From Ascidia mentula (lineage: Eukaryota; Chordata; Ascidiacea; Phlebobranchia; Ascidiidae), in NCBI GenBank assembly GCA_947561715.1, contig OX387203.1:9734001-9798000 (forward strand): 64,000 nt of DNA, given 5' to 3'. The notes below the pieces were generated by a model, which ran no database searches, had not been told where the DNA came from, and saw only the letters and a list, made by a program, of their open reading frames with translations. Made by a program: the position numbers and the translations under genes. Shown here piece after piece: positions 1 to 64,000 of the stretch (position 1 is its first letter; every line of letters starts with the position of its first letter).

Positions 1-230
1 GTTTCGTGTCAGTTATTTGACGAAATTCGTTTCCGCCTCGGCTCCATCAATGAGCACGTTTTATACGCTACCTACTTTTATACAGACGATTGTTTGGCTA
101 TGCTGAATATCGCTGTTAAAATGAATTTTGTAAATCGTGTTTCTAACTTCAATTGCATATCTTATATAAACCTACCTTCTGAGCATGAGTGGAAAGAAAC
201 AGAATTCGGGACCAAAACACAACGCTATTT

Positions 231-335
231 TCGTGTAGCCAGGCTCGCAATCACAACGCTAACTTCCTTCTGAGTTGACGCTGATCGACCTAATTGGGCA
301 CGAATTACTTCCTGGCTGGCTGCACTCGTCAACGT
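231..335 (-). pseudogene. Truncated EGF exon at the edge of the duplication
   Basis: This is the counterpart of the whole EGF exon at 5605-5733. It starts after an acceptor AG with DVDECSQPGSNSC. The codon for the Tyr of the GSYRC motif is TAG here (TAC in copy 2), and the exon is cut off by the duplication boundary before its donor site. It therefore either ends the reading frame of copy 1 or is no longer spliced in. Confidence 0.7.
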
Positions 336-611
336 CTGCCAAAGCATATCACGTATGCATTCTGGTGCACTTACGGCATTTTTGTGTAGCTATATAAATT
401 TTATGTCGCTTTCGTTTAAAGTTTTATTTACAATGTAGAAAGTCGTTTACTTCCCGAAATACAGACAACACAAAGACAGTTTATTAATAACCATCGATTA
501 TATATCTAACGCAATAACCTGATTTCCTGGATACGAAAAAAAACTATTTTACATTAGCATTGCACTAGGTAAATAACCCGTACTAGTCGCAGTGACTTCG
601 TTGTAACAAAC

Positions 612-770
612 CACTTCACAACTCTCGACTTCCCGCAGGGTGGGTCACTCCTCCCTTCCACACGTGTTATTAATGATCACGCATGTTTTCGGGCAAGTGA
701 TCCAGTTTTGCAAATCCGAAACAGTGCAGCTTACTCCCGTGGATACAACGTCATTGCGTTGCAGGACGGT
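612..770 (-). pseudogene. Relic of a TSP1/EGF exon (copy 1)
   Basis: It resembles the live exon at 9939-10175: the stretches matching CGGEECPTL and the asparagine-rich NNTCG segment are recognisable on the minus strand. The reading frame is interrupted and no exon can be drawn. The same relic sits at 6005-6165 in the other duplication copy, so decay preceded the duplication. Confidence 0.55.
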
Positions 771-2279
771 GGTTGGTGCGCTGGATCACGTGACGCGGTA
801 CACAAAAACAAGAACCAGTGGTGCCTGTGGCTTATCAGGAAAGGGTGCACCTTGGGCAAACCAAGTTTACCGCATCGATATTAAAGTTACCACGTATGTG
901 TGGTTAGTCTGGAAAATTCCTGGGAAACGTTTATCATCATGCGCCCATGTGTCATTGTTTGGAAACCAAATGTCTTTTTTCTTCAAATTTTGGGTTTTGT
1001 TTTCTAGAATTTTGTGCCATGCAGAACTTATTAATTCTGCCCTGGCCAAAATACATACCGAACAGAACTAACAAAAAATATTTTGTTATTTACATTTCAT
1101 TTCCAGCAAATAAAACGAAAAATTTCCTTTTATACCATTTCTCTAACATACTCTAAATCTGGGATACATGCAGACCGCTGGACAGTTTATAAAAGGGTTC
1201 CGAAGCAAGAAGTATTAACCAAAGCGTACCCGTAAATCAGATCTATGCTTGCCTCTTCTGATGTGTCTCTTGTGCCCAGAACTTACGTGATTGTTTATTA
1301 TGCAGAAAAGCTTTCAGAGATTAAAATAGCCTTTTTTTTGGGTGAGCAAAACCAAACATGCTTTAACTCATGGCACAAGTTTGCGTGGCAGTGGCTGGTT
1401 TGCCGGATCACGTGACGCAAGTAGCACGGCCACTAGGTCCAATATAGGTATGTCCAATATAAGTAATGTGCGAGCACTTTATGGGAAAATTCCGGAAAAG
1501 GAAGAACTCGGGGCATTGAAAAGTGTTTGTTTGCAAACAAAGGGACATCGCATGTAAAAAAGATGTTGGTATTATAATATTATAACGATAGAATTAGCCA
1601 CTATATGATAATAACGTGCGCATGGTAAATATAATACAATTAGAATAGTTTGTATTTTTTCGACAGATATTGAGCACCTACAATACTGATGTCAACAGTT
1701 CAGTTACATAATACAGTTTGTGGACCTGGTCAAAAACATTCAATTTAATAAACACAGATAAAGTTGTTTTTGCAGCTTAATTTGAAGGTTATTTGACCGC
1801 TTCTTCTGAAAAGGCCAAAAACGGTGTATTTCAAGGAATGTTATGCACTGACATCGAGTGAGTAAGATATTGTAATGATGATTAACAAATATTTCTCTTC
1901 TGTTACTCCCTTCTAAGATGGGGGTTCTTGTTCTGCAAACAAAATCATGTTGTTTATTAGAATTGTTCTTTTGTCCTTTAAAGTTCCGAGACTTTTTATT
2001 GTAACTAATGTTCTGTCCACCATCCGGCGATACTTCCGTTAGGGATATATAGCAACTATACATCACGTGTATAAAACACCAAAAAGGCAGGAAAAACGTA
2101 AAAAAAACACAAGAAAAGGGAATCGATTCTTTGGCAAAACGTCTGTATGTCGTCGTTTATATTACTTATGTTGCATAAATCGGCATGGAAAGAATAGTTT
2201 GCGTAATTCTTCTTTATGTGTATCGTATGTTATAGAATTATGATTGCCCAAATACACGTACGTTAAACCTGACACCCAC

Positions 2280-3042
2280 CTTCGCAGCGGCCGTTTACAA
2301 GTTGCATAAAAACTGGACAGGAACATGTGAAACTCCCAACCGTGTTTGTGCATACCATGCTGTCAATTGTACACGGATCGTCAACGCACTCATCAACATC
2401 TTCATAAAATTTTAAATCATGATACATACCACTAAAAAGCATTGGAATTATTCCTACTTAAAAATAGGGCCTTAGTCCCTTTCGGATTCAAAAAACAGTT
2501 CTAGATATGTGCAACGTTCCATTCGGTAACGTGTGTTTATCTTGAAGATATCTTGTAAAGTCATAACAATTTTCTTTGCTTGTTTGTTCGCGGGGTCACT
2601 TAGCTTCCAAGTAAGGTACACTCTCAGAAGGTGAAAGACTTACCAATACACTCTTGGTAGTCATTCTCTGTGAACCCTTCCATGCAGTCACATTGAAAAC
2701 CAATCGGCAAATCAGTGCAAACAGCATGACGTTGGCAAGCCTCAACACCGAATGTAACGCATTCGTTTATTCCTGCAAACAATTAGTTGCTTTTATAAGA
2801 AAAGATTTCATTTCAATAATTATCTGAAACGAACACTTGTTCAGCACTCGTTTTAATTTTTTTTCAAGTTGTAGTCCTGTAGTATTTGACTTTGTTTTGT
2901 TAGAAAAATTTGTTCTTACCAACACACGTCCTTCCGTCCCCGGACATTCCTTCCTTGCAGAAGCATTCGTACGAACCGACGGTGTTTTCGCAAGTTGCGT
3001 TGACAGCGCACCCGGCATTTCCTTGCTGGCACTCGTTGACAT
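2280..3042 (-). CDS. Three EGF-like exons of the duplicated block (copy 1)
   Basis: There are three exons with phase 1-1 borders: 2920-3042 (DVNECQQGNAGCAVNATC), 2644-2772 (GINECVTFGVEAC) and 2280-2399 (DVDECVDDPCTVDSMVC). Each has an acceptor AG, a GT donor and six cysteines of an EGF fold; the D-x-N/D-E-C starts point to calcium binding. All are open and nearly identical to the exons at 8305-8427, 8030-8158 and 7679-7798. They lie downstream of the main gene's stop-bearing exon (4631-4762). They are translated only if that exon is skipped or if another transcript starts here. Their being open suggests recent copying, not necessarily use. Confidence 0.7.
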
Positions 3043-3470
3043 CTATTGGTTGTAAGTTTTGAAAACTAGTTTTAGTTGTATATTTGATGTAAATTCCAAG
3101 CGCAATCTATTTTTTGTAAAATCAACCAACGTCAAACTCATAAACGTTTAGCATTGTCGAAAAAGTGTTTCATGAATTAAAATTTTAAGAACTTATAAAA
3201 TCTGTTAATATCCGGTATGTGGTCAAATAAAGTTTGTCCAAAATGTTACAAATAAACATTTTTTCGGGACCAAAACACAGCGCTATTTATGGGGGTGGCC
3301 TACATGTCATTATGTTGACTCGTGCAGTGCGTTTATTGTGGAGAGTTCAAGTGACAATTGAACGAGCACTAACTTAATTTGTTTGAAACGTGGCTTAAGA
3401 CATTTGTGCAGAAGTTTAAGGTGATAAGGTTGCGTGAATATACTTTGTAAAGTGTTATTATATTCCTAGA

Positions 3471-3504
3471 ACACACACACATACACATATATATATATAT
3501 ATAT
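3471..3504. repeat. (AC)n/(AT)n microsatellite
   Basis: A run of AC dinucleotides passes directly into a run of AT dinucleotides. It lies in non-coding sequence just right of duplication copy 1. Confidence 0.95.
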
Positions 3505-4630
3505 CGCTTTAATTGCAGAAAGTTAAACGTACACACGTTTGTAATGTATTGGGTGGTATAAATTCAGGACAACAAATGCTGTCATTTGTCTTCTAACTAA
3601 CATGTCCAGACTATGTTATATAACAATATTTGCAAATTAACTTGCTACACCAGCAACAGCCCATCTAAAAATACCATTATATTCTAGTATAATGCACCTT
3701 ACAGTTTTTTTGTCATTGTTTGTTGGACAAAATGGCTGTCAGGCCTTCACCCATGCAGGTCTGATTCCTCAGGGTGTGTTGGCATTCGTCTTGTTTGTAT
3801 AACTGAACAAATACGAAGGTTATTTAAATCTTAAGTCTTAACTAACAGATACGTGGTGCCTATAGGCATCAGAATATTGGGAACAACTTTACAACACAAA
3901 ACACAAAGAAACTGGCGTTCAGTATTTATACTGTAAAATGTTTCCAAGTTTGACACAAACATATTGTTACATTTGTGAGTCACCAAATGAAATTTCAGTA
4001 GACATGCAGATTGATTATTTACCAGTAATCGAACAAGTACAAGAAGAAGGATGCCTGCACTTCCTGAAACCATGTAAAGCGCTAACTTTTCTCTGGGCAT
4101 TCCACCAATTGCCATAGTTCGTTTGCCATCTTTCCCAACTTTTCTTCCCCAACAAAGTTGGGCGGAAGGTCTGCAAAGAAAATCGTGCGCTGACGCGTCG
4201 AGAGAGCATACGATTCCAAATTTTGTTAATCGTATCGTGCGCGGGAGATTGAAACAATGTTTTAAATTAGGCAATCCGAACACGATCGGTTTCCCATCGG
4301 CAAACGTATTAAAAACAAATGTAGATTATAATCGTATTTTACCAACTGAACTTGAACACGCTCATGATATGTTTTGTGCTAGTTACGAAAGCAATTTGCA
4401 TTTGTTAGCATGTGCATCCAACAGTTTAGGCCTACATTTGTGTTCCATTCCCAAAGCCTATGATCATACACACATATTACCCCTATCCTTTGTTTTTAAA
4501 TTTCTACTAAGATCACGAGACTAATCATTTTGAACTAATTTTCTTCCTATTTCCATAAATAAAAACGAGGTGTTTATGTCCACACACCCAGCGCACAATA
4601 GTCACATACGTATCTCAAATAATCACTCAC
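3505..4630. other. Non-coding stretch between EGF exons
   Basis: Overlapping open frames occur on both strands around 3831-4524, but none shows a domain, signal peptide or splice signals fitting the EGF gene. I regard it as a long intron or intergenic sequence of the TSP1/EGF locus. Confidence 0.5.
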
Positions 4631-4762
4631 CAATGCAGTTTCCGTCTTGGAGCCCCATGGAGAATAAGGGACAAGAACACTCAAAACTACCGGCTGTGTT
4701 TAAACATTCCATGTAGTCACCAGTGCATAGAATGTCCTTGGAGTGACTTCATTCGTCGATGC
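4631..4762 (-). pseudogene. EGF exon with TGA in place of its first cysteine
   Basis: The 132-bp exon has good splice sites and phase 1-1 borders. After GIDE the expected TGC codon is TGA, giving GIDE-stop; the rest (…LCTGDYMECLNTAGSFEC…) is an ordinary EGF domain with the remaining cysteines. Because the exon length is a multiple of three and its phase is symmetric, skipping it would keep the frame. If it is included, the secreted protein ends here. A sequencing error cannot be excluded. Confidence 0.7.
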
Positions 4763-5085
4763 CTTAAATACATTATTGGGAAGTCATTTATTAAAATATA
4801 TTTGCGTATGTAGGACTATTAATGATTGGTAAAAGTTTTTAGATTTTAGCAGATCAAATTAAGAAGTGGTGTGTTTGCAAGAGTTTCAGAATTGAAATGA
4901 ACTTTTATTTTTGTTTGTCTCGAAATTTATAACTATATAACTTTGTTACATTTTAAACAAAATAACGTTAAAGGAAGATGTGCGTTTAAACTCTCAAAGC
5001 CTACTATATTCGCAAAAAAAACAAGATATAAATAGGGGCTAAAACGAAATTGTCTTGTGACGATTTTGTAGCCCATTTTTCGAAC

Positions 5086-5733
5086 CTGAGCAGACTGTTC
5101 CATTTCCTGAATATCCAGGATCACATGCACAAAGAAAACTTTCCTTAGTGTCAACGCATCGACCGTTTTGTTGGCAATTGGCAATCTGCTCTGTGCATTC
5201 ATCGATGTCTAAACCCGAAATTTATTAATTTTACTGGCAGTTTTATGAGTCCGTAAGAGTTTATCTTCTCTTAATTTGTATTTTGTGTGGTTAGATCTTA
5301 TATAACACACACAAAGTACATGATTCATGTGATGTCAACTACCAGATAGCAATAAGTAGCTGAATTGGGCAAAGAGGATGTATCTTATGAGCTTCCGGTA
5401 ACTAAAGTATATTTTCAGTATCCGTGAAACTTTAATTGAATACAATTTTTTACCTAAACGCAAGTGACCAAAACAATAGTTATTAATTACAGCAAATGCA
5501 AGAGCCCCATTTTTCACATTACTGTGCTATTGTGTCTGCAGGCGCTACATTTTACAGTTACATAGGGTTCATGTTAAGAGTAACTGCAGGAGCCAACATC
5601 CTACTTTCACAATCCAAGTCGTTGTTTTTCGTGTAGCCAGGCTCGCAATCACAACGGTAACTTCCTTCTGAGTTGACGCTGATCGACCTAATTGGGCACG
5701 AATTACTTCCTGGCTGGCTGCACTCGTCAACGT
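5086..5733 (-). CDS. EGF exons 13 and 14
   Basis: Exon 13 (5605-5733) reads DVDECSQPGSNSC… with the third cysteine replaced by Ser (RSISVN where exon 6 has NSICVN), so one EGF disulphide cannot form. Exon 14 (5086-5208) reads IDECTEQIANCQQNGRC… and is complete. The pair mirrors exons 6 and 7 in sequence and order, and a dead copy of exon 5 lies just upstream (6005-6165). An older duplication of exons 5-7 is implied. The donor after exon 14 (GTTCGA) is weak. Confidence 0.75.
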
Positions 5734-8700
5734 CTGCCAAAGCATATCACGTATGCTTTTTGGTGCACTTACAGCATTTTTGTTTAGCTACATAAATTTT
5801 ATGTCGCTTTCGTTTAAACTTTTATTTACAATGAAGAAACTCGTTTACTTCCCGAAATACAGACAACACAAAGACAGTTTATTAATAACCATCGATTATA
5901 AATCTAACGCAATAACCTGATTTCCTGGATACGAAAAAAAACTATTTTACATTAGCATTGCACTAGGTAAATAACCCATACTAGTCGCAGTGACTTCGTT
6001 GTAACAAACCACCACTCTCGACTTCCCGCAGGGTGGGTCACTCCTCCCTTCCACACGTGTTATTAATGATCACGCATGTTTTCGGGCAAGTGATCCAGTT
6101 TTGCAAATCCGAAACAGTGCAGCTTACTCCCGTGGATACAACGTCATTGCGTTGCAGGACGGTGGTTGGTGCGCTTGATCACGTGACGCGGTACACAAAT
6201 ACAAGAAGTATGGGGCCAGTGGTGCCTGTGGCTTATCAGGAAAGGTTGCACCTGGGGCAAACCAAGTTTACCGCATCGATATTAAAGTTACCACGTAAGT
6301 GTCGTTAGTCTGGAAAGTACCTGGGAAACGTTTATCATCATGCGCCCATGTGTCATTGTTTGGAAACCAAATGTCTTTTTTCTTCAAACTTTGGGTTTTG
6401 TTTTCTAGAATTTTGTGCCATGCAGAACTTATTAATTCTGCCCTGGCCAAAATACATACCGAACAGAACTAACAAAAAATATTTTGTTATTTACATTTCA
6501 TTTCCAGCAAATAAAACGAAAAATTTCCTTTTGTACCATTTCTCTAACATACTCTAAATCTGGGATACATGCAGACCGCTGGACAGTTTATAAAAGGGTT
6601 CCGAAGCAAGAAGTATTAACCAAAGCGTACCCGTAAATCAGATCTATGCTTGCCTCTTCTGATGTGTCTCATGTGCCCAGAACTTACGTGATTGTTTATT
6701 TTGCAGAAAAGCTTTCAGAGATTAAAATAGCGTTTTTTGGGGTGAGCAAAACCAAACATGCTTAAACTCATGGCACAAGTTTGCGTGGCAGTGGCTGGTT
6801 CGCCGGATCACGTGACGCAATTAGCACGGCCACTAGGTCCAATATAGGTATGTCCAATATAAGTAATGTGCGAGCACTTTATGGGAAAATTCCGGAAAAG
6901 GAAGAACTCGGGGCATTGAAAAGTGTTTGTTTGCAAACAAAGGGACATCGCATGTAAAAAAAATGTCGGTATTATAATATTATAACGATAGAATTAGCCA
7001 CTATGTGATAATAACGTGCGCATGGTAAATATGATACAATTAGAATAGTTTGTATTTTTTCGACAGATATTGAGCACCTACAATACTGATGTCAACAGTT
7101 CAGTTACATAATACAGTTTGTGGACCTGGTCAAAAACATTCAATTTAATAAACACAGATAAAGTTGTTTTTGCAGCCTAATTTGAAGGTTATTTGACCGC
7201 TTCTTCTGAAAAGGCCAAAAACGGTGTATTTCAAGGAATGTTATGCACTGACATCGAGTGAGTAAGATATTGTAATGATGATTAACAAATATTTCTCTTC
7301 TGTTACTCCCTTCTAAGATGGAGGTTCTTGTTCTGCAAACAAAATCATGTTGTTTATTAGAATTGTTCTTTTGTCCTTTAAAGTTCCGAGACTTTTTATT
7401 GTAACTAATGTTCTGTCCACCATCCGGCGATACTTCCGTTAGGGATATATAGCAACTATACATCACGTGTATAAAACACCAAAAAGGCAGGAAAAACGTA
7501 AAAAAACACATGAAAAGGGAATCGATTCTTTGGCAAAACGTCTGTATGTCGTCGTTTATATTACTTATGTTGCATAAATCGGCATGGAAAGAATAGTTTG
7601 CGTAATTCTTCTTTATGTGTATCGTATGCTATAGAACAATGATTGCCCAAAAACACGTACGTTAAACCTGACACCCACCTTCGCACTGGCCATTTACAAG
7701 TTGCATGAAAATTGGACAGGAACATGTGAAACTCCCAACCGTGTTTGTGCATACCATGCTGTCAACTGTACACGGATCGTCAACGCATTCATCAACATCT
7801 TCATAAAATTTTAAAACATGATACATACCACTATAAAGCATTGGATTTATTCTTGTTCAAAAAATAGGTCTTTTTCAAAAACAGTTCTAGATATGTGAAA
7901 CTTTCCATTCGGTAACGTGTGTTTATCTTGCAGATATCTTGTAAAGTCCTAACAAGTTTCTTTGCTTGTTTGTGCGCAGGGTCACTTACCTTAGAAGCAA
8001 GGTATACTCTCAGAAAGTGAAAGACTTACCAATACACTCTCGGTGTTCATTCTCGGTGAACCCTTCCATGCAGTCACATTGAAAACCAATCGGCAAATCA
8101 GTGCAAACAGCATGACGTTGGCAAGCCTCAACACCGAATGTAACGCATTCGTTTATTCCTGCAAACAATTAGTTGCTTTTATAAGAAAAGATTTCATTTT
8201 AATAATTATCTGAAACGAACACTTGTTCAGCACTCGTTTTAAATTTTTTTCGAGTTGTAGTCCTGTAATATTTGACTTGTTTTGTTAGAAAAATTTGTTC
8301 TTACCAACACACGTCCTTCCGTCCCCGGACATTCCTTCCTTGCAGAAGCATTCGTACGAACCGACGGTGTTTTCGCAAGTTGCGTTGACAGCGCACCCGG
8401 CATTTCCTTGCTGGCACTCGTTAACATCTGTTGGTTGTAAGTTTTGAAAATTAGTTTTTGTAGTATATTTGATATAAATTCCAAGTGCAATCTATTTGTT
8501 GTAAAATCAACCAACGTCAAACTCATAAACGTTTAGCATTGTCGAAAAAGTGTTTCATGAATTACAATTTTAAGAACTTATAAAATCTGTTAATATCCGT
8601 TATGTGGTCAAATATAGTTTGTCCAAAATGTTACAAATAATTATTTTCCCATTTGACTTTTAAAATGTCAAGATATTTTGTCACATAACTCGACATTTTA

Positions 8701-11700
8701 AAATATTTTAATGCTGCTTTTCAATACTTACCGGAACATATTCCGTCTTGAGATTCGAAGCCAGGTGGACATGGACAGGAATAGCTTCCTTCTGAGTTTA
8801 CGCATATTCTGTTGTCTGGGCAAGTAGCAGTGCCCGCTTCACACTCGTTAATATCTGCGAAAAGTAAGGAAACAGGTTAATGATCCAGAAAGTGCAACTT
8901 GCTATTCATTATATAAACTGATATAAACGCTAATTAACAGTTTTTAGTACATACCAGAACATTGTCCACCGTTGGATGCGAAGCCAGTTAGACAAGGGCA
9001 ATAGTAATTTCCTTCAGTGTTGACGCATTCACTGTTGTCTGGACAAGTAGCAGTGCCCGCTTCACACTCGTTAATGTCTGGAATAAGTTAATTTACAAAC
9101 ATAGACTAACACGAAACAAAAATGCAGTGAAAGGTGCACCTGTGCAGACATTTCCGTTTTCTAAATATCCAGCAATGCATAAGCAAAGGAAACTTCCCTC
9201 AGTGTCAACACATTGACTATTCTGATGACAATTAGCCGCCAGGTCGGTGCATTCATTGATATCTAAAACAGTGGTATCGGCAATGTTACAGTATACAAGA
9301 CTATGTATTTTTTCCTTCAAAATTTTTACTGTATTGCACAGGAATCTAGGGAATAATGCTTTGATTTGAGAATCTGGTGTCCTGCGCCAGGTTTTCAGAT
9401 TTTTCAAGAAAACGAATCTTGCGAAATTATTCAAAACTAACTTAATATCCGAAACGCTGATTTGGTGAATTAAAATATAGACGGAGAGCAGTTTATTGCT
9501 TATATTTCTGCTGGGTTTTAATGACATACGTATAAAAACATATATAAAACTTTTAAAATAAAAGAAAAAGTTGGCAGCACTAGCCACAAACCTACTTTCA
9601 CATGCAAAATCGTCGTTTTTCTGGTAGCCAGGCTTGCAATCGCATCGGTAACTTCCTTCTGTGTTGACGCAGATTGAATTCAAGGGGCATGAACTACTTC
9701 CTTGTTGGGTGCACAAGTCTAGAAAAACAGACAGTGACTTATTTATTTTGCACCATTGCTTCAATATACGTTGCGGTCCTTGTATCCAATTTTTAAATTT
9801 GCTATTCTTATTTCTCTAGTTATACCAAGCAAATAGGTCCGTTATTCAAGCTGTTGTTGCCTATTTTCACGTTACACTACCTCTCGACACCACAATCTTT
9901 CTATTGCATGTAGCAAAAAAGACGAACATAAAATTTACCTTGTTCACAACACAGACCACTCCACTCTGATTGGCACAAACAACCCGTAGCAGTCGTATAA
10001 GTGCCTCCATTGTAACAAACCACTTCACAACTCTCGACTTCCTGCAGGGTCGGACACTCCTCCCCTCCACATGTGTTATTAGTGATCACTAATCTGTTCC
10101 TGACTTTAATGTTCATAACGCCGCAGGTTTGTGGACAAGTGCTCCAGTTGTCCCATTCAGAAACAGCACAGTTAACTAAAAAACATTACTGTTTAGAAGA
10201 AGGAAGAAATTTGTTGTCATTATATTTTTAATTTTCAGTGCGTTATTTTGTTTTGAATCCTGAAACTGACCTGGACAACACTGAGTGTTGCATTGTTGAT
10301 TTTCTCTGAGTTCACCAATACAATCTGCTCCGTTGCAAGTTTTGTTAAAAAGAATGCTCCTTGTCCGTGTCTTTGAACCCACATCGCAAGATTTGCTGCA
10401 GCTGAAAAAGATGCATGGGATAAAAAAAGTGCAAAATCCACTTACATCTAATAAAAGTGTTCAAAAAATCTTTAATCAGCGATTTTTATAAATGGCGGCT
10501 GTTTTTAACATAACCGAAACACATTACAATTTTACACACTTACTTTCCCCAAGCTGACCATTGGCTCAACACGCAATTCACAGGACAGCAAACATCATTG
10601 CACACTCTTACTTCAGTAAAATTGCCATTGCAAGGTAAGCCACCACAAAATTCAAGCACACTGTTTCTAAACCTTGACTGTATACCTAAAAACAAACAAA
10701 TATGTTGTTTTGATATGTAGAGGCATAGTTAGACTTTGATAAATACCTTTTTCGCAAGTTTTCGAGCAACTCGTCCATTCACTCCAAGTTTCCAAAGCGC
10801 AGTCAATTGGGCAACATTGAGTGTTGCAAGGTCTTGATTGTTCACTTGGTCCAGTGCAATTCACCCCTCCGTACATCGAGGTTCGAACTATTTCTCTCTG
10901 TTTTCTTTGGATCCCACCTTCACAAGTTACCGAACAATCGCCAAATTCGCCCCATTCTCCCCAAATACAATCAACAGGGCATTGGTGTGTGTTGCAGTCC
11001 CTTGAATCGGTCGTTGGACCGCTGCAGGCCCGTCCCCCATGTTGCGCAATAGCGACAACTCGTCGTGTGCGAGTCTTGATACCTCCACCACAAGGAGCAG
11101 AGCAAGTTCCAAATGCACTCCAGTCTCCGAGTCTGCAGTTAATTGGACACGGGTGAGTGTTACACCGGCTGGAAGAAGTCGGGAATCCAGAACACCTCCC
11201 TCCACAAGATTGGTGTCGTGTCTTCTGTCTTCTTCTCGCTTGTGTTCCCCCGCCACATTGAGCTGAGCAAGAATTGTATTCTCCCCATAATCCCCACACG
11301 CAATTGACCGGACAACATCGTGTGTTGCATGATGTTGGTTTGGGTAGGTAGCCCGCACATTTACGCTGGTTTTCCCTTACGTAAGGTTGTTTTGTGCCAC
11401 TATTGCAGCTCTTTGAACAGGGTCTCCAGAGAATTTTGCATTTCTTGAAATCGAATTTTTTATGATGGTTATCTCTATGTCTGTTTCCGTGTTCGCTTGC
11501 GCCCTTGCTTCCGCTTCTGCTTTCGCCATTGCTTCCGTGTCTGCTTCCGCCACTGCTACCGCGTCTGCTTCCGCGTCTGCTACCTTCCGTGCTTCCGCTT
11601 CTTCCTCTTCTTTCGCCTCTGCTCCCGTGTCCCCTTCCACTGCAGAAACACATTTGAAATTGATTGTGGATAAAATCTAAGCTTGAGTTTTTTAGTAGCA

Positions 11701-12316
11701 CAATATTGAGTTTTCTAGTGAAAAACTTATCCATTCAAATGTTAATATGGTACAGATTACATGGCTCAAAATTAAACAATGACGTCGTTAAACGTCACGG
11801 ATTCAGCGTCACGGATTCAGCGACAGTTGACATATAGAATGTTATAGAACATATACTTTGAGGTCTGCAGACAGGGTGTACACACTGTTTCGACCTGTAA
11901 GGTCTCATCAGTGCAGCTACTGACTGTGGTACTGCGCTAGCTTTCACGCTAGGCACACAGATTACCACTTTGTGGTACCTTTCGACCAACGTTGATTCGT
12001 TGGGTACCAAAACTAAGGACCAAAAGAACAGAGACGAACTACTGTGGAGCGCACTATGACCGGAAGGTACCACAAAGTTGCACTGATATGACCTTACAAG
12101 TCGAAACTGTGTATACAACTATCTACAGCTCTCAATGAATATTATGGGCTATTTTGCACATATACTCTTTCATGATCTTTCGTCATCGTTTATGTGACAA
12201 TTATAATGCTATGTACAAAGCTGCCATTATACTGTAGGTTATACTTACTTTGATTCACCAAAATCCAGAAGAACCATCAACACCACAAGCAAAACAAATA
12301 CTCGAAAGGCCAACAT
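5086..12316 (-). CDS. Secreted multi-TSP1, multi-EGF extracellular protein
   Basis: Fourteen exons can be joined on the minus strand: 12249-12316, 10747-11639, 10544-10685, 10271-10401, 9939-10175, 9596-9718, 9140-9262, 8955-9077, 8732-8854, 8305-8427, 8030-8158, 7679-7798, 5605-5733 and 5086-5208; phases agree throughout. The order is signal peptide (MLAFRVFVLLVVLMVLLDFG), a Gly/Ser/Arg-rich stretch of ~60 residues, seven TSP1 repeats, a short EGF-like segment and nine one-exon EGF domains, most starting D-[IV]-[ND]-E-C. The TSP1/EGF mix is that of matrix or cell-surface adhesion proteins (hemicentin, fibulin or SCO-spondin-like), but no family-specific domain lets me name it. A TATA box lies ~50 bp upstream of the ATG. 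The gene continues left, where the next EGF exon carries a stop. Confidence 0.85.
5626..8650. repeat. Intragenic duplication block, copy 2 (probable donor)
   Basis: This is the source-like copy of the 3-kb block described at 205-3288. It lies in continuous EGF exon order (exons 10 to 13 of the gene) and lacks the 26-bp direct repeat at its borders. Confidence 0.85.
6005..6165 (-). pseudogene. Relic of a TSP1/EGF exon (copy 2)
   Basis: On the minus strand it matches the exon at 9939-10175 over the CGGEECPTLQEVES part, including the AATAACACGTGTGGA stretch, but the frame is closed. With exons 13 and 14 to its left it marks an older copy of the exon 5-6-7 unit. Confidence 0.55.
7679..9718 (-). 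CDS. Run of seven one-exon EGF domains (exons 6-12)
   Basis: All exons are phase 1-1 and 120-129 bp long: 9596-9718 (DLCTQQGSSSC), 9140-9262 (INECTDLAANC), 8955-9077 and 8732-8854 (both DINECEAGTATCPDN), 8305-8427 (DVNECQQGNAGC), 8030-8158 (GINECVTFGVEAC), 7679-7798 (DVDECVDDPC). Exons 8 and 9 share their first 15 residues and arose by tandem exon duplication. D-I/V-N/D-E-C with N-T-x-G-S-[YF] downstream is the calcium-binding EGF signature. Symmetric phases allow domains to be gained or lost without frameshift, as the locus shows. Confidence 0.88.
9939..11639 (-). CDS. Thrombospondin type 1 repeat region (exons 2-5)
   Basis: Exon 2 (10747-11639) holds the low-complexity Gly/Ser/Arg stretch and four and a half TSP1 repeats, with W-x2-W-type starts (CVWGLWGEYNSCSAQCGGG, CRLGDWSAFGTCSAPCGGG, CIWGEWGEFGDCSVTCEGG) and CNTxxCP endings. 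Exons 3 (10544-10685), 4 (10271-10401) and 5 (9939-10175) complete repeats five to seven, so some introns cut inside repeats. The RRRQ and TRTRR strips are the basic layers typical of TSP1 folds. Exon 5 ends in a cysteine-rich EGF-like piece (CYNGGTYTTATGCLCQSEW). The Gly/Ser/Arg part is coded by a loose hexanucleotide repeat (GGAAGC and variants), a likely length polymorphism. Confidence 0.88.
11865..11916 (-). ncRNA. Type I hammerhead ribozyme
   Basis: Read on the minus strand, all invariant core bases are present. Stem I is CTGCA pairing with TGCAG at the two ends (open stem I, hence type I). The core is CTGATGA. Stem II is GACCT-TAC-AGGTC, five perfect pairs with a three-base loop. GAAA follows, then a short stem III ACAG/CTGT, with C at the cleavage position before TGCAG. 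Short stem III and open stem I are typical of the hammerheads known from Penelope-like elements and animal retrozymes. It forms the left arm of a foldback element in intron 1 of the TSP1/EGF gene, on that gene's sense strand. Confidence 0.85.
11865..12117. mobile_element. Foldback element with hammerhead-bearing arms
   Basis: About 39 bp at 11877-11915 and 12079-12117 are imperfect inverted copies, and a second nested pair (ACTTTGTGGTACCTTTCG at 11966 and its inverse near 12058-12077) makes the whole element self-complementary. The right arm has a damaged hammerhead core (CTGATATGA for CTGATGA). The size, inverted arms and ribozyme suggest a short non-autonomous Penelope-like or retrozyme-type insertion. 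No coding part is present. Confidence 0.6.
12249..12316 (-). CDS. Signal-peptide exon of the TSP1/EGF gene
   Basis: ATG at 12316 begins a 22-residue hydrophobic leader (MLAFRVFVLLVVLMVLLDFG) ending at a GTAAGT donor in phase 2. Joined to the acceptor at 11639 it continues in frame into the Gly/Ser/Arg-rich segment. This is the only upstream ATG that gives a leader, and the TATA box lies at a suitable distance. Confidence 0.8.
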
Positions 12317-12366
12317 TTCTTCGCATTCAAGATCAACGTAGTCCTTTGGTTTGAAGCCATTTTACA

Positions 12367-12374
12367 CTTTATAG
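12367..12374 (-). promoter_or_regulatory. TATA box of the TSP1/EGF gene
   Basis: CTATAAAG on the minus strand lies about 50 bp upstream of the start codon, which places a start site near 12340 and gives a short 5' leader. Confidence 0.6.
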
Positions 12375-14269
12375 GGAAACTGCCATACAGTTCGTTGAAA
12401 GTAATCGGAAGTACAGTATCGTTTCCACGAATTGGATTGGCGAACTTGGCACAGGACAAAAATTACGTCAATTTGAGTTCTTCACAAATTATGCGTGAAA
12501 TCTGTTTCAGACTCTCCACTGCAATTACCAAGGAATTGGAAAAGGAGGCAAGAACATACGTCGAATTCTCAGAAATGGTCCTTGGACGTTACACTTGAAC
12601 AAGGAATTGTTCATGGATTACCACAACACAGTTTCAATCAAATTAATTTCCAGGTAAATGAGCAATCGAGTGGATATTGGCCTTTAAGGAGTCTGTGCTT
12701 CAAAGAAGTTTTATGATTACTGTTTGCAGGCAATAAGTTTATTTCGCCAAAGAATTGTTTCAACAATAGCAGTGTCATTGTTTTCATAATTTTGGTCCTT
12801 GCAAATATCACGGATAAGTTGTCACGGAATTATTTCGGCAACCAAACGCTGCCTCCCTAATCAGAAAAGGCCCTATGTTACGGTCCGGAACATTTTTTAT
12901 TTCTTGAAACGAAATTTCGTTTCCAAGTGTTTGGAGCATAATTTGACAATTTCGTTCCGGAACCAGTTTTTGTTTTGTGCATCTTTTTACCACAAGGTGC
13001 TGCTATAGAACCGCTCGAAAAATTTAATTGCACGTGTAGATGAAATTATTAAAAACTGCTTTGCCAACTTAGAAATAGAAGCGATATTGTAGATTTAAAT
13101 TGAAAAAACGTTCGATGACATTAACTTTTTATATGAATTATTTGAAATTTTAGTCGTTAAATCGCTGTAGGAAAAATCAAATCGTTAAATCGTTCATAAA
13201 AGAGCTTTGTAGTCGATTTTCTGTTGTTAGCATTGCAAATGTGTATTGGTGTTATCGTTCCCACGCACAGAACCTTTTGCAAATTGGTCGATGTAAAACA
13301 AAGCACAACACTCACTTGGTGCCAAAGTATCGTGTAAAGTAAACCAAGTTGAAATTTTAAATACAAATATGTAACATGTTATTTATAGTAATGGTCTATT
13401 TATAATTGTGTATAAAAACACAATTTAAATAAATATACAACCAAGAAATAACAAACGCCTCATGCTAAAATAAAACATACACTACATGATGATTTTCTCT
13501 AAACATATTAATAGCATTGATCGAAAATGTTGCGGATTATATTGGAATTTTCCGCTTTAAAAATTACCATGATATCGACAGTGATAAACAGCATCAAAAT
13601 TCGGGACACACAAAAGTGCAAAAAGGCGCGTGGTCGTCTTATCAGAACTAACAACTCCCAAAGGAGAGGCGTCATCAGAGAACTTCAAAAAGCGAAGAGA
13701 GAAAAGTCCGTATCTCAATTCCCAAGATAGGCGCCTCCCACAACGAAATTTTACTGCTCACACACAAATCTGATCTCTTAAGATCGTTTAATTATTGCTC
13801 CCGAATTTTATTAGGAACATAGATAAACTGCTCATACAGCAAGCATCAAACATAGCAATTAACAAGTGAAAACATGTTTAAAACGCGTCATTCGCCAAAA
13901 CAGTATAAAAGAACGCCTTTAAATATATCAAAAAAACGGATAGTCGAATACGGTTCAATGGGACCGTTTACAACATACCTAGAGAATTTAAGAGCTAAAT
14001 TTATTTCGTTTGGCCATATTATTTCAAAACAAAAACAAGTAAATACCTGTCAAAGACAAGCTTAAACCGTGCCGTCGGTTCGCCAAAACAGTTTTAAGAA
14101 CGCCTTTTCGTATGACAACAAAAAACTAAAGCATATAGTTAAATAAAGTTTAGAGGTATCTCCTTCTACATGGCTGTAGTATTTAACTGCCAAATTTTAA
14201 TTCGCTTGGATGTAAAACAGAGATTTGGCAGGCGAATACCTCTCAAAGACAAAAATAAACCGCGCCGCA
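12375..14269. other. Upstream region of the TSP1/EGF gene, no gene recognised
   Basis: AT-rich sequence. A relic with palindromic GAAACGAAATTTCGTTTC lies around 12870-12960 and resembles the flanks of the 21.7-23.1 kb minisatellite. A 67-codon plus-strand ORF at 13527-13730 is rich in Lys and Arg, but has no recognisable domain or splice context. Promoter elements beyond the TATA box would lie in the first few hundred bases. Confidence 0.4.
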
Positions 14270-17200
14270 AGGGCGAAATTAACTAAATTTGACAGTAGTC
14301 TGCCTGTGTTTGAAACAATTTTAAATCAAGCGACTTGAAATTTTGCACACAAATATTAGATGTCAGTACAAAACGAAAAATGAAAAATAATTGGCGTCTG
14401 TCCTGTAGAATTTTATTGCTTGCCGAAAACGCATGTTTGAAACTATGGTGGCTAAGGTTCGGCGGTTTTAACTAAATTTGACAGTTGTCCGCCTGTGATT
14501 TCAACATTTTTCTATCAAGCGACTTGAAGTTTTGCACACAAATATTAGATGCCACTACAAAACGAGCAATGAAAAACAAATTGGACAATGTCCTTTAGTT
14601 TCTTATTGCTGCGCGAAAACGCATGTTACAAACAATGGTCGCTAAGGTCGTGCGGAATTAACTAAATTTGAGAATTCACGACGGCAATATACACAATTTT
14701 AAATCAAAAGACCTGAAATTTTGCACACAAATACTAGGTGCCACTACAAAACGAGAAATGAAAACCAAATTGGCGTATGTCCTTTAGAATTTTATTGCTT
14801 GCCGAAAACGCATGTTTCAAACTATGGTGGCCAAGGTTCGGCGGTTTCAACTATATTTGACAGTTGTCCGCCTGTGATTTCAACATTTTTCTATCAAGCG
14901 CCTTGAAGTTTTGCACACAAATATTAGATGCCAGAACAAAACGAGAAATGAAAACTAAATTGGCGTCTGTCCTTTAGAATTTTATTGCTTGCCGAAACAC
15001 ATGTTTCAAACTATGGTGGCTAAGGTTCGGCGGTTTTAACTAAATTTGACAGTTGTCTGCCTGTGATTTCAACATTTTTATATCAAGCGACTTGAAGTTT
15101 TGCACACAAATATAAGATGCCACTACAAAACGAGCAATGAAAACCAAATTGACGTAGGTCCTTTAGTTTCTTATTGCTGCGCGAAAACGCATGGTTGAAA
15201 CTATGGTGGCTAAGGTTCGGCGGTTTTAACTAAATTTGACAGTTGTCCGCCTGTGATTTCAACATTTTTATATCAAGCGACTTGAAATTTTGCACACAAA
15301 TATTAGATGCCAGTACAAAACGAGCAATGAAAACCAAATTGACGTATGTCCTTTAGTTTCCTATTGCTGCGCGAAAACGCATGTTTGAAACTATGGTGGC
15401 TAAGATTCGGCGGTTTTAACTAAATTTGACAGTTGTCCGCCTGTGATTTCAACATTTTTATATCAAGCGACTTGAAATTTTGCACACAAATATTAGATGC
15501 CAGTACAAAACGAGAAATGAAAACTAAATTGGCGTCTGTCCTTTAGAATTTTATTGCTTGCCGAAAACGCATGTTTGAAACTATGGTGGCTAAGGTTCGG
15601 CGGTTTTAACTAAATTTGACAGTTGTCCGCCTGTGATTTCAACATTTTTATATCAAGCGACTTGAAATTTTGCACACAAATATTAGATGCCAGTACAAAA
15701 CGAGCAATGAAAACTAAATTGGCGTATGTCCATTAGTTTCTTATTGCTTGCCGAAAACGCATGTTACAAACAATGGTCGCTAAGGTCGTGCGGAATTAAT
15801 TAATTTTGAGAATTCCCGCCGGCAATATACACAATTTTCAATCAAGCGACCTGAAATTTTGCACACAAATACTAGGTGCCACTACAAAACGAGAAATGAA
15901 AACTAAATTGGCGTCTGTCATTTAGAATTTTATTGCTTGCCGAAAACGCATGTTTGAAACTATGGTGGCTAAGGTTCGGCGGTTTTAACTAAATTTGATA
16001 GTTGTCCGCCTGTGATTTCAACATTTTTGTATCAAGCGACTTGAAGTTTTGCACACAAATATTAGATGCCACTAGAAAACGAGCAATGAAAACCAAATTG
16101 ACGTATGTCCTTTAGTTTCTTATTGCTGCGCGAAAACGCATGTTACAAACAATGGTCGCTAAGGTCGTGCGGAATTAACTAATTTTGAGAATTCCCGACG
16201 GCAATATACACAATTTTTAATCAAGAGACTTGAAATTTTGGACACAAATACTAGGTACCAATACAAAACGAACAATGAAAACTAAATTGGCGTCTGTCCT
16301 TTAGAATTTTATTGCTTGCCGAAAACGCATGTTTCAAACTATGGTGGCTAAGATTCGGCGGTCTTTACTAAATTTGACAGTTGTCCGCCTGTGATTTCAA
16401 CATTTTTATATCAAGCGACTTGAAACTTTGCACACAAATATTAGATGCCACTACAAAACGAGAAATGAAAACTAAATTGGCGTATGTTCTTTAGTTTCTT
16501 ATTGCTGCGCGAAAACGCAAGTTTGAAACTATGGTGGCTAAGTTTCGGCGGTTTTAACTAAATTTGACAGTTGTCCGCCTGTGATTTCAACATTTTTATA
16601 TCAAGCGACTTGAAAGTTTGCACACAAATATTAGATGCCAGTACAAAACGAGCAATGAAAACCAAATTGACGTATGTCCTTTAGTTTCTTATCGCTGCGC
16701 GAAAACGCATGTATGAAACTATGGTGGCTAAGGTTCGGCGGTTTTAACTAAATTTGACAGTTGTCCGCCTGTGATTTCAACATTTTTCTATCAAGCGACT
16801 TGAAGTTTTGCACACAAATATTAGATGCCACTACAAAATGAGCAATGAAAACCAAATTGACGTATGTCCTTTAGTTTCTTATTGCTGCGCGAAAACGCAT
16901 GTTACAAACAATGGTCGCTAAGGTCGTGCGGAATTAACTAATTTTGAGAATTCCCGACGGCAATATACACAATTTTTAATCAAGAGACTTGAAATTTTGG
17001 ACACAAATACTAGGTACCAATACAAAACGAACAATGAAAACTAAATTGGCGTCTGTCCTTTAGAATTTTATTGCTTGCCGAAAACGCATGTTTCAAACTA
17101 TGGTGGCTAAGATTCGGCGGTCTTTACTAAATTTGACAGTTGTCCGCCTGTGATTTCAACATTTTTATATCAAGCGACTTGAAACTTTGCACACAAATAT

Positions 17201-20200
17201 TAGATGCCACTACAAAACGAGAAATGAAAACTAAATTGGCGTATGTTCTTTAGTTTCTTATTGCTGCGCGAAAACGCAAGTTTGAAACTATGGTGGCTAA
17301 GTTTCGGCGGTTTTAACTAAATTTGACAGTTGTCCGCCTGTGATTTCAACATTTTTATATCAAGCGACTTGAAAGTTTGCACACAAATATTAGATGCCAG
17401 TACAAAACGAGCAATGAAAACCAAATTGACGTATGTCCTTTAGTTTCTTATCGCTGCGCGAAAACGCATGTATGAAACTATGGTGGCTAAGGTTCGGCGG
17501 TTTTAACTAAATTTGACAGTTGTCCGCCTGTGATTTCAACATTTTTCTATCAAGCGACTTGAAGTTTTGCACACAAATATTAGATGCCACTACAAAACGA
17601 GCAATGAAAAACAAATTGGACAATGTCCTTTAGTTTCTTATTGCTGCGTGAAAACGCATGTTACAAACAATGGTCGCTAAGGTCGTGCGGAATTAACTAA
17701 ATTTGAGAATTCACGACGGCAATATACACAATTTTAAATCAAAAGACCTGAAATTTTGCACACAAATACTAGGTGCCACTACAAAACGAGAAATGAAAAC
17801 CAAATTGACGTATGTCCTTTAGAATTTTATTGCTTGCCGAAAACGCATGTTTCAAACTATGGTGGCTAAGGTTCGGCGGTTTCAACTATATTTGACAGTT
17901 GTCCGCCTGTGATTTCAACATTTTTCTATCAAGCGCCTTGAAGTTTTGCACACAAATATTAGATGCCAGAACAAAACGAGAAATGAAAACTAAATTGGCG
18001 TCTGTCCTTTAGAATTTTATTGCTTGCCGAAACACATGTATCAAACTATGGTGGCTAAGGTTCGGCGGTTTTAACTAAATTTGACAGTTGTCTGCCTGTG
18101 ATTTCAACATTTTTATATCAAGCGACTTGAAGTTTTGCACACAAATATAAGATGCCACTACAAAACGAGCAATGAAAACCAAATTGACGTAGGTCCTTTA
18201 GTTTCTTATTGCTGCGCGAAAACGCATGGTTGAAACTATGGTGGCTAAGGTTCGGCGGTTTTAACTAAATTTGACAGTTGTCCGCCTGTGATTTCAACAT
18301 TTTTATATCAAGCGACTTGAAATTTTGCACACAAATATTAGATGCCAGTACAAAACGAGCAATGAAAACCAAATTGACGTATGTCCTTTAGTTTCCTATT
18401 GCTGCGCGAAAACGCATGTTTGAAACTATGGTGGCTAAGATTCGGCGGTTTTAACTAAATTTGACAGTTGTCCGCCTGTGATTTCAACATTTTTATATCA
18501 AGCGACTTGAAATTTTGCACACAAATATTAGATGCCAGTACAAAACGAGAAATGAAAACTAAATTGGCGTCTGTCCTTTAGAATTTTATTGCTTGCCGAA
18601 AACGCATGTTTGAAACTATGGTGGCTAAGGTTCGGCGGTTTTAACTAAATTTGACAGTTGTCCGCCTGTGATTTCAACATTTTTATATCAAGCGACTTGA
18701 AATTTTGCACACAAATATTAGATGCCAGTACAAAACGAGCAATGAAAACTAAATTGGCGTATGTCCATTAGTTTCTTATTGCTTGCCGAAAACGCATGTT
18801 ACAAACAATGGTCGCTAAGGTCGTGCGGAATTAATTAATTTTGAGAATTCCCGCCGGCAATATACACAATTTTCAATCAAGCGACCTGAAATTTTGCACA
18901 CAAATACTAGGTGCCACTACAAAACGAGAAATGAAAACTAAATTGGCGTCTGTCATTTAGAATTTTATTGCTTGCCGAAAACGCATGTTTGAAACTATGG
19001 TGGCTAAGGTTCGGCGGTTTTAACTAAATTTGATAGTTGTCCGCCTGTGATTTCAACATTTTTGTATCAAGTGACTTGAAGTTTTGCACACAAATATTAG
19101 ATGCCACTAGAAAACGAGCAATGAAAACCAAATTGACGTATGTCCTTTAGTTTCTTATTGCTGCGCGAAAACGCATGTTACAAACAATGGTCGCTAAGGT
19201 CGTGCGGAATTAACTAATTTTGAGAATTCCCGACGGCAATATACACAATTTTTAATCAAGAGACCTGAAATTTTGGACACAAATACTAGGTACCAATACA
19301 AAACGAACAATGAAAACTAAATTGGCGTATGTCCTTTAGTTTCTTATTGCTGCGCGAAAACGCAAGTTTGAAACTATGGTGGCTAAGTTTCGGCGGTTTT
19401 AACTAAATTTGACAGTTGTCCGCCTGTGATTTCAACATTTTTATATCAAGCGACTTGAAAGTTTGCACACAAATATTAGATGCCAGTACAAAACGAGCAA
19501 TGAAAACCAAATTGACGTATGTCCTTTAGTTTCTTATCGCTGCGCGAAAACGCATGTATGAAACTATGGTGGCTAAGGTTCGGCGGTTTTAACTAAATTT
19601 GACAGTTGTCCGCCTGTGATTTCAACATTTTTTCTCAAGCGACTTGAAATTTTGCACACAAATATTAGATGTCACTAGAAAACGAGCAATGAAAACCAAA
19701 TTGACGTATGTCCTTTAGTTTCTTATTGCTGCCCGAAAACGCATGTATGAAACTATGGTGGCTAAGGTTCGGCGGTTTTAACTAAATTTGACAGTTGTCC
19801 GCCTGTGATTTCAACATTTTTTCTCAAGCGACTTGAAATTTTGCACACAAATATTAGATGCCACTAGAAAACGAGCAATGAAAACCAAATTGACGTATGT
19901 CCTTTAGTTTCTTATTGCTGCTCGAAAACGCATGTTACAAACAATGGTCTCTAAGGTCGTGCAGAATTAACTAATTTTGAGAATTCACGACGGCAATATA
20001 CACAATTTTAAATCAAGAGACCTGAAATTTTGCACACAAATACTAGGTACCAATACAAAACGAACAATAAAAACTAAATAGGCGTCTGTCCTTTAGTTTC
20101 TTATTGCTTGCCGAAAACGCATGTTTCAAACTATGGTGGCTAAGGTTCGGCGGTTTTAACTAAATTTGACAGTTGTCCGCCTGTGATTTCAACATTTTTC

Positions 20201-21345
20201 TATCAAGCGCCTTGAAATTTTGCACACAAATATTAGATGCCACTACAAAACGAGCAATGAAAACTAAATTGGCGTCTGTCCTTTAGTTTCTTATTGCTGC
20301 GCGAAAACGCATGTTACAAACAATGGTTGCTAAGGTCTTGCGGAATTAACTAATTTTGAGAATTCCCGCCGGCAATATACACAATTTTAAATCAAGAGAC
20401 CTGAGATTTTGCACACAAATACTAGTTACCAATACAAAACGAACAATGAAGACTAAATTGGCGTCTGTCCTTTAGAATTTTATTGCTTGCCGAAAACGCA
20501 TGTTTGAAACTATGGTGGCTAAGATTCGGCGGTTTTAACTTAATTTGACAGTTGTCCGCCTGTGATTTCAACATTTTTATATCAAGCGACTTGAAATTTT
20601 GCACACAAATATTAGATGCCATTACAAAACGTGCAATAAAAACTAAATTGGCGTATGTCCTTTAGTTTCTTATTGCTGCGCGAAAACGCATGTTACAAAC
20701 AATGGTCGCGAAGGTCGTGCGGAATTAACCAATTTTGAGATTTCCCGCCAGAAATATACACAATTTTGAATCAAGAGACATGAAATTTTCCACACAAATA
20801 CTAGGTGCCACTGGAAAACGAGTAATGAAAACCAAATTGGACTATGTCCTCTAGTTTTTTGTTGCTGCGCGAAAACGCATGTTACAAACAATGGTCGCTA
20901 AGGTCGTGCTGAATTAACTAATTTTGAGAATTCCCGCCGGCAATATAAACAATTTTAAATCAAGCGACTTTAAATTTTATATACAAATACTATAGATGGC
21001 ATTGCAAAACGGGTAGAGAGAACCAAATTGGTTTATGTTCCCTAGTTTTTTATTGCTGCGTGAAAACGCATGTTACAAACAATGGTCAGTAAGGTTGTGC
21101 GGAATTAATTAATTTTGAGAATTCCCGCCGGCAATATAAACAATTTTCAATCAAGCGACTTTAAATTTTGCACACAAATACTAGATGGCATTGCAAAACG
21201 GGTAGAGAGAACCAAATTGGTTTATGTTCCCTAGTTTTTTATTGCTGCGCGAAAACGCATGTTACAAACAATTGTCGCTAAGGTCGGGCGGAATTAACTA
21301 ATTTTTAGAATTCCCGCCGGCAATATACACAATTTTCAATCAAGT
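14270..21345. repeat. Satellite array of ~190-bp monomers with higher-order repeats
   Basis: About 37 head-to-tail monomers of 189-190 bp. Two monomer classes alternate irregularly: one with TAAATTTGACAGTTGTCCGC, the other with TAATTTTGAGAATTCCCGCC and an EcoRI site. Both share GCACACAAATA, AAAACGCATG and CTAAGGT blocks. A higher-order unit of 3,035 bp (16 monomers) occurs twice with near-identical sequence, from about 14460 and again from about 17495 to 19325. Inside it a 757-bp four-monomer unit is itself duplicated (16131 and 16888). Monomers at the right edge (20.9-21.3 kb) are most diverged. No gene lies inside; ORFs in it are repeat artefacts. Confidence 0.95.
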
Positions 21346-21691
21346 AATTTCTTCCAATTAAGAGATTTGTATAAAAATTTTGGTGCAGCTAACACTTTTG
21401 GTAACGAGATCCAATTGATATACTTTACACCATGTATGAAAAAATCGTCATCTAATGCACAAAAAAATATGGTAACAAATTTTTTGTTACAGCAAATTTA
21501 ACGATATATTTCACTTCAAAAATTTTTTTTGCGAGATACCAGAAATTTAACAAAATTTTCCGAAACGAAATTGTTCAATTTGGAACGTAACTTTGTTACT
21601 CAGAACGGTTTTGTTAACGGTATTTCAGAGTGAATGGAAAATTGCATTATGACCCATTACCGTCTAAAAAGTCTATCCGAGGAACGAAAAT

Positions 21692-23082
21692 ATGTTCCAA
21701 CATCAAAAATTATGTTCTCCGAAACGAAAATTCAGTTCGGGCAAAAAAAATTCAGTTCCTGAAACGGTAATTCCGTTCCGGGAACGAAAATTCTGTTCAA
21801 GCAAAAAAAATTCTTTCCAGTATCGAAAATTATGTTCCCCTAACGAAACTTATGTTCCAGTAACGAAATTTCTGTTCCAGTAACAAAAATTCTGTTCCTG
21901 TAACGAAAATTCTGTTCCCGTGACTAAAACTCTGTTCCAGTAACGAAAATTCTGTTCCAGTAACGAAAATTCTGTTCCAGTAACGAAAATTCTGTTCCCG
22001 TAACGAAAATTCCGTTCCAGGATCAAAAAGTCACATTTTCGAACGACATTTATAGGTCGCATATCAACAATTTTCTTGAAAGAATGACAATTGTTTCCTT
22101 GGATCGAAAAGGTACCTTCAACGGGAATGTAATTATTCCTCATAGTACGATAATTATGTTCCAAAAACGAAATTTCCCGTAACTAAAATTCTGTTCCAGT
22201 AACGAAAATTTTGTTCCCGTAACAAAAATTCCGTTCCCGTAACGAAAATACTGTTCCAGTAACGAAAATTCCGTTCCCGTAACTAAAATTCTGTTCCCGT
22301 AACTAAAATTCTGTTCCAGTAACGAAAATTCCGTTCCCGTAACGAAAATTCTGTTCCAGTAACGAAAATTCCGTTCCCGTAACGAAATTCCGTTACTGTA
22401 ACGAAAATTCTGTTCCAAGATCAAAAAGTCACTTTTTTGAACGAGATTTAGGTCGCGTATCAACAATTTTCTTGAAAGAACGACAATTGTGTCCATGGAT
22501 CGAAAAAGTACCTTCGACAGAAATGTAATTAATACCTCATAGTACGATAATTATGTTCCAAAAACGAAATTTCTGTTCCAGTAACAAAAATTCTGTTCCA
22601 GTAACGAAAATTCTGTTCCCGTAACGAAAATTCCGTTCCCGTAACGAAAATTCCGTTCCAGTAACGAAAATAACGTTCCTGTAACGAAAATTCCGTTCCA
22701 GTAACCAAAATTCTGTTCCAGTAACGAAAATTCTGTTCCAGTAACGAAAATTCCGTTCCCGTAACGAAAATTCCGTTCCAGTAACGAAAATTCCGTTCCC
22801 GTAACGAAAATTCCGTTCCAGTAACTAAAATTCTGTTCCAGTAACGAAAGTTCTGTTCCAGTAACGAAAATTCTGTTCCCGTAACGAGAATTCTGTTCCA
22901 TGAACGAAAATTACGTTCCAGTAACGAAAATTCCGTTCCCGTAACGAAAATTCTGTTCCCGTAACGAAAATTCCGTTCCAGTAACGAAAATTCTGTTCCA
23001 GCAACAAAAATTCCGTTCCCAGAATAAAAATTCGGTTCCAGGAACGCAAATTCTGTTCCGGGAACGAAAATTATGTTCCATG
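21692..23082. repeat. 20-bp minisatellite with two 140-bp spacers
   Basis: The unit is close to GTTCCAGTAACGAAAATTCT in tandem with C/A and T/C variants. Two spacers of about 140 bp, at roughly 22020-22158 and 22418-22556, are near-copies of each other (ATCAAAAAGTCAC to CGATAATTATG), so the array also has a longer period of about 400 bp. Because 20 bp read three times gives 60 bp, the minus strand shows long open frames with a 20-residue repeat (NFRYGNGIFVTGTEFSLLEQ). These are almost certainly not genes. The flanks (21580-21650 and 23290-23400) hold related GAAACGAAATT sequence. Confidence 0.93.
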
Positions 23083-25220
23083 CATATTTTCATCTTATCG
23101 TAAATGTCTACGTTTGAAAACATATATTCGTAATAAAATCAACCTCATACTCGTGAGCAAAACCACGTTTTCTTCGTCTCTTTGTCGACATCTAGTGGTG
23201 ATTTTTGGCTTGGTCGATTTTCGGAACACAATTTTTAGTGCGATATTACCCAAATTGTGATTTTGGAAACACAATTCAAAAACCAAAATATGTTCCTGAA
23301 ACGAAATTTTGCGCAAAAATAATGTTCCCGAAACGGTTTTTCTCATTTGGGAACGAAATTTTGTTTCTCGGAACGGTTTTGTAACGAAATTTCGGAACAA
23401 AGGCAAAAACTGTATTATGACTTTACCCGGGCCCTGCAATAACGACTCACCACAAAAGCCAAAAAACCTCACACTGGTTTTACTAAATGGGCGTATGATC
23501 TTAATAAACGAACTATAGTTAAAAACGACGATAAAACGTACGTGCATACAATACCAGTAAACTCCAATAAACCCTTTAATACTAATTACTTATTTGGCGA
23601 CAAAACAACCGCACAGCACGACGCCTATCTCAGGACTAACGGGTCATACACACCGCACTTCTTGCAACGTCCAATCAACCAATGAACGACTTGCACGTGA
23701 ACCAATGGAGCGTTACGGGATGTGGCAAACACAGAAAACGGCTATAGTGCGCAAATAACATCAAGGGAAATTGGACAAAACGTGAGTGCAAGAAACAGAA
23801 TAAAAATAAAAGCATATTTTGATGTGTAGTCACATATGTGTAATAAGGAGTGCTTTGAAAGCATTAGTGCCGTGTGTCATTTTCGCCACACAAGCAAACT
23901 TAAAATTTACCCGGAATGTAAAAACGTTGCCCGGCGGGTAAAATTTGGCATGTTGAATCTTTAATCGGTAGATAGGATCACTGTTCTTTCTGCACTTGAA
24001 TGAAAACGTTTGTAGCAAGTAATTTGATGAAAAAACGTGGTGATAAGACTCTTCACCGGCTTTATAATGTCATTGTCGATTGGACAAATATTTGCCACTG
24101 AAAAAAAGCGTTATGCATGTTTAATTATCATCAATTCTTCAAAGTGGCGTCGTTTCAAATCGTTGTATTGTAAACGTCGTTTTTTATCTTTGCGGATCTG
24201 ATGTGTTGTTAGGTTTACGTAAAGTATTTGCTGACATCCTAGAGTAAAGTAAATTTCCATTATGTGCCTTTCCTGTTAGAGCGCGGACTGTAACTTCTCA
24301 AACAAGCTAATGAAACCAAACTAACCATTTTTATTTTATTTTTTTTTCGAAATCGTTCACGAAAACCTCAGCCTACAGGTCATACAAAATATCGTGATGA
24401 AAATGATAGAAGTATGCGGTGAACAAAATACAGAAATTTTTTTTTCGATTTTTACGTGTTACACCACCACCTCAACCGACAAGTCTCACGAATAAACATA
24501 ATAAATATATAATTAGTTTGCGGACCATGACGCAAGTAGTATTTAAGCCTTAAACATAATCCATACTGTAAGACTTGTCGGTTGAGGTGAGTTCAAATAA
24601 GCTTTAAACAAAAGCCATACTGGTGTTTAATTTCGAATCATTGCAAAGTATTAGAATAAAAAAACAAGGCTATAAATGCTCATGCCTGAAAGGGTAGGTA
24701 ATTGCATTAAAATACCACACACGCACTAGTAATAATGACGCAGAATGGATTGCGACACATTCCACAAAACTCGAGACTGTGACATGCAATCGCAATGTTG
24801 CTGCAGTGCGTGTGTAATGAGGCGTGACCACGATTGATGAAACCAACAATGCAGTAAGGAATACAAAATCCATTAATAGAAACCTTTCAGGTTATTCACT
24901 GATCCGATTTAGGATGTGTCCCGTTTGTAAGAACCCGTATTGTAAGGTTTTGAAACAAGCATTCCTAAATAAACTTTTTTAATTGCTATTAACATTTCAC
25001 TAAATGTGAATGACCAATATAGGGTCAAACATTGAGAAACGTGACAGATTTTGGAGAAAAGTCTTTTGTAAGAAATAAAGAATTTTGCAAACTGCGTATA
25101 TTTTTCGCGGCTTCAAATTTTTTGTCCAGAAAACGCTAAGTTCTATGCCTCATTTCTTCGCAATCTCTCTCCCCATGCAATTATTCGTTTCATGCTTTTT
25201 GGTCATCCTGATTTAACTTA
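23083..25220. other. Gene-poor stretch
   Basis: No gene is recognised. It holds the diverged flank of the minisatellite (to 23410), two CCAAT-like boxes at about 23670-23705 without an assignable gene, and a perfect hairpin at 24468-24589. From about 24930 it is homologous to 34120 and 41985, the left edge of the peptide-array blocks. Confidence 0.5.
24468..24589. repeat. Perfect 19-bp inverted repeat
   Basis: CACCTCAACCGACAAGTCT at 24468-24486 and its exact reverse complement at 24571-24589 enclose 84 bp. This is a possible small foldback transposon or structured RNA; no coding or promoter context. Confidence 0.8.
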
Positions 25221-25514
25221 TGCAAATACCTTGTCTCTGTTCAATTTGTCCTCCAAAAAGCAACTATACCATTACACAAAAACATGTTTAAAAATAGATG
25301 TTGAACTACTTCGATGTCATCTACAAATACATTTGTGGTGAAGAGAAATAATTTCTTTAGCAAAAATTGCCGACCAGTGGTAAATAATCCGATGACGATT
25401 TCTTCTTCGAAAATGTATAGCTTTTTGGCAGCACGATAATTTTTTTTATTGATAACAAACAAATTTTGCTTGCATTAGTAAATTGACGACTTGCTTGAAT
25501 TAGTGCTGCTTGAA

Positions 25515-26326
25515 TTAGTGCTCCAACGGTGAAGGGCTCAATCTCGGGCAGTTGGTTTCCATACATGAGAGACAGATAGATTTGAAATTTCCAGCTAAAA
25601 TGTTGTACGTTATAAACCAAATTTCTAATTTGACAACGTTGGTTTTAAAACAAATATCAAAATACTTACGGAATACTCTACAAGACAAATACTTATAGGA
25701 CTTTCCCGTTTCGTCAGTCTGACAGTAAACAGGACATAAATTGCTGCGAATCCACGTAGCGTAAATCTGGGCATGTGTTTGCTGAACACCTGAAACGATA
25801 TGCTATTGTAATAATCTAAAATAAATATGTTTGGCTTACGCAGTAATATTAAATACAATGGCATGATAGGCAGGATCGCCCCACTGCGCAGGTCCTTGCT
25901 TAGCAATCACAGCTAACGTATCGCGATCATGAGGTTTGCAGGCTTGGCAGCCTAGCTGGATCAGCCACTTTCTCCTGACAAGTCGGAGCAAGATTTGAAA
26001 AATCAAGTTCCCGGTGAGGTCTGAACTCACGACCCTGAGCTAACCAGGCCCAACGCTGCACCAACTGAGCTACAGGAGCTCTGTGGTTTCACGGGGTTGT
26101 GGTCAAGGTACACTGGTGCGCAAGCGCACAACAGTTATTTGGCTAAGCTTGAATGTCAAATCATTTTACAATAAGCACTCCTCTCCAAAAAATTGCATGT
26201 TTCTACACTACACATGCAGTGAAGTTTTGATTTATTTTATCTGTACTTACCAACAGCAGCAGTTCCTTGTGATTGTTTGACAAACGAAAGCATCATGAAC
26301 AAAGCAAAAGTAATCAAAACCTTCAT
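25515..26326 (-). CDS. Six-cysteine secreted peptide, type 1 (copy A1)
   Basis: There are three exons: 26251-26326, 25670-25789 and 25515-25594, GT-AG borders, both introns in phase 1, giving 91 residues. Exon 1 is a signal peptide (MKVLITFALFMMLSFVKQ, then SQG as a likely cleavage site). Exon 2 carries CPVYCQTDETGKSYKYLSC and exon 3 carries ICLSCMETNCPR and a short tail. The six cysteines follow C-P-x-Y-C-x13-C-x10-C-x2-C-x4-C-P-R, shared with the neighbouring copies. I do not recognise the family. Size, leader and paired cysteines suggest a disulphide-stabilised peptide acting outside the cell, such as a defence, signalling or reproductive peptide; this is inference. A SINE sits in intron 1. 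Confidence 0.85.
25858..26080 (-). mobile_element. tRNA-derived SINE in intron 1 of A1
   Basis: The minus strand has a tRNA-like head (26005-26080) with an A box (TAGCTCAGTTGG) and a T arm GTGAG-TTCAGAC-CTCAC. The anticodon arm is abnormal, so it is not a working tRNA. A tail of ~150 bp (to GCGCAGTGGGGCGATCCTGCC) also occurs, diverged, at 48.4 kb. The same insertion is at the same intron position in B1 and C1, so it predates the tandem duplications. Confidence 0.7.
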
Positions 26327-29110
26327 CTTAACCAATACGCAAATTTGAATGCACTACAAAATGCTTGCGTTTATTTTTGGCCATCAACGTAGCCTTACAC
26401 ACTGCCTGGCGCTCGAGGCTATATCGCAAATGTCAAAATTCGTTTATCGTGTGGCTATGCGACAATAATTGACACTGTGTATTGATTTATTCTTGTGCTG
26501 CATTTTTATATTTATACAGAACCAAAACGTTTGAAGTCAATTAAATAAAGCACTTTGTTGCTGATATAACTGCCAAGTATGGCACCCAAGCAAAGGGTGT
26601 TTTTGAGAGAAAATCTTTAACTGTTTGGAAAAAATAAAACGCTAAATTCATAAAAAAACATTTCCCACTTTGGTAGTAAACTAAATGTATTTTTTTCTTA
26701 CTTGATAAATATTAATGTTTCTTATGCAAGGCTAAAAGGTCTGACAGACATCAACAACTTGTAATATTTTATTTCAGAACATGGCAAAATTTGTTTGTGG
26801 ACCATATTTCCAATGTATGTAGGTCGGTGATGCATTCCACGTTACAGCTAACTTTCGATTAAAAAGGCATTTGTAATTACAGTGCCCGTAGAAGGTCATT
26901 GTTGTGCAATTTTCTGACAATTCAAACGGTACAAATAGGTATTTATGACGCAAGCACATCGCTGAGTATTGATGGGGGCAAGTTTATTGTATTGTGCCTC
27001 AGGCTATAACGTCATCTAAGTCTGTGGATGATTTCTCCGCAGATAGTTTTATAATTTCAACATCAGTTGTCTCGGTTGAAACAAATGTGTTTTTATGTGA
27101 TTCTTAATTTGTCACAAAAAACTTATGCTTGTACTTTGAATGCTTAAAATTCTAAAAAAAAACACCAACTCTATAAAGTTGTGCGTATATTATGCAAACA
27201 TTTGATCCTACAACTGTACGCTGCACTATTGGATTACTTAAAGCATAGCTGGTCCTAACAACATAATTGCCGCGTCGTGCATTCTGCTACGTGATGCAGC
27301 ATTACTGCTTCTTAAAGTAGTTTTGATTTAACACATTAAACTTACAATTATGGCTAAAATGAACGCAGGCAACATGAATTATGTCTACAGTGATTGCCTG
27401 TTTTTTTTACGTGTTTGTAAGTGATCCCGGAACAAAGGTCAAACAGTGACAGTATTTCCGGGAATTGTATGAATTTACTCCTTGATAAAAATTATATTAA
27501 TATAGTGAGGCGGCCGCGTCGCAATGGTGAGTAAAAGAAATGTCCACCCCTTTTTGAAGTGTAAATGTACATTGGTCATACCAATGTTGTGAGTACACTG
27601 ACTCTGTTCATGTTGCAAAATTATGATGCAGTAGGATGCCAAGTGACACGAGCTGTTTATTTTTAACCTTCGGCATGCCAAGAAATTACACAAAATTTGG
27701 TCACGTTTGTTGAAGATTGCTCTAAACTGGAATTCTAAAAAATGCAATCGTACGCCCAGATCGACCTTTACATGGTGAAAGCTATAGTAAGTTTTCTTCT
27801 TTAAAAGCAGTGAAAAATGTTCTTCATTGCTACAATTATATGTGTAATATATAATCAAAATTGACCCTTTGCTGTGATTCACAACACACAAGATTTGCGC
27901 GGTCTGCGTTTCTCTTTGTCATTAACGTACACAGCTTGACGTTTGAGGCTATTTCGTAAACGTGTAAACTGCGAATGGATCTGTTTACTGCAATAAAGGA
28001 CTTGCTCAAATGATTTTATCGTGAAATGTGTTGTTTGCTACATATGTACATATCTACACACAACGATGAGGTTTAAACTAAAACATTTTAATCACGTTGT
28101 TGTCGGCGTTGTCAAGCATGCTGCCCATGAAAAACCTTTTTCATTAAATTTTTCTCTTCTACGTTCTGGAAAGTGAAAACGGCGAAGAGATATTATCCAA
28201 AACTTTGTACACATCAACAAATATAGTAGTTGGTGTGTTTCAGTGATCAAGTTTGCTTATCATTCATAGTTTTAAGGTCGAAGTGCGCATACAGGTATTG
28301 GCTACGGTGTCAACTTTGATAAGAAAATGTGTTTTTCTCCTCAATTTTGCCAAAGGCTACTTTTACCCTTCGTCATGTTTACAGCTACGTGACACAGCGT
28401 TGATCATTCCTAATTCGTATATATATCATCCTTTTTGTAAAAGTCCAATATTTAAATAACTGCTAAATTGCTGGTATCCTAAGTAAATACGGCAATTTTC
28501 AAACAAATGTTTTAAATTCCATTCAAACACGATAAATGTTTGGTTGCTTTTGCACTCGTTTTTTCGCAGCCGTTTGTTTGCACTCTTGTTTGTCTCCGTT
28601 TAACACAGACCTGCAATCAATACCAGTCTGACCACAGCCTGGGACATCGGTGACAATATTACGGATGACAATTGTAAATTATGGTGATAAAATTGGTCGT
28701 GCACCCCAAAGGTAAAGTTCCATATAGTTCTGGTAACAATTTATCAATGCGGTTTGTATTTAATTACGATGTTTTACTTCACGTTTTGTATACATGTTCC
28801 ATGTCAGGCAAATACAGCTTTCATCGTGAACTACTGGGACACAGTGCAGAAATATATTGGATTTTAATTTATTCTGACATTTGTATCTTCAAGACAACAC
28901 AAAATTTGCAAAGGCATTGATTTGGTTAGCAATGAATTAATGTTCATGCAAAAGTTGTATTTTATTCAATTGTTAAAAATTTTGTTTTCTGTTTCTTAAA
29001 ATATTTGGTAAACTGTTTCATTCGAAATGAATTTTTATGAAACCCGAAATTTATTTTTTAAATGTACAGTTGTTTGTTCGAAAAAATCATTTTGGTTCAT
29101 TCAAAAATTG
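26327..29110. other. Spacer between A1 and A2
   Basis: It is paralogous to 36.1-38.9 kb and 43.5-45.3 kb. A minus-strand frame at 26774-26959 (FYGHCNYKCLFNRKLAV) might be an old exon, but its counterparts near 36.7 and 43.8 kb are broken. A cysteine-bearing frame around 28560-28640 is open in the 38.5-kb copy only. I see no gene I can support. Confidence 0.45.
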
Positions 29111-29762
29111 TTACACGGGATCCGGAGCATACATGGGGGCTTCGGTAACCCGGGCAAAGATGTTGATATCTCGTTGTATGATTCTCGGGCATTTGTGTTC
29201 AAGGCAATATGTGCAGACCGTTTTAAAAAATCCAGCTGAAAACAATTTAGTCTGTTTTAATATGCTTTGCAAAGTGAAATTAGACCTGATTAGCTACGTT
29301 ATTTAATTTTGAACACACAATGACACTTTCTTTAAGTAACAATCAGTTAAATATTTCTGCAATTAAAAAACATCTGTATACCAAGCACGTTTAATTGTTG
29401 CTTTAAAAATCTAGCAAAAATACTCACAGAAATTTACACAAGACGAATATGTGTACCTCCCATTTTTCTTCATGCAGAAAATCGGACAAAATGTATTGCC
29501 AAACATTCCTGCAAATATCAGAATCATTTATTGCTAATCGATACCAATACGATATTGTAATATCTGAGAATACATTTCGATACAAATAAATCGTATATTT
29601 TATTTATCTTAGCGGGAATATTAAACCAAATACATGTTTGTCCACGCTCCTTATCAATTTATTTATGTAATTTTTGTTTTGCTTATACTTACGGATGGTC
29701 CAAAATCCTGGCTCAACAAACGAAAACATGACAAACAACGTCAAGATTATTAAAATTCTCAT
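29111..29762 (-). CDS. Six-cysteine secreted peptide, type 2 (copy A2)
   Basis: Exons 29693-29762, 29428-29508 and 29111-29235 join in phase 1 to 91 residues. Exon 1 is the leader MRILIILTLFVMFSFVEPG. Exon 2 carries FCPIFCMKKNGRYTYSSC and exon 3 carries FFKTVCTYCLEHKCPR and a tail ending MYAPDPV. Cysteine spacing is C-P-x-F-C-x11-C-x10-C-x2-C-x4-C-P-R, two residues shorter in the first loop than type 1. The tail after the last cysteine (about 25 residues, IFARVTEAP) is absent from type 1. The leader lost two residues relative to B2 and C2. Upstream sequence has a conserved CCTTTAAATGG that may act as a TATA-like box. Confidence 0.87.
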
Positions 29763-30645
29763 TTTGGGTTTATTCTTCCTATGAGATCTTCAGCAAATTT
29801 TTACCAAGCAACCAATGGTGACCAGCTTGACAATGCTCTTCCATTTAAAGGATTATTGGCATGCGATCAGTTTCAAAACAACCCAAGGTCATTTTCCGTT
29901 TAGAACGAAGAATGCTGAATAGTGCTTACCATCCGAAAAAGGGCAACCACTGCACACGTTAACCGTGTGTGTCTTTGACATAATCGTATACAACTTCGGC
30001 TTTAGGCTATTTCACAGAGCTTTTGGTTGTGTATCTGTCTTCAGCAACATTGAACTATTGGAAATATTGTTTCGCACGCGACGTAGCAGTTGTTTGCCAA
30101 TACACATGAATACATGTGGAAAATACTCTTACTATGTTTTTAGTGAAGGTGACAAGCGTGCTTGCGACCTCAATGTATAACAGTACACGACCATTAAACA
30201 TTATTCATCAGATTGACATAAATCCCACAATAACAAACACAATTTTCGGAAATATGCGTTTCTTGTAACTTATTCCGAATCGTGTGAATATGCAACAATA
30301 TTAGAAGGAAATAGCTCTTTTACTCGATTTACAGCACAATTGACCCTTGCTTTTCTGAGTTTGTTGAGATACTCAGTATTTCAAAAAGAGTGCAGTCGAT
30401 TAGCAGCATAAGAAAGTTTGAGTAACACTCATGTAGAGTACCAAGGAACGTCGTAAATTCATTCATTAGTTAATTTGCCCTCACGAACACCAATTGAAAC
30501 ACATTATTTCGGAGCAATTACTGAAGTTAAAGCTGTGACGATGTGGGCAGGGAGACGCTGAAGTAACCCGAGGGTTTTAAAAGTCAAGCGCACCTGGAGG
30601 TCTATTTGAAACTTACATTGTAATAACACAAAAATAATTAAAGGA
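29763..30645. other. Upstream region of A2
   Basis: It contains the promoter-proximal sequence of A2 (TTTAAATGG near 29850) and is paralogous to 39.6-40.2 kb and 46.0-46.6 kb. No further gene is recognised. Confidence 0.5.
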
Positions 30646-31260
30646 AACAATGGTGACTACCTTGACAATGCTCTCCCATTTAAAGGATTATTGGCAGCAT
30701 GCGATTAAAAAACCATCCGAAAAAGGGCAACCACTGCACACGTTAACCGTGCGTGTTTTGGACATAATCGTATACAATTCCGCCTTTAGGCTATTGCGCA
30801 GAGCCGATGTTTCGGTGGTATATCTATCTTCAGCAATGATGAACTAATGGAAAAATTCTTTCGCACGCGAAGTAGCAGTTGTTTGCGAATACACATGAAT
30901 GAATGCGGAAAATACTCGTATCACGTTTCTAGTGAAGGTGACAAACATGCTTACAAACTCATTGTATAACAGTAAGCGATCATTAATGATTTTTCATCAC
31001 ATTGACATGAATCAAACATTGACAACACATGTTTCGGTAATATGCTATTATTGTAGCTGATAACGAGTCATGTGAATATGCCACACTATTAGAAGGAAGT
31101 AGCTCTTTTCTCGATTTACAGTACATTTGACCCTTGCCTTTCTGAGTTTGTTCAGATTCTCCGTATTTCAAAAAGAGTGCCGTCGATTAGCAGCATAAGA
31201 AAGTTTGAGTAACACTCATGTAGTACCAAGGAACGACGAAATTTACTGAAAAATATACTT
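30646..31260. repeat. Second copy of the type 2 promoter region, without a gene
   Basis: From ACAATGGTGACTACCTTGAC through CCATTTAAAGGATTATTGG and onward it repeats 29806-30480, but the exons that should follow on its left are missing. It is an orphan promoter-region duplicate present only in the leftmost block. Confidence 0.7.
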
Positions 31261-33150
31261 GAGTCTCCTTGAATCGCTAAATCATGGACGAAACCAGTTG
31301 ACCTTACGGTGTATCTTTATCCAGAAGCGAAATATATCGTTACAAGGTTAAGCAGTTGCAAATCATAATCGCTTGGTTGGTATGAATTTTGTAATTTCGC
31401 TGTTAAATCTGTGACGGTGAATAAGCTAATTACGATATGGTGATAGATTGCGTGATGAAGGTATCCTATAAAAACAATCAAATGCCTTGGAGCTTTTTTC
31501 TGTTGTGTAATTTCTTGGCGTTGGAAAAGGTCAAACACTTGACAGAAAGTTCAACGTAACCGAGCTCTATTTACATCCGTTGTGCTTCAGGCTATTAGCA
31601 AAGGTTCACAAAACTTTTGAAAAAAATCTGTAACGATCCGCTTCTTGCTTTCCGGACGACTTGCATTCTATAAAGACGAAAGAATACAATTCTGGAATTT
31701 TTATGTTCAAACCGTCGCAGTCTGGTACCTCGCGCCATAATAAAGGAATATCGCTCGTTAATGGTACAAAGGTATTCCACATAAATTAACAACTACGATA
31801 TTTGTACTCTTTTTCGATGTGGAATTAATTTACAATCACCTATAGCTCCACGCGGTCCCGCAGAAATCGCTTCTCCTATGAAACCACGAATTCCACTTCG
31901 AGAAAGATTGGTCTGTGGCGTCACTCTTGCGCTGTGGGCAATCTAGCATGCGGTAGATGCGATAGAGCGAAAACGTTTCGAGTCCGATAACGCCTACATG
32001 ATGTACTTAAAAACACGTTAACCAGACAACCGTCATTTTCCACCTTTCTTCCTCAGATTGCTGTGGGGTATGAAATAGGCACCTAACACTGTAGTCACTT
32101 GATTTGTGGTCATTATACTGTGCTCTAAATGTTTAGTTAGGCAATTAACTTAACCTACAACAGATTTAAGATCACAGTATGGTGAAAAAAGTGACGAAAA
32201 AATAGTACTAAATAAAATACAAAAAATGCACGAGATAACCAGAGTGATAAAAAAAATCACAGAATTTATTAAAGTAACGTTAAATTGTTTTCCTCACGGT
32301 GGTGTTTCATCCGCGCAAGTTTCAAGTGCGTGACCGCAAATGTTGATGCAGAAAAGCAAGGAAATTATTTATCGAAGTAAACTGAAATTTACTGATCCAC
32401 TGTGGCAATAACGACACCCGTTTGAATTACAAAGCACACATACGACATTGTTAATTTGCTTTGGTTTGGTCTGTTTTTTTGTCAAAAAATGTTTTTAACT
32501 AAATAGATTTCAAAGAAAATTTATCGACTAATTTGCGCTAATTTCGGCATATTCATTCACAATTCTTACAAAATATTATAGCTCTGTGAAGAATTTCCCT
32601 TCGTAAAATAATCCAGCCTGAGTTCGTCGCTATACCTATGATCGATTGTGAAGTTTGTTACTGCCCTCTCCTGGTCTGAAGAGGTTGCATATAACCTGAT
32701 CGTTATTTCGTCGTTTATCGCCCTACAGTGTATCGTACTCTTATAGGACATATTAATATTCAACTATTATTACACGCGCAAATCAGCCTTAATAATCATT
32801 GACCGAAAGGTACCACAAACTGGAAATCTGTGAGTCTGCCAGTCAGCCTTTGCCACAGTCACCAGCTGCACTAATGAGATCTTCAGGTCGAAACAGTGTG
32901 TAGGATGACACGCCTTCCTGAAAGCCCAAAATGGCGAAGAGACATTATCAAACAGATTTGCCACATAAGCGGATAAAGCAATTGGTGTGTTTCTGTGATC
33001 AAGTTAGCTTATTATTATTTATATTTGAGAGGTGTCTACAGACAGGATCCGGCTGTGTTGTCAACTTTGCTGAAAAAATGTGCCTTTCTCCTTTTTTGCT
33101 TTAAATTTTACACTTCGGACACAAAAATAAATTTCTGAATTATTTCTTTT
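31261..33150. other. Right part of the leftmost array block
   Basis: It is paralogous to 40.2-41.2 kb and 46.6-48.2 kb. It includes a decayed copy (about 31850-32025) of the plus-strand exon described at 41011-41186. It also includes a damaged hammerhead at 32866-32913, and from about 32910 sequence matching 28.12-28.35 kb that leads up to the last exon of a lost peptide copy (D). Confidence 0.5.
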
Positions 33151-33153
33151 GTG

Positions 33154-33366
33154 CTACCTGGGAGCGAAAGGCACCCGAGCAAAGTAGGTAAACTGCAGTT
33201 GTCTTCGTCTTGGGCATTCGTGTTTAAGGCAGAAGTCACAGACCAGTTTAAAAAGTTGGAAAATGAGGAGCACGATCGAACTTCCAAGCCAGATTGTCAT
33301 TGAGTAAGAACCAAGTGCAATCTGTGAGAGCAACACACGAAATACGTAAACACCAAATTTTATCAA
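33154..33366 (-). pseudogene. In-frame chimera: transporter last exon fused to peptide last exon
   Basis: After an acceptor AG at about 33326 the frame reads IALGSYSMTIWLGSS…IFQL, the start of the last exon of the SLC2A genes. It then passes without a break into FKLVCDFCLKHECPRRR…YFARVPFAPR-stop, the last exon of a type 2 peptide gene. The join lies in TTTTTAAA, present in the peptide exon. It would put a cysteine-rich tail on a transmembrane helix, but the other nine transporter exons and a promoter are missing here. It is most likely a non-expressed product of unequal recombination. Confidence 0.75.
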
Positions 33367-33775
33367 TCATTCAAACAAAGGATTGGAAAAGAAGTGTCAT
33401 CGAATTGTCGTAAGCAGTGGTTCGCAAACTGCACGTGGTTTCGACTTTCCATGGCGTCATGTCGTTATCGAAAGCAATCGTTATCATAGAGTTATAACAA
33501 GTAAGTGGCAATAGAGTTGAATCTTTTCAAAAAAGTCGCATGAAAAAAAGTTTGAGAATCACTGGCCTAGAGTAAAATCTTTGTTACTGTTGTGCATTTG
33601 TATGTTGCGGTTGCAAGGGTACAGACAAAACTAAGTAGGCATCTAAAAGCTTTGGCATTTTTTACTTTAAATCACAGTAGAATGAGGATGGTGCCACAGC
33701 CATATGATCTTACTAAATGACAATAAAGTTTGTTGATTTTTCGCGGTTATTTTCTATACGATTTGTGATCTGTGG
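33262..33775 (-). pseudogene. 3'-end fragment of an SLC2A transporter gene
   Basis: It matches 48880-49410 of the first transporter gene, covering part of its last exon and the adjoining intron with an hAT-like MITE. It shows that the block that was duplicated to make the array once included the transporter 3' end. Confidence 0.8.
33415..33564. mobile_element. hAT-like MITE (copy 1)
   Basis: The 150-bp element begins CAGTGGTTCGCAAAC and ends TTTGAGAATCACTG. These are inverted copies of the CAGTG-type termini of hAT elements. The same insertion is at 49056-49205, so it moved here by segmental duplication, not transposition. A clear 8-bp target duplication is not visible. Confidence 0.65.
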
Positions 33776-34800
33776 CGACGGTCTGTGGCGACGCTCTTGC
33801 GCTGTGGGCAAGCTAGCATGCGGTAGATGCGATATATCGAAAACTTTTCGAGTCCGATAACGCCTACATGATGTACTTAAACACACGTTGACCAGACAAC
33901 CGTCATTTTCCACCTTTTTTCCTCAGATTGCTGTGGGTATGAAATAGGCATTGTAGTCACTTGATTTGTGGTCATTTTACAATGCTCTAAATGTTTAGTT
34001 AGGCAATTAACTTAACCTACAGCAGATATAAGATCACAGTATAGTGTAATAAGTGACGGAAACATAGTACAAACTAAAATACGAAAAAGCACCAGATAAC
34101 CTGGTTTTAAAACAAGGTTTTGAAACAAGCATTATTAAATAAACTTTTTTAATTGCTATTAACATTTCAATAAATGTGGATTTATATAGGGCTAACATTG
34201 AGAAACGTGGCAGATTATGGCGAAAAGTCTTTTGTAAGAAATAACGCATTTTGCAAACTGCGTATATTTTTCGCGGCTTTAAATACTTTGTCTAGAAAAC
34301 GCTAAGTTCAATGCCTCATTTCTTCGCAATCTCTCTCCCTATGCAATTGTTCGTTTTATGCTTTTTGGTCATCCTGATGTAACTGATACAAATACCTTGT
34401 CCCTGTTCAGTGCAGTTCGCAAGAATCTGCGAGTTTAAAAAATTCTTTGATATCAACCCCAGATAGTTTTGTTATTTGGTTTGTTTGGTTTTTACCCTTC
34501 GTGTATATAAATATCGCTTATTCTTTTTCTCAAAATACCTTTACTTTCCTTGTATTATAACACGACAAAGGACACTATTTTAAGTTTTCGGACTGTCGTC
34601 TGATTGTCGTTAAATAATAATAAAAAAAAACGCAAACTGCGTAAAAATATTTTTGCGTTTGTTTCTGATACAACTAATTATTCTGATCACTTAATGACGA
34701 AGTCAAAAAAATGCAAAATCTATTGATTTATTGTAAAAGTTGAATCGAGTTCGTCATAAACTATTATATGAGAACTCAAGCAATGTATTTTTGTGAGAAA
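33776..34800. other. Junction between array blocks A and B
   Basis: 33776-34090 repeats 31915-32200, including a fragment of the plus-strand exon. Block B begins near 34110. 34400-34735 is not seen elsewhere in the window and shows no gene. Confidence 0.5.
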
Positions 34801-34801
34801 C

Positions 34802-34921
34802 TTATTCTTCACGTAGCATCACAAAGCGCCATGGGCAATCGGTTTCGACAATTTTAGAAGCTACGCAATATTGAATGAAGGCAATGGCCTTTGGGCGAAA
34901 ACAACTGCAGTCCGTCGCATT
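34802..34921 (-). CDS. Possible last exon of a third peptide subtype (block B)
   Basis: An open minus-strand frame reads NATDCSCFRPK…FIQYCVASKIVETDCPWRF and ends in TAA. It is present and open in the same frame at 42243-42362 (there YCVACKIVETDCPW, with the C-x2-C of the family restored). C-x2-C…C-P-W echoes the C-x2-C-x4-C-P-R of the known last exons. In this copy the acceptor AG is lost, and the frame phase does not match the phase-1 introns of the family. No upstream exon is identified. Confidence 0.3.
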   Translation of the reverse strand, partial: NATDCSCFRPKAIAFIQYCVASKIVETDCPWRFVMLREE

Positions 34922-35252
34922 ACCAGTAATTTATTCAATTGAAGAGTAAATATGTCCTCCACAACTATACCATTTCACAAAAACATGTTTAAAAATAGAA
35001 GTTGAAACACTTCGATGTCACTACCAATACACTCTGTGGTAAAGAGAAATAATTTCATCAGCAAAAATTGCCGACCAGTGGTAGATAGTCCGATGATGTT
35101 TTCTTCTTCGAAAATGTATAGCTTTTTGGCAGCACAAAAGTTTTTTATTGAAAACAAACAAATCTTGCTTGCATTAGTAAATTGACGACTTGCTTGCATT
35201 AGTAAATTGACGACTTGCTTGCATTAGTAAATTGCGAAGGCGTCCAACGGTA

Positions 35253-36065
35253 TTAGCCCGTTCTGGGGCAGTTGGTTTCCATACAGTAGAGGCAGATAGA
35301 TTTGAAATTTCCAGCTAAAATTTTTTACGTTATAAACCAAATTTCTAATTTGACAACGTTGGTTTTAAAACATATATCAAAATACTTACAGAATACTTTA
35401 CAAGACAAATACTTATAGAACTTTCCCGTTGCGTCAGCCTGACAGTAAACAGGACATAAATTGCTGCGAATCCACGTAGCGTAAATCTGAGAATGTGTTT
35501 GCTGAACGCCTGAAACGATATGCTATTGTAATAATCTAAAATAAAATAAATCTGTTTGGCTTACGCAGTAATATTACATGCAATGGCATGATAGGCAGGA
35601 TCGCCCCACTGCGCATGTCCTTGCTTAGCGATCACAGCTAACGTATCGCGATCATGAGGTTTGCAGGCTTGGCAGCCCAGGCAATGCAGCCTAGCTGGAT
35701 CAGCCACTTTTTCCTGACAAGTCGGAGCAAGATTTGAAAAATCAAGCTCCCGGTGAGGTCTGAACTCACTACCCTGGCCTAACCAGGCCCAACGCTCTAC
35801 CAACTGAGCTACAGGAGCTCAGTGGTTTCACGGGGTTGTGGTAAAGGTACACTGGTGCGCAAGCGCACAATTTTTATTTGGCTTAGCTTGAATGTCAAAT
35901 CATTTTACAATAAGCATTGCTCTCCAAAACATTGCACGTTTGCACACTACACGGGTAGTTAAGTTTTAATTTACTTTATCTGTACTTACCAACAGTAGCA
36001 GTTCCTTGTGATCGTTTAACAAACGAAAGCATCATGAACAAAGCAAAAGTAATCAAAACCTTCAT
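35253..36065 (-). CDS. Six-cysteine secreted peptide, type 1 (copy B1)
   Basis: Exons 35990-36065, 35390-35509 and 35253-35314 join in phase 1 to 85 residues. The leader MKVLITFALFMMLSFVKR is followed by CPVYCQADATGKFYKYLSC and ICLYCMETNCPRTG-stop, so the tail is shorter than in A1. Compared with A1, the second exon has five residue changes and hardly any silent ones, and none touches a cysteine. This is suggestive of diversifying change, though the numbers are tiny. A TATA box (TATAAATAAG) lies about 60 bp upstream of the ATG. The type 1 SINE is in intron 1. Confidence 0.87.
35583..35819 (-). mobile_element. tRNA-derived SINE in intron 1 of B1
   Basis: It is the same insertion as in A1, with the best-preserved head: AGCTCCT pairs with GGGAGCT, and GCTC/GAGC D-arm and GTGAG/CTCAC T-arm are intact. 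The anticodon stem is remodelled. It has one 14-bp CCCAGGCAATGCAG unit that A1 lacks. Confidence 0.7.
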
Positions 36066-36121
36066 CTTCACAAACTCGTAACTTTGAAAACATCACATAG
36101 CGTGTAGCATAGCGATACGCT

Positions 36122-36131
36122 CTTATTTATA
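36122..36131 (-). promoter_or_regulatory. TATA box of B1
   Basis: TATAAATAAG on the minus strand lies 57 bp upstream of the B1 start codon. The equivalent region is deleted together with the start codon in the dead copy C1. Confidence 0.6.
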
Positions 36132-38961
36132 CAAAATGACACTGACGCCGTGAGCCCGAAAACCACCTAAAGTAATTTTCTCTTTTGAATATCCTTGAAT
36201 GGTGAAACAAATTTCGCAAAATGCCTACCTTTCTTTTTGGCCATAAACTTACCCTATACACCCTGCCTGGCGCTGGAGGCTATATGGCAACTGTCAAAAT
36301 TCGTTTAGCGTGTGGCTGTTCGACAATAATTGGCACTTTGTGATGATTTATTCTTGTGCAAAGTTGCTACTTTGTGTACCTTTTCAGAATGAAAACGTTT
36401 GAAGTCAAATAAATAAAGCACTTTGTTGCTGATATAACTGCCAAGTAAGGCACCCAAGCAAAGCGTGTTTTTGAGAGAAAATCTTTAACTCTTTGGAAAA
36501 ACAAAACCTTGATTCATAAAAAAAAAACATTTCCAACTCTGACAGTAAACTAAATGTGTTTTTTTCTTACTTGATAAATATAAATGTTTCTTATGTAAGG
36601 CTAAAAGGTCTGAAAGACAACAACAACTTGTAATATTTTGTTTCGGAAAATGGCAAAATTTGTTTGTGGACCATGTTTCCAGTAATATGTAGCTCGGTGA
36701 TGCATTTCACGTTACAGCAAACTTCCGATTAAACAGGCATTTGCAATTACAGTTCCCGCAGATGGTCATTATTGTGCAATTTTTCCGAGATTTCAAACGG
36801 TACAAATAAGTATTTATGACGCAAGCACATCGCTAAGTTTGGATGAGGGCAAGTTTATTGTATTATGCCTCAGGCTATAAAGACATCCAAGTCTGTGGAT
36901 GATTTAGATAGTTTTATAATTTCAACATCAGTTGCCTCGGTTGAAGCAAATATGTTTTTATGTGATTCTTGCCACAAAAACTTATGCTTGTACTTTTGAA
37001 TGCTTAAAATTCTAAAAAAACAACAACTTTATAAAGATGTGCGTATAATATGCAAACATTTAATTCCACAACTGTACACTGCCCTATTTCATTACTTAAA
37101 GCATAGCTGTTCGTAACTACATAATTGCCGAGTCATGCATTCTGCTACGTGATGCAGCATTACTGCTGCTTAAAGTAGTTTTGAATTAACACATTAAACT
37201 TACAATTATGGCTAAAACGAACGCAGGAAACATGAATCATGTCTACAGTGATTGCCTGTTTTTTTACGTGTTTGTAGTGCACCCGGAACAAAGTTCAAAT
37301 AGTGACCCTATATCCGAGAATTGTATATATTTACTCTTTGATAAAAATTATATTAATATAGTGAGGCGGCCACGCCGCAATGGTAAGTAAAAGAAATGTC
37401 CACCCCTTTTTGATGTGTGAATGTAGATTGGTAAAATCAATTTTGTAAGTGAGTTGTACACTGGCTCTGTTCATGTTGCAAAATTATGATGCAGTAGGAT
37501 GCAATGATACGAACTGGTACAACATTTAACGCAGTTGAAATCGTGCATATCACCGATCAAATAGCCTTGAGCGCTATGCAACGCAACTACTTGACACGAG
37601 CTGTTTATTATTTAACCTTCGGCATGCCAAGAAATTACACAAGCGAAAAATGTTCGGGGGAATTAAGTCACGTTCGTTGAAGTTTGCTCTAAACTGGAAT
37701 ACTTTGTAATGCAATCGTACGCCCAGATCAACCTTTACATGGTGAAAGCTATGGTTGTTTTCCTTTACTCATATCAATGATGGTTACAGATTTTGTTAAA
37801 GACCAACTAATTTTATCTATGCTATGAAAATGCACACGAACTAATACAAAATCAATTATGCTTGAATTGAAGTTTTTAGTTGTTCAGCTAAACATTCTAG
37901 CACAAAAAAGCAGTGAAAAATGTTCTTCATTGTTACAATTACATGAATATAATCAAAGTTGCCCTTTGCTGTGACTCACAACACACAAGATTTGCGCGGT
38001 CTGCGTTTCTCTTTGTCATTAACGTACACAGCTTGACGTTTGAGGCTATTTTGTTAGCGTGACTGCGAATGGTTCTATTTACTGCAAAAAAGGACTTACT
38101 GAAATGATTTAGTCGTGAAATGTGTTGCTTGCTGCATATGTACATATCTACACACAACGATGAGGTTTAAACTAAAACATTTTAATTACTTTGTTGTCGG
38201 CGTTGTCAAGCATGCTGCCCACGAAAAAGACCTTTTTTATTAAATCTTTCTCTTCAACGTGCTGGAAAGTCAAAACGGAGAAGAGGTATTATCCAAAACT
38301 TTGTACACATAAACAAATATAGTAGTTGGTGTGTTTCAGTGATCAAGTTTGCTTATCATTCATAGTCTTGAGGTCGAAGTGCGCATACAGGATTTGGCTA
38401 CAGTGTCAACTTTGATAGGAAAATGTGTTCTTCTCCTCAATTTTGCCAAAGGCTATTTTTTCTTTTGTCATGTTTACAGCTACGTGACACAGCGTTAATC
38501 ATTCTTAAACGTATATATATCACCCTTTTTGTAAAAGTCCAATTTGAATAACTGCTAAATTGCTGGCATCTTAAGTAAATATGGCAATTTTCAAACAAAT
38601 GTTTTAAATTCCATTCAAACACGATAAGTGTTTGGTTGCTTTTGCACTCGCTTTTTTCGCAGCCGTTTGTTTGCACTCTTGTTTGTCTCCGTTTAACACA
38701 GACCTGCAATCAATACCAGTCTGACCACAGCCTGGGACATCGTTGACAATAAAAAACATAAAAAAAGAGAAAAAGAATTTCGTTTTCTGTTCCTAAAAAA
38801 ATATTTGGTAAACTGTTTCATTCGAAATGATTTATTATGAAACCAGAAATTTATTTTTTAAATGTACAGTTATTTCTTCGAAAAAATCATTTTGGTTCAT
38901 TTAAAAATTGTTACACTTTGGCAACAAAAACAATTCTTCTGTATTACTTTTGCGAAATTCA
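36132..38961. other. Spacer between B1 and B2
   Basis: It is paralogous to 26.4-29.1 kb. A minus-strand frame at 38437-38709 with several cysteines (TNGCEKSECK, FENCHIYLRC) is open here but shifted by one base in block A. I do not count it as a gene. Confidence 0.45.
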
Positions 38962-39610
38962 TTACGGAGCATACATGGGGGCTTCGGTAACCCGGGCAAA
39001 GATGTTGAATTGTCGTTGTATGATTCTCGGGCATTTGTGTTCAAGGCAATAGGTGCAGACCGTTTTAAAAAATCCCGCTGAAAACAATTTGCCTGTTTTA
39101 ATATTGTTTGCAAAGTGAAATTATACCTGATTAGCAACATTATTTAATTTTGAACATGTAATGACACTTTCCTTAAATAACAATCAGTTAAATATTTCTG
39201 CAACTAAAAAAAATCTGCATACCAAGCACGTTTATTTGTTGCTTTAAAAATCCAGCAAAAATACTCACAAAAATTTACACAAGACGAATATGTGTACATC
39301 CCATCTTTCTTCATGCAGAAAACCGGACAAAAACTATTGAAAAGCAAGGCTGCAAATATCAAAATCATTCATTGCCAATCGATACTATTACGATATTTTA
39401 ATATATGAGAATACATTTCGATACAAATAAATCGTATATTTTATTCATCTTATCGGGAATATTAAACCAAACACATGTTTTGTCCACGCTCCTTATCAAT
39501 TTATTGAGGTCTTTTTTGTTTTGCTTATACTTACTGATGGTCCAATTTCCATCTGATTGCTCAACAAACGAAAGCATCACAAACAACGTCAATATTATCA
39601 AAATTCTCAT
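38962..39610 (-). CDS. Six-cysteine secreted peptide, type 2 (copy B2)
   Basis: Exons 39535-39610, 39269-39349 and 38962-39077 join in phase 1 to 90 residues. The leader is MRILIILTLFVMLSFVEQ followed by SDG. Exon 2 carries FCPVFCMKKDGMYTYSSC and exon 3 FFKTVCTYCLEHKCPR with a tail ending MYAP-stop. It keeps the full cysteine framework of A2 and C2. Residues before the first cysteine differ most (LLFNS here, MFGNT in A2, MLRST in C2), while the segment between the second and third cysteines is nearly fixed. The upstream TTTAAATAG is a candidate TATA-like box. Confidence 0.87.
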
Positions 39611-41010
39611 TTTGGGTTTATTCTTCCTATAAGTTCTTCACCAAATATTTACCAAGCAACAAATGGTGACCAGCTTGACAATGCTCTCCTATTTAAAGGA
39701 TTATCGGCACGCGATCGGTTTCAAAACAACCCAAGGCCTTTTTTTTTGTTTTGAACGCAGAATGTTGATTGAAAACCATCTGAAAAAGGGCAACCACTGC
39801 ACACGTTAACCGTGCGTGTTTTTTGACATAATCGTATACAATTGCAGCTTTAGGCTATTGCGCATATTCTTTCGCACGCGACGTAGCAGTTGTTTTGCCA
39901 ATACACATGAATAAATGCGGAAACGACTCGTATCACGTTTCCAGTGAAGCTGACAAACATGCTTACAAACTCATTGTATAACAGTGAGCGTTCATTAATG
40001 ATTTTTCATCACATTGACACGAATCAAACATTAACAACACATGTTTCGGAAATATGCGATTCTTGTAGCTGATAACGAATCATGTTAGGAAGTAGCTCAT
40101 TTTCTCTGTTTACAGTACAATTGACCCTTGCTTTTCTGAGTTTGTTCAGATTCTCAGTATTTCAAGAGTGTGCCGTCGATTAGCAGCATAAGAAAGTTTG
40201 AGTAACACTCATGTAGAGTACCATGGACGCCGAAAAATGGTTTTACTGAAAAAAAACTTGAGACTCCTTGAATCGCTAAACCATGAACAAAACCAGTTGA
40301 CCTTACGTGTATCTTTGTATACAGAAGCGGCGAGAAATTTCGTTACAAGGTTAAGTAGTGGCAAATCATAAGTAGTTTGTTAGGTATGACTTATGTAACA
40401 CAGTAATTTGTCTGTTAAATCTATGATGGTTATTAAACTACGTACGATATGATGATAGATTGCGTGATGAAGGTTTCCTATAAAAACAATCAAATGCCTT
40501 GGAGCTTTTTTCTGTTGTGTAATTTCTTGGGATTGAAAAAGGTCAAACACAGAAATATACTGCTATTTTTGTTGCCAGGCATACTAATTAATCGGAATTG
40601 CTCTTCTGGCACTTAGTTTCTAAAGTGTTTATTGGAAACCAACGTTTCGTCTGCCATCCGGCGAGACTTCTTCAGGGTTATGTCAACAGTGAAGCATCAC
40701 GCACTTGACAGAAAGTTCAACAAAACCGAGCTTTATTTTCATCCGTTGTGCTTCAGGCTATTAGCAAAGATTCACAAAATTTTTGAAAAAAATCCGTAAC
40801 GATCCGCTTGTTGCTTTCTCGACGACTTGCGTTCTATAAAGATATAAGAAAAGGATTCTGGAATTTTTATGTTCAAACCATCGCTGTCTGGTACCTCGCT
40901 CCATAATAAAGGAATATCGCTCGTTAGTGGTACAAAGGTATTCCACATAAACTAATAATTACGACATTTGTGGACTTTTTCGATGTGGATTAATTTAAAA
41001 TCACCTATAG
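39611..41010. other. Upstream region of B2 and right part of block B
   Basis: It is paralogous to 29.8-31.8 kb. A roughly 130-bp segment near 40560-40690 has CATCCGGCGAGACTTCTTCAGGG, a repeat-like hairpin motif also seen in altered form near 2020, 7415 and 46710. No gene is recognised on the minus strand; the open minus frame at 40761-40946 is opposite decayed plus-strand coding-like sequence. Confidence 0.45.
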
Positions 41011-41186
41011 CTCCACGCGGTCCCACAGAAATCGCTTCTCCTAGGAAACCACGAATTCCACTTCGAGAACGATTGTTCTGTGGCGTCACTCTTGCGCTGT
41101 GGGCAAGCCAGTATGCGGTAGATGCGATATATCGAAAACTTTTCGAGTCCGATAACGCCCACATAATGTACTTAAACACACGTTGA
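41011..41186 (+). CDS. Unrecognised plus-strand terminal exon, repeated in the array
   Basis: After CACCTATAG (a good acceptor) an open frame reads PRGPTEIASPRKPRIPL…GVTLALWASQYAVDAIYRK…HIMYLNTR-stop, 57 residues in phase 1, with a hydrophobic core that could be a membrane segment. Related copies at 31850-32025, 33780-33895 and 47050-47220 are interrupted. No upstream exon was found. It may be the last exon of a small host gene caught in the duplicated block, or a retrocopy. I do not recognise the protein. Confidence 0.35.
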
Positions 41187-42242
41187 TCAGACAACCGTCA
41201 TTTTCCACCTATCTTCCTCAGATTGCTGTGGGTATGAAATAGGCACCTAACCATGGGTTTTTGTGTTAAGGCATTCTATAGGTAGCGTCTTGTCCAGCAT
41301 CTCATTTCAAAATGTATAGCAACGGTTGCTTTGTCACGTGATTTGATCTCGTTACTATTTTCTACGCAACAGCTGTGTTTTTATGTGATTGTATTGACCA
41401 GCTTAAATGTGTCGCCTTAGAGAAGTTCTTCATTGTTTTGTGTGACAGTGCGTCTTTTGTTAACTGTTCGCTGACCGTTAGTCCTTGGATCGCCCTTCTT
41501 TTTACGACACTTCGTTCGCTTTGTTTCCCTCCGGTTTAAATAATGAAACTTTCCGTGTGCGTTTAGCTGAGGCGGAGCGGGGCAGCGCAGCGGTACTGTG
41601 CTCTCCTCAGTTCGTAAATTCACTTAGTTTGGCGTTGGTATAATTGCGCATGTTAATTTCGAATCCAAAATAAAAAGGTAATAAATATTGGTGTAGTGTT
41701 TGCATCGAGAGTTAATAAAGTCAGGTTAGGAAAACACAACAATTAGAACTCACGTGCGATCTTATGCCAAATGCGTTAATCAAATAGGATTTCCCATCAA
41801 TCATTAAAAATTGTTAAGACCCGGATTGAGACTCATATTTGACATAACAGATTGCAACAAAATGTTTAGTTAGGCAATTAACTTAACCTACAGCAGATTT
41901 AAGATCACAGTATGGTGAAATAAGTGACGAAAAAATAGTAGAAAATAAAATACAAAAATCACCAGATAACCAGGTTTTGAAACAAAGGTTTTGAAACAAG
42001 CATTATTAAATAAACTTTTTTAATTGTTATTAACATTTCAATAAATGTGAATGAACAATGACAGACGTGACAGATTATGGCGAAAAGTCTTTTGTAAGAA
42101 ATAACGAACTTTTCAAACTGCGTATATTTTCCCGGCTTCAAATATTTTGTCAGAAAACATTCGATTTATTGAAAAAATTGAATCGAGTTCTTCATCGAGT
42201 TTATCATATATGAGTACTATGGAATATATTTTTGTGAGAAAC
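41187..42242. other. Junction between array blocks B and C
   Basis: 41240-41860 does not match the other blocks and shows no gene. Block C begins near 41860 with sequence matching 34000-34260. Confidence 0.45.
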
Positions 42243-42362
42243 TTATCCTTCACGTAGCATCACAAAGCGCCATGGGCAATCGGTTTCGACAATTTTACAA
42301 GCTACGCAATATTGAATGAAGGCAATGGTCTTTGGACGAAAATAACTGCAGTCCGTCGCACT
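42243..42362 (-). CDS. Possible last exon of a third peptide subtype (block C)
   Basis: Open frame SATDCSYFRPK…FIQYCVACKIVETDCPWRF, ending in TAA, directly after ACCAG. It differs from the 34802-34921 copy by a few residues but stays open, and carries C-x2-C and C-P-W like the known last exons. The frame would need a phase-0 junction, unlike the family. No upstream exons are identified, so this may be a relic. Confidence 0.35.
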   Translation of the reverse strand, partial: SATDCSYFRPKTIAFIQYCVACKIVETDCPWRFVMLREG

Positions 42363-42667
42363 CTGGTACTAGGAATTTTCCTCAATTGAAGAGTAAATTT
42401 GTCCTCCAAAGCGCAAACTATACCATTTCACAAAAACTTGTTTAAAAATAGATGTTGAAATACTATATTCACTACCTACCAATACACTCTGTGGTAAAGA
42501 AAAATAAATTCATCAGCAAAAATTGCCGACCAGTTGTAAATATTCCGATGACGTTTTCTTCTCCGAAAATGTTTAGCTTTTTGGCAGTACATAATTTTTT
42601 TGTAGATAACAAACAAATTTTGCTTGCATTAGTAAATTGATGACTTGCTTGCATTAGTGGATTGGGA

Positions 42668-43411
42668 AGGCGTCCAACGGTGTAGGGCTCGTTCTCGGGC
42701 AGTTGGTTACCATAGAGTAGATGCAGATAGTTTTGTGAAAAAAAATTATAATTTGACAACGTTGGTTTTGAAACATATTTTAAAATACTGAATACTTTAC
42801 AAGTCAAATACTTCAGTCTGACAGTAAACAGGACATAAATTGTTGCGAATCCACTTAGCGTAAATCTGAGCATGTGTTTGCTGAACGCCTAAAACGATAT
42901 GCTATTGTAATAATCTAAAATAAAATATATATGTTTGGCTTACGCAGTAATATTACATGCCATGGCATGATAGGCAGGATCGCCCCACTGCGCAGGTCCT
43001 TGCTTAGCGATCACATATAACGTATCGCGATCATGAGATTTGCAGGCTTGGCAGCCCAGGCAATGCAGCCCAGGCAATGCAGCCTAGCTGAATCAGCCAC
43101 TTTTTCCTGACAAGTCGGAGCGAGATTTGAAAAATCAAGCTCCCGGTGAGGTCTGAACTCACGACCCTGGGCTAACCAGGTCCAACGCTCTAACAACTGA
43201 GCTACAGGAGCTCAGTGGTTTCACGGGGTTGTGGTCAAGGTGTCAAATCATTTTGCAATAAGCACTCCTCTCCAAGAAAATGCATGTTTGTACACTACAC
43301 ATGTAGTTAAGTTTTAATTTATTTTATCTGTACTTACTAACAGTAGCAGTTGCTCGTGATTGTTTGACAAACGAAAGCATCATGAACAAAGCAAAAGTAA
43401 TCAAACCTTCT
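42668..43411 (-). pseudogene. Dead type 1 peptide gene (copy C1)
   Basis: Leader sequence (FALFMMLSFVKQS) remains at 43337-43411, but a deletion removes the start codon and promoter. In exon 2 (near 42797-42891) the sequence after CPVYCQTE has lost the Lys-Ser-Tyr-Lys stretch and shifts to a stop. Exon 3 (near 42668-42745) has lost its acceptor and opening codons. The SINE in intron 1 is kept. It is the only member of the array that is clearly non-functional in all three exons. Confidence 0.85.
42963..43212 (-). mobile_element. tRNA-derived SINE in intron 1 of C1
   Basis: It is the same insertion as in A1 and B1, with two tandem CCCAGGCAATGCAG units where B1 has one and A1 none. Confidence 0.7.
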
Positions 43412-45344
43412 GGCGCTCGAGGCTATATCGCAACTGTCGAAATTCGTTTAGCGTGTCGCTATGCGACAATAATTGACACTGTGTATTGATTTATTCTTGT
43501 GCTGCATTTATATTCTTGCACAGAACTAAAACGTTTGAAGTCAAGTAAATACAGCACTTTGTTGCTGATATAACTGCCAAGTAAGGCACCCAAGCAAAGG
43601 GTGTTTTTGAGAGAAAATTGTTAACTTTTCGGGAATAAAAGAGCGTTAAATTCATAAAAAAAAACATTTCCAACTCTGGCAGGGAACTAAATGTATTTCT
43701 TTTACTTGATAAATATAAGCACATAATTATTATGTAAAGCTTGTATGCCTGAAAGTCATCAACTACTTTTGATATTCTATTTTAGGCAAAATTTGTTTGT
43801 GGACCAACTGCGGCATATTTCTAAAAATATGTAGCACGGTGATGCATTCAACGTTATAGCAAACTTTCGATTAAAAAGGCATTTGTAATCATTGTTGTGC
43901 AATTTTCTGACATTCAAACGGTACAAATAGGTATCTATGACGCACGCACATTGCAGAGTTTTGTTGAGGGCAAGTTTATTGTATTGAGCCTCAGGCTATG
44001 ACGTCATCTTAGTCTGTGAATGATTTCCCGCAGATAGTTTTATAATTTCAATATCAGTTGCCTCGGTTGTAGAAAATGTGTTTTTTATGTGATTCTTAAT
44101 TTGCCACAAAAAAATTGTGCTTGTAGTTTTGAATGCTCATAATGCTACAAAAAACTACGAATAAAGATGTGCGTATAATATGCAAACATTTGATTCTACA
44201 CTTGTACGCTGCACTAATAGAAAACTTACAAGCATAGCTGTTACAAGCATAACTACATAATTGCCGCGTCATGCATTCTGCTACGTGACACATCGTTACT
44301 GCTTCTTGACGTAGTTTTGATTTAAACACATTTTTTTCGAAGTTCAACACAAGACACTTTTTTTCATTGATAAACCAACGTTATCAACTTTTACACTTAA
44401 AAGAAAGTAAAAAACTATTTGATGTCTCGTGTATGTGATGGTGACATGACAAAAATGTACACAAAACCAGTGTTTAATAAACAACGAAAAAAGAAAACAG
44501 TGATTGGCTGTTTTGATATGTTTGTAGTGCACCCGGAACACAGGTAAAAAGTAACCGTATTTCAAAGAATTGTGTGTATTTACTCTTTGATAAAAATTAT
44601 ATTAATAAAGTGCGGGGGCCGCGCCGCAATGGTGATTAAAAGAAATGTCAAATCCTATTTTGATGTGTGAATGTAGATTGGTCATACCAAGCTATACCAA
44701 TTCTCCACGTGAGTTGAATACTGGCTCTGTGCATGTTGCAAAATTATGATGCAATGGGATGCAATGACACGAACGGGTACAACATTTAACGCAGTTGAAA
44801 TCGTACTTGCGATTGAGATCAACCTTTACGTGATGAAAGCTGTTGTAAGTTTCCTTTGCTCATATCAATGATGGTTACAGATTTTATTAAAGACCAACTA
44901 TTTTTATCTATGTTATGAAAATGCACACGAACTAATATAAAATCAATTATGCTTGAATTTAAGTGTTTATTTGATCAGCTAATCATTCTAGCACAACAAA
45001 GCAGTGATAAATGTCGTTTATTGCTACAATTATATGCATCATATATAATCAAAATTTGATATTTGCTGTGACTCACTGCACACACGATATGCGCGGTCTG
45101 CGCTTCTCTCTCTCATTAACGTACACAGCTAGATATTTCGTAAACGTGAAAGCTGCGAATGGATCTATTTCCTGCAATGAAGAACTTAACGATATGATTT
45201 AGTCGTGAAATGTGTTGCTTGCTACATATGTACATATCTACGAACAACGACGAGGTTTAAACTAAAACATTTTAATCACTTTGTTGTCGGGTTGTCAAGC
45301 ATGTTAAATTTTTACATTTTAGCTACAAAAATCAATCTTCCATA
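43412..45344. other. Spacer between C1 and C2
   Basis: It is paralogous to 26.4-29.1 and 36.2-38.9 kb but more diverged and with deletions. No gene is recognised. Confidence 0.45.
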
Positions 45345-46028
45345 TTACTTCTTTTGCGGTATTACTACGCGATCCGGAGCATACTGAGCAATCACGGGAG
45401 CCTCGGTAACCCGAGCGAAGATGTTGAAATGTCGCTGTATGTTTCTTGGGCATTCGTGTTCAAGGCAGTATGTGCAGACCGTTCTAAAAAATCCAGCTGA
45501 AAAAGTATAGGAGGTTTTGATATGCTTTGCAAAGGTAATTTATATCTGATTAACTAAGTTATTTAATTTTGAACATATAATGACACTTTCCTTAAGTAAC
45601 GATCAGTTAAATATTTCTGCAACTAAAAAAAATCTGTATAACAAGCACGTTTAATTGTTGCTTAAAAAATCTAGCAAAAATACTCACAAAAATTTACACA
45701 AGACGAATATGTGTACCTCCCATCTTTCTTCATGCAGAAAACTGGACAAAAAGTACTGCGAAGCATGCCTGTGAATATCAGAATCATTTATTGCCAATCG
45801 ATACTATTACGATATTTTAATATCTGAGAATACATTTCGATACAAATAAATCGTATATTTTATTCATCTTAGCGGGAATATTAAACAAAATACATGTATT
45901 GTCCATGCTCCTTTCAATTTATTTAGGTCATTTTTGTTTTGCTTATACTTACTGATGGTCCAAAATCCTTCTGATTGCTCAACAAACGAAAGCATCACAA
46001 ACAACGTCAGTATTATCAAAATTCTCAT
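45345..46028 (-). CDS. Six-cysteine secreted peptide, type 2 (copy C2)
   Basis: Exons 45953-46028, 45688-45768 and 45345-45496 join in phase 1 to 102 residues, the longest of the family. The leader is MRILIILTLFVMLSFVEQ followed by SEG. Exon 2 carries FCPVFCMKKDGRYTYSSC and exon 3 FFRTVCTYCLEHECPR. The stop used by A2 and B2 is read past, giving a tail that ends APDRVVIPQKK. An upstream in-frame ATG would add 15 polar residues before the leader and is unlikely to be used. All six cysteines and both phase-1 introns are kept. Confidence 0.87.
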
Positions 46029-47440
46029 TTTGGGTTTATTCTTCCTATGAGGTGTTGAGCAAATTTTTCCCAAGCAACCAATGGTGACTTGCTTGACAAT
46101 GCTCTCCCATTTAAAGGATTATTGGCAGCATGCGATTTAAAAACCATCCCAAAAAGGGCAACCACTGCACACGTTAACCGTGCGTGTTTTGGACATTATC
46201 GTATACAATTCCGCCTTTAGGCTATTGCGCAGAGCCGATGTTTCGGTGGTATATCTATCTTCAGCAATGATGAACTAATGGAAAAATTCTTTCGTACGCG
46301 AAGTAGCAGTTGTTTTGCCAATACACATGAATAAATGCGGAAAATACTCGTATCACGTTTCTAATATAATATGCTTACAAACTCATTGTATAACCGTAAA
46401 CGATCATAAATTATTTTTCAAAACATTAACAACACATGTTTCGGAAATATGCGATTCTTGTAGCTGATAACGAGTCATGCGAATATGCCACAATATAAGA
46501 AGAATGTAGCTCTTTTCAAGGTTTACAGTACAATTGACCCTTGCTTTTCTGAGTTTGTTCAGATTCTCAGTATTTCAAAAAGTGTGCCGTCGATTAGCAG
46601 CATAAGAAAGTTTGAGTAACACTCATGCAGAGTACCAAGGGACGTCGAAAAATGGATTTACTGAAAAAAAACTCGAGTCTCCATGAATTGCTAAACCATG
46701 GACGAAACTTCTTCAGGGTTATGTCAACAGTGAAGCATCACGCACTTGACAGAAAGTTCAACAAAACCGAGCTTTATTTTCATCCGTTGTGCTTCAGGCT
46801 ATTAGCAAAGGTTCACAAAACTTTTGAAAAAAATCCGTAACGATCCGCTTGTTGCTTTCTCGACGACTTGCGTTCTATAAAGATATAAGAATAAGATTCT
46901 GGAATTTTTATGTTCAAACCATCGCTGTCTGGTACCTCGCTCCATAATAAAGGAATATCGCTCGTTAGTGGTACAAAGGTATTCCACATAAATTAATGAT
47001 TACGACATTTGTGGTCTTTTTCGATGTGGAATTAATTTAAAATCACCTATAGCTCTGCGCGGGCCAGCAGAAATCCTATGAAACTACGAATTCCACTTCT
47101 AAACAATTGGTCTGAGGCGGCACTCTTGCGCTGTGGGCAAGCTATATCATGCGGTAGATGCGATATATCGAAAACGTTTCGAGTCCGATAACGCCTACAC
47201 GATGTACTTACACACACGTTAACCAACTGTCTTTTTTTACCTTTCTTCTTCAGATTGCTATGGGTCTGAAATAGGCACCTAACACTCCGATCACTTAATT
47301 TGTGGTCATTATACTGTGCTCTAAATGTTTAGTTAGGAAATTAACTTAACCTACAGCAGATTTAAGATCACAGTATGGTGAAATAAGTGACAAAAAAATA
47401 GTACAAAATAAAATACAAAAAAAGCACAGCGTGATGAAAA
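46029..47440. other. Upstream region of C2 and end of block C
   Basis: It holds the TTTAAATGG promoter-like sequence of C2 near 46110 and a decayed copy of the plus-strand exon near 47050-47220. Nothing else is recognised. Confidence 0.45.
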
Positions 47441-47442
47441 AA

Positions 47443-47673
47443 TTACAGAAATTCTGCACTTTGAACATCATACACTACAATTACACCATGTGTTCCACGA
47501 TAATACGTAGAAGTTATTGTTCGAAACCTCTCTTGGCCAGCTGTATCCCAGATCTGAAGCTTAACTTTTTCACCATTGATTTCAACTGTCCTTATTTTAA
47601 AATCAACACCAATGGTAGTAATGTAGCTTCCAGAAAATGTGTTGTCAGCAAACCGTAAAAGAAGACTGCTTTT
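47443..47673 (-). pseudogene. RAB35: RAB35 fragment (intronless)
   Basis: The minus strand reads [20 protein letters not shown], then [20 protein letters not shown], the G3 motif WDTAGQE, switch II and GVIVVYDV. That is the G1 end to just past the G3 region of the endosomal small GTPase RAB35, with almost no residue differing from the conserved animal sequence. It then leaves the family at QSAEFL-stop. The N-terminus with the start of the P loop, and the C-terminal two-thirds with the prenylation site, are missing. The paralogous site at 32.27 kb has the flanking sequence without this insert. A truncated retrocopy or captured exon is likely; an active GTPase is not. Confidence 0.85.
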
Positions 47674-48092
47674 TAAGTAACTTTCAATGGTTTTCCTGAC
47701 TGCGGAGTTTTATCCGCGTAAATTTCAAGTGCGTGACTGCAAATGTTGATGCAGAAATACAAGGAAATCATTTATCGAAGCAAACTGAAATTTACTGGTT
47801 CACTGTGACAATAACGACGCCCGTTTAAGTTATATGGCACACATACGACACGGTTTATTTGCTTTGCTTTAGTCTGTTTTTTGTCAAAAAATTTTTTTAA
47901 CTAAATACATTTCGAAGAATATATATCGACTAATTTGTATCGAAACCTTTCATCAGGGTTCTCCGCGCTAATTTCGGCATATTTATTCACAATTCTTACA
48001 AAAGACGTCGAGCTCTGTGAAGATGTTCCCTTGATAAAGAAATCCAGCCTGATGGGAAAATGCCATACTGAGTGCGGGCAAAATAAATTATA

Positions 48093-48126
48093 TGGTCGCC
48101 GTTCGTGGCATGCATAACGGCGACCA
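48093..48126. repeat. Perfect 11-bp hairpin in a copy-specific insertion
   Basis: TGGTCGCCGTT and AACGGCGACCA flank a 12-bp loop. The surrounding ~75 bp are absent from the paralogous sequence at 32.6 kb. Confidence 0.75.
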
Positions 48127-48284
48127 CAGAGTTCGTCGCTCTACCTATGATCGATTGTGAAGTTGCTACTGCCCTATTTTTTTAGAATGTAGCTCTTCGT
48201 TCACCATAGTGCTTTAAGTACCTTGAAAGTTTTGATATGCGAATGGAACACTTAATATATGCGATATATGAGGAGCTCTGGTTT

Positions 48285-48490
48285 CACGTGGTATATTGTG
48301 ACCAAGGTACACTTGGTGCTCAAGCGCACAACTAGCCAGGCGACCTTAATATACATAGGGAATTCACCACCGTAATCAGACAACGCAGAAGTAATACCGT
48401 GCTTTCGCATAGCAAGGCAGGATCACCCCACTGCGCATCTCAGCTCTCGTATTTTGACCATAAGGCTTACAGTCTTTACAGCCAGGACAT
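48285..48490. mobile_element. Diverged SINE pieces
   Basis: 48285-48345 resembles the sequence just beyond the tRNA-like head of the array SINEs (TGGTTTCACG to AAGCGCACAAC). 48405-48490 resembles their tail (GCAGGATCACCCCACTGCGCA). Their order is swapped relative to the array, so these are two insertions or a rearranged copy. Confidence 0.5.
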
Positions 48491-48807
48491 GTCATACACA
48501 ACTTTTATTTTATTTCTGGAGTCAGTTTAATATTTTTTTGATATTTTACAGTTGGCATGCACGGGCGTGGAATCAATGACATTTTGGAGCATGATTTTTA
48601 CAAACTTTTGTACATTAATCGAAGACAAAATATTCACATTAATGTTCTCATGTTTTACTTGCGGGAATCCGAAAATTAAAAGGAGATTTGAATACCTTGT
48701 GTAAGCGTCAATGACAACAATTGATAACTGAAGCAAAGGAATTGAAGAGAGAATGCATGCTGCAGATATGAATCAAAGGACTTAGATGCAAAGTGATATA
48801 TAAAATT

Positions 48808-51800
48808 TCACTTAAAGTGAGCTTGGATCTCATCCTGGGTTTTACCATGTGTTTCGGGAAGATAAACCAGTTGAAAGATGAGGAACAGGATTGAACTTCC
48901 AAGCCAGATTGTCATAGAGTAAGGACCAAGTGCGATCTGTGAGATCAACACACGAAATACGTAAACACCAAATTTTATCAATCATTAAAATAAAATTTAC
49001 CACTAAGTTGGTTTGCAATTGGCTACGTAAAACAAAGGCTTGGAAAAGGGGTAAGCAGTGGTTCTTAAACTGTACGTGGTTTCGACTTTCCATGGCGTCA
49101 TGTCGTTATTGGATGAAACCGTCGTCATAGAGTTATAATAAGTAAGTGGCAATAGCGTTGAATCTTTTCACATGAGTCGCATGAAAAAAAGTTTGAGAAT
49201 AACTGGCCAAGAGTAAAATCTTTGTTTCTTGAGCTGTGCATTTGTATGTTGCAGTTAAAGGGTACAGACAAAACTAATTAGGCATTAAAAAGGTTTGGCA
49301 ATTTTTACTTTAAATCACAGTAGGATGAGGATGGTGCCAAAACCACGTGATCTTACTAAATGACAATAAAGTTTGTTGATTTTTCGAGGTTATTTTTTTA
49401 TACGATTTGTGGTTTGATGGTTTCATGATATGAATTTAAAGAAAAACAGAAAGTACCTGTAAGTAAGGTGGAATGAAACCGACAAACCATGACAGAATCC
49501 ACAACGCAAAAGAACCACAAGCAAGGGCTGTAGCTCTAGTTGGTTCAATCGTCAAATCTCCCAGCAACACAAAAGTAGACAGGTTTGTTCCACCACAAAA
49601 GCTGCAAAAATTTAGAAGAAAAATCTGTTTATTGATAGTTGGATTACAATGGTGTGAAGTGGTATTTTCAACCGGGTTGCTTCAGTGTGTGTAGTTTACT
49701 GTCGTAACTGATTGAATACATTTATAAGGCCAAGATTTCAATGTTTATTATGTTATGAAAGAGCACTTTTAAAACTACATGGTAATTGAACAGTTTGTTG
49801 CTGATGCTGAGAGCTTGAAACATTTTTAATTGGTTGTAGGTAAAGTTCAATCGATTAGTGCAGTGTTTCCCAACCAGTGGTACCACTAGTGGTACGCGAT
49901 GGCATTCCAGGTGGTACGCGAGCACTTTTCCGTAATTTGCAGATGTAGTTCGAATTAAAAAAAAATTTGGTGACCTCAAAATGTTCGTTATTTATTCCCT
50001 CAGGTTACTTTATAACACTCAACTAGGTGGTACGTGGAAATTGTTTTAACTCTAAGTGGTACGCAGCCACAAAGAGGTTGGGAATCACAGGATTAATTAA
50101 ATACATAATCGAGTCCTACTTACCCAATCATGAAAATAGCAACTGATATGATTGCAAAGTAAGGCATAACATTCGGTGCATGGTCATATGCTGCTTGACT
50201 TATTGTGAACAAGGAGAGAGCAACAATGATGGCAATGTTTGAAGCGACGTTAACTTTCTTACCGCCGAATCGACCAATAAATCTGGACTGAAATTGAAAA
50301 CAAATGAAGTAGGAACTTTTGGCAGAAAAAAAAAATTACATACAAAACACTGCTATATCAAGCAGCGATAGCAGGCAAGCAGTGATGAAAACAATTGAAA
50401 ACTCTTTAGAAACATAATATGCAGATGAAAGCGTTAACTTCATATTACTTTACTTACACCAATTATCCCTGAAAGAACTTGCAGAGCAAAAACTCCGATT
50501 GTACAGAAAGTGACTATTTCTGGATCGATGTTAGCTTGCAAAAATACTAGATCAGTGTAGATAATAAAATTGTTGATACCAAATAGCATCAATCCCGAAT
50601 ACACAGCAATCACTGTCAGGCCTTGATTTCTAAATGGAAATATTTCGTTTGAGGTATTTGATTTCATAAACAATAATTTTTTTGTCATTAAGCAAATAAA
50701 CGTGGTGGTTGCAGCACCTGTACTGTTTAGTGGTAAAAAGTTCCTTGAAGCCAACAGTGTTTGTGCTTTTGTTAACTTCCGTCTGTATTGCATTAAGTTC
50801 ACGTTTGCAAGCACCCTAATCATATTATGAGTGTTATTCAAATGTTGACGTTTCAAAAGAAACAGTATACTTACGTCATCGCCCTGACGTAGCTTTCTCA
50901 GCGATTCCATCGCTTCCTCCACCATCTTTTTCCGCATCAAATAATATGGCGACTCTGGAATCCAAAGGCTGGCAACCAAATAGATGATAGAAGGAATCGC
51001 AGGTATAGATACAAGTATAGGCCAGTACTCAATATTTCCAAGAGCCTTAAAATTAAACATGATGGCAAAAGTCAAAAGTATTATTTTCATAATAAAAACT
51101 TCTCATTCATTTCCATTTTAATTGTAAGTACCTTCGGATGTGCAAATGATGGACCGAGCAGACAGCCCACTGTTATAGCTATTCCACCATAACTTTGCCA
51201 AATTGGAATTTTCTTTCTTGCACACAGCTCTGTTACTATCGATGGCAACAGAGCTATAACAAATATAATAGAAATGCGTAAATTAGGGTTTTAAGTGTTC
51301 CTGGAGTATTAAGATTTGCGCAAATATTGAATACGTAAAAATTTGTAATATGCACTTAGTAGTCGGATTGCTTACTATATAAAATAATGGGTGCACAAGC
51401 AGGACAATTTCAACATCTTCATGATTTCATGATAATCTTTGTTTTTTGAAACTTACCGTAATATACGCCAAATGGAACACCAACCACAAAGCGTCCAATG
51501 ATCATCGCTTCGTATGACCACGTGATTCCAGCGACCAATGACATGAGAATAATTCCAGCAATGTTGAGCACGTGACAAAGTTGTAGCAAACGCTTTGGCG
51601 AAAAAAAGGAAAGCAGCGTTTTGCTGCCTGTTCCGCCGACGAATCCTCCAACGATTTGAAAAGACATTGTTAAAGTAAGCAATGTCAGCCACTGGTCTTC
51701 TGATATTGACTCTCCATGTCGTTCCTATAAAAAGGTTTTGTCGATGAAATCGAGATAATATTTGTAATCAAAATCACCCGTTAGGTAGATCGTTAAATTG

Positions 51801-52100
51801 TTTTCACCCAAACATGCGCCAAAGGGTTTGTTTTGAACATTATAGAAATTGATTCAAGCAACATCAACGAATTTACCGTATATGTTGTGTTGTATATGTG
51901 TCGAAGAGCTGGAATTACCGGCCCAAGTTCTGTGAAGGTAAAACCTAAAGTGACGAACGCCAGTGGAACACTCACAAAAAGAACGAAGATTCCAAACCTG
52001 GAGTTAACCTGAAAGAACATCTTGTAAATGGTACAAAACTTACAAACTTCAAGGTTTTATTTACTGTTTTATTTACTGAACTCACCCATTCATCAGACAT
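48808..52100 (-). CDS. SLC2A (GLUT)-family facilitative transporter, gene 1
   Basis: Ten exons: 52086-52100, 51877-52008, 51457-51724, 51132-51253, 50875-51045, 50718-50815, 50458-50629, 50124-50287, 49457-49601, 48808-48936. Phases agree and no stop intervenes, giving 471 residues, the usual size for a 12-helix GLUT. Family marks are YEAMIIGRFVVGV, IPESPYYL at the end of helix 6, IEPTRATAL near helix 10 and the C-terminal PETHGKTQDEI. Known sugar-contact motifs are altered: the QLSGIN region reads LFGINN, and the GPGPIPW region reads IGFCGGTN. Hexose transport is therefore uncertain, and a different small polar substrate is possible. It acts in a cell membrane. It is the tandem duplicate of gene 2. 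Confidence 0.9.
49056..49205. mobile_element. hAT-like MITE in the last intron of transporter gene 1
   Basis: Its ends CAGTGGTTCTTAAAC and GTTTGAGAATAACTG are inverted copies, and it is 150 bp long. A paralogous copy stands at 33415-33564; transporter gene 2 lacks it, so it inserted after the two genes split. Confidence 0.65.
49861..50090. mobile_element. hAT-like MITE in intron 8 of transporter gene 1
   Basis: The 230-bp element starts CAGTGTTTCCCAACC and ends GGTTGGGAATCACAG, 15-bp inverted termini of hAT type. GATTAGTG and GATTAATT flank it as a decayed 8-bp target duplication. It contains several GGTGGTACGCG-like subterminal repeats and no coding sequence. Confidence 0.8.
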
Positions 52101-52226
52101 TGCTTTTTTTCCCAAAGCTTGTTTTAAACGTTCAGTTGCGAATGCTAATATACACCTTCAAATCAAACTATAATTAGTATCGTTTTTAGGAAAAAAATGC
52201 AAAATATTTTGCAGTAATATATATTG

Positions 52227-52695
52227 AAGCAACAAGCCTCCGAATTACGTCAGCAGATTTTTTTGAAAAATCGATTTCGCTTATATAGGTTTCCATAAGC
52301 ATCGACAGTTTCTGCAAATATTACATAATAGTAATAATGAAAACAATAAAATACACACAAAACACCGCTGCAAAGTCTTTTCTTCACGCTATCTCCGTAA
52401 AGCTCAAACTGTGAACCACAGTGTGGTAGCGAACCTAGCAGGTGGTAGCGGAGATAAGGAAAAAATCGCACACGTGACCGTAAAAACCTGAAGCACAAAC
52501 GAGTGAACCTGGAGCAATAAATGCGAATAAAAATTGAAGTAATTAGTAAAAGGTAGAATCAAAAAACGTTACTATTATGCAACATTTGCAGAAACTGACG
52601 ATGCCTACGGCAACGTATATAAATTTTATTTAAAAAAAATACAAACAAATTTCAAAATAAAATCTGCTAACGTAAATCAGAGGCTTTTGTTGCTT
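52227..52695. mobile_element. MITE with long terminal inverted repeats
   Basis: It begins AAGCAACAAGCCTCCGAATT and ends GAGGCTTTTGTTGCTT. Arms of roughly 110-120 bp (to about 52340 and from about 52575) are inverted copies, including CAGTTTCTGCAAAT. The 470-bp element lies between the promoter and first coding exon of transporter gene 1, so it is probably transcribed as 5' intron sequence. Confidence 0.75.
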
Positions 52696-53020
52696 TGCTA
52701 CATACACCGCAACTAAAATAATTTGCTGTCGCAAAAAAATAAGCAATGCCTAACCGAGGGCTAGATCCTACTACAGCTAATATGCAAGAGCTATCATGCA
52801 TTAATATGCAAAATATTGTGCGTTTTTTGTCGTAAATGCTAAAGCAAAACTATGCAGTAAATTTAAGTGTATTATCCGGCCGGGTCCTGATACTAAATAT
52901 CGGGTAATGTCCGGCCGGATCCAGGTGCTCGGATCCGGTGCAGAACATCACTAATTTCTTATTCCAACCTTTACACTTCCACATCAACAGAAAACTGCCA
53001 ACAAGGTGACCAGCTTTCCC

Positions 53021-53030
53021 TATTTATAGA
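53021..53030 (-). promoter_or_regulatory. TATA box of transporter gene 1
   Basis: TCTATAAATA on the minus strand lies about 0.92 kb upstream of the start codon. A similar TATAAATATA precedes gene 2. An intron in the 5' leader is implied. Confidence 0.5.
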
Positions 53031-53520
53031 TACACTGGCCCAATACTCACTTAAGGTTTCGACTACCTTTTTCTGCTCTCATCACGTAGCACTGCGGTTG
53101 TTTGTTTGGTGATGGGTCATTGGTTTCGGTTTACTGCACATTTCCCTGCACCAGGTTTGCACGAACTGCACAACGTGCTTCAAACAAAATTTGACTAATT
53201 TTAATAGTATGTATATTAGCCTTTGCCTATATTTGCATTTATGCCTTTATTTTAATGGTGTGTATATTTGCCATTTATATTAAATTCCACAACAGATAAA
53301 GATGAAATTTGTGTTTACAATGTAGGCTCTAAAGTTCACCACAGTATATTTGTATATTGGTTTAATATTGATCAGTTTGTATTGTATTTAATGAAAACAC
53401 AAGCTGGTATATTCGTCGTGTTTGGTCTGCTGCATGAAATCGTAGTATGCCAATTTAAACGCAGATCAACGCTGCTACTTCAAACATGAACGAGGTACAT
53501 GTTCCTAGTAGATTCTTAAC

Positions 53521-54600
53521 ATAAAAAATCTTTAATGCAAACAAAATAGTCAATGCAATAGTTAAGAACTTCATGCTACAGACGCGCGCCTCGCATGGCT
53601 GACGTTTTTATGAACTACCTAGTTGACACAGCCTTTGCCCGTACCAAATCCCACCCCAAGTTTGACGTCCTTCCCAGGTATGTTAACGATTTTTTTATCA
53701 TTTTCCGATGAGCCCACATTTCGACTCTTTTAAAAAACTTAATCACACTCATACAGGAATTAAGTTTACCCAAACGATAGAAAGTAACTACTCTATTTCA
53801 TTTCTTGATGTAAGCATTTGCACTTTTTCGAAACAACAACCTTCAAAAACAACCAACACTGCGCTTTATCTAAACTGAAGAAGCTTCGACCAGCTCCACT
53901 ACAAGTACAACATTGTAATGCCCACCTCACACAAGGCAACACACACTTACGTCTCGTCTTTGACACTCACAAGCGTGGCACCTTGCTTCCCCTGAAGAAC
54001 CGGGAACCAACGCTAACACGATGTAACGTTGTTTACCTTATCACGTGTTCTTGCGGTTTAACACACATTGGCCAGATAAGACGAAACCTTGTAACGAGAC
54101 TCAAAAAGCAGATAACGAGCCTTTCTTCGGATGTTTGTCAACATCTTGGGGCTAATCCAACGCACGAGGTCGTCTTTAAGAAACCAACAATCCTTGGACA
54201 GATTGAAGGAAAACGGCGCCTTTCTTTTTTAATGACAATTTACATCCAAAAAATTCATCCGCTGGTAAATGCCGATACATCCTCTGTGTGATTACGGCTT
54301 TTCACTATATAAGCCTCCCTCGGTCGCTGTGTATTTTTTATCGTGCACAGTGCATTTAATTTGTTTATTGCTATTTGTTTTTATCACTACCATACGCAAA
54401 TCTGTTCGGCTTCTAATCTCAACAATTGCGCTTCTTCAACTCCCCCCTTTTTTACTCATCGCAACTTCACCGCACCATTTTGCCGGCTCGTCTTCATTTT
54501 TTCACTGAAAATGATTGTAGGAAACAGTTAAAACGTCTGTAGTATGAAGTTCTTAACCATTGCATTGGCTATTTTGTTTGTATTAAAGATATATAAATAC
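53521..54600 (+). mobile_element. Penelope-like retroelement, broken fragment
   Basis: The plus strand shows the end of a reverse transcriptase (RYVNDFFIIF, the YxDD-type box) and, downstream, a GIY-YIG-type nuclease segment (VVYLITCSCGLTHIGQ… NLVTRLKKQI). This is the domain pair that defines Penelope-like elements. About 55 bp at 53521-53575 recur inverted at 54538-54594 (GAAGTTCTTAACCATTGCAT), as the inverted terminal repeats of this family do. It is short and broken, with most of the polymerase missing. It sits between the two transporter genes. Confidence 0.75.
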
Positions 54601-57194
54601 GTCAGAATGTTCATAAAAATCCCTCACATCGCATTATCATTGCTTTTTAGTGTTGTGAGGTATCGACAAAATTATACGCGACAGATATCGGTTGATTCGA
54701 AATCGAATTTTTCTCAACAAATTGGTCCGGATTAGGTAAAGTTTCGGATATCCACTAGTTCAGCAGGAATATCCACTAAAATTCGGTTTATGAAATGTAA
54801 AAAGAGCAACTTCAATACAGAATTAGCAAAGATCCAAATTAAATATTCTGGATTAATTGTTTATCTTAAACAATTAGATTACAAATTATTTATATGACCA
54901 ATTTTGCGGGAATTTTAAAAAGTTCAGAATTACCAAACTCGACTAACCCATGTATAACTGCGTTGTGGCCATTTACAGCAGATGAAGAAAACCTTTGCAG
55001 ACAAAAAGGTCTGAAATGAGCAAGCAAAGTGCAATCACGCAGAAACAGAATCCAAAGCTAACGAACCGAGACCACGTGCACTGCAACTCTGAACTCACTT
55101 CACATTTGACAATTTTTCACCAACGGTTTGTTGTGAGGAAACAAGCCCCTCGACGAACCCTGCGAAAGCATAGTGGTAAGTTTTTTTCTGAAAGATCATA
55201 TTGCATTGAGGTTGAACTTTTTCCGTCTCATCAGGCACGTCTGTTTTATTCAAAAACAATTGCTTCCAAGAACATGCTTTGCAGTCTGAAAAGGTTGGAA
55301 GCAAAGTCAACCCAATGAAGGAAAAAAATCGCCAATGACCCGTAACCACGAAACAGTTGGCTGCATACGCAACGAGGGACACTGCACAAATTGGTTGCAC
55401 CACATTGTGTACTATATTTGAAACTTTCATCAACATTATATGTTTTTTTGGTATCAGCGGTTTATTGAAATCTTCACGTTGCTTAGTGATTGGTAAATCT
55501 TGTATAATTTGCTGCCGTGGTAATCATCATAAGACAATGAATTTTGTTACAATTACGTTAATCGTAGCGTAACTTACCAAACGATTTGCATGCACATTAC
55601 TCATGTAAGCTAATATTCATTTTGAATACAACAGTCAGTTTTCTTAAAAGAGTGCCAAATAAAGATAATTCAGTACATAGACATATAAGACTGATACGGC
55701 ACATTTAATAATTCGATTACTCATGTAGTAACTAGACCCCCATACTTCAGGTTTCATATTTAAAAAGTAATACCATATGTAGAAAACCCGTAGTCACGAT
55801 TAGAGTGCAACCGCAACGAGTAAATAAATCTCGACAAAGTTTGAACTTAGAGCTTCGCAGAAGAACGCAGAGGTTCGTTGGTTGCAAAACAAAGGTGCAA
55901 ACCGCTTTCCAGCTTATATTAGTACGACACAGCTAAGTTTAAGACTGAAATGTCGCATTGTCATTCACGTTAAAGAGTGGAACAAAGAAAACCAACAAAA
56001 GGTTTTGTAATTAGGCGACTTGATATAAGATATGTTGATATATGGACGATATTTGCTTCATAAGCATGTCGTAACGCTCGATTCATATTATTTTGAAACA
56101 ACCGTCAACTGTTTCTCTACAACTTTATCTAAAGCAAACTTTGTATCCAAGTGTGACGGAATATTCGGGCAACACAGTCTTGCTGGTATCTTTCGATGCG
56201 ACGTCACGGCGATGCTCTTTTATTCGCGTTTTGAAGGGCCCTCTCGGTTTCGCCGATTCTAACCAACGATTTATTGTAGTATGCCAGCAGTATGTATATT
56301 TTGCCCCTATTACGTGATCTCACAAGCGATGTTAACGTATCTTTTTTTTGTTTGTGTCTTTGAATGTTGTGTTGTTTACGTTTGAATTGCGGTGTTAAAC
56401 CCCAATACAGTCTTGCTGTATCGAAACATTGCACAAATAAAATACGTTAGTTTATGCTGGGAGAGCAGTCCTATTTAAAATTGTAGTATTCCTGGCAGCA
56501 GAAGTAGCACAAAAGCCAAAGAAACATTACTTCGCATAAGGTAGAGAGGGAAATTGGGGCGGCCGCCCAGCCCCCTACCTGGTGCATGTCATAGCTCTGA
56601 AAATATCGCTCAGAGATGGCAAGGGTCGCTTTAATATTGATTTTTGTTTCTCAAATTAACATGCCTTTGTCTGATGCACGTTGCAATCGCTATTAATGAT
56701 GGCAGCAACGGTCAAGGCGTCCAATCTTGATACCAAGTATAAAATTTAACCGGAATTCGTATTTCTTTCGCTTTGCTCGTTTCAGTCACAATCCCAATTG
56801 CAGAGTATGTCACAATACATTGAGTTGTAAATTTGTTACCAAAGAAATCTTAAAATTATATACATGTTTTTATATTTTTGCTGATGAAGTTCAATTTTTT
56901 TCGGTAAGCATGCACGGAAGTAGAATCAGCGATAATTTAAAGCATACACATTTGCAAATACATGTACAGCAACACATTTACAACAATTTGGTTTCTTAAT
57001 GGTTTTCATACCGATGGAAACCAGGAAATCAAAGGAAGCAACAATGAAAAGGAAATGCCTTGACATTTAGAAAGGCGATTTTAGCATCTATGTATGGGAA
57101 CATCTAATAATCTTTATGTCACATATATTAAATACAGCAAAATAATGTCTTAGACACAAAACAAAGAAAATAAATGAAAAACTTCATTAAAATT
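54601..57194. other. Intergenic stretch between transporter genes
   Basis: No gene is recognised. 56880-57000 resembles the 3' flank of transporter gene 1 (48540-48620), marking the extent of the tandem duplication. A retroelement-like end with ATACAG-TCTTG-CTGTAT hairpin and AATAAA lies at about 56390-56440. Confidence 0.45.
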
Positions 57195-59980
57195 TCACTT
57201 AAAGTGAGCTTGGATCTCATCCTGGGTTTTACCATGTGTTTCGGGAAGGTAAATCAGTTGAAAGATGAGGAACAGGATTGAACTTCCAAGCCAGATTGTC
57301 ATAGAGTAAGGACCAAGTGCGATCTGTGAAAGGTAAATTTATTGCAATACGTATCACAAAGGTAACCAAATGACCTAGAGTTGAAACACTGCACAATATT
57401 TTGTATCTGTTTTTTGAAATAGTTGTGTGTAACACGCCTAAATTGATCAGCATGACGATCATGGTATTTTTCTATATTATAGAAACTTATGTTTTCAGTA
57501 CGAATGAGGATGTTTACCTACCGTAAATACTTTTTTTCTTATGATACTCAATTTGTGACCACATAACACACACCTGTAGATAAGGTGGAATGAAACCAAC
57601 AAACCATGACAGAATCCACAACGCAAAAGATCCACAAGCAAGGGCTGTAGCTCTGGTTGGTTCAATGGTCAATTCTCCAAGCAACACAAGAGTAGACAGG
57701 TTTATTCCACCAAAGAAACTGCAAAAATTATTTACTTTATTCCGATATTATTGACCTCGCAGCTAAGCAGTATGGGTCAATTTATCCTGCATCGCCAAGT
57801 AAGGATTTAGGGCGACGTTTGTTTTCATTGTGGTAACGGTGTATTTTCCAACTACTTTGCAGTCGAACTCCACTAAACCAAATGCGTAAGTTTGGAGATT
57901 GAAATTTTGCATTACAACCAGGAAAACGTTTTCAGTAAAGTAACCATTACAGAAACAATACAAAAACTAAATCCATCTCTGTTACAGCTGTATGGTAATG
58001 CCTATACTTGTCCTATTGTCTTACTCACCCAACCATGAAGATGGCAACGGAGGTGATGGCAACGTAGGGCATTACATTGGGTGCAAGATGAGCTGTAGTT
58101 TGACTTATTGTGAACAAGGAAAGAGCAAAAATGACGACAACGTTTGAACCGATGTTCACTTTTCTTCCACCATACCGAGCAACCAATCTTGACTGAAATT
58201 TACGAAGTAGAGAAATCACAAATAATACAAATGCATTACAGAAACTTCCACGATGCACAACTGACAAAATTACGTTACATAGTTTCATTATACTTACACC
58301 AATAATTCCTCCAACAACTTCAAGGGAAAAAACTCCGATTGTACAAAAAGTGACAATTTCCGGATCAATATTGGCTTGCAAAAATACTTGGTCAGTGTAG
58401 ATAACAAAGTTGTTGACACCGGTGAGCATGAATCCCGCGTAAACAGCAATGATTGTCAAAGCTTGATTCCTTGAAATGAAAATTTGTCGTTATTATATCT
58501 TAATTGAAGGAATTTTGCATTAAAATTTAAATCCAAAAGCTTAGCCGCAAAAATATATGCTATTTAAAACTTTCTTTGGATTGCTAGTTAATGGACTATG
58601 AACAAACCGGTTGATTACGTACCTGTATTGTTTGGTTGTGAAAAGCTCTCTAACACCAACGATGGTGGAGCTTCGGTTAATTTCTGTCTCTATCGCATCA
58701 AGTTCTTGTTTGCAATCGCTCTGGTAAAACAATGAAATAAAAAGAAACTTCGAGATTTACCTTGGTAACTGTTTACTTACGTCATCACCCTGACGTAGCT
58801 TTCTCAAGGATTCCATCGCTTCCTCCACCATCGACTTTCGCATCAAATAATATGGCGACTCTGGAATCCAAAGGCTGGCAACCAAATATGTGATAGAAGG
58901 AATCGCTGCTATGGCAACAAGTATCGGCCAATAGTCAACATTTCCAAGTGCCTTAAAATTAAAAATGTTTTTAATTTGTAATACTGAGAGTAAGTGTGTT
59001 TTTTACACTACCTTCGGATGTGCAAATGATGGACCGAGTAGACAACCCACTGTTACAGCGATCCCGCCGTAACTTTGCCAGACTGGAATTTTCTCTTTTG
59101 CACACAACTCTGTTACCATAGAAGGCAGCAAAGCTAAACCAAAAATGCAATGTAAAAAAAAGTTAATTTAAGGTGTTGCTAAAACAATGATTTTTACGCA
59201 AAAAAGCAAATGTATGTAATAACTTTGTTATGAAGTTGTAAAATGAGACGTATTGTATTCAAAAGTTAAAAAAATTTTAAGTACTAAATTTCATGTCAAA
59301 TTACCCAGAACTATTTCGGCTTTATATACAATAATCATGATATTATTATTCAAAAACCTACCGTAATATACGCCCAACGAAATACCAGAGACAAAGCGAC
59401 CAATGATCATTGCTTCGTATGACCACGTGATTCCTGCAACCAATGACATTAAGATAACTCCAGTTATGTTGAGCACGTGACAAAGTTGCAGCGTTCGCTT
59501 CGGTGAAAGCAAGGAAAGCAACATTTTGCTGCCTGTTCCGCCGAAGAATGCTCCAACGATTTGAAAAGACATTGTGATGGTAAGCAATGCCAACCACAGG
59601 TCGTCTGGCATTGGCTCTCCTTGTCGTGCCTATGAAAGAACCAGCTTGACAAAAAATTACGCCATTATGTTTCTTACAAATTAAAAGACAAATTCGTAAA
59701 ACTATTTTGACGACATTCATGCATCAAAGATTGTCAAAATACTTTTCACAGAAAAAGGTATATAACGTACCATATATGTAGAGTTGTAAATGTACTTAAA
59801 AGCTGGAATTACAGGCCCAAGCGCCGTGAAATGAAAACCCACTGTCAGGAATCCTAGAGGCACACTCACAAATAGAACGAAGGTGCCGAAGCGAGAATTA
59901 ACCTGGGTAAAATATATATGGTATGGATGGTACAAAGTTCCAGTTTTGATTTGATGTATACTTACCGATCCTTCAGTCAT
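57195..59980 (-). CDS. SLC2A (GLUT)-family facilitative transporter, gene 2
   Basis: Ten exons match gene 1 in length and phase: 59966-59980, 59771-59902, 59362-59629, 59012-59133, 58781-58951, 58623-58720, 58298-58469, 58029-58192, 57574-57718, 57195-57323; 471 residues. Marks include YEAMIIGRF, IPESPYYLM, RLVARYGGRKV between helices 8 and 9 (the R-x-G-R-R/K box), IEPTRATAL and PETHGKTQDEI. The helix 7 and helix 10 sugar motifs are altered as in gene 1 (LTGVNN; VGFFGGIN). The last exon is nearly identical to that of gene 1, more so than the first ones, which suggests recent gene conversion or selection there. It is probably expressed from its own TATA promoter. Confidence 0.9.
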
Positions 59981-60405
59981 TGCTGTTGATTTTGTTAGAT
60001 AGGGTTTGGCTAAAATTCAGTGAAGTCTGTCTGAAATCACCTGCAACACCAAATAAAATAATGGTTGGTACAGTTAATGTCACAAAAAGCACTAAAGTAT
60101 TTTAAATACAGTTCGCCATGCGAATATTTGAAAAAAAAATTGTTTTTGTTTATTTAAAATAATCAATGCTGAATATCAAAATTAATTGAGCACCACGTTA
60201 ACTTTTCATTTCTACTACGTATACATTTTATTCGACAATCACGTTAAACGGTTGAGATTTAACAGATCTACCATGTACCCTAAACTCAGTTTTCATGGAA
60301 AATGATTCAACGCAGTAACGTTTGTCTGTCAGTTGTGCACATTGGCACGCCTTACGATTCCACACCGACTGCCAACTGCAAACTGCAGGTGTTATCGGCC
60401 AAGCC

Positions 60406-60415
60406 TATATTTATA
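60406..60415 (-). promoter_or_regulatory. TATA box of transporter gene 2
   Basis: TATAAATATA on the minus strand lies about 430 bp upstream of the start codon, in sequence that resembles the gene 1 promoter region (GCCAAC, CTGCAC, GGGTCATT blocks nearby). Confidence 0.5.
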
Positions 60416-62938
60416 CTCTTGTTGCAGAGTTAAAAAATTACCTTTCTCTGCTAGAGATACACGTGCGTCAAACAACTTGACCCCGCCTCAGATTTCAACA
60501 AGAATTTTCGTTTTCTGCTGGGTCATTCGGGTTACGTTGACTGCACACAACTCTGCGTCGCGTAACACAAGTGCTTGCAAAAACGATGCGTCAAAACAAA
60601 ATTTTACACGTTCCAAATTGTACTTACTGTTCATATATATGTGTATATATATATATACAAATAATGAATGTATGTATGTATAGAAGTGAAATAGGACCCA
60701 CTGCCTTCATATACGAATTGATGTTAAATTTTATACGGCAGATACTCGAGCAAACTATTGTGTTGGCAATGTCAGTACTATAGTTTACCACATATGAAAA
60801 TTGTGTTGCTTTTCTGTCAATATGTAGATATTGTACTTAATCCAAGCCTATATATATAACTTATGCGCAAGGCGAAAATTACTGTTCGGGTTTCAATGTT
60901 TCAAGTTGGTTTCCGTTCGTCATTCTCGATATTTTTCTGACGAAAGAAGGCATTGTACCTGGATAAGAGTTCACTTGACAGGGTTCTTTTCGTGTATGTT
61001 TTGGCTACAAGACTTCACGGTATATCATTGTCCTCGACTGCAAAAGTCATGTTGCGGAACATTTTCCTTGCTAGCAAACATATCGGTCATATGACAAAAC
61101 ATTTGCAGTGCACTGCATCTAAAAATGCAGGAACAATAGTCAAGTTAAAACGGTGAAAACCAAAGCAGTTGAACAAAAACTTGGCAAAATTACACAATTT
61201 ACAACCATTGCATTACAGCCACTAGTTTGCATAAAAATGCTGCAAGGAACACTGCAGCATGAGATTGCATAAATTCTTGCGACTGAGCTAACCGACCGTG
61301 TACGTTGACACTCCACACTCACATAAAGAATCAAACTTTATTTTGAGCATCGGAGATTTGCGGTTACTTGTGGTGTGTGGCAGTTGTTTCCTAATAACAC
61401 AAAGGACCATATTCAATATCAGTAATATGATAATAAGAATGTTAACCCGCTGCAGAGATGCAAGTGCACATAGACTCGTGCGTGAAGTATCTTCATTAAC
61501 ACAGGAATGAAGCAATTGGAATCATACCGTTCCTTGCAAGCATTGCATATCGGACACATAAATTAGATACCAATTATTATGCAACAAACTGATAAAGCAG
61601 AACATCCGTTTTTGTTTTTCAACGTGACAAAAATCTGTGAGGTGCTAAAGTGTTACTGCTGATAGAATATCAAAAGTCAGCATTTTACAAATCAACATTC
61701 ATTTGGAAATGCTGATCCAAAAGTGCTGATGTACCTTGAACAAACGTCATTAGACACTATACACACTGGGTGCTAACGTCTTTGTGGTATTTTGCCGTCC
61801 ACCAAACGATTTCTCCTCGCGTGCTTGCAAAAACTTGACATCGCATGAAGTGACGTAGCATGACGTTCGCAAAAAAAGCAAAAATTTTCATGTGAAAACA
61901 ACTTGCAAGATGGAACTTAACAGCGTAGGGTTGATTTGCATGTTTTGCACATTGCATGGAAGAGAGCTTTAAACAAACATATGTAGTCTTGTAATGCCAA
62001 ACATCAAAATAGCAGCGCATTGTAAGGATGCTTCTTGCTTGCATGGCCCACAACATTTTAAATTTACTTTCGTTGGTGGTTTTGGTAAGGTCTAAATTTT
62101 TTTTTAATCAAATATATTCTTCGATGTTCTACTAAACCTCTTTTGTTGTTTTGGCAACTGCCTTTCGCAAAAATTGATTATGCTTGATTAAACACTGCTT
62201 TTAAAAATCACCTTGTTACAGTAATCGTAAGTGAAGGTTGCAAAAGAGCTTCAAAATGCACTTTATTGTGCAAATAAAAGATTGTATCGCGCCTAAAATT
62301 GCAATGATTGCTTATTTTGCAGGAATTTGCATGCACTTCAGAGCGGAGTACAAATTATGCTATTGTATGTGGGTTCAAGATTTACTACACACTACATTAA
62401 CCCAGTCACGAGATTGTAGGATTCAATACATTTCTACCCGTGTATTGGGACTACATGTTCATTTTTTTTGTCATTTGTTGTTTTCATACACATTGACGCG
62501 GATACTAAACAAGATTTAACCAAAATATATGATGGAAAATTGCACAGCGATACGATTTCGTCATGATAATTAGACGATTCCAACTACTTTTCGTCAAACA
62601 TAGGTAGATTGTTAGATATGTTCGTCGGTATAATTGTTGCAGGATGTTGCATGCGTACAGCGAATATTAACATCAGCAATTTAATGGCTCAACTTACGCC
62701 GATCTGCAACTACCTCACGCAAAAGTGCTGATATTGCTGCAATAAACGTCAGTGCTTAGGAAGCACTCATACGTCACTGTGGTAATATTTCCGGGAACCA
62801 GACGAGCTATTCCAACCACAGCCGAATACCTTTAACCATGCGATGCTTGAACTTGAAGCCTATCGACAACAGTTCACGTCGTTGACGTAGAATGACGTCG
62901 ACAAAATCGTTTACCTCCAACATCCTACTGTGGTTTTG
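60416..62938. other. Region right of transporter gene 2 without a recognised gene
   Basis: It holds the left direct-repeat unit and a short (AT)n near 60640-60660. Open frames are short and show no domain or splice context. Confidence 0.45.
61090..61510. repeat. Direct repeat pair, left copy
   Basis: The stretch with GCACTCCACACTCACATAAA-like sequence, TTATTTTGAGCATCGGAG and GTTAACCCGCTGCAGAGATG recurs at 63715-63995. Sequence between the copies is also partly duplicated (61620-61870 resembles 62690-62900), so two units of about 2.4 kb lie in tandem. Confidence 0.7.
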
Positions 62939-63241
62939 TTAAATAGCATCTGGCAAGCGGACATTTAACAGCAACTTGTTGACTTGACAACTCATACTAT
63001 CAAAAGTTGGATTTATCCTTTTATGACCGTTTATTCCCAAAATACTTATGGTTAAACGAAAATGATATCTTACAGGGATTCCAACCGATGTTTTCAATCG
63101 TAAATAAATATTGCATTGTGGCGACCGAACTGTAGTGTTCGCCTGTGCATTGAAGCGTGCTATTGCCTTTTTCCCGTGTCGCGAATGTCGCCTTATATAC
63201 TCGTGTTTTTTGTGTTGTTCGGCCCTTTCTGACTCTCGCAA
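62939..63241 (-). CDS. Uncertain 100-codon ORF
   Basis: A single open frame with a very basic start (MRESERAEQHKKHEYIRRHS), no recognisable domain and no signal peptide. It faces away from the plus-strand ORF at 63320 across 80 bp. It may be chance in this AT-rich sequence. Confidence 0.15.
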   Translation of the reverse strand: MRESERAEQHKKHEYIRRHSRHGKKAIARFNAQANTTVRSPQCNIYLRLKTSVGIPVRYHFRLTISILGINGHKRINPTFDSMSCQVNKLLLNVRLPDAI

Positions 63242-63319
63242 TAAAGTATCAACCGCTTTAGCATTTTCTCAATAGCAACTACAACGCATACTCCGTCTTA
63301 AGATTACCAAAACATAATT

Positions 63320-63688
63320 ATGGTGACAACCTCTGAAACTACAGGCTGGGTATTGAGAAAATGCATAGTGTGCCGCAACGAGGGCACAAGCATAGACATA
63401 TATGTATTTTGTGCTGAGCACTATGTGAATCCAACAACGTATCCACAACAAGATAAACAAGTCATAATTTCTCATCTTCTTATAACAACAATAACGACAA
63501 ATCAATGTGTATCATCACGGCAATACTACGAAGCGAATCACCACTTAATTAAATTGAGATTTTACAACAAGCATAGACATTTTTTTGTTGTGGATGAATC
63601 AAAGTTCTGTCAAATCATTCATGCTGTATACGAACATTGGTGGAAGAAACCTAGCAAAAACGATAATGTTCCACTGAAAAAGTTTTGA
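63320..63688 (+). CDS. Uncertain 122-codon ORF with cysteines and a WW motif
   Basis: An uninterrupted frame from ATG reads MVTTSETTGWVLRKCIVCRN… and ends …YEHWWKKPSKNDNVPLKKF-stop. At this AT content a 122-codon ORF is longer than expected by chance. It contains C-x2-C and paired Trp but I recognise no family. It lies within the 61-64 kb tandem repeat region; the left repeat unit lacks an equivalent open frame. Confidence 0.3.
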   Translation: MVTTSETTGWVLRKCIVCRNEGTSIDIYVFCAEHYVNPTTYPQQDKQVIISHLLITTITTNQCVSSRQYYEANHHLIKLRFYNKHRHFFVVDESKFCQIIHAVYEHWWKKPSKNDNVPLKKF

Positions 63689-63714
63689 TGTAAAGCACAA
63701 GTTGCAAACAAAAA

Positions 63715-63995
63715 ACGAAGCAAATTGTAATTTGTACGCACAAAACATTTCCCGTGCACTGCAACTAAAAATACAGCTACTTGATTGCATAAAAATACCG
63801 CAAGAAACACTACAGCATGCGATTGCATAACATTCTTGCACTCCACACTCACATAAAGAATTAAACTTTATTTTGAGCATCGGAGGTTTGCGGTTATTTG
63901 TGGTCCACATTCAATATCAGTAATATGACAGTAAGAATGTTAACCCGCTGCAGAGATGCAGGCCCACACAATCTCGTGCGTGAAGTATCTTCATA
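63715..63995. repeat. Direct repeat pair, right copy
   Basis: It is the partner of 61090-61510, shortened by internal deletions and running to the window edge. Confidence 0.7.
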
Positions 63996-64000
63996 ACATA

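Follow-up and report, generated by a model that had tools for sequence, protein, structure and literature searches.

Does a cluster of short, minus-strand reading frames on chromosome 7 of the ascidian Ascidia mentula represent genuine genes for secreted peptides, and if so, what might these peptides do? The question arises from a stretch of 64,000 nucleotides (C71, 9,734,001-9,798,000; hereafter the window, to which positions refer unless the chromosome is named). Here, the original prediction had described five loci as a tandem family of three-exon genes for secreted six-cysteine peptides. Short, intron-split and fast-changing genes of this kind easily escape gene finders.

ATG-to-stop models could be rebuilt at all five loci, with end positions agreeing exactly and all genes on the minus strand. 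Gene A1 (25515-26326; 91 amino acids) consists of a leader exon (26326-26251), an exon encoding CPVYC...C (25789-25670) and an exon encoding CxxCx4CPR (25594-25515). The same order is found in B2 (29111-29762; exons 29762-29693, 29508-29428 and 29235-29111; 91 amino acids), A3 (35253-36065; exons 36065-35990, 35509-35390 and 35314-35253; 85 amino acids), B4 (38962-39610; exons 39610-39535, 39349-39269 and 39077-38962; 90 amino acids) and B5 (45345-46028; exons 46028-45953, 45768-45688 and 45496-45345; 102 amino acids). Each product contains six cysteines. Two subtypes can be told apart among the five: A, with A1 and A3, and B, with B2, B4 and B5. As predicted, all ten introns have GT-AG sites and lie in phase 1, and the motif C-P-x-[FY]-C-x(11,13)-C-x10-C-x2-C-x4-C-P-R is present in every model. 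Only the proposed ceiling of about 90 codons for open reading frames is slightly exceeded, as the frame of A1 stays open for 95 codons.

The claim of a five-gene tandem family holds for the five loci, but the family extends further, to two more subtypes (C and D), a dead copy and another cluster. In total, we modelled 12 intact genes, all on chromosome 7. Besides the five in the window, three (A6, A7, B8) lie together in inverted orientation at 12.559-12.566 Mb, 2.8 Mb from the window, and make up a second cluster; four are divergent: C1 (10,318,548-10,319,202), D1 and D2 (4.867-4.870 Mb) and D3 (11.923 Mb). All 12 have three exons, GT-AG introns in phases 1/1, conserved splice sites (the donor reads GTRAGT in 23 of 24 cases) and six cysteines in the arrangement C-P-x-[FY]-C-x(11-13)-C-x(9-10)-C-x2-C-x4-C-P-[RK]. 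The strict C-P-R ending thus describes the five window genes, but has to be relaxed to C-P-[RK] across the 12 models. This count leaves out the dead A copy as well as a remnant near 12.5546-12.5550 Mb, two exon-3 fragments (at 33.2 kb of the window and at 12.568 Mb) and the 11.947-Mb locus, where no leader exon was found and the third cysteine is missing. Since the genome searches score the best candidates only, 12 is a lower bound on the size of the family.

These searches covered 195.8 Mb in 79 contigs; the published assembly is given as 197.0 Mb in 95 scaffolds (PMC11109543). On contig C79, COX1 can be translated without interruption in the mitochondrial code of ascidians, AGR codons standing for glycine at positions where glycine is usual in COX1. 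In protein searches of the whole genome, all matches with E < 0.05 lay on chromosome 7. One of them, at C71:2100845 (E 0.0201), was rejected as a relative, since inspection by eye suggests a piece of a transporter gene. Matches at C52:4609918 (E 0.0747) and at position 19721198 of contig C1 (E 1.31) were dismissed as noise when their sequences were inspected. Five more weak matches off chromosome 7 had E values from 0.154 to 1.51.

The D genes are only 29-32% identical to B4. A profile comparison of the mature A/B/C products with the mature D products gave 98.5% probability (E 3.7e-15), and the matches extend past the cysteines. In a phylogenetic tree, D forms a separate, long-branched group and C1 sits on a long branch of unsure placement; one of the nine inner branches passes the support mark.

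In A1 and A6, intron 2 is 75 nucleotides long, a multiple of three, and contains no stop codon, so that these two genes could also be read with the intron retained. This raises the alternative that the paralogues are correctly recognised, while partial retention of the A-type intron 2 lengthens the product of these two. In each of the other ten models (A3, A7 and the eight of types B, C and D), the same reading soon runs into a stop; all 12 genes keep their splice sites, and the longer product would carry seven cysteines. We therefore regard intron retention as very improbable.

Whether the exons are under selection as protein-coding sequence was addressed with five disjoint paralogue pairs (A1-A6, A3-A7, B2-B8, B4-B5 and D1-D3), by shuffling the observed changes between sites that share the same base. 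Silent changes were in excess in the leader (10 observed, 4.2 expected; P=0.0043) and in the core (28 observed, 13.7 expected; P=0.0003). The tail showed a weak excess (12 observed, 8.4 expected; P=0.099) and the stretch before the first cysteine none (5 observed, 5.1 expected). One of the core changes would by itself create a stop codon, but no stop is present in the genes as they stand. Nei-Gojobori estimates of pN/pS were 0.19 for the leader, 1.42 for the pre-cysteine stretch, 0.29 for the core and 0.60 for the tail, and whole-gene dN/dS ranged from 0.23 to 0.96 in 12 pairs within subtypes A and B. The ratio of nonsynonymous to synonymous changes likewise differed between the pre-cysteine stretch (20:4) and the core (33:27; p=0.023). 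The six-cysteine core is thus under purifying selection, and no such constraint is seen on the residues that precede its first cysteine. When nonsynonymous change in this stretch was compared with change in the introns, an excess appeared in B4-B5, a pair chosen post hoc (8 changes at 27 sites, against 39 at 375; p=0.0076), and was not significant when the pairs were pooled (p=0.075).

A contrary explanation holds that the loci are non-coding or decayed repeats that resemble exons by chance. One A copy and several fragments are indeed dead, and the exons overall diverge slightly more than the introns (136/1368 against 138/1769, p=0.041). Exons 2 and 3 exceeded the introns in all eight single-pair comparisons, which overlap, with p<0.05 in three of the eight. 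At silent sites of the core, too, change exceeds that of the introns (27/112 against 138/1769, p=4e-7); base composition, gene conversion and a transition bias in how sites are counted may all play a part, and we base no conclusion on this difference. Plain neutral drift predicts no such excess of exons over introns; counting bias or base composition may produce it. In simulations of eight pairs, the chance of keeping an intact frame and all six cysteines was P 0.09-0.14 for A1-A3, A1-A6 and B2-B8 and P 0.004-0.014 for A1-A7, B2-B5, D1-D3 and D2-D3; the closest paralogue pairs are by themselves insufficient as proof of coding. What speaks against chance resemblance is the silent bias of the changes in leader and core, together with a motif and intron phases that are kept in 12 of 12 models over strongly diverged subtypes. 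We consider chance repeats highly unlikely. Because motif, three-exon layout and phases recur in seven chromosome-7 genes outside the window, and because changes in leader and core are silent-biased, the observation exceeds chance. The silent bias in leader and core makes these loci appear to be selected protein-coding genes, and we are confident that they are real, selected genes for secreted disulphide peptides. The predicted three-exon genes for secreted six-cysteine peptides are accordingly backed by gene structure, selection and seven further members, with the leader judged by eye.

The window also contains a sixth, A-type copy that the original prediction lacked. It lies on the minus strand at 42672-43404 (tblastn pieces 43404-43336, 42886-42812 and 42734-42672) and is dead: the start-codon region is gone, a deletion shortens exon 2, and exon 3 is degenerate and has lost one cysteine. 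In transcription order, the array reads B5, dead A, B4, A3, exon-3 fragment, B2, A1, and with the dead copy included it resolves into three B-A units. The fragment is a B-type exon-3-like sequence on the minus strand (33154-33321; lone exon-3-like piece 33157-33261), in frame after a stretch that by eye looks like the final exon of a neighbouring transporter gene. Neither a leader exon nor a CPxFC exon was found for it, and it is probably a remnant. A counterpart in the second cluster (near 7816-7998 of locus L052) is about 95% identical.

Sugar-transporter-like gene pieces, tandemly related, occupy 48.9-59.9 kb on the minus strand. PF00083 was found in two of the four minus-strand pieces scanned, and 49.4-52.0 kb is 71-92% identical to 57.6-59.9 kb. 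A 39-residue piece at 48869-48985, taken for an intact transporter exon, gave no match in a Pfam scan. Elsewhere in the window, open stretches at 9093-11734 (minus strand) bear EGF_CA and thrombospondin type 1 domains. There are also two tandem arrays, one of 7 kb (14279-21305; unit 190/379 bases) and one of 1.4 kb (21683-23080; unit 20 bases), and a direct duplication of 3 kb, 96% identical (228-3262 and 5626-8647).

Intron 1 of the three A-type copies in the window carries a tRNA-Thr(GGT)-like element on the minus strand. It is located at 26005-26080 in A1 (region 25838-26132), at 35744-35819 in A3 and at 43137-43212 in the dead copy. Searching the genome with the A1 gene gave 134 matches, three of which span the whole gene; the remainder cover the element only. 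The element is present on many chromosomes and often forms tandem arrays with a 366-base period. ARAGORN called a tRNA in all five other element loci scanned (L004-L008) and none in L002, the locus covering A6.

Signals flanking the genes were sought in the same models. A poly(A) signal occurs within 90 nucleotides past the stop in no more than five of the nine A, B and C models (A1, A6, A7, B2 and B5), in A1 at 64 nucleotides; this low share counts against the proposed reading. Within the 22-100 nucleotides searched upstream of the ATG, a TATA-like box at 68-69 nucleotides was found in 4 of 12 models (A7, D1-D3). In addition, the 12 upstream stretches of 500 bases each (225 for D3) were scanned for eight motifs and compared with shuffles. 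AP-1 (P=0.015) and ETS (P=0.01) sites were above shuffles, an excess that is not convincing given that eight motifs were tried and that the stretches share ancestry. The paper describing the assembly names a deposited poly(A) RNA-seq set (ERR10378036; PMC11109543), which allows a direct test of expression.

From the sequences, we infer that the family is transcribed and secreted and that its products form disulphides. Exon 1 would provide a hydrophobic leader of about 21 residues, removed upon secretion; a hydrophobic N-terminus is seen by eye in the model sequences. Exons 2 and 3 would then supply the product proper, 58-89 residues from position 22 onwards, and three disulphides would hold its conserved six-cysteine core. 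Near the C-terminus, D1 and D3 each carry two additional cysteines, both of which D2 lacks; such joint occurrence is to be expected if the two form a disulphide. In charge, the A, B and C products are cationic, from +2 to +8, and the D products, which have proline-rich tails, are acidic (-1 to -9).

What, then, could these peptides do? As in the original prediction, defence, signalling and reproduction are all candidate roles. Our tentative answer is that they form a diversifying family of small secreted six-cysteine peptides, in which host-defence effectors or recognition peptides are the leading candidates. Antimicrobial or microbe-binding peptides would here have been duplicated in tandem. 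We rank defence first based on the tandem turnover, the cationic A, B and C products and the conserved core with its unconstrained flank; as a role for the peptides, it is largely conjecture. The acidic D products argue against it, as does the scarcity of kappa-B sites: GGGRNNYYCC was found in a single one of the 12 upstream stretches (C1) and GGRNWWYYCC in none. LPS-inducible antimicrobial peptide genes of Ciona have been reported to carry NF-kappa-B sites (PMC7387483).

Tandem duplication and fast change suit reproductive or signalling peptides equally well. Signalling or structural peptides specific to this lineage, such as hormone-like ligands, tunic matrix components or protease-inhibitor-like modules, would account for a six-cysteine core that is kept across divergent subtypes and for the acidic charge and proline-rich tails of the D products. 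We think this unlikely: Pfam matches up to E 10 included no inhibitor or hormone family, and hormones do not usually show several near-identical copies, dead ones and fast change. Less likely again are reproductive peptides of the egg coat, follicle, seminal fluid or sperm attraction, diversified by gamete recognition or sexual conflict. The unconstrained pre-core stretch, the tandem turnover with its dead copies and the location of every modelled member on a single chromosome would fit; however, immunity suits the same pattern, and Pfam gave no credible match whatever. A bolder and rather improbable extension is that these genes are the founders of a new tunicate disulphide framework, seen here on a single chromosome, in which the six-cysteine core stays fixed and the freely varying N-terminal stretch sets the specificity of self/non-self or gamete recognition.

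Host defence remains the preferred, if speculative, role. The original prediction had recognised no named family, and this holds within the Pfam, NCBIfam and PDB sequence searches. All 12 members were scanned against Pfam-A (best E 0.063, DUF7772 in three members) and NCBIfam (best E 0.13), with nothing over the curated cut-offs. Sequence-profile searches of the PDB gave no credible match with a 5-member profile (best E 0.65), nothing at E up to 10 with 9 members, and one match with 12 members that is not credible (E 1.5). Neither defensin or big defensin models nor the Kazal model were among the Pfam matches of the 12 members at E up to 10, and the only match named after an antimicrobial peptide was Myticin-prepro (one of 12 members, E 0.092). 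A pattern search of viral contigs yielded 17 stretches, none confirmed as a relative. The framework was also not encountered in the literature searched, which comprised titles and abstract openings and had most subscription journals outside its scope.

By eye, the sequence near the second and third cysteines has a faint resemblance to Kazal inhibitors. Kazal inhibitors pair their cysteines 1-5, 2-4 and 3-6, and the C-x2-C-x4-C-P-R half of the family motif does not fit them. The cysteine-stabilised antimicrobial peptides of marine invertebrates (defensins, big defensins, mytilins and myticins) combine a leader with a small product of six or eight cysteines and belong to diverse families. The Ascidia mentula genes likewise encode a leader and a small cysteine product, with a spacing that we take to differ from all four. 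Big defensins are described as a diverse gene family with six cysteines (PMC3182236). The kind is already known, a tandem family of small, putatively secreted cysteine peptides, and its predicted framework matched nothing searched; the 12 members turn this framework into a search pattern usable on other tunicates. The Ciona peptides Ci-MAM-A and Ci-PAP-A are described as linear and alpha-helical and were screened for zero cysteines (PMC7387483). Like these, the A, B and C products are ascidian, cationic and, by prediction, secreted; unlike these, they carry six cysteines. If defensive, the Ascidia mentula peptides would add a cysteine-stabilised class beside the cysteine-free antimicrobial peptides of Ciona.
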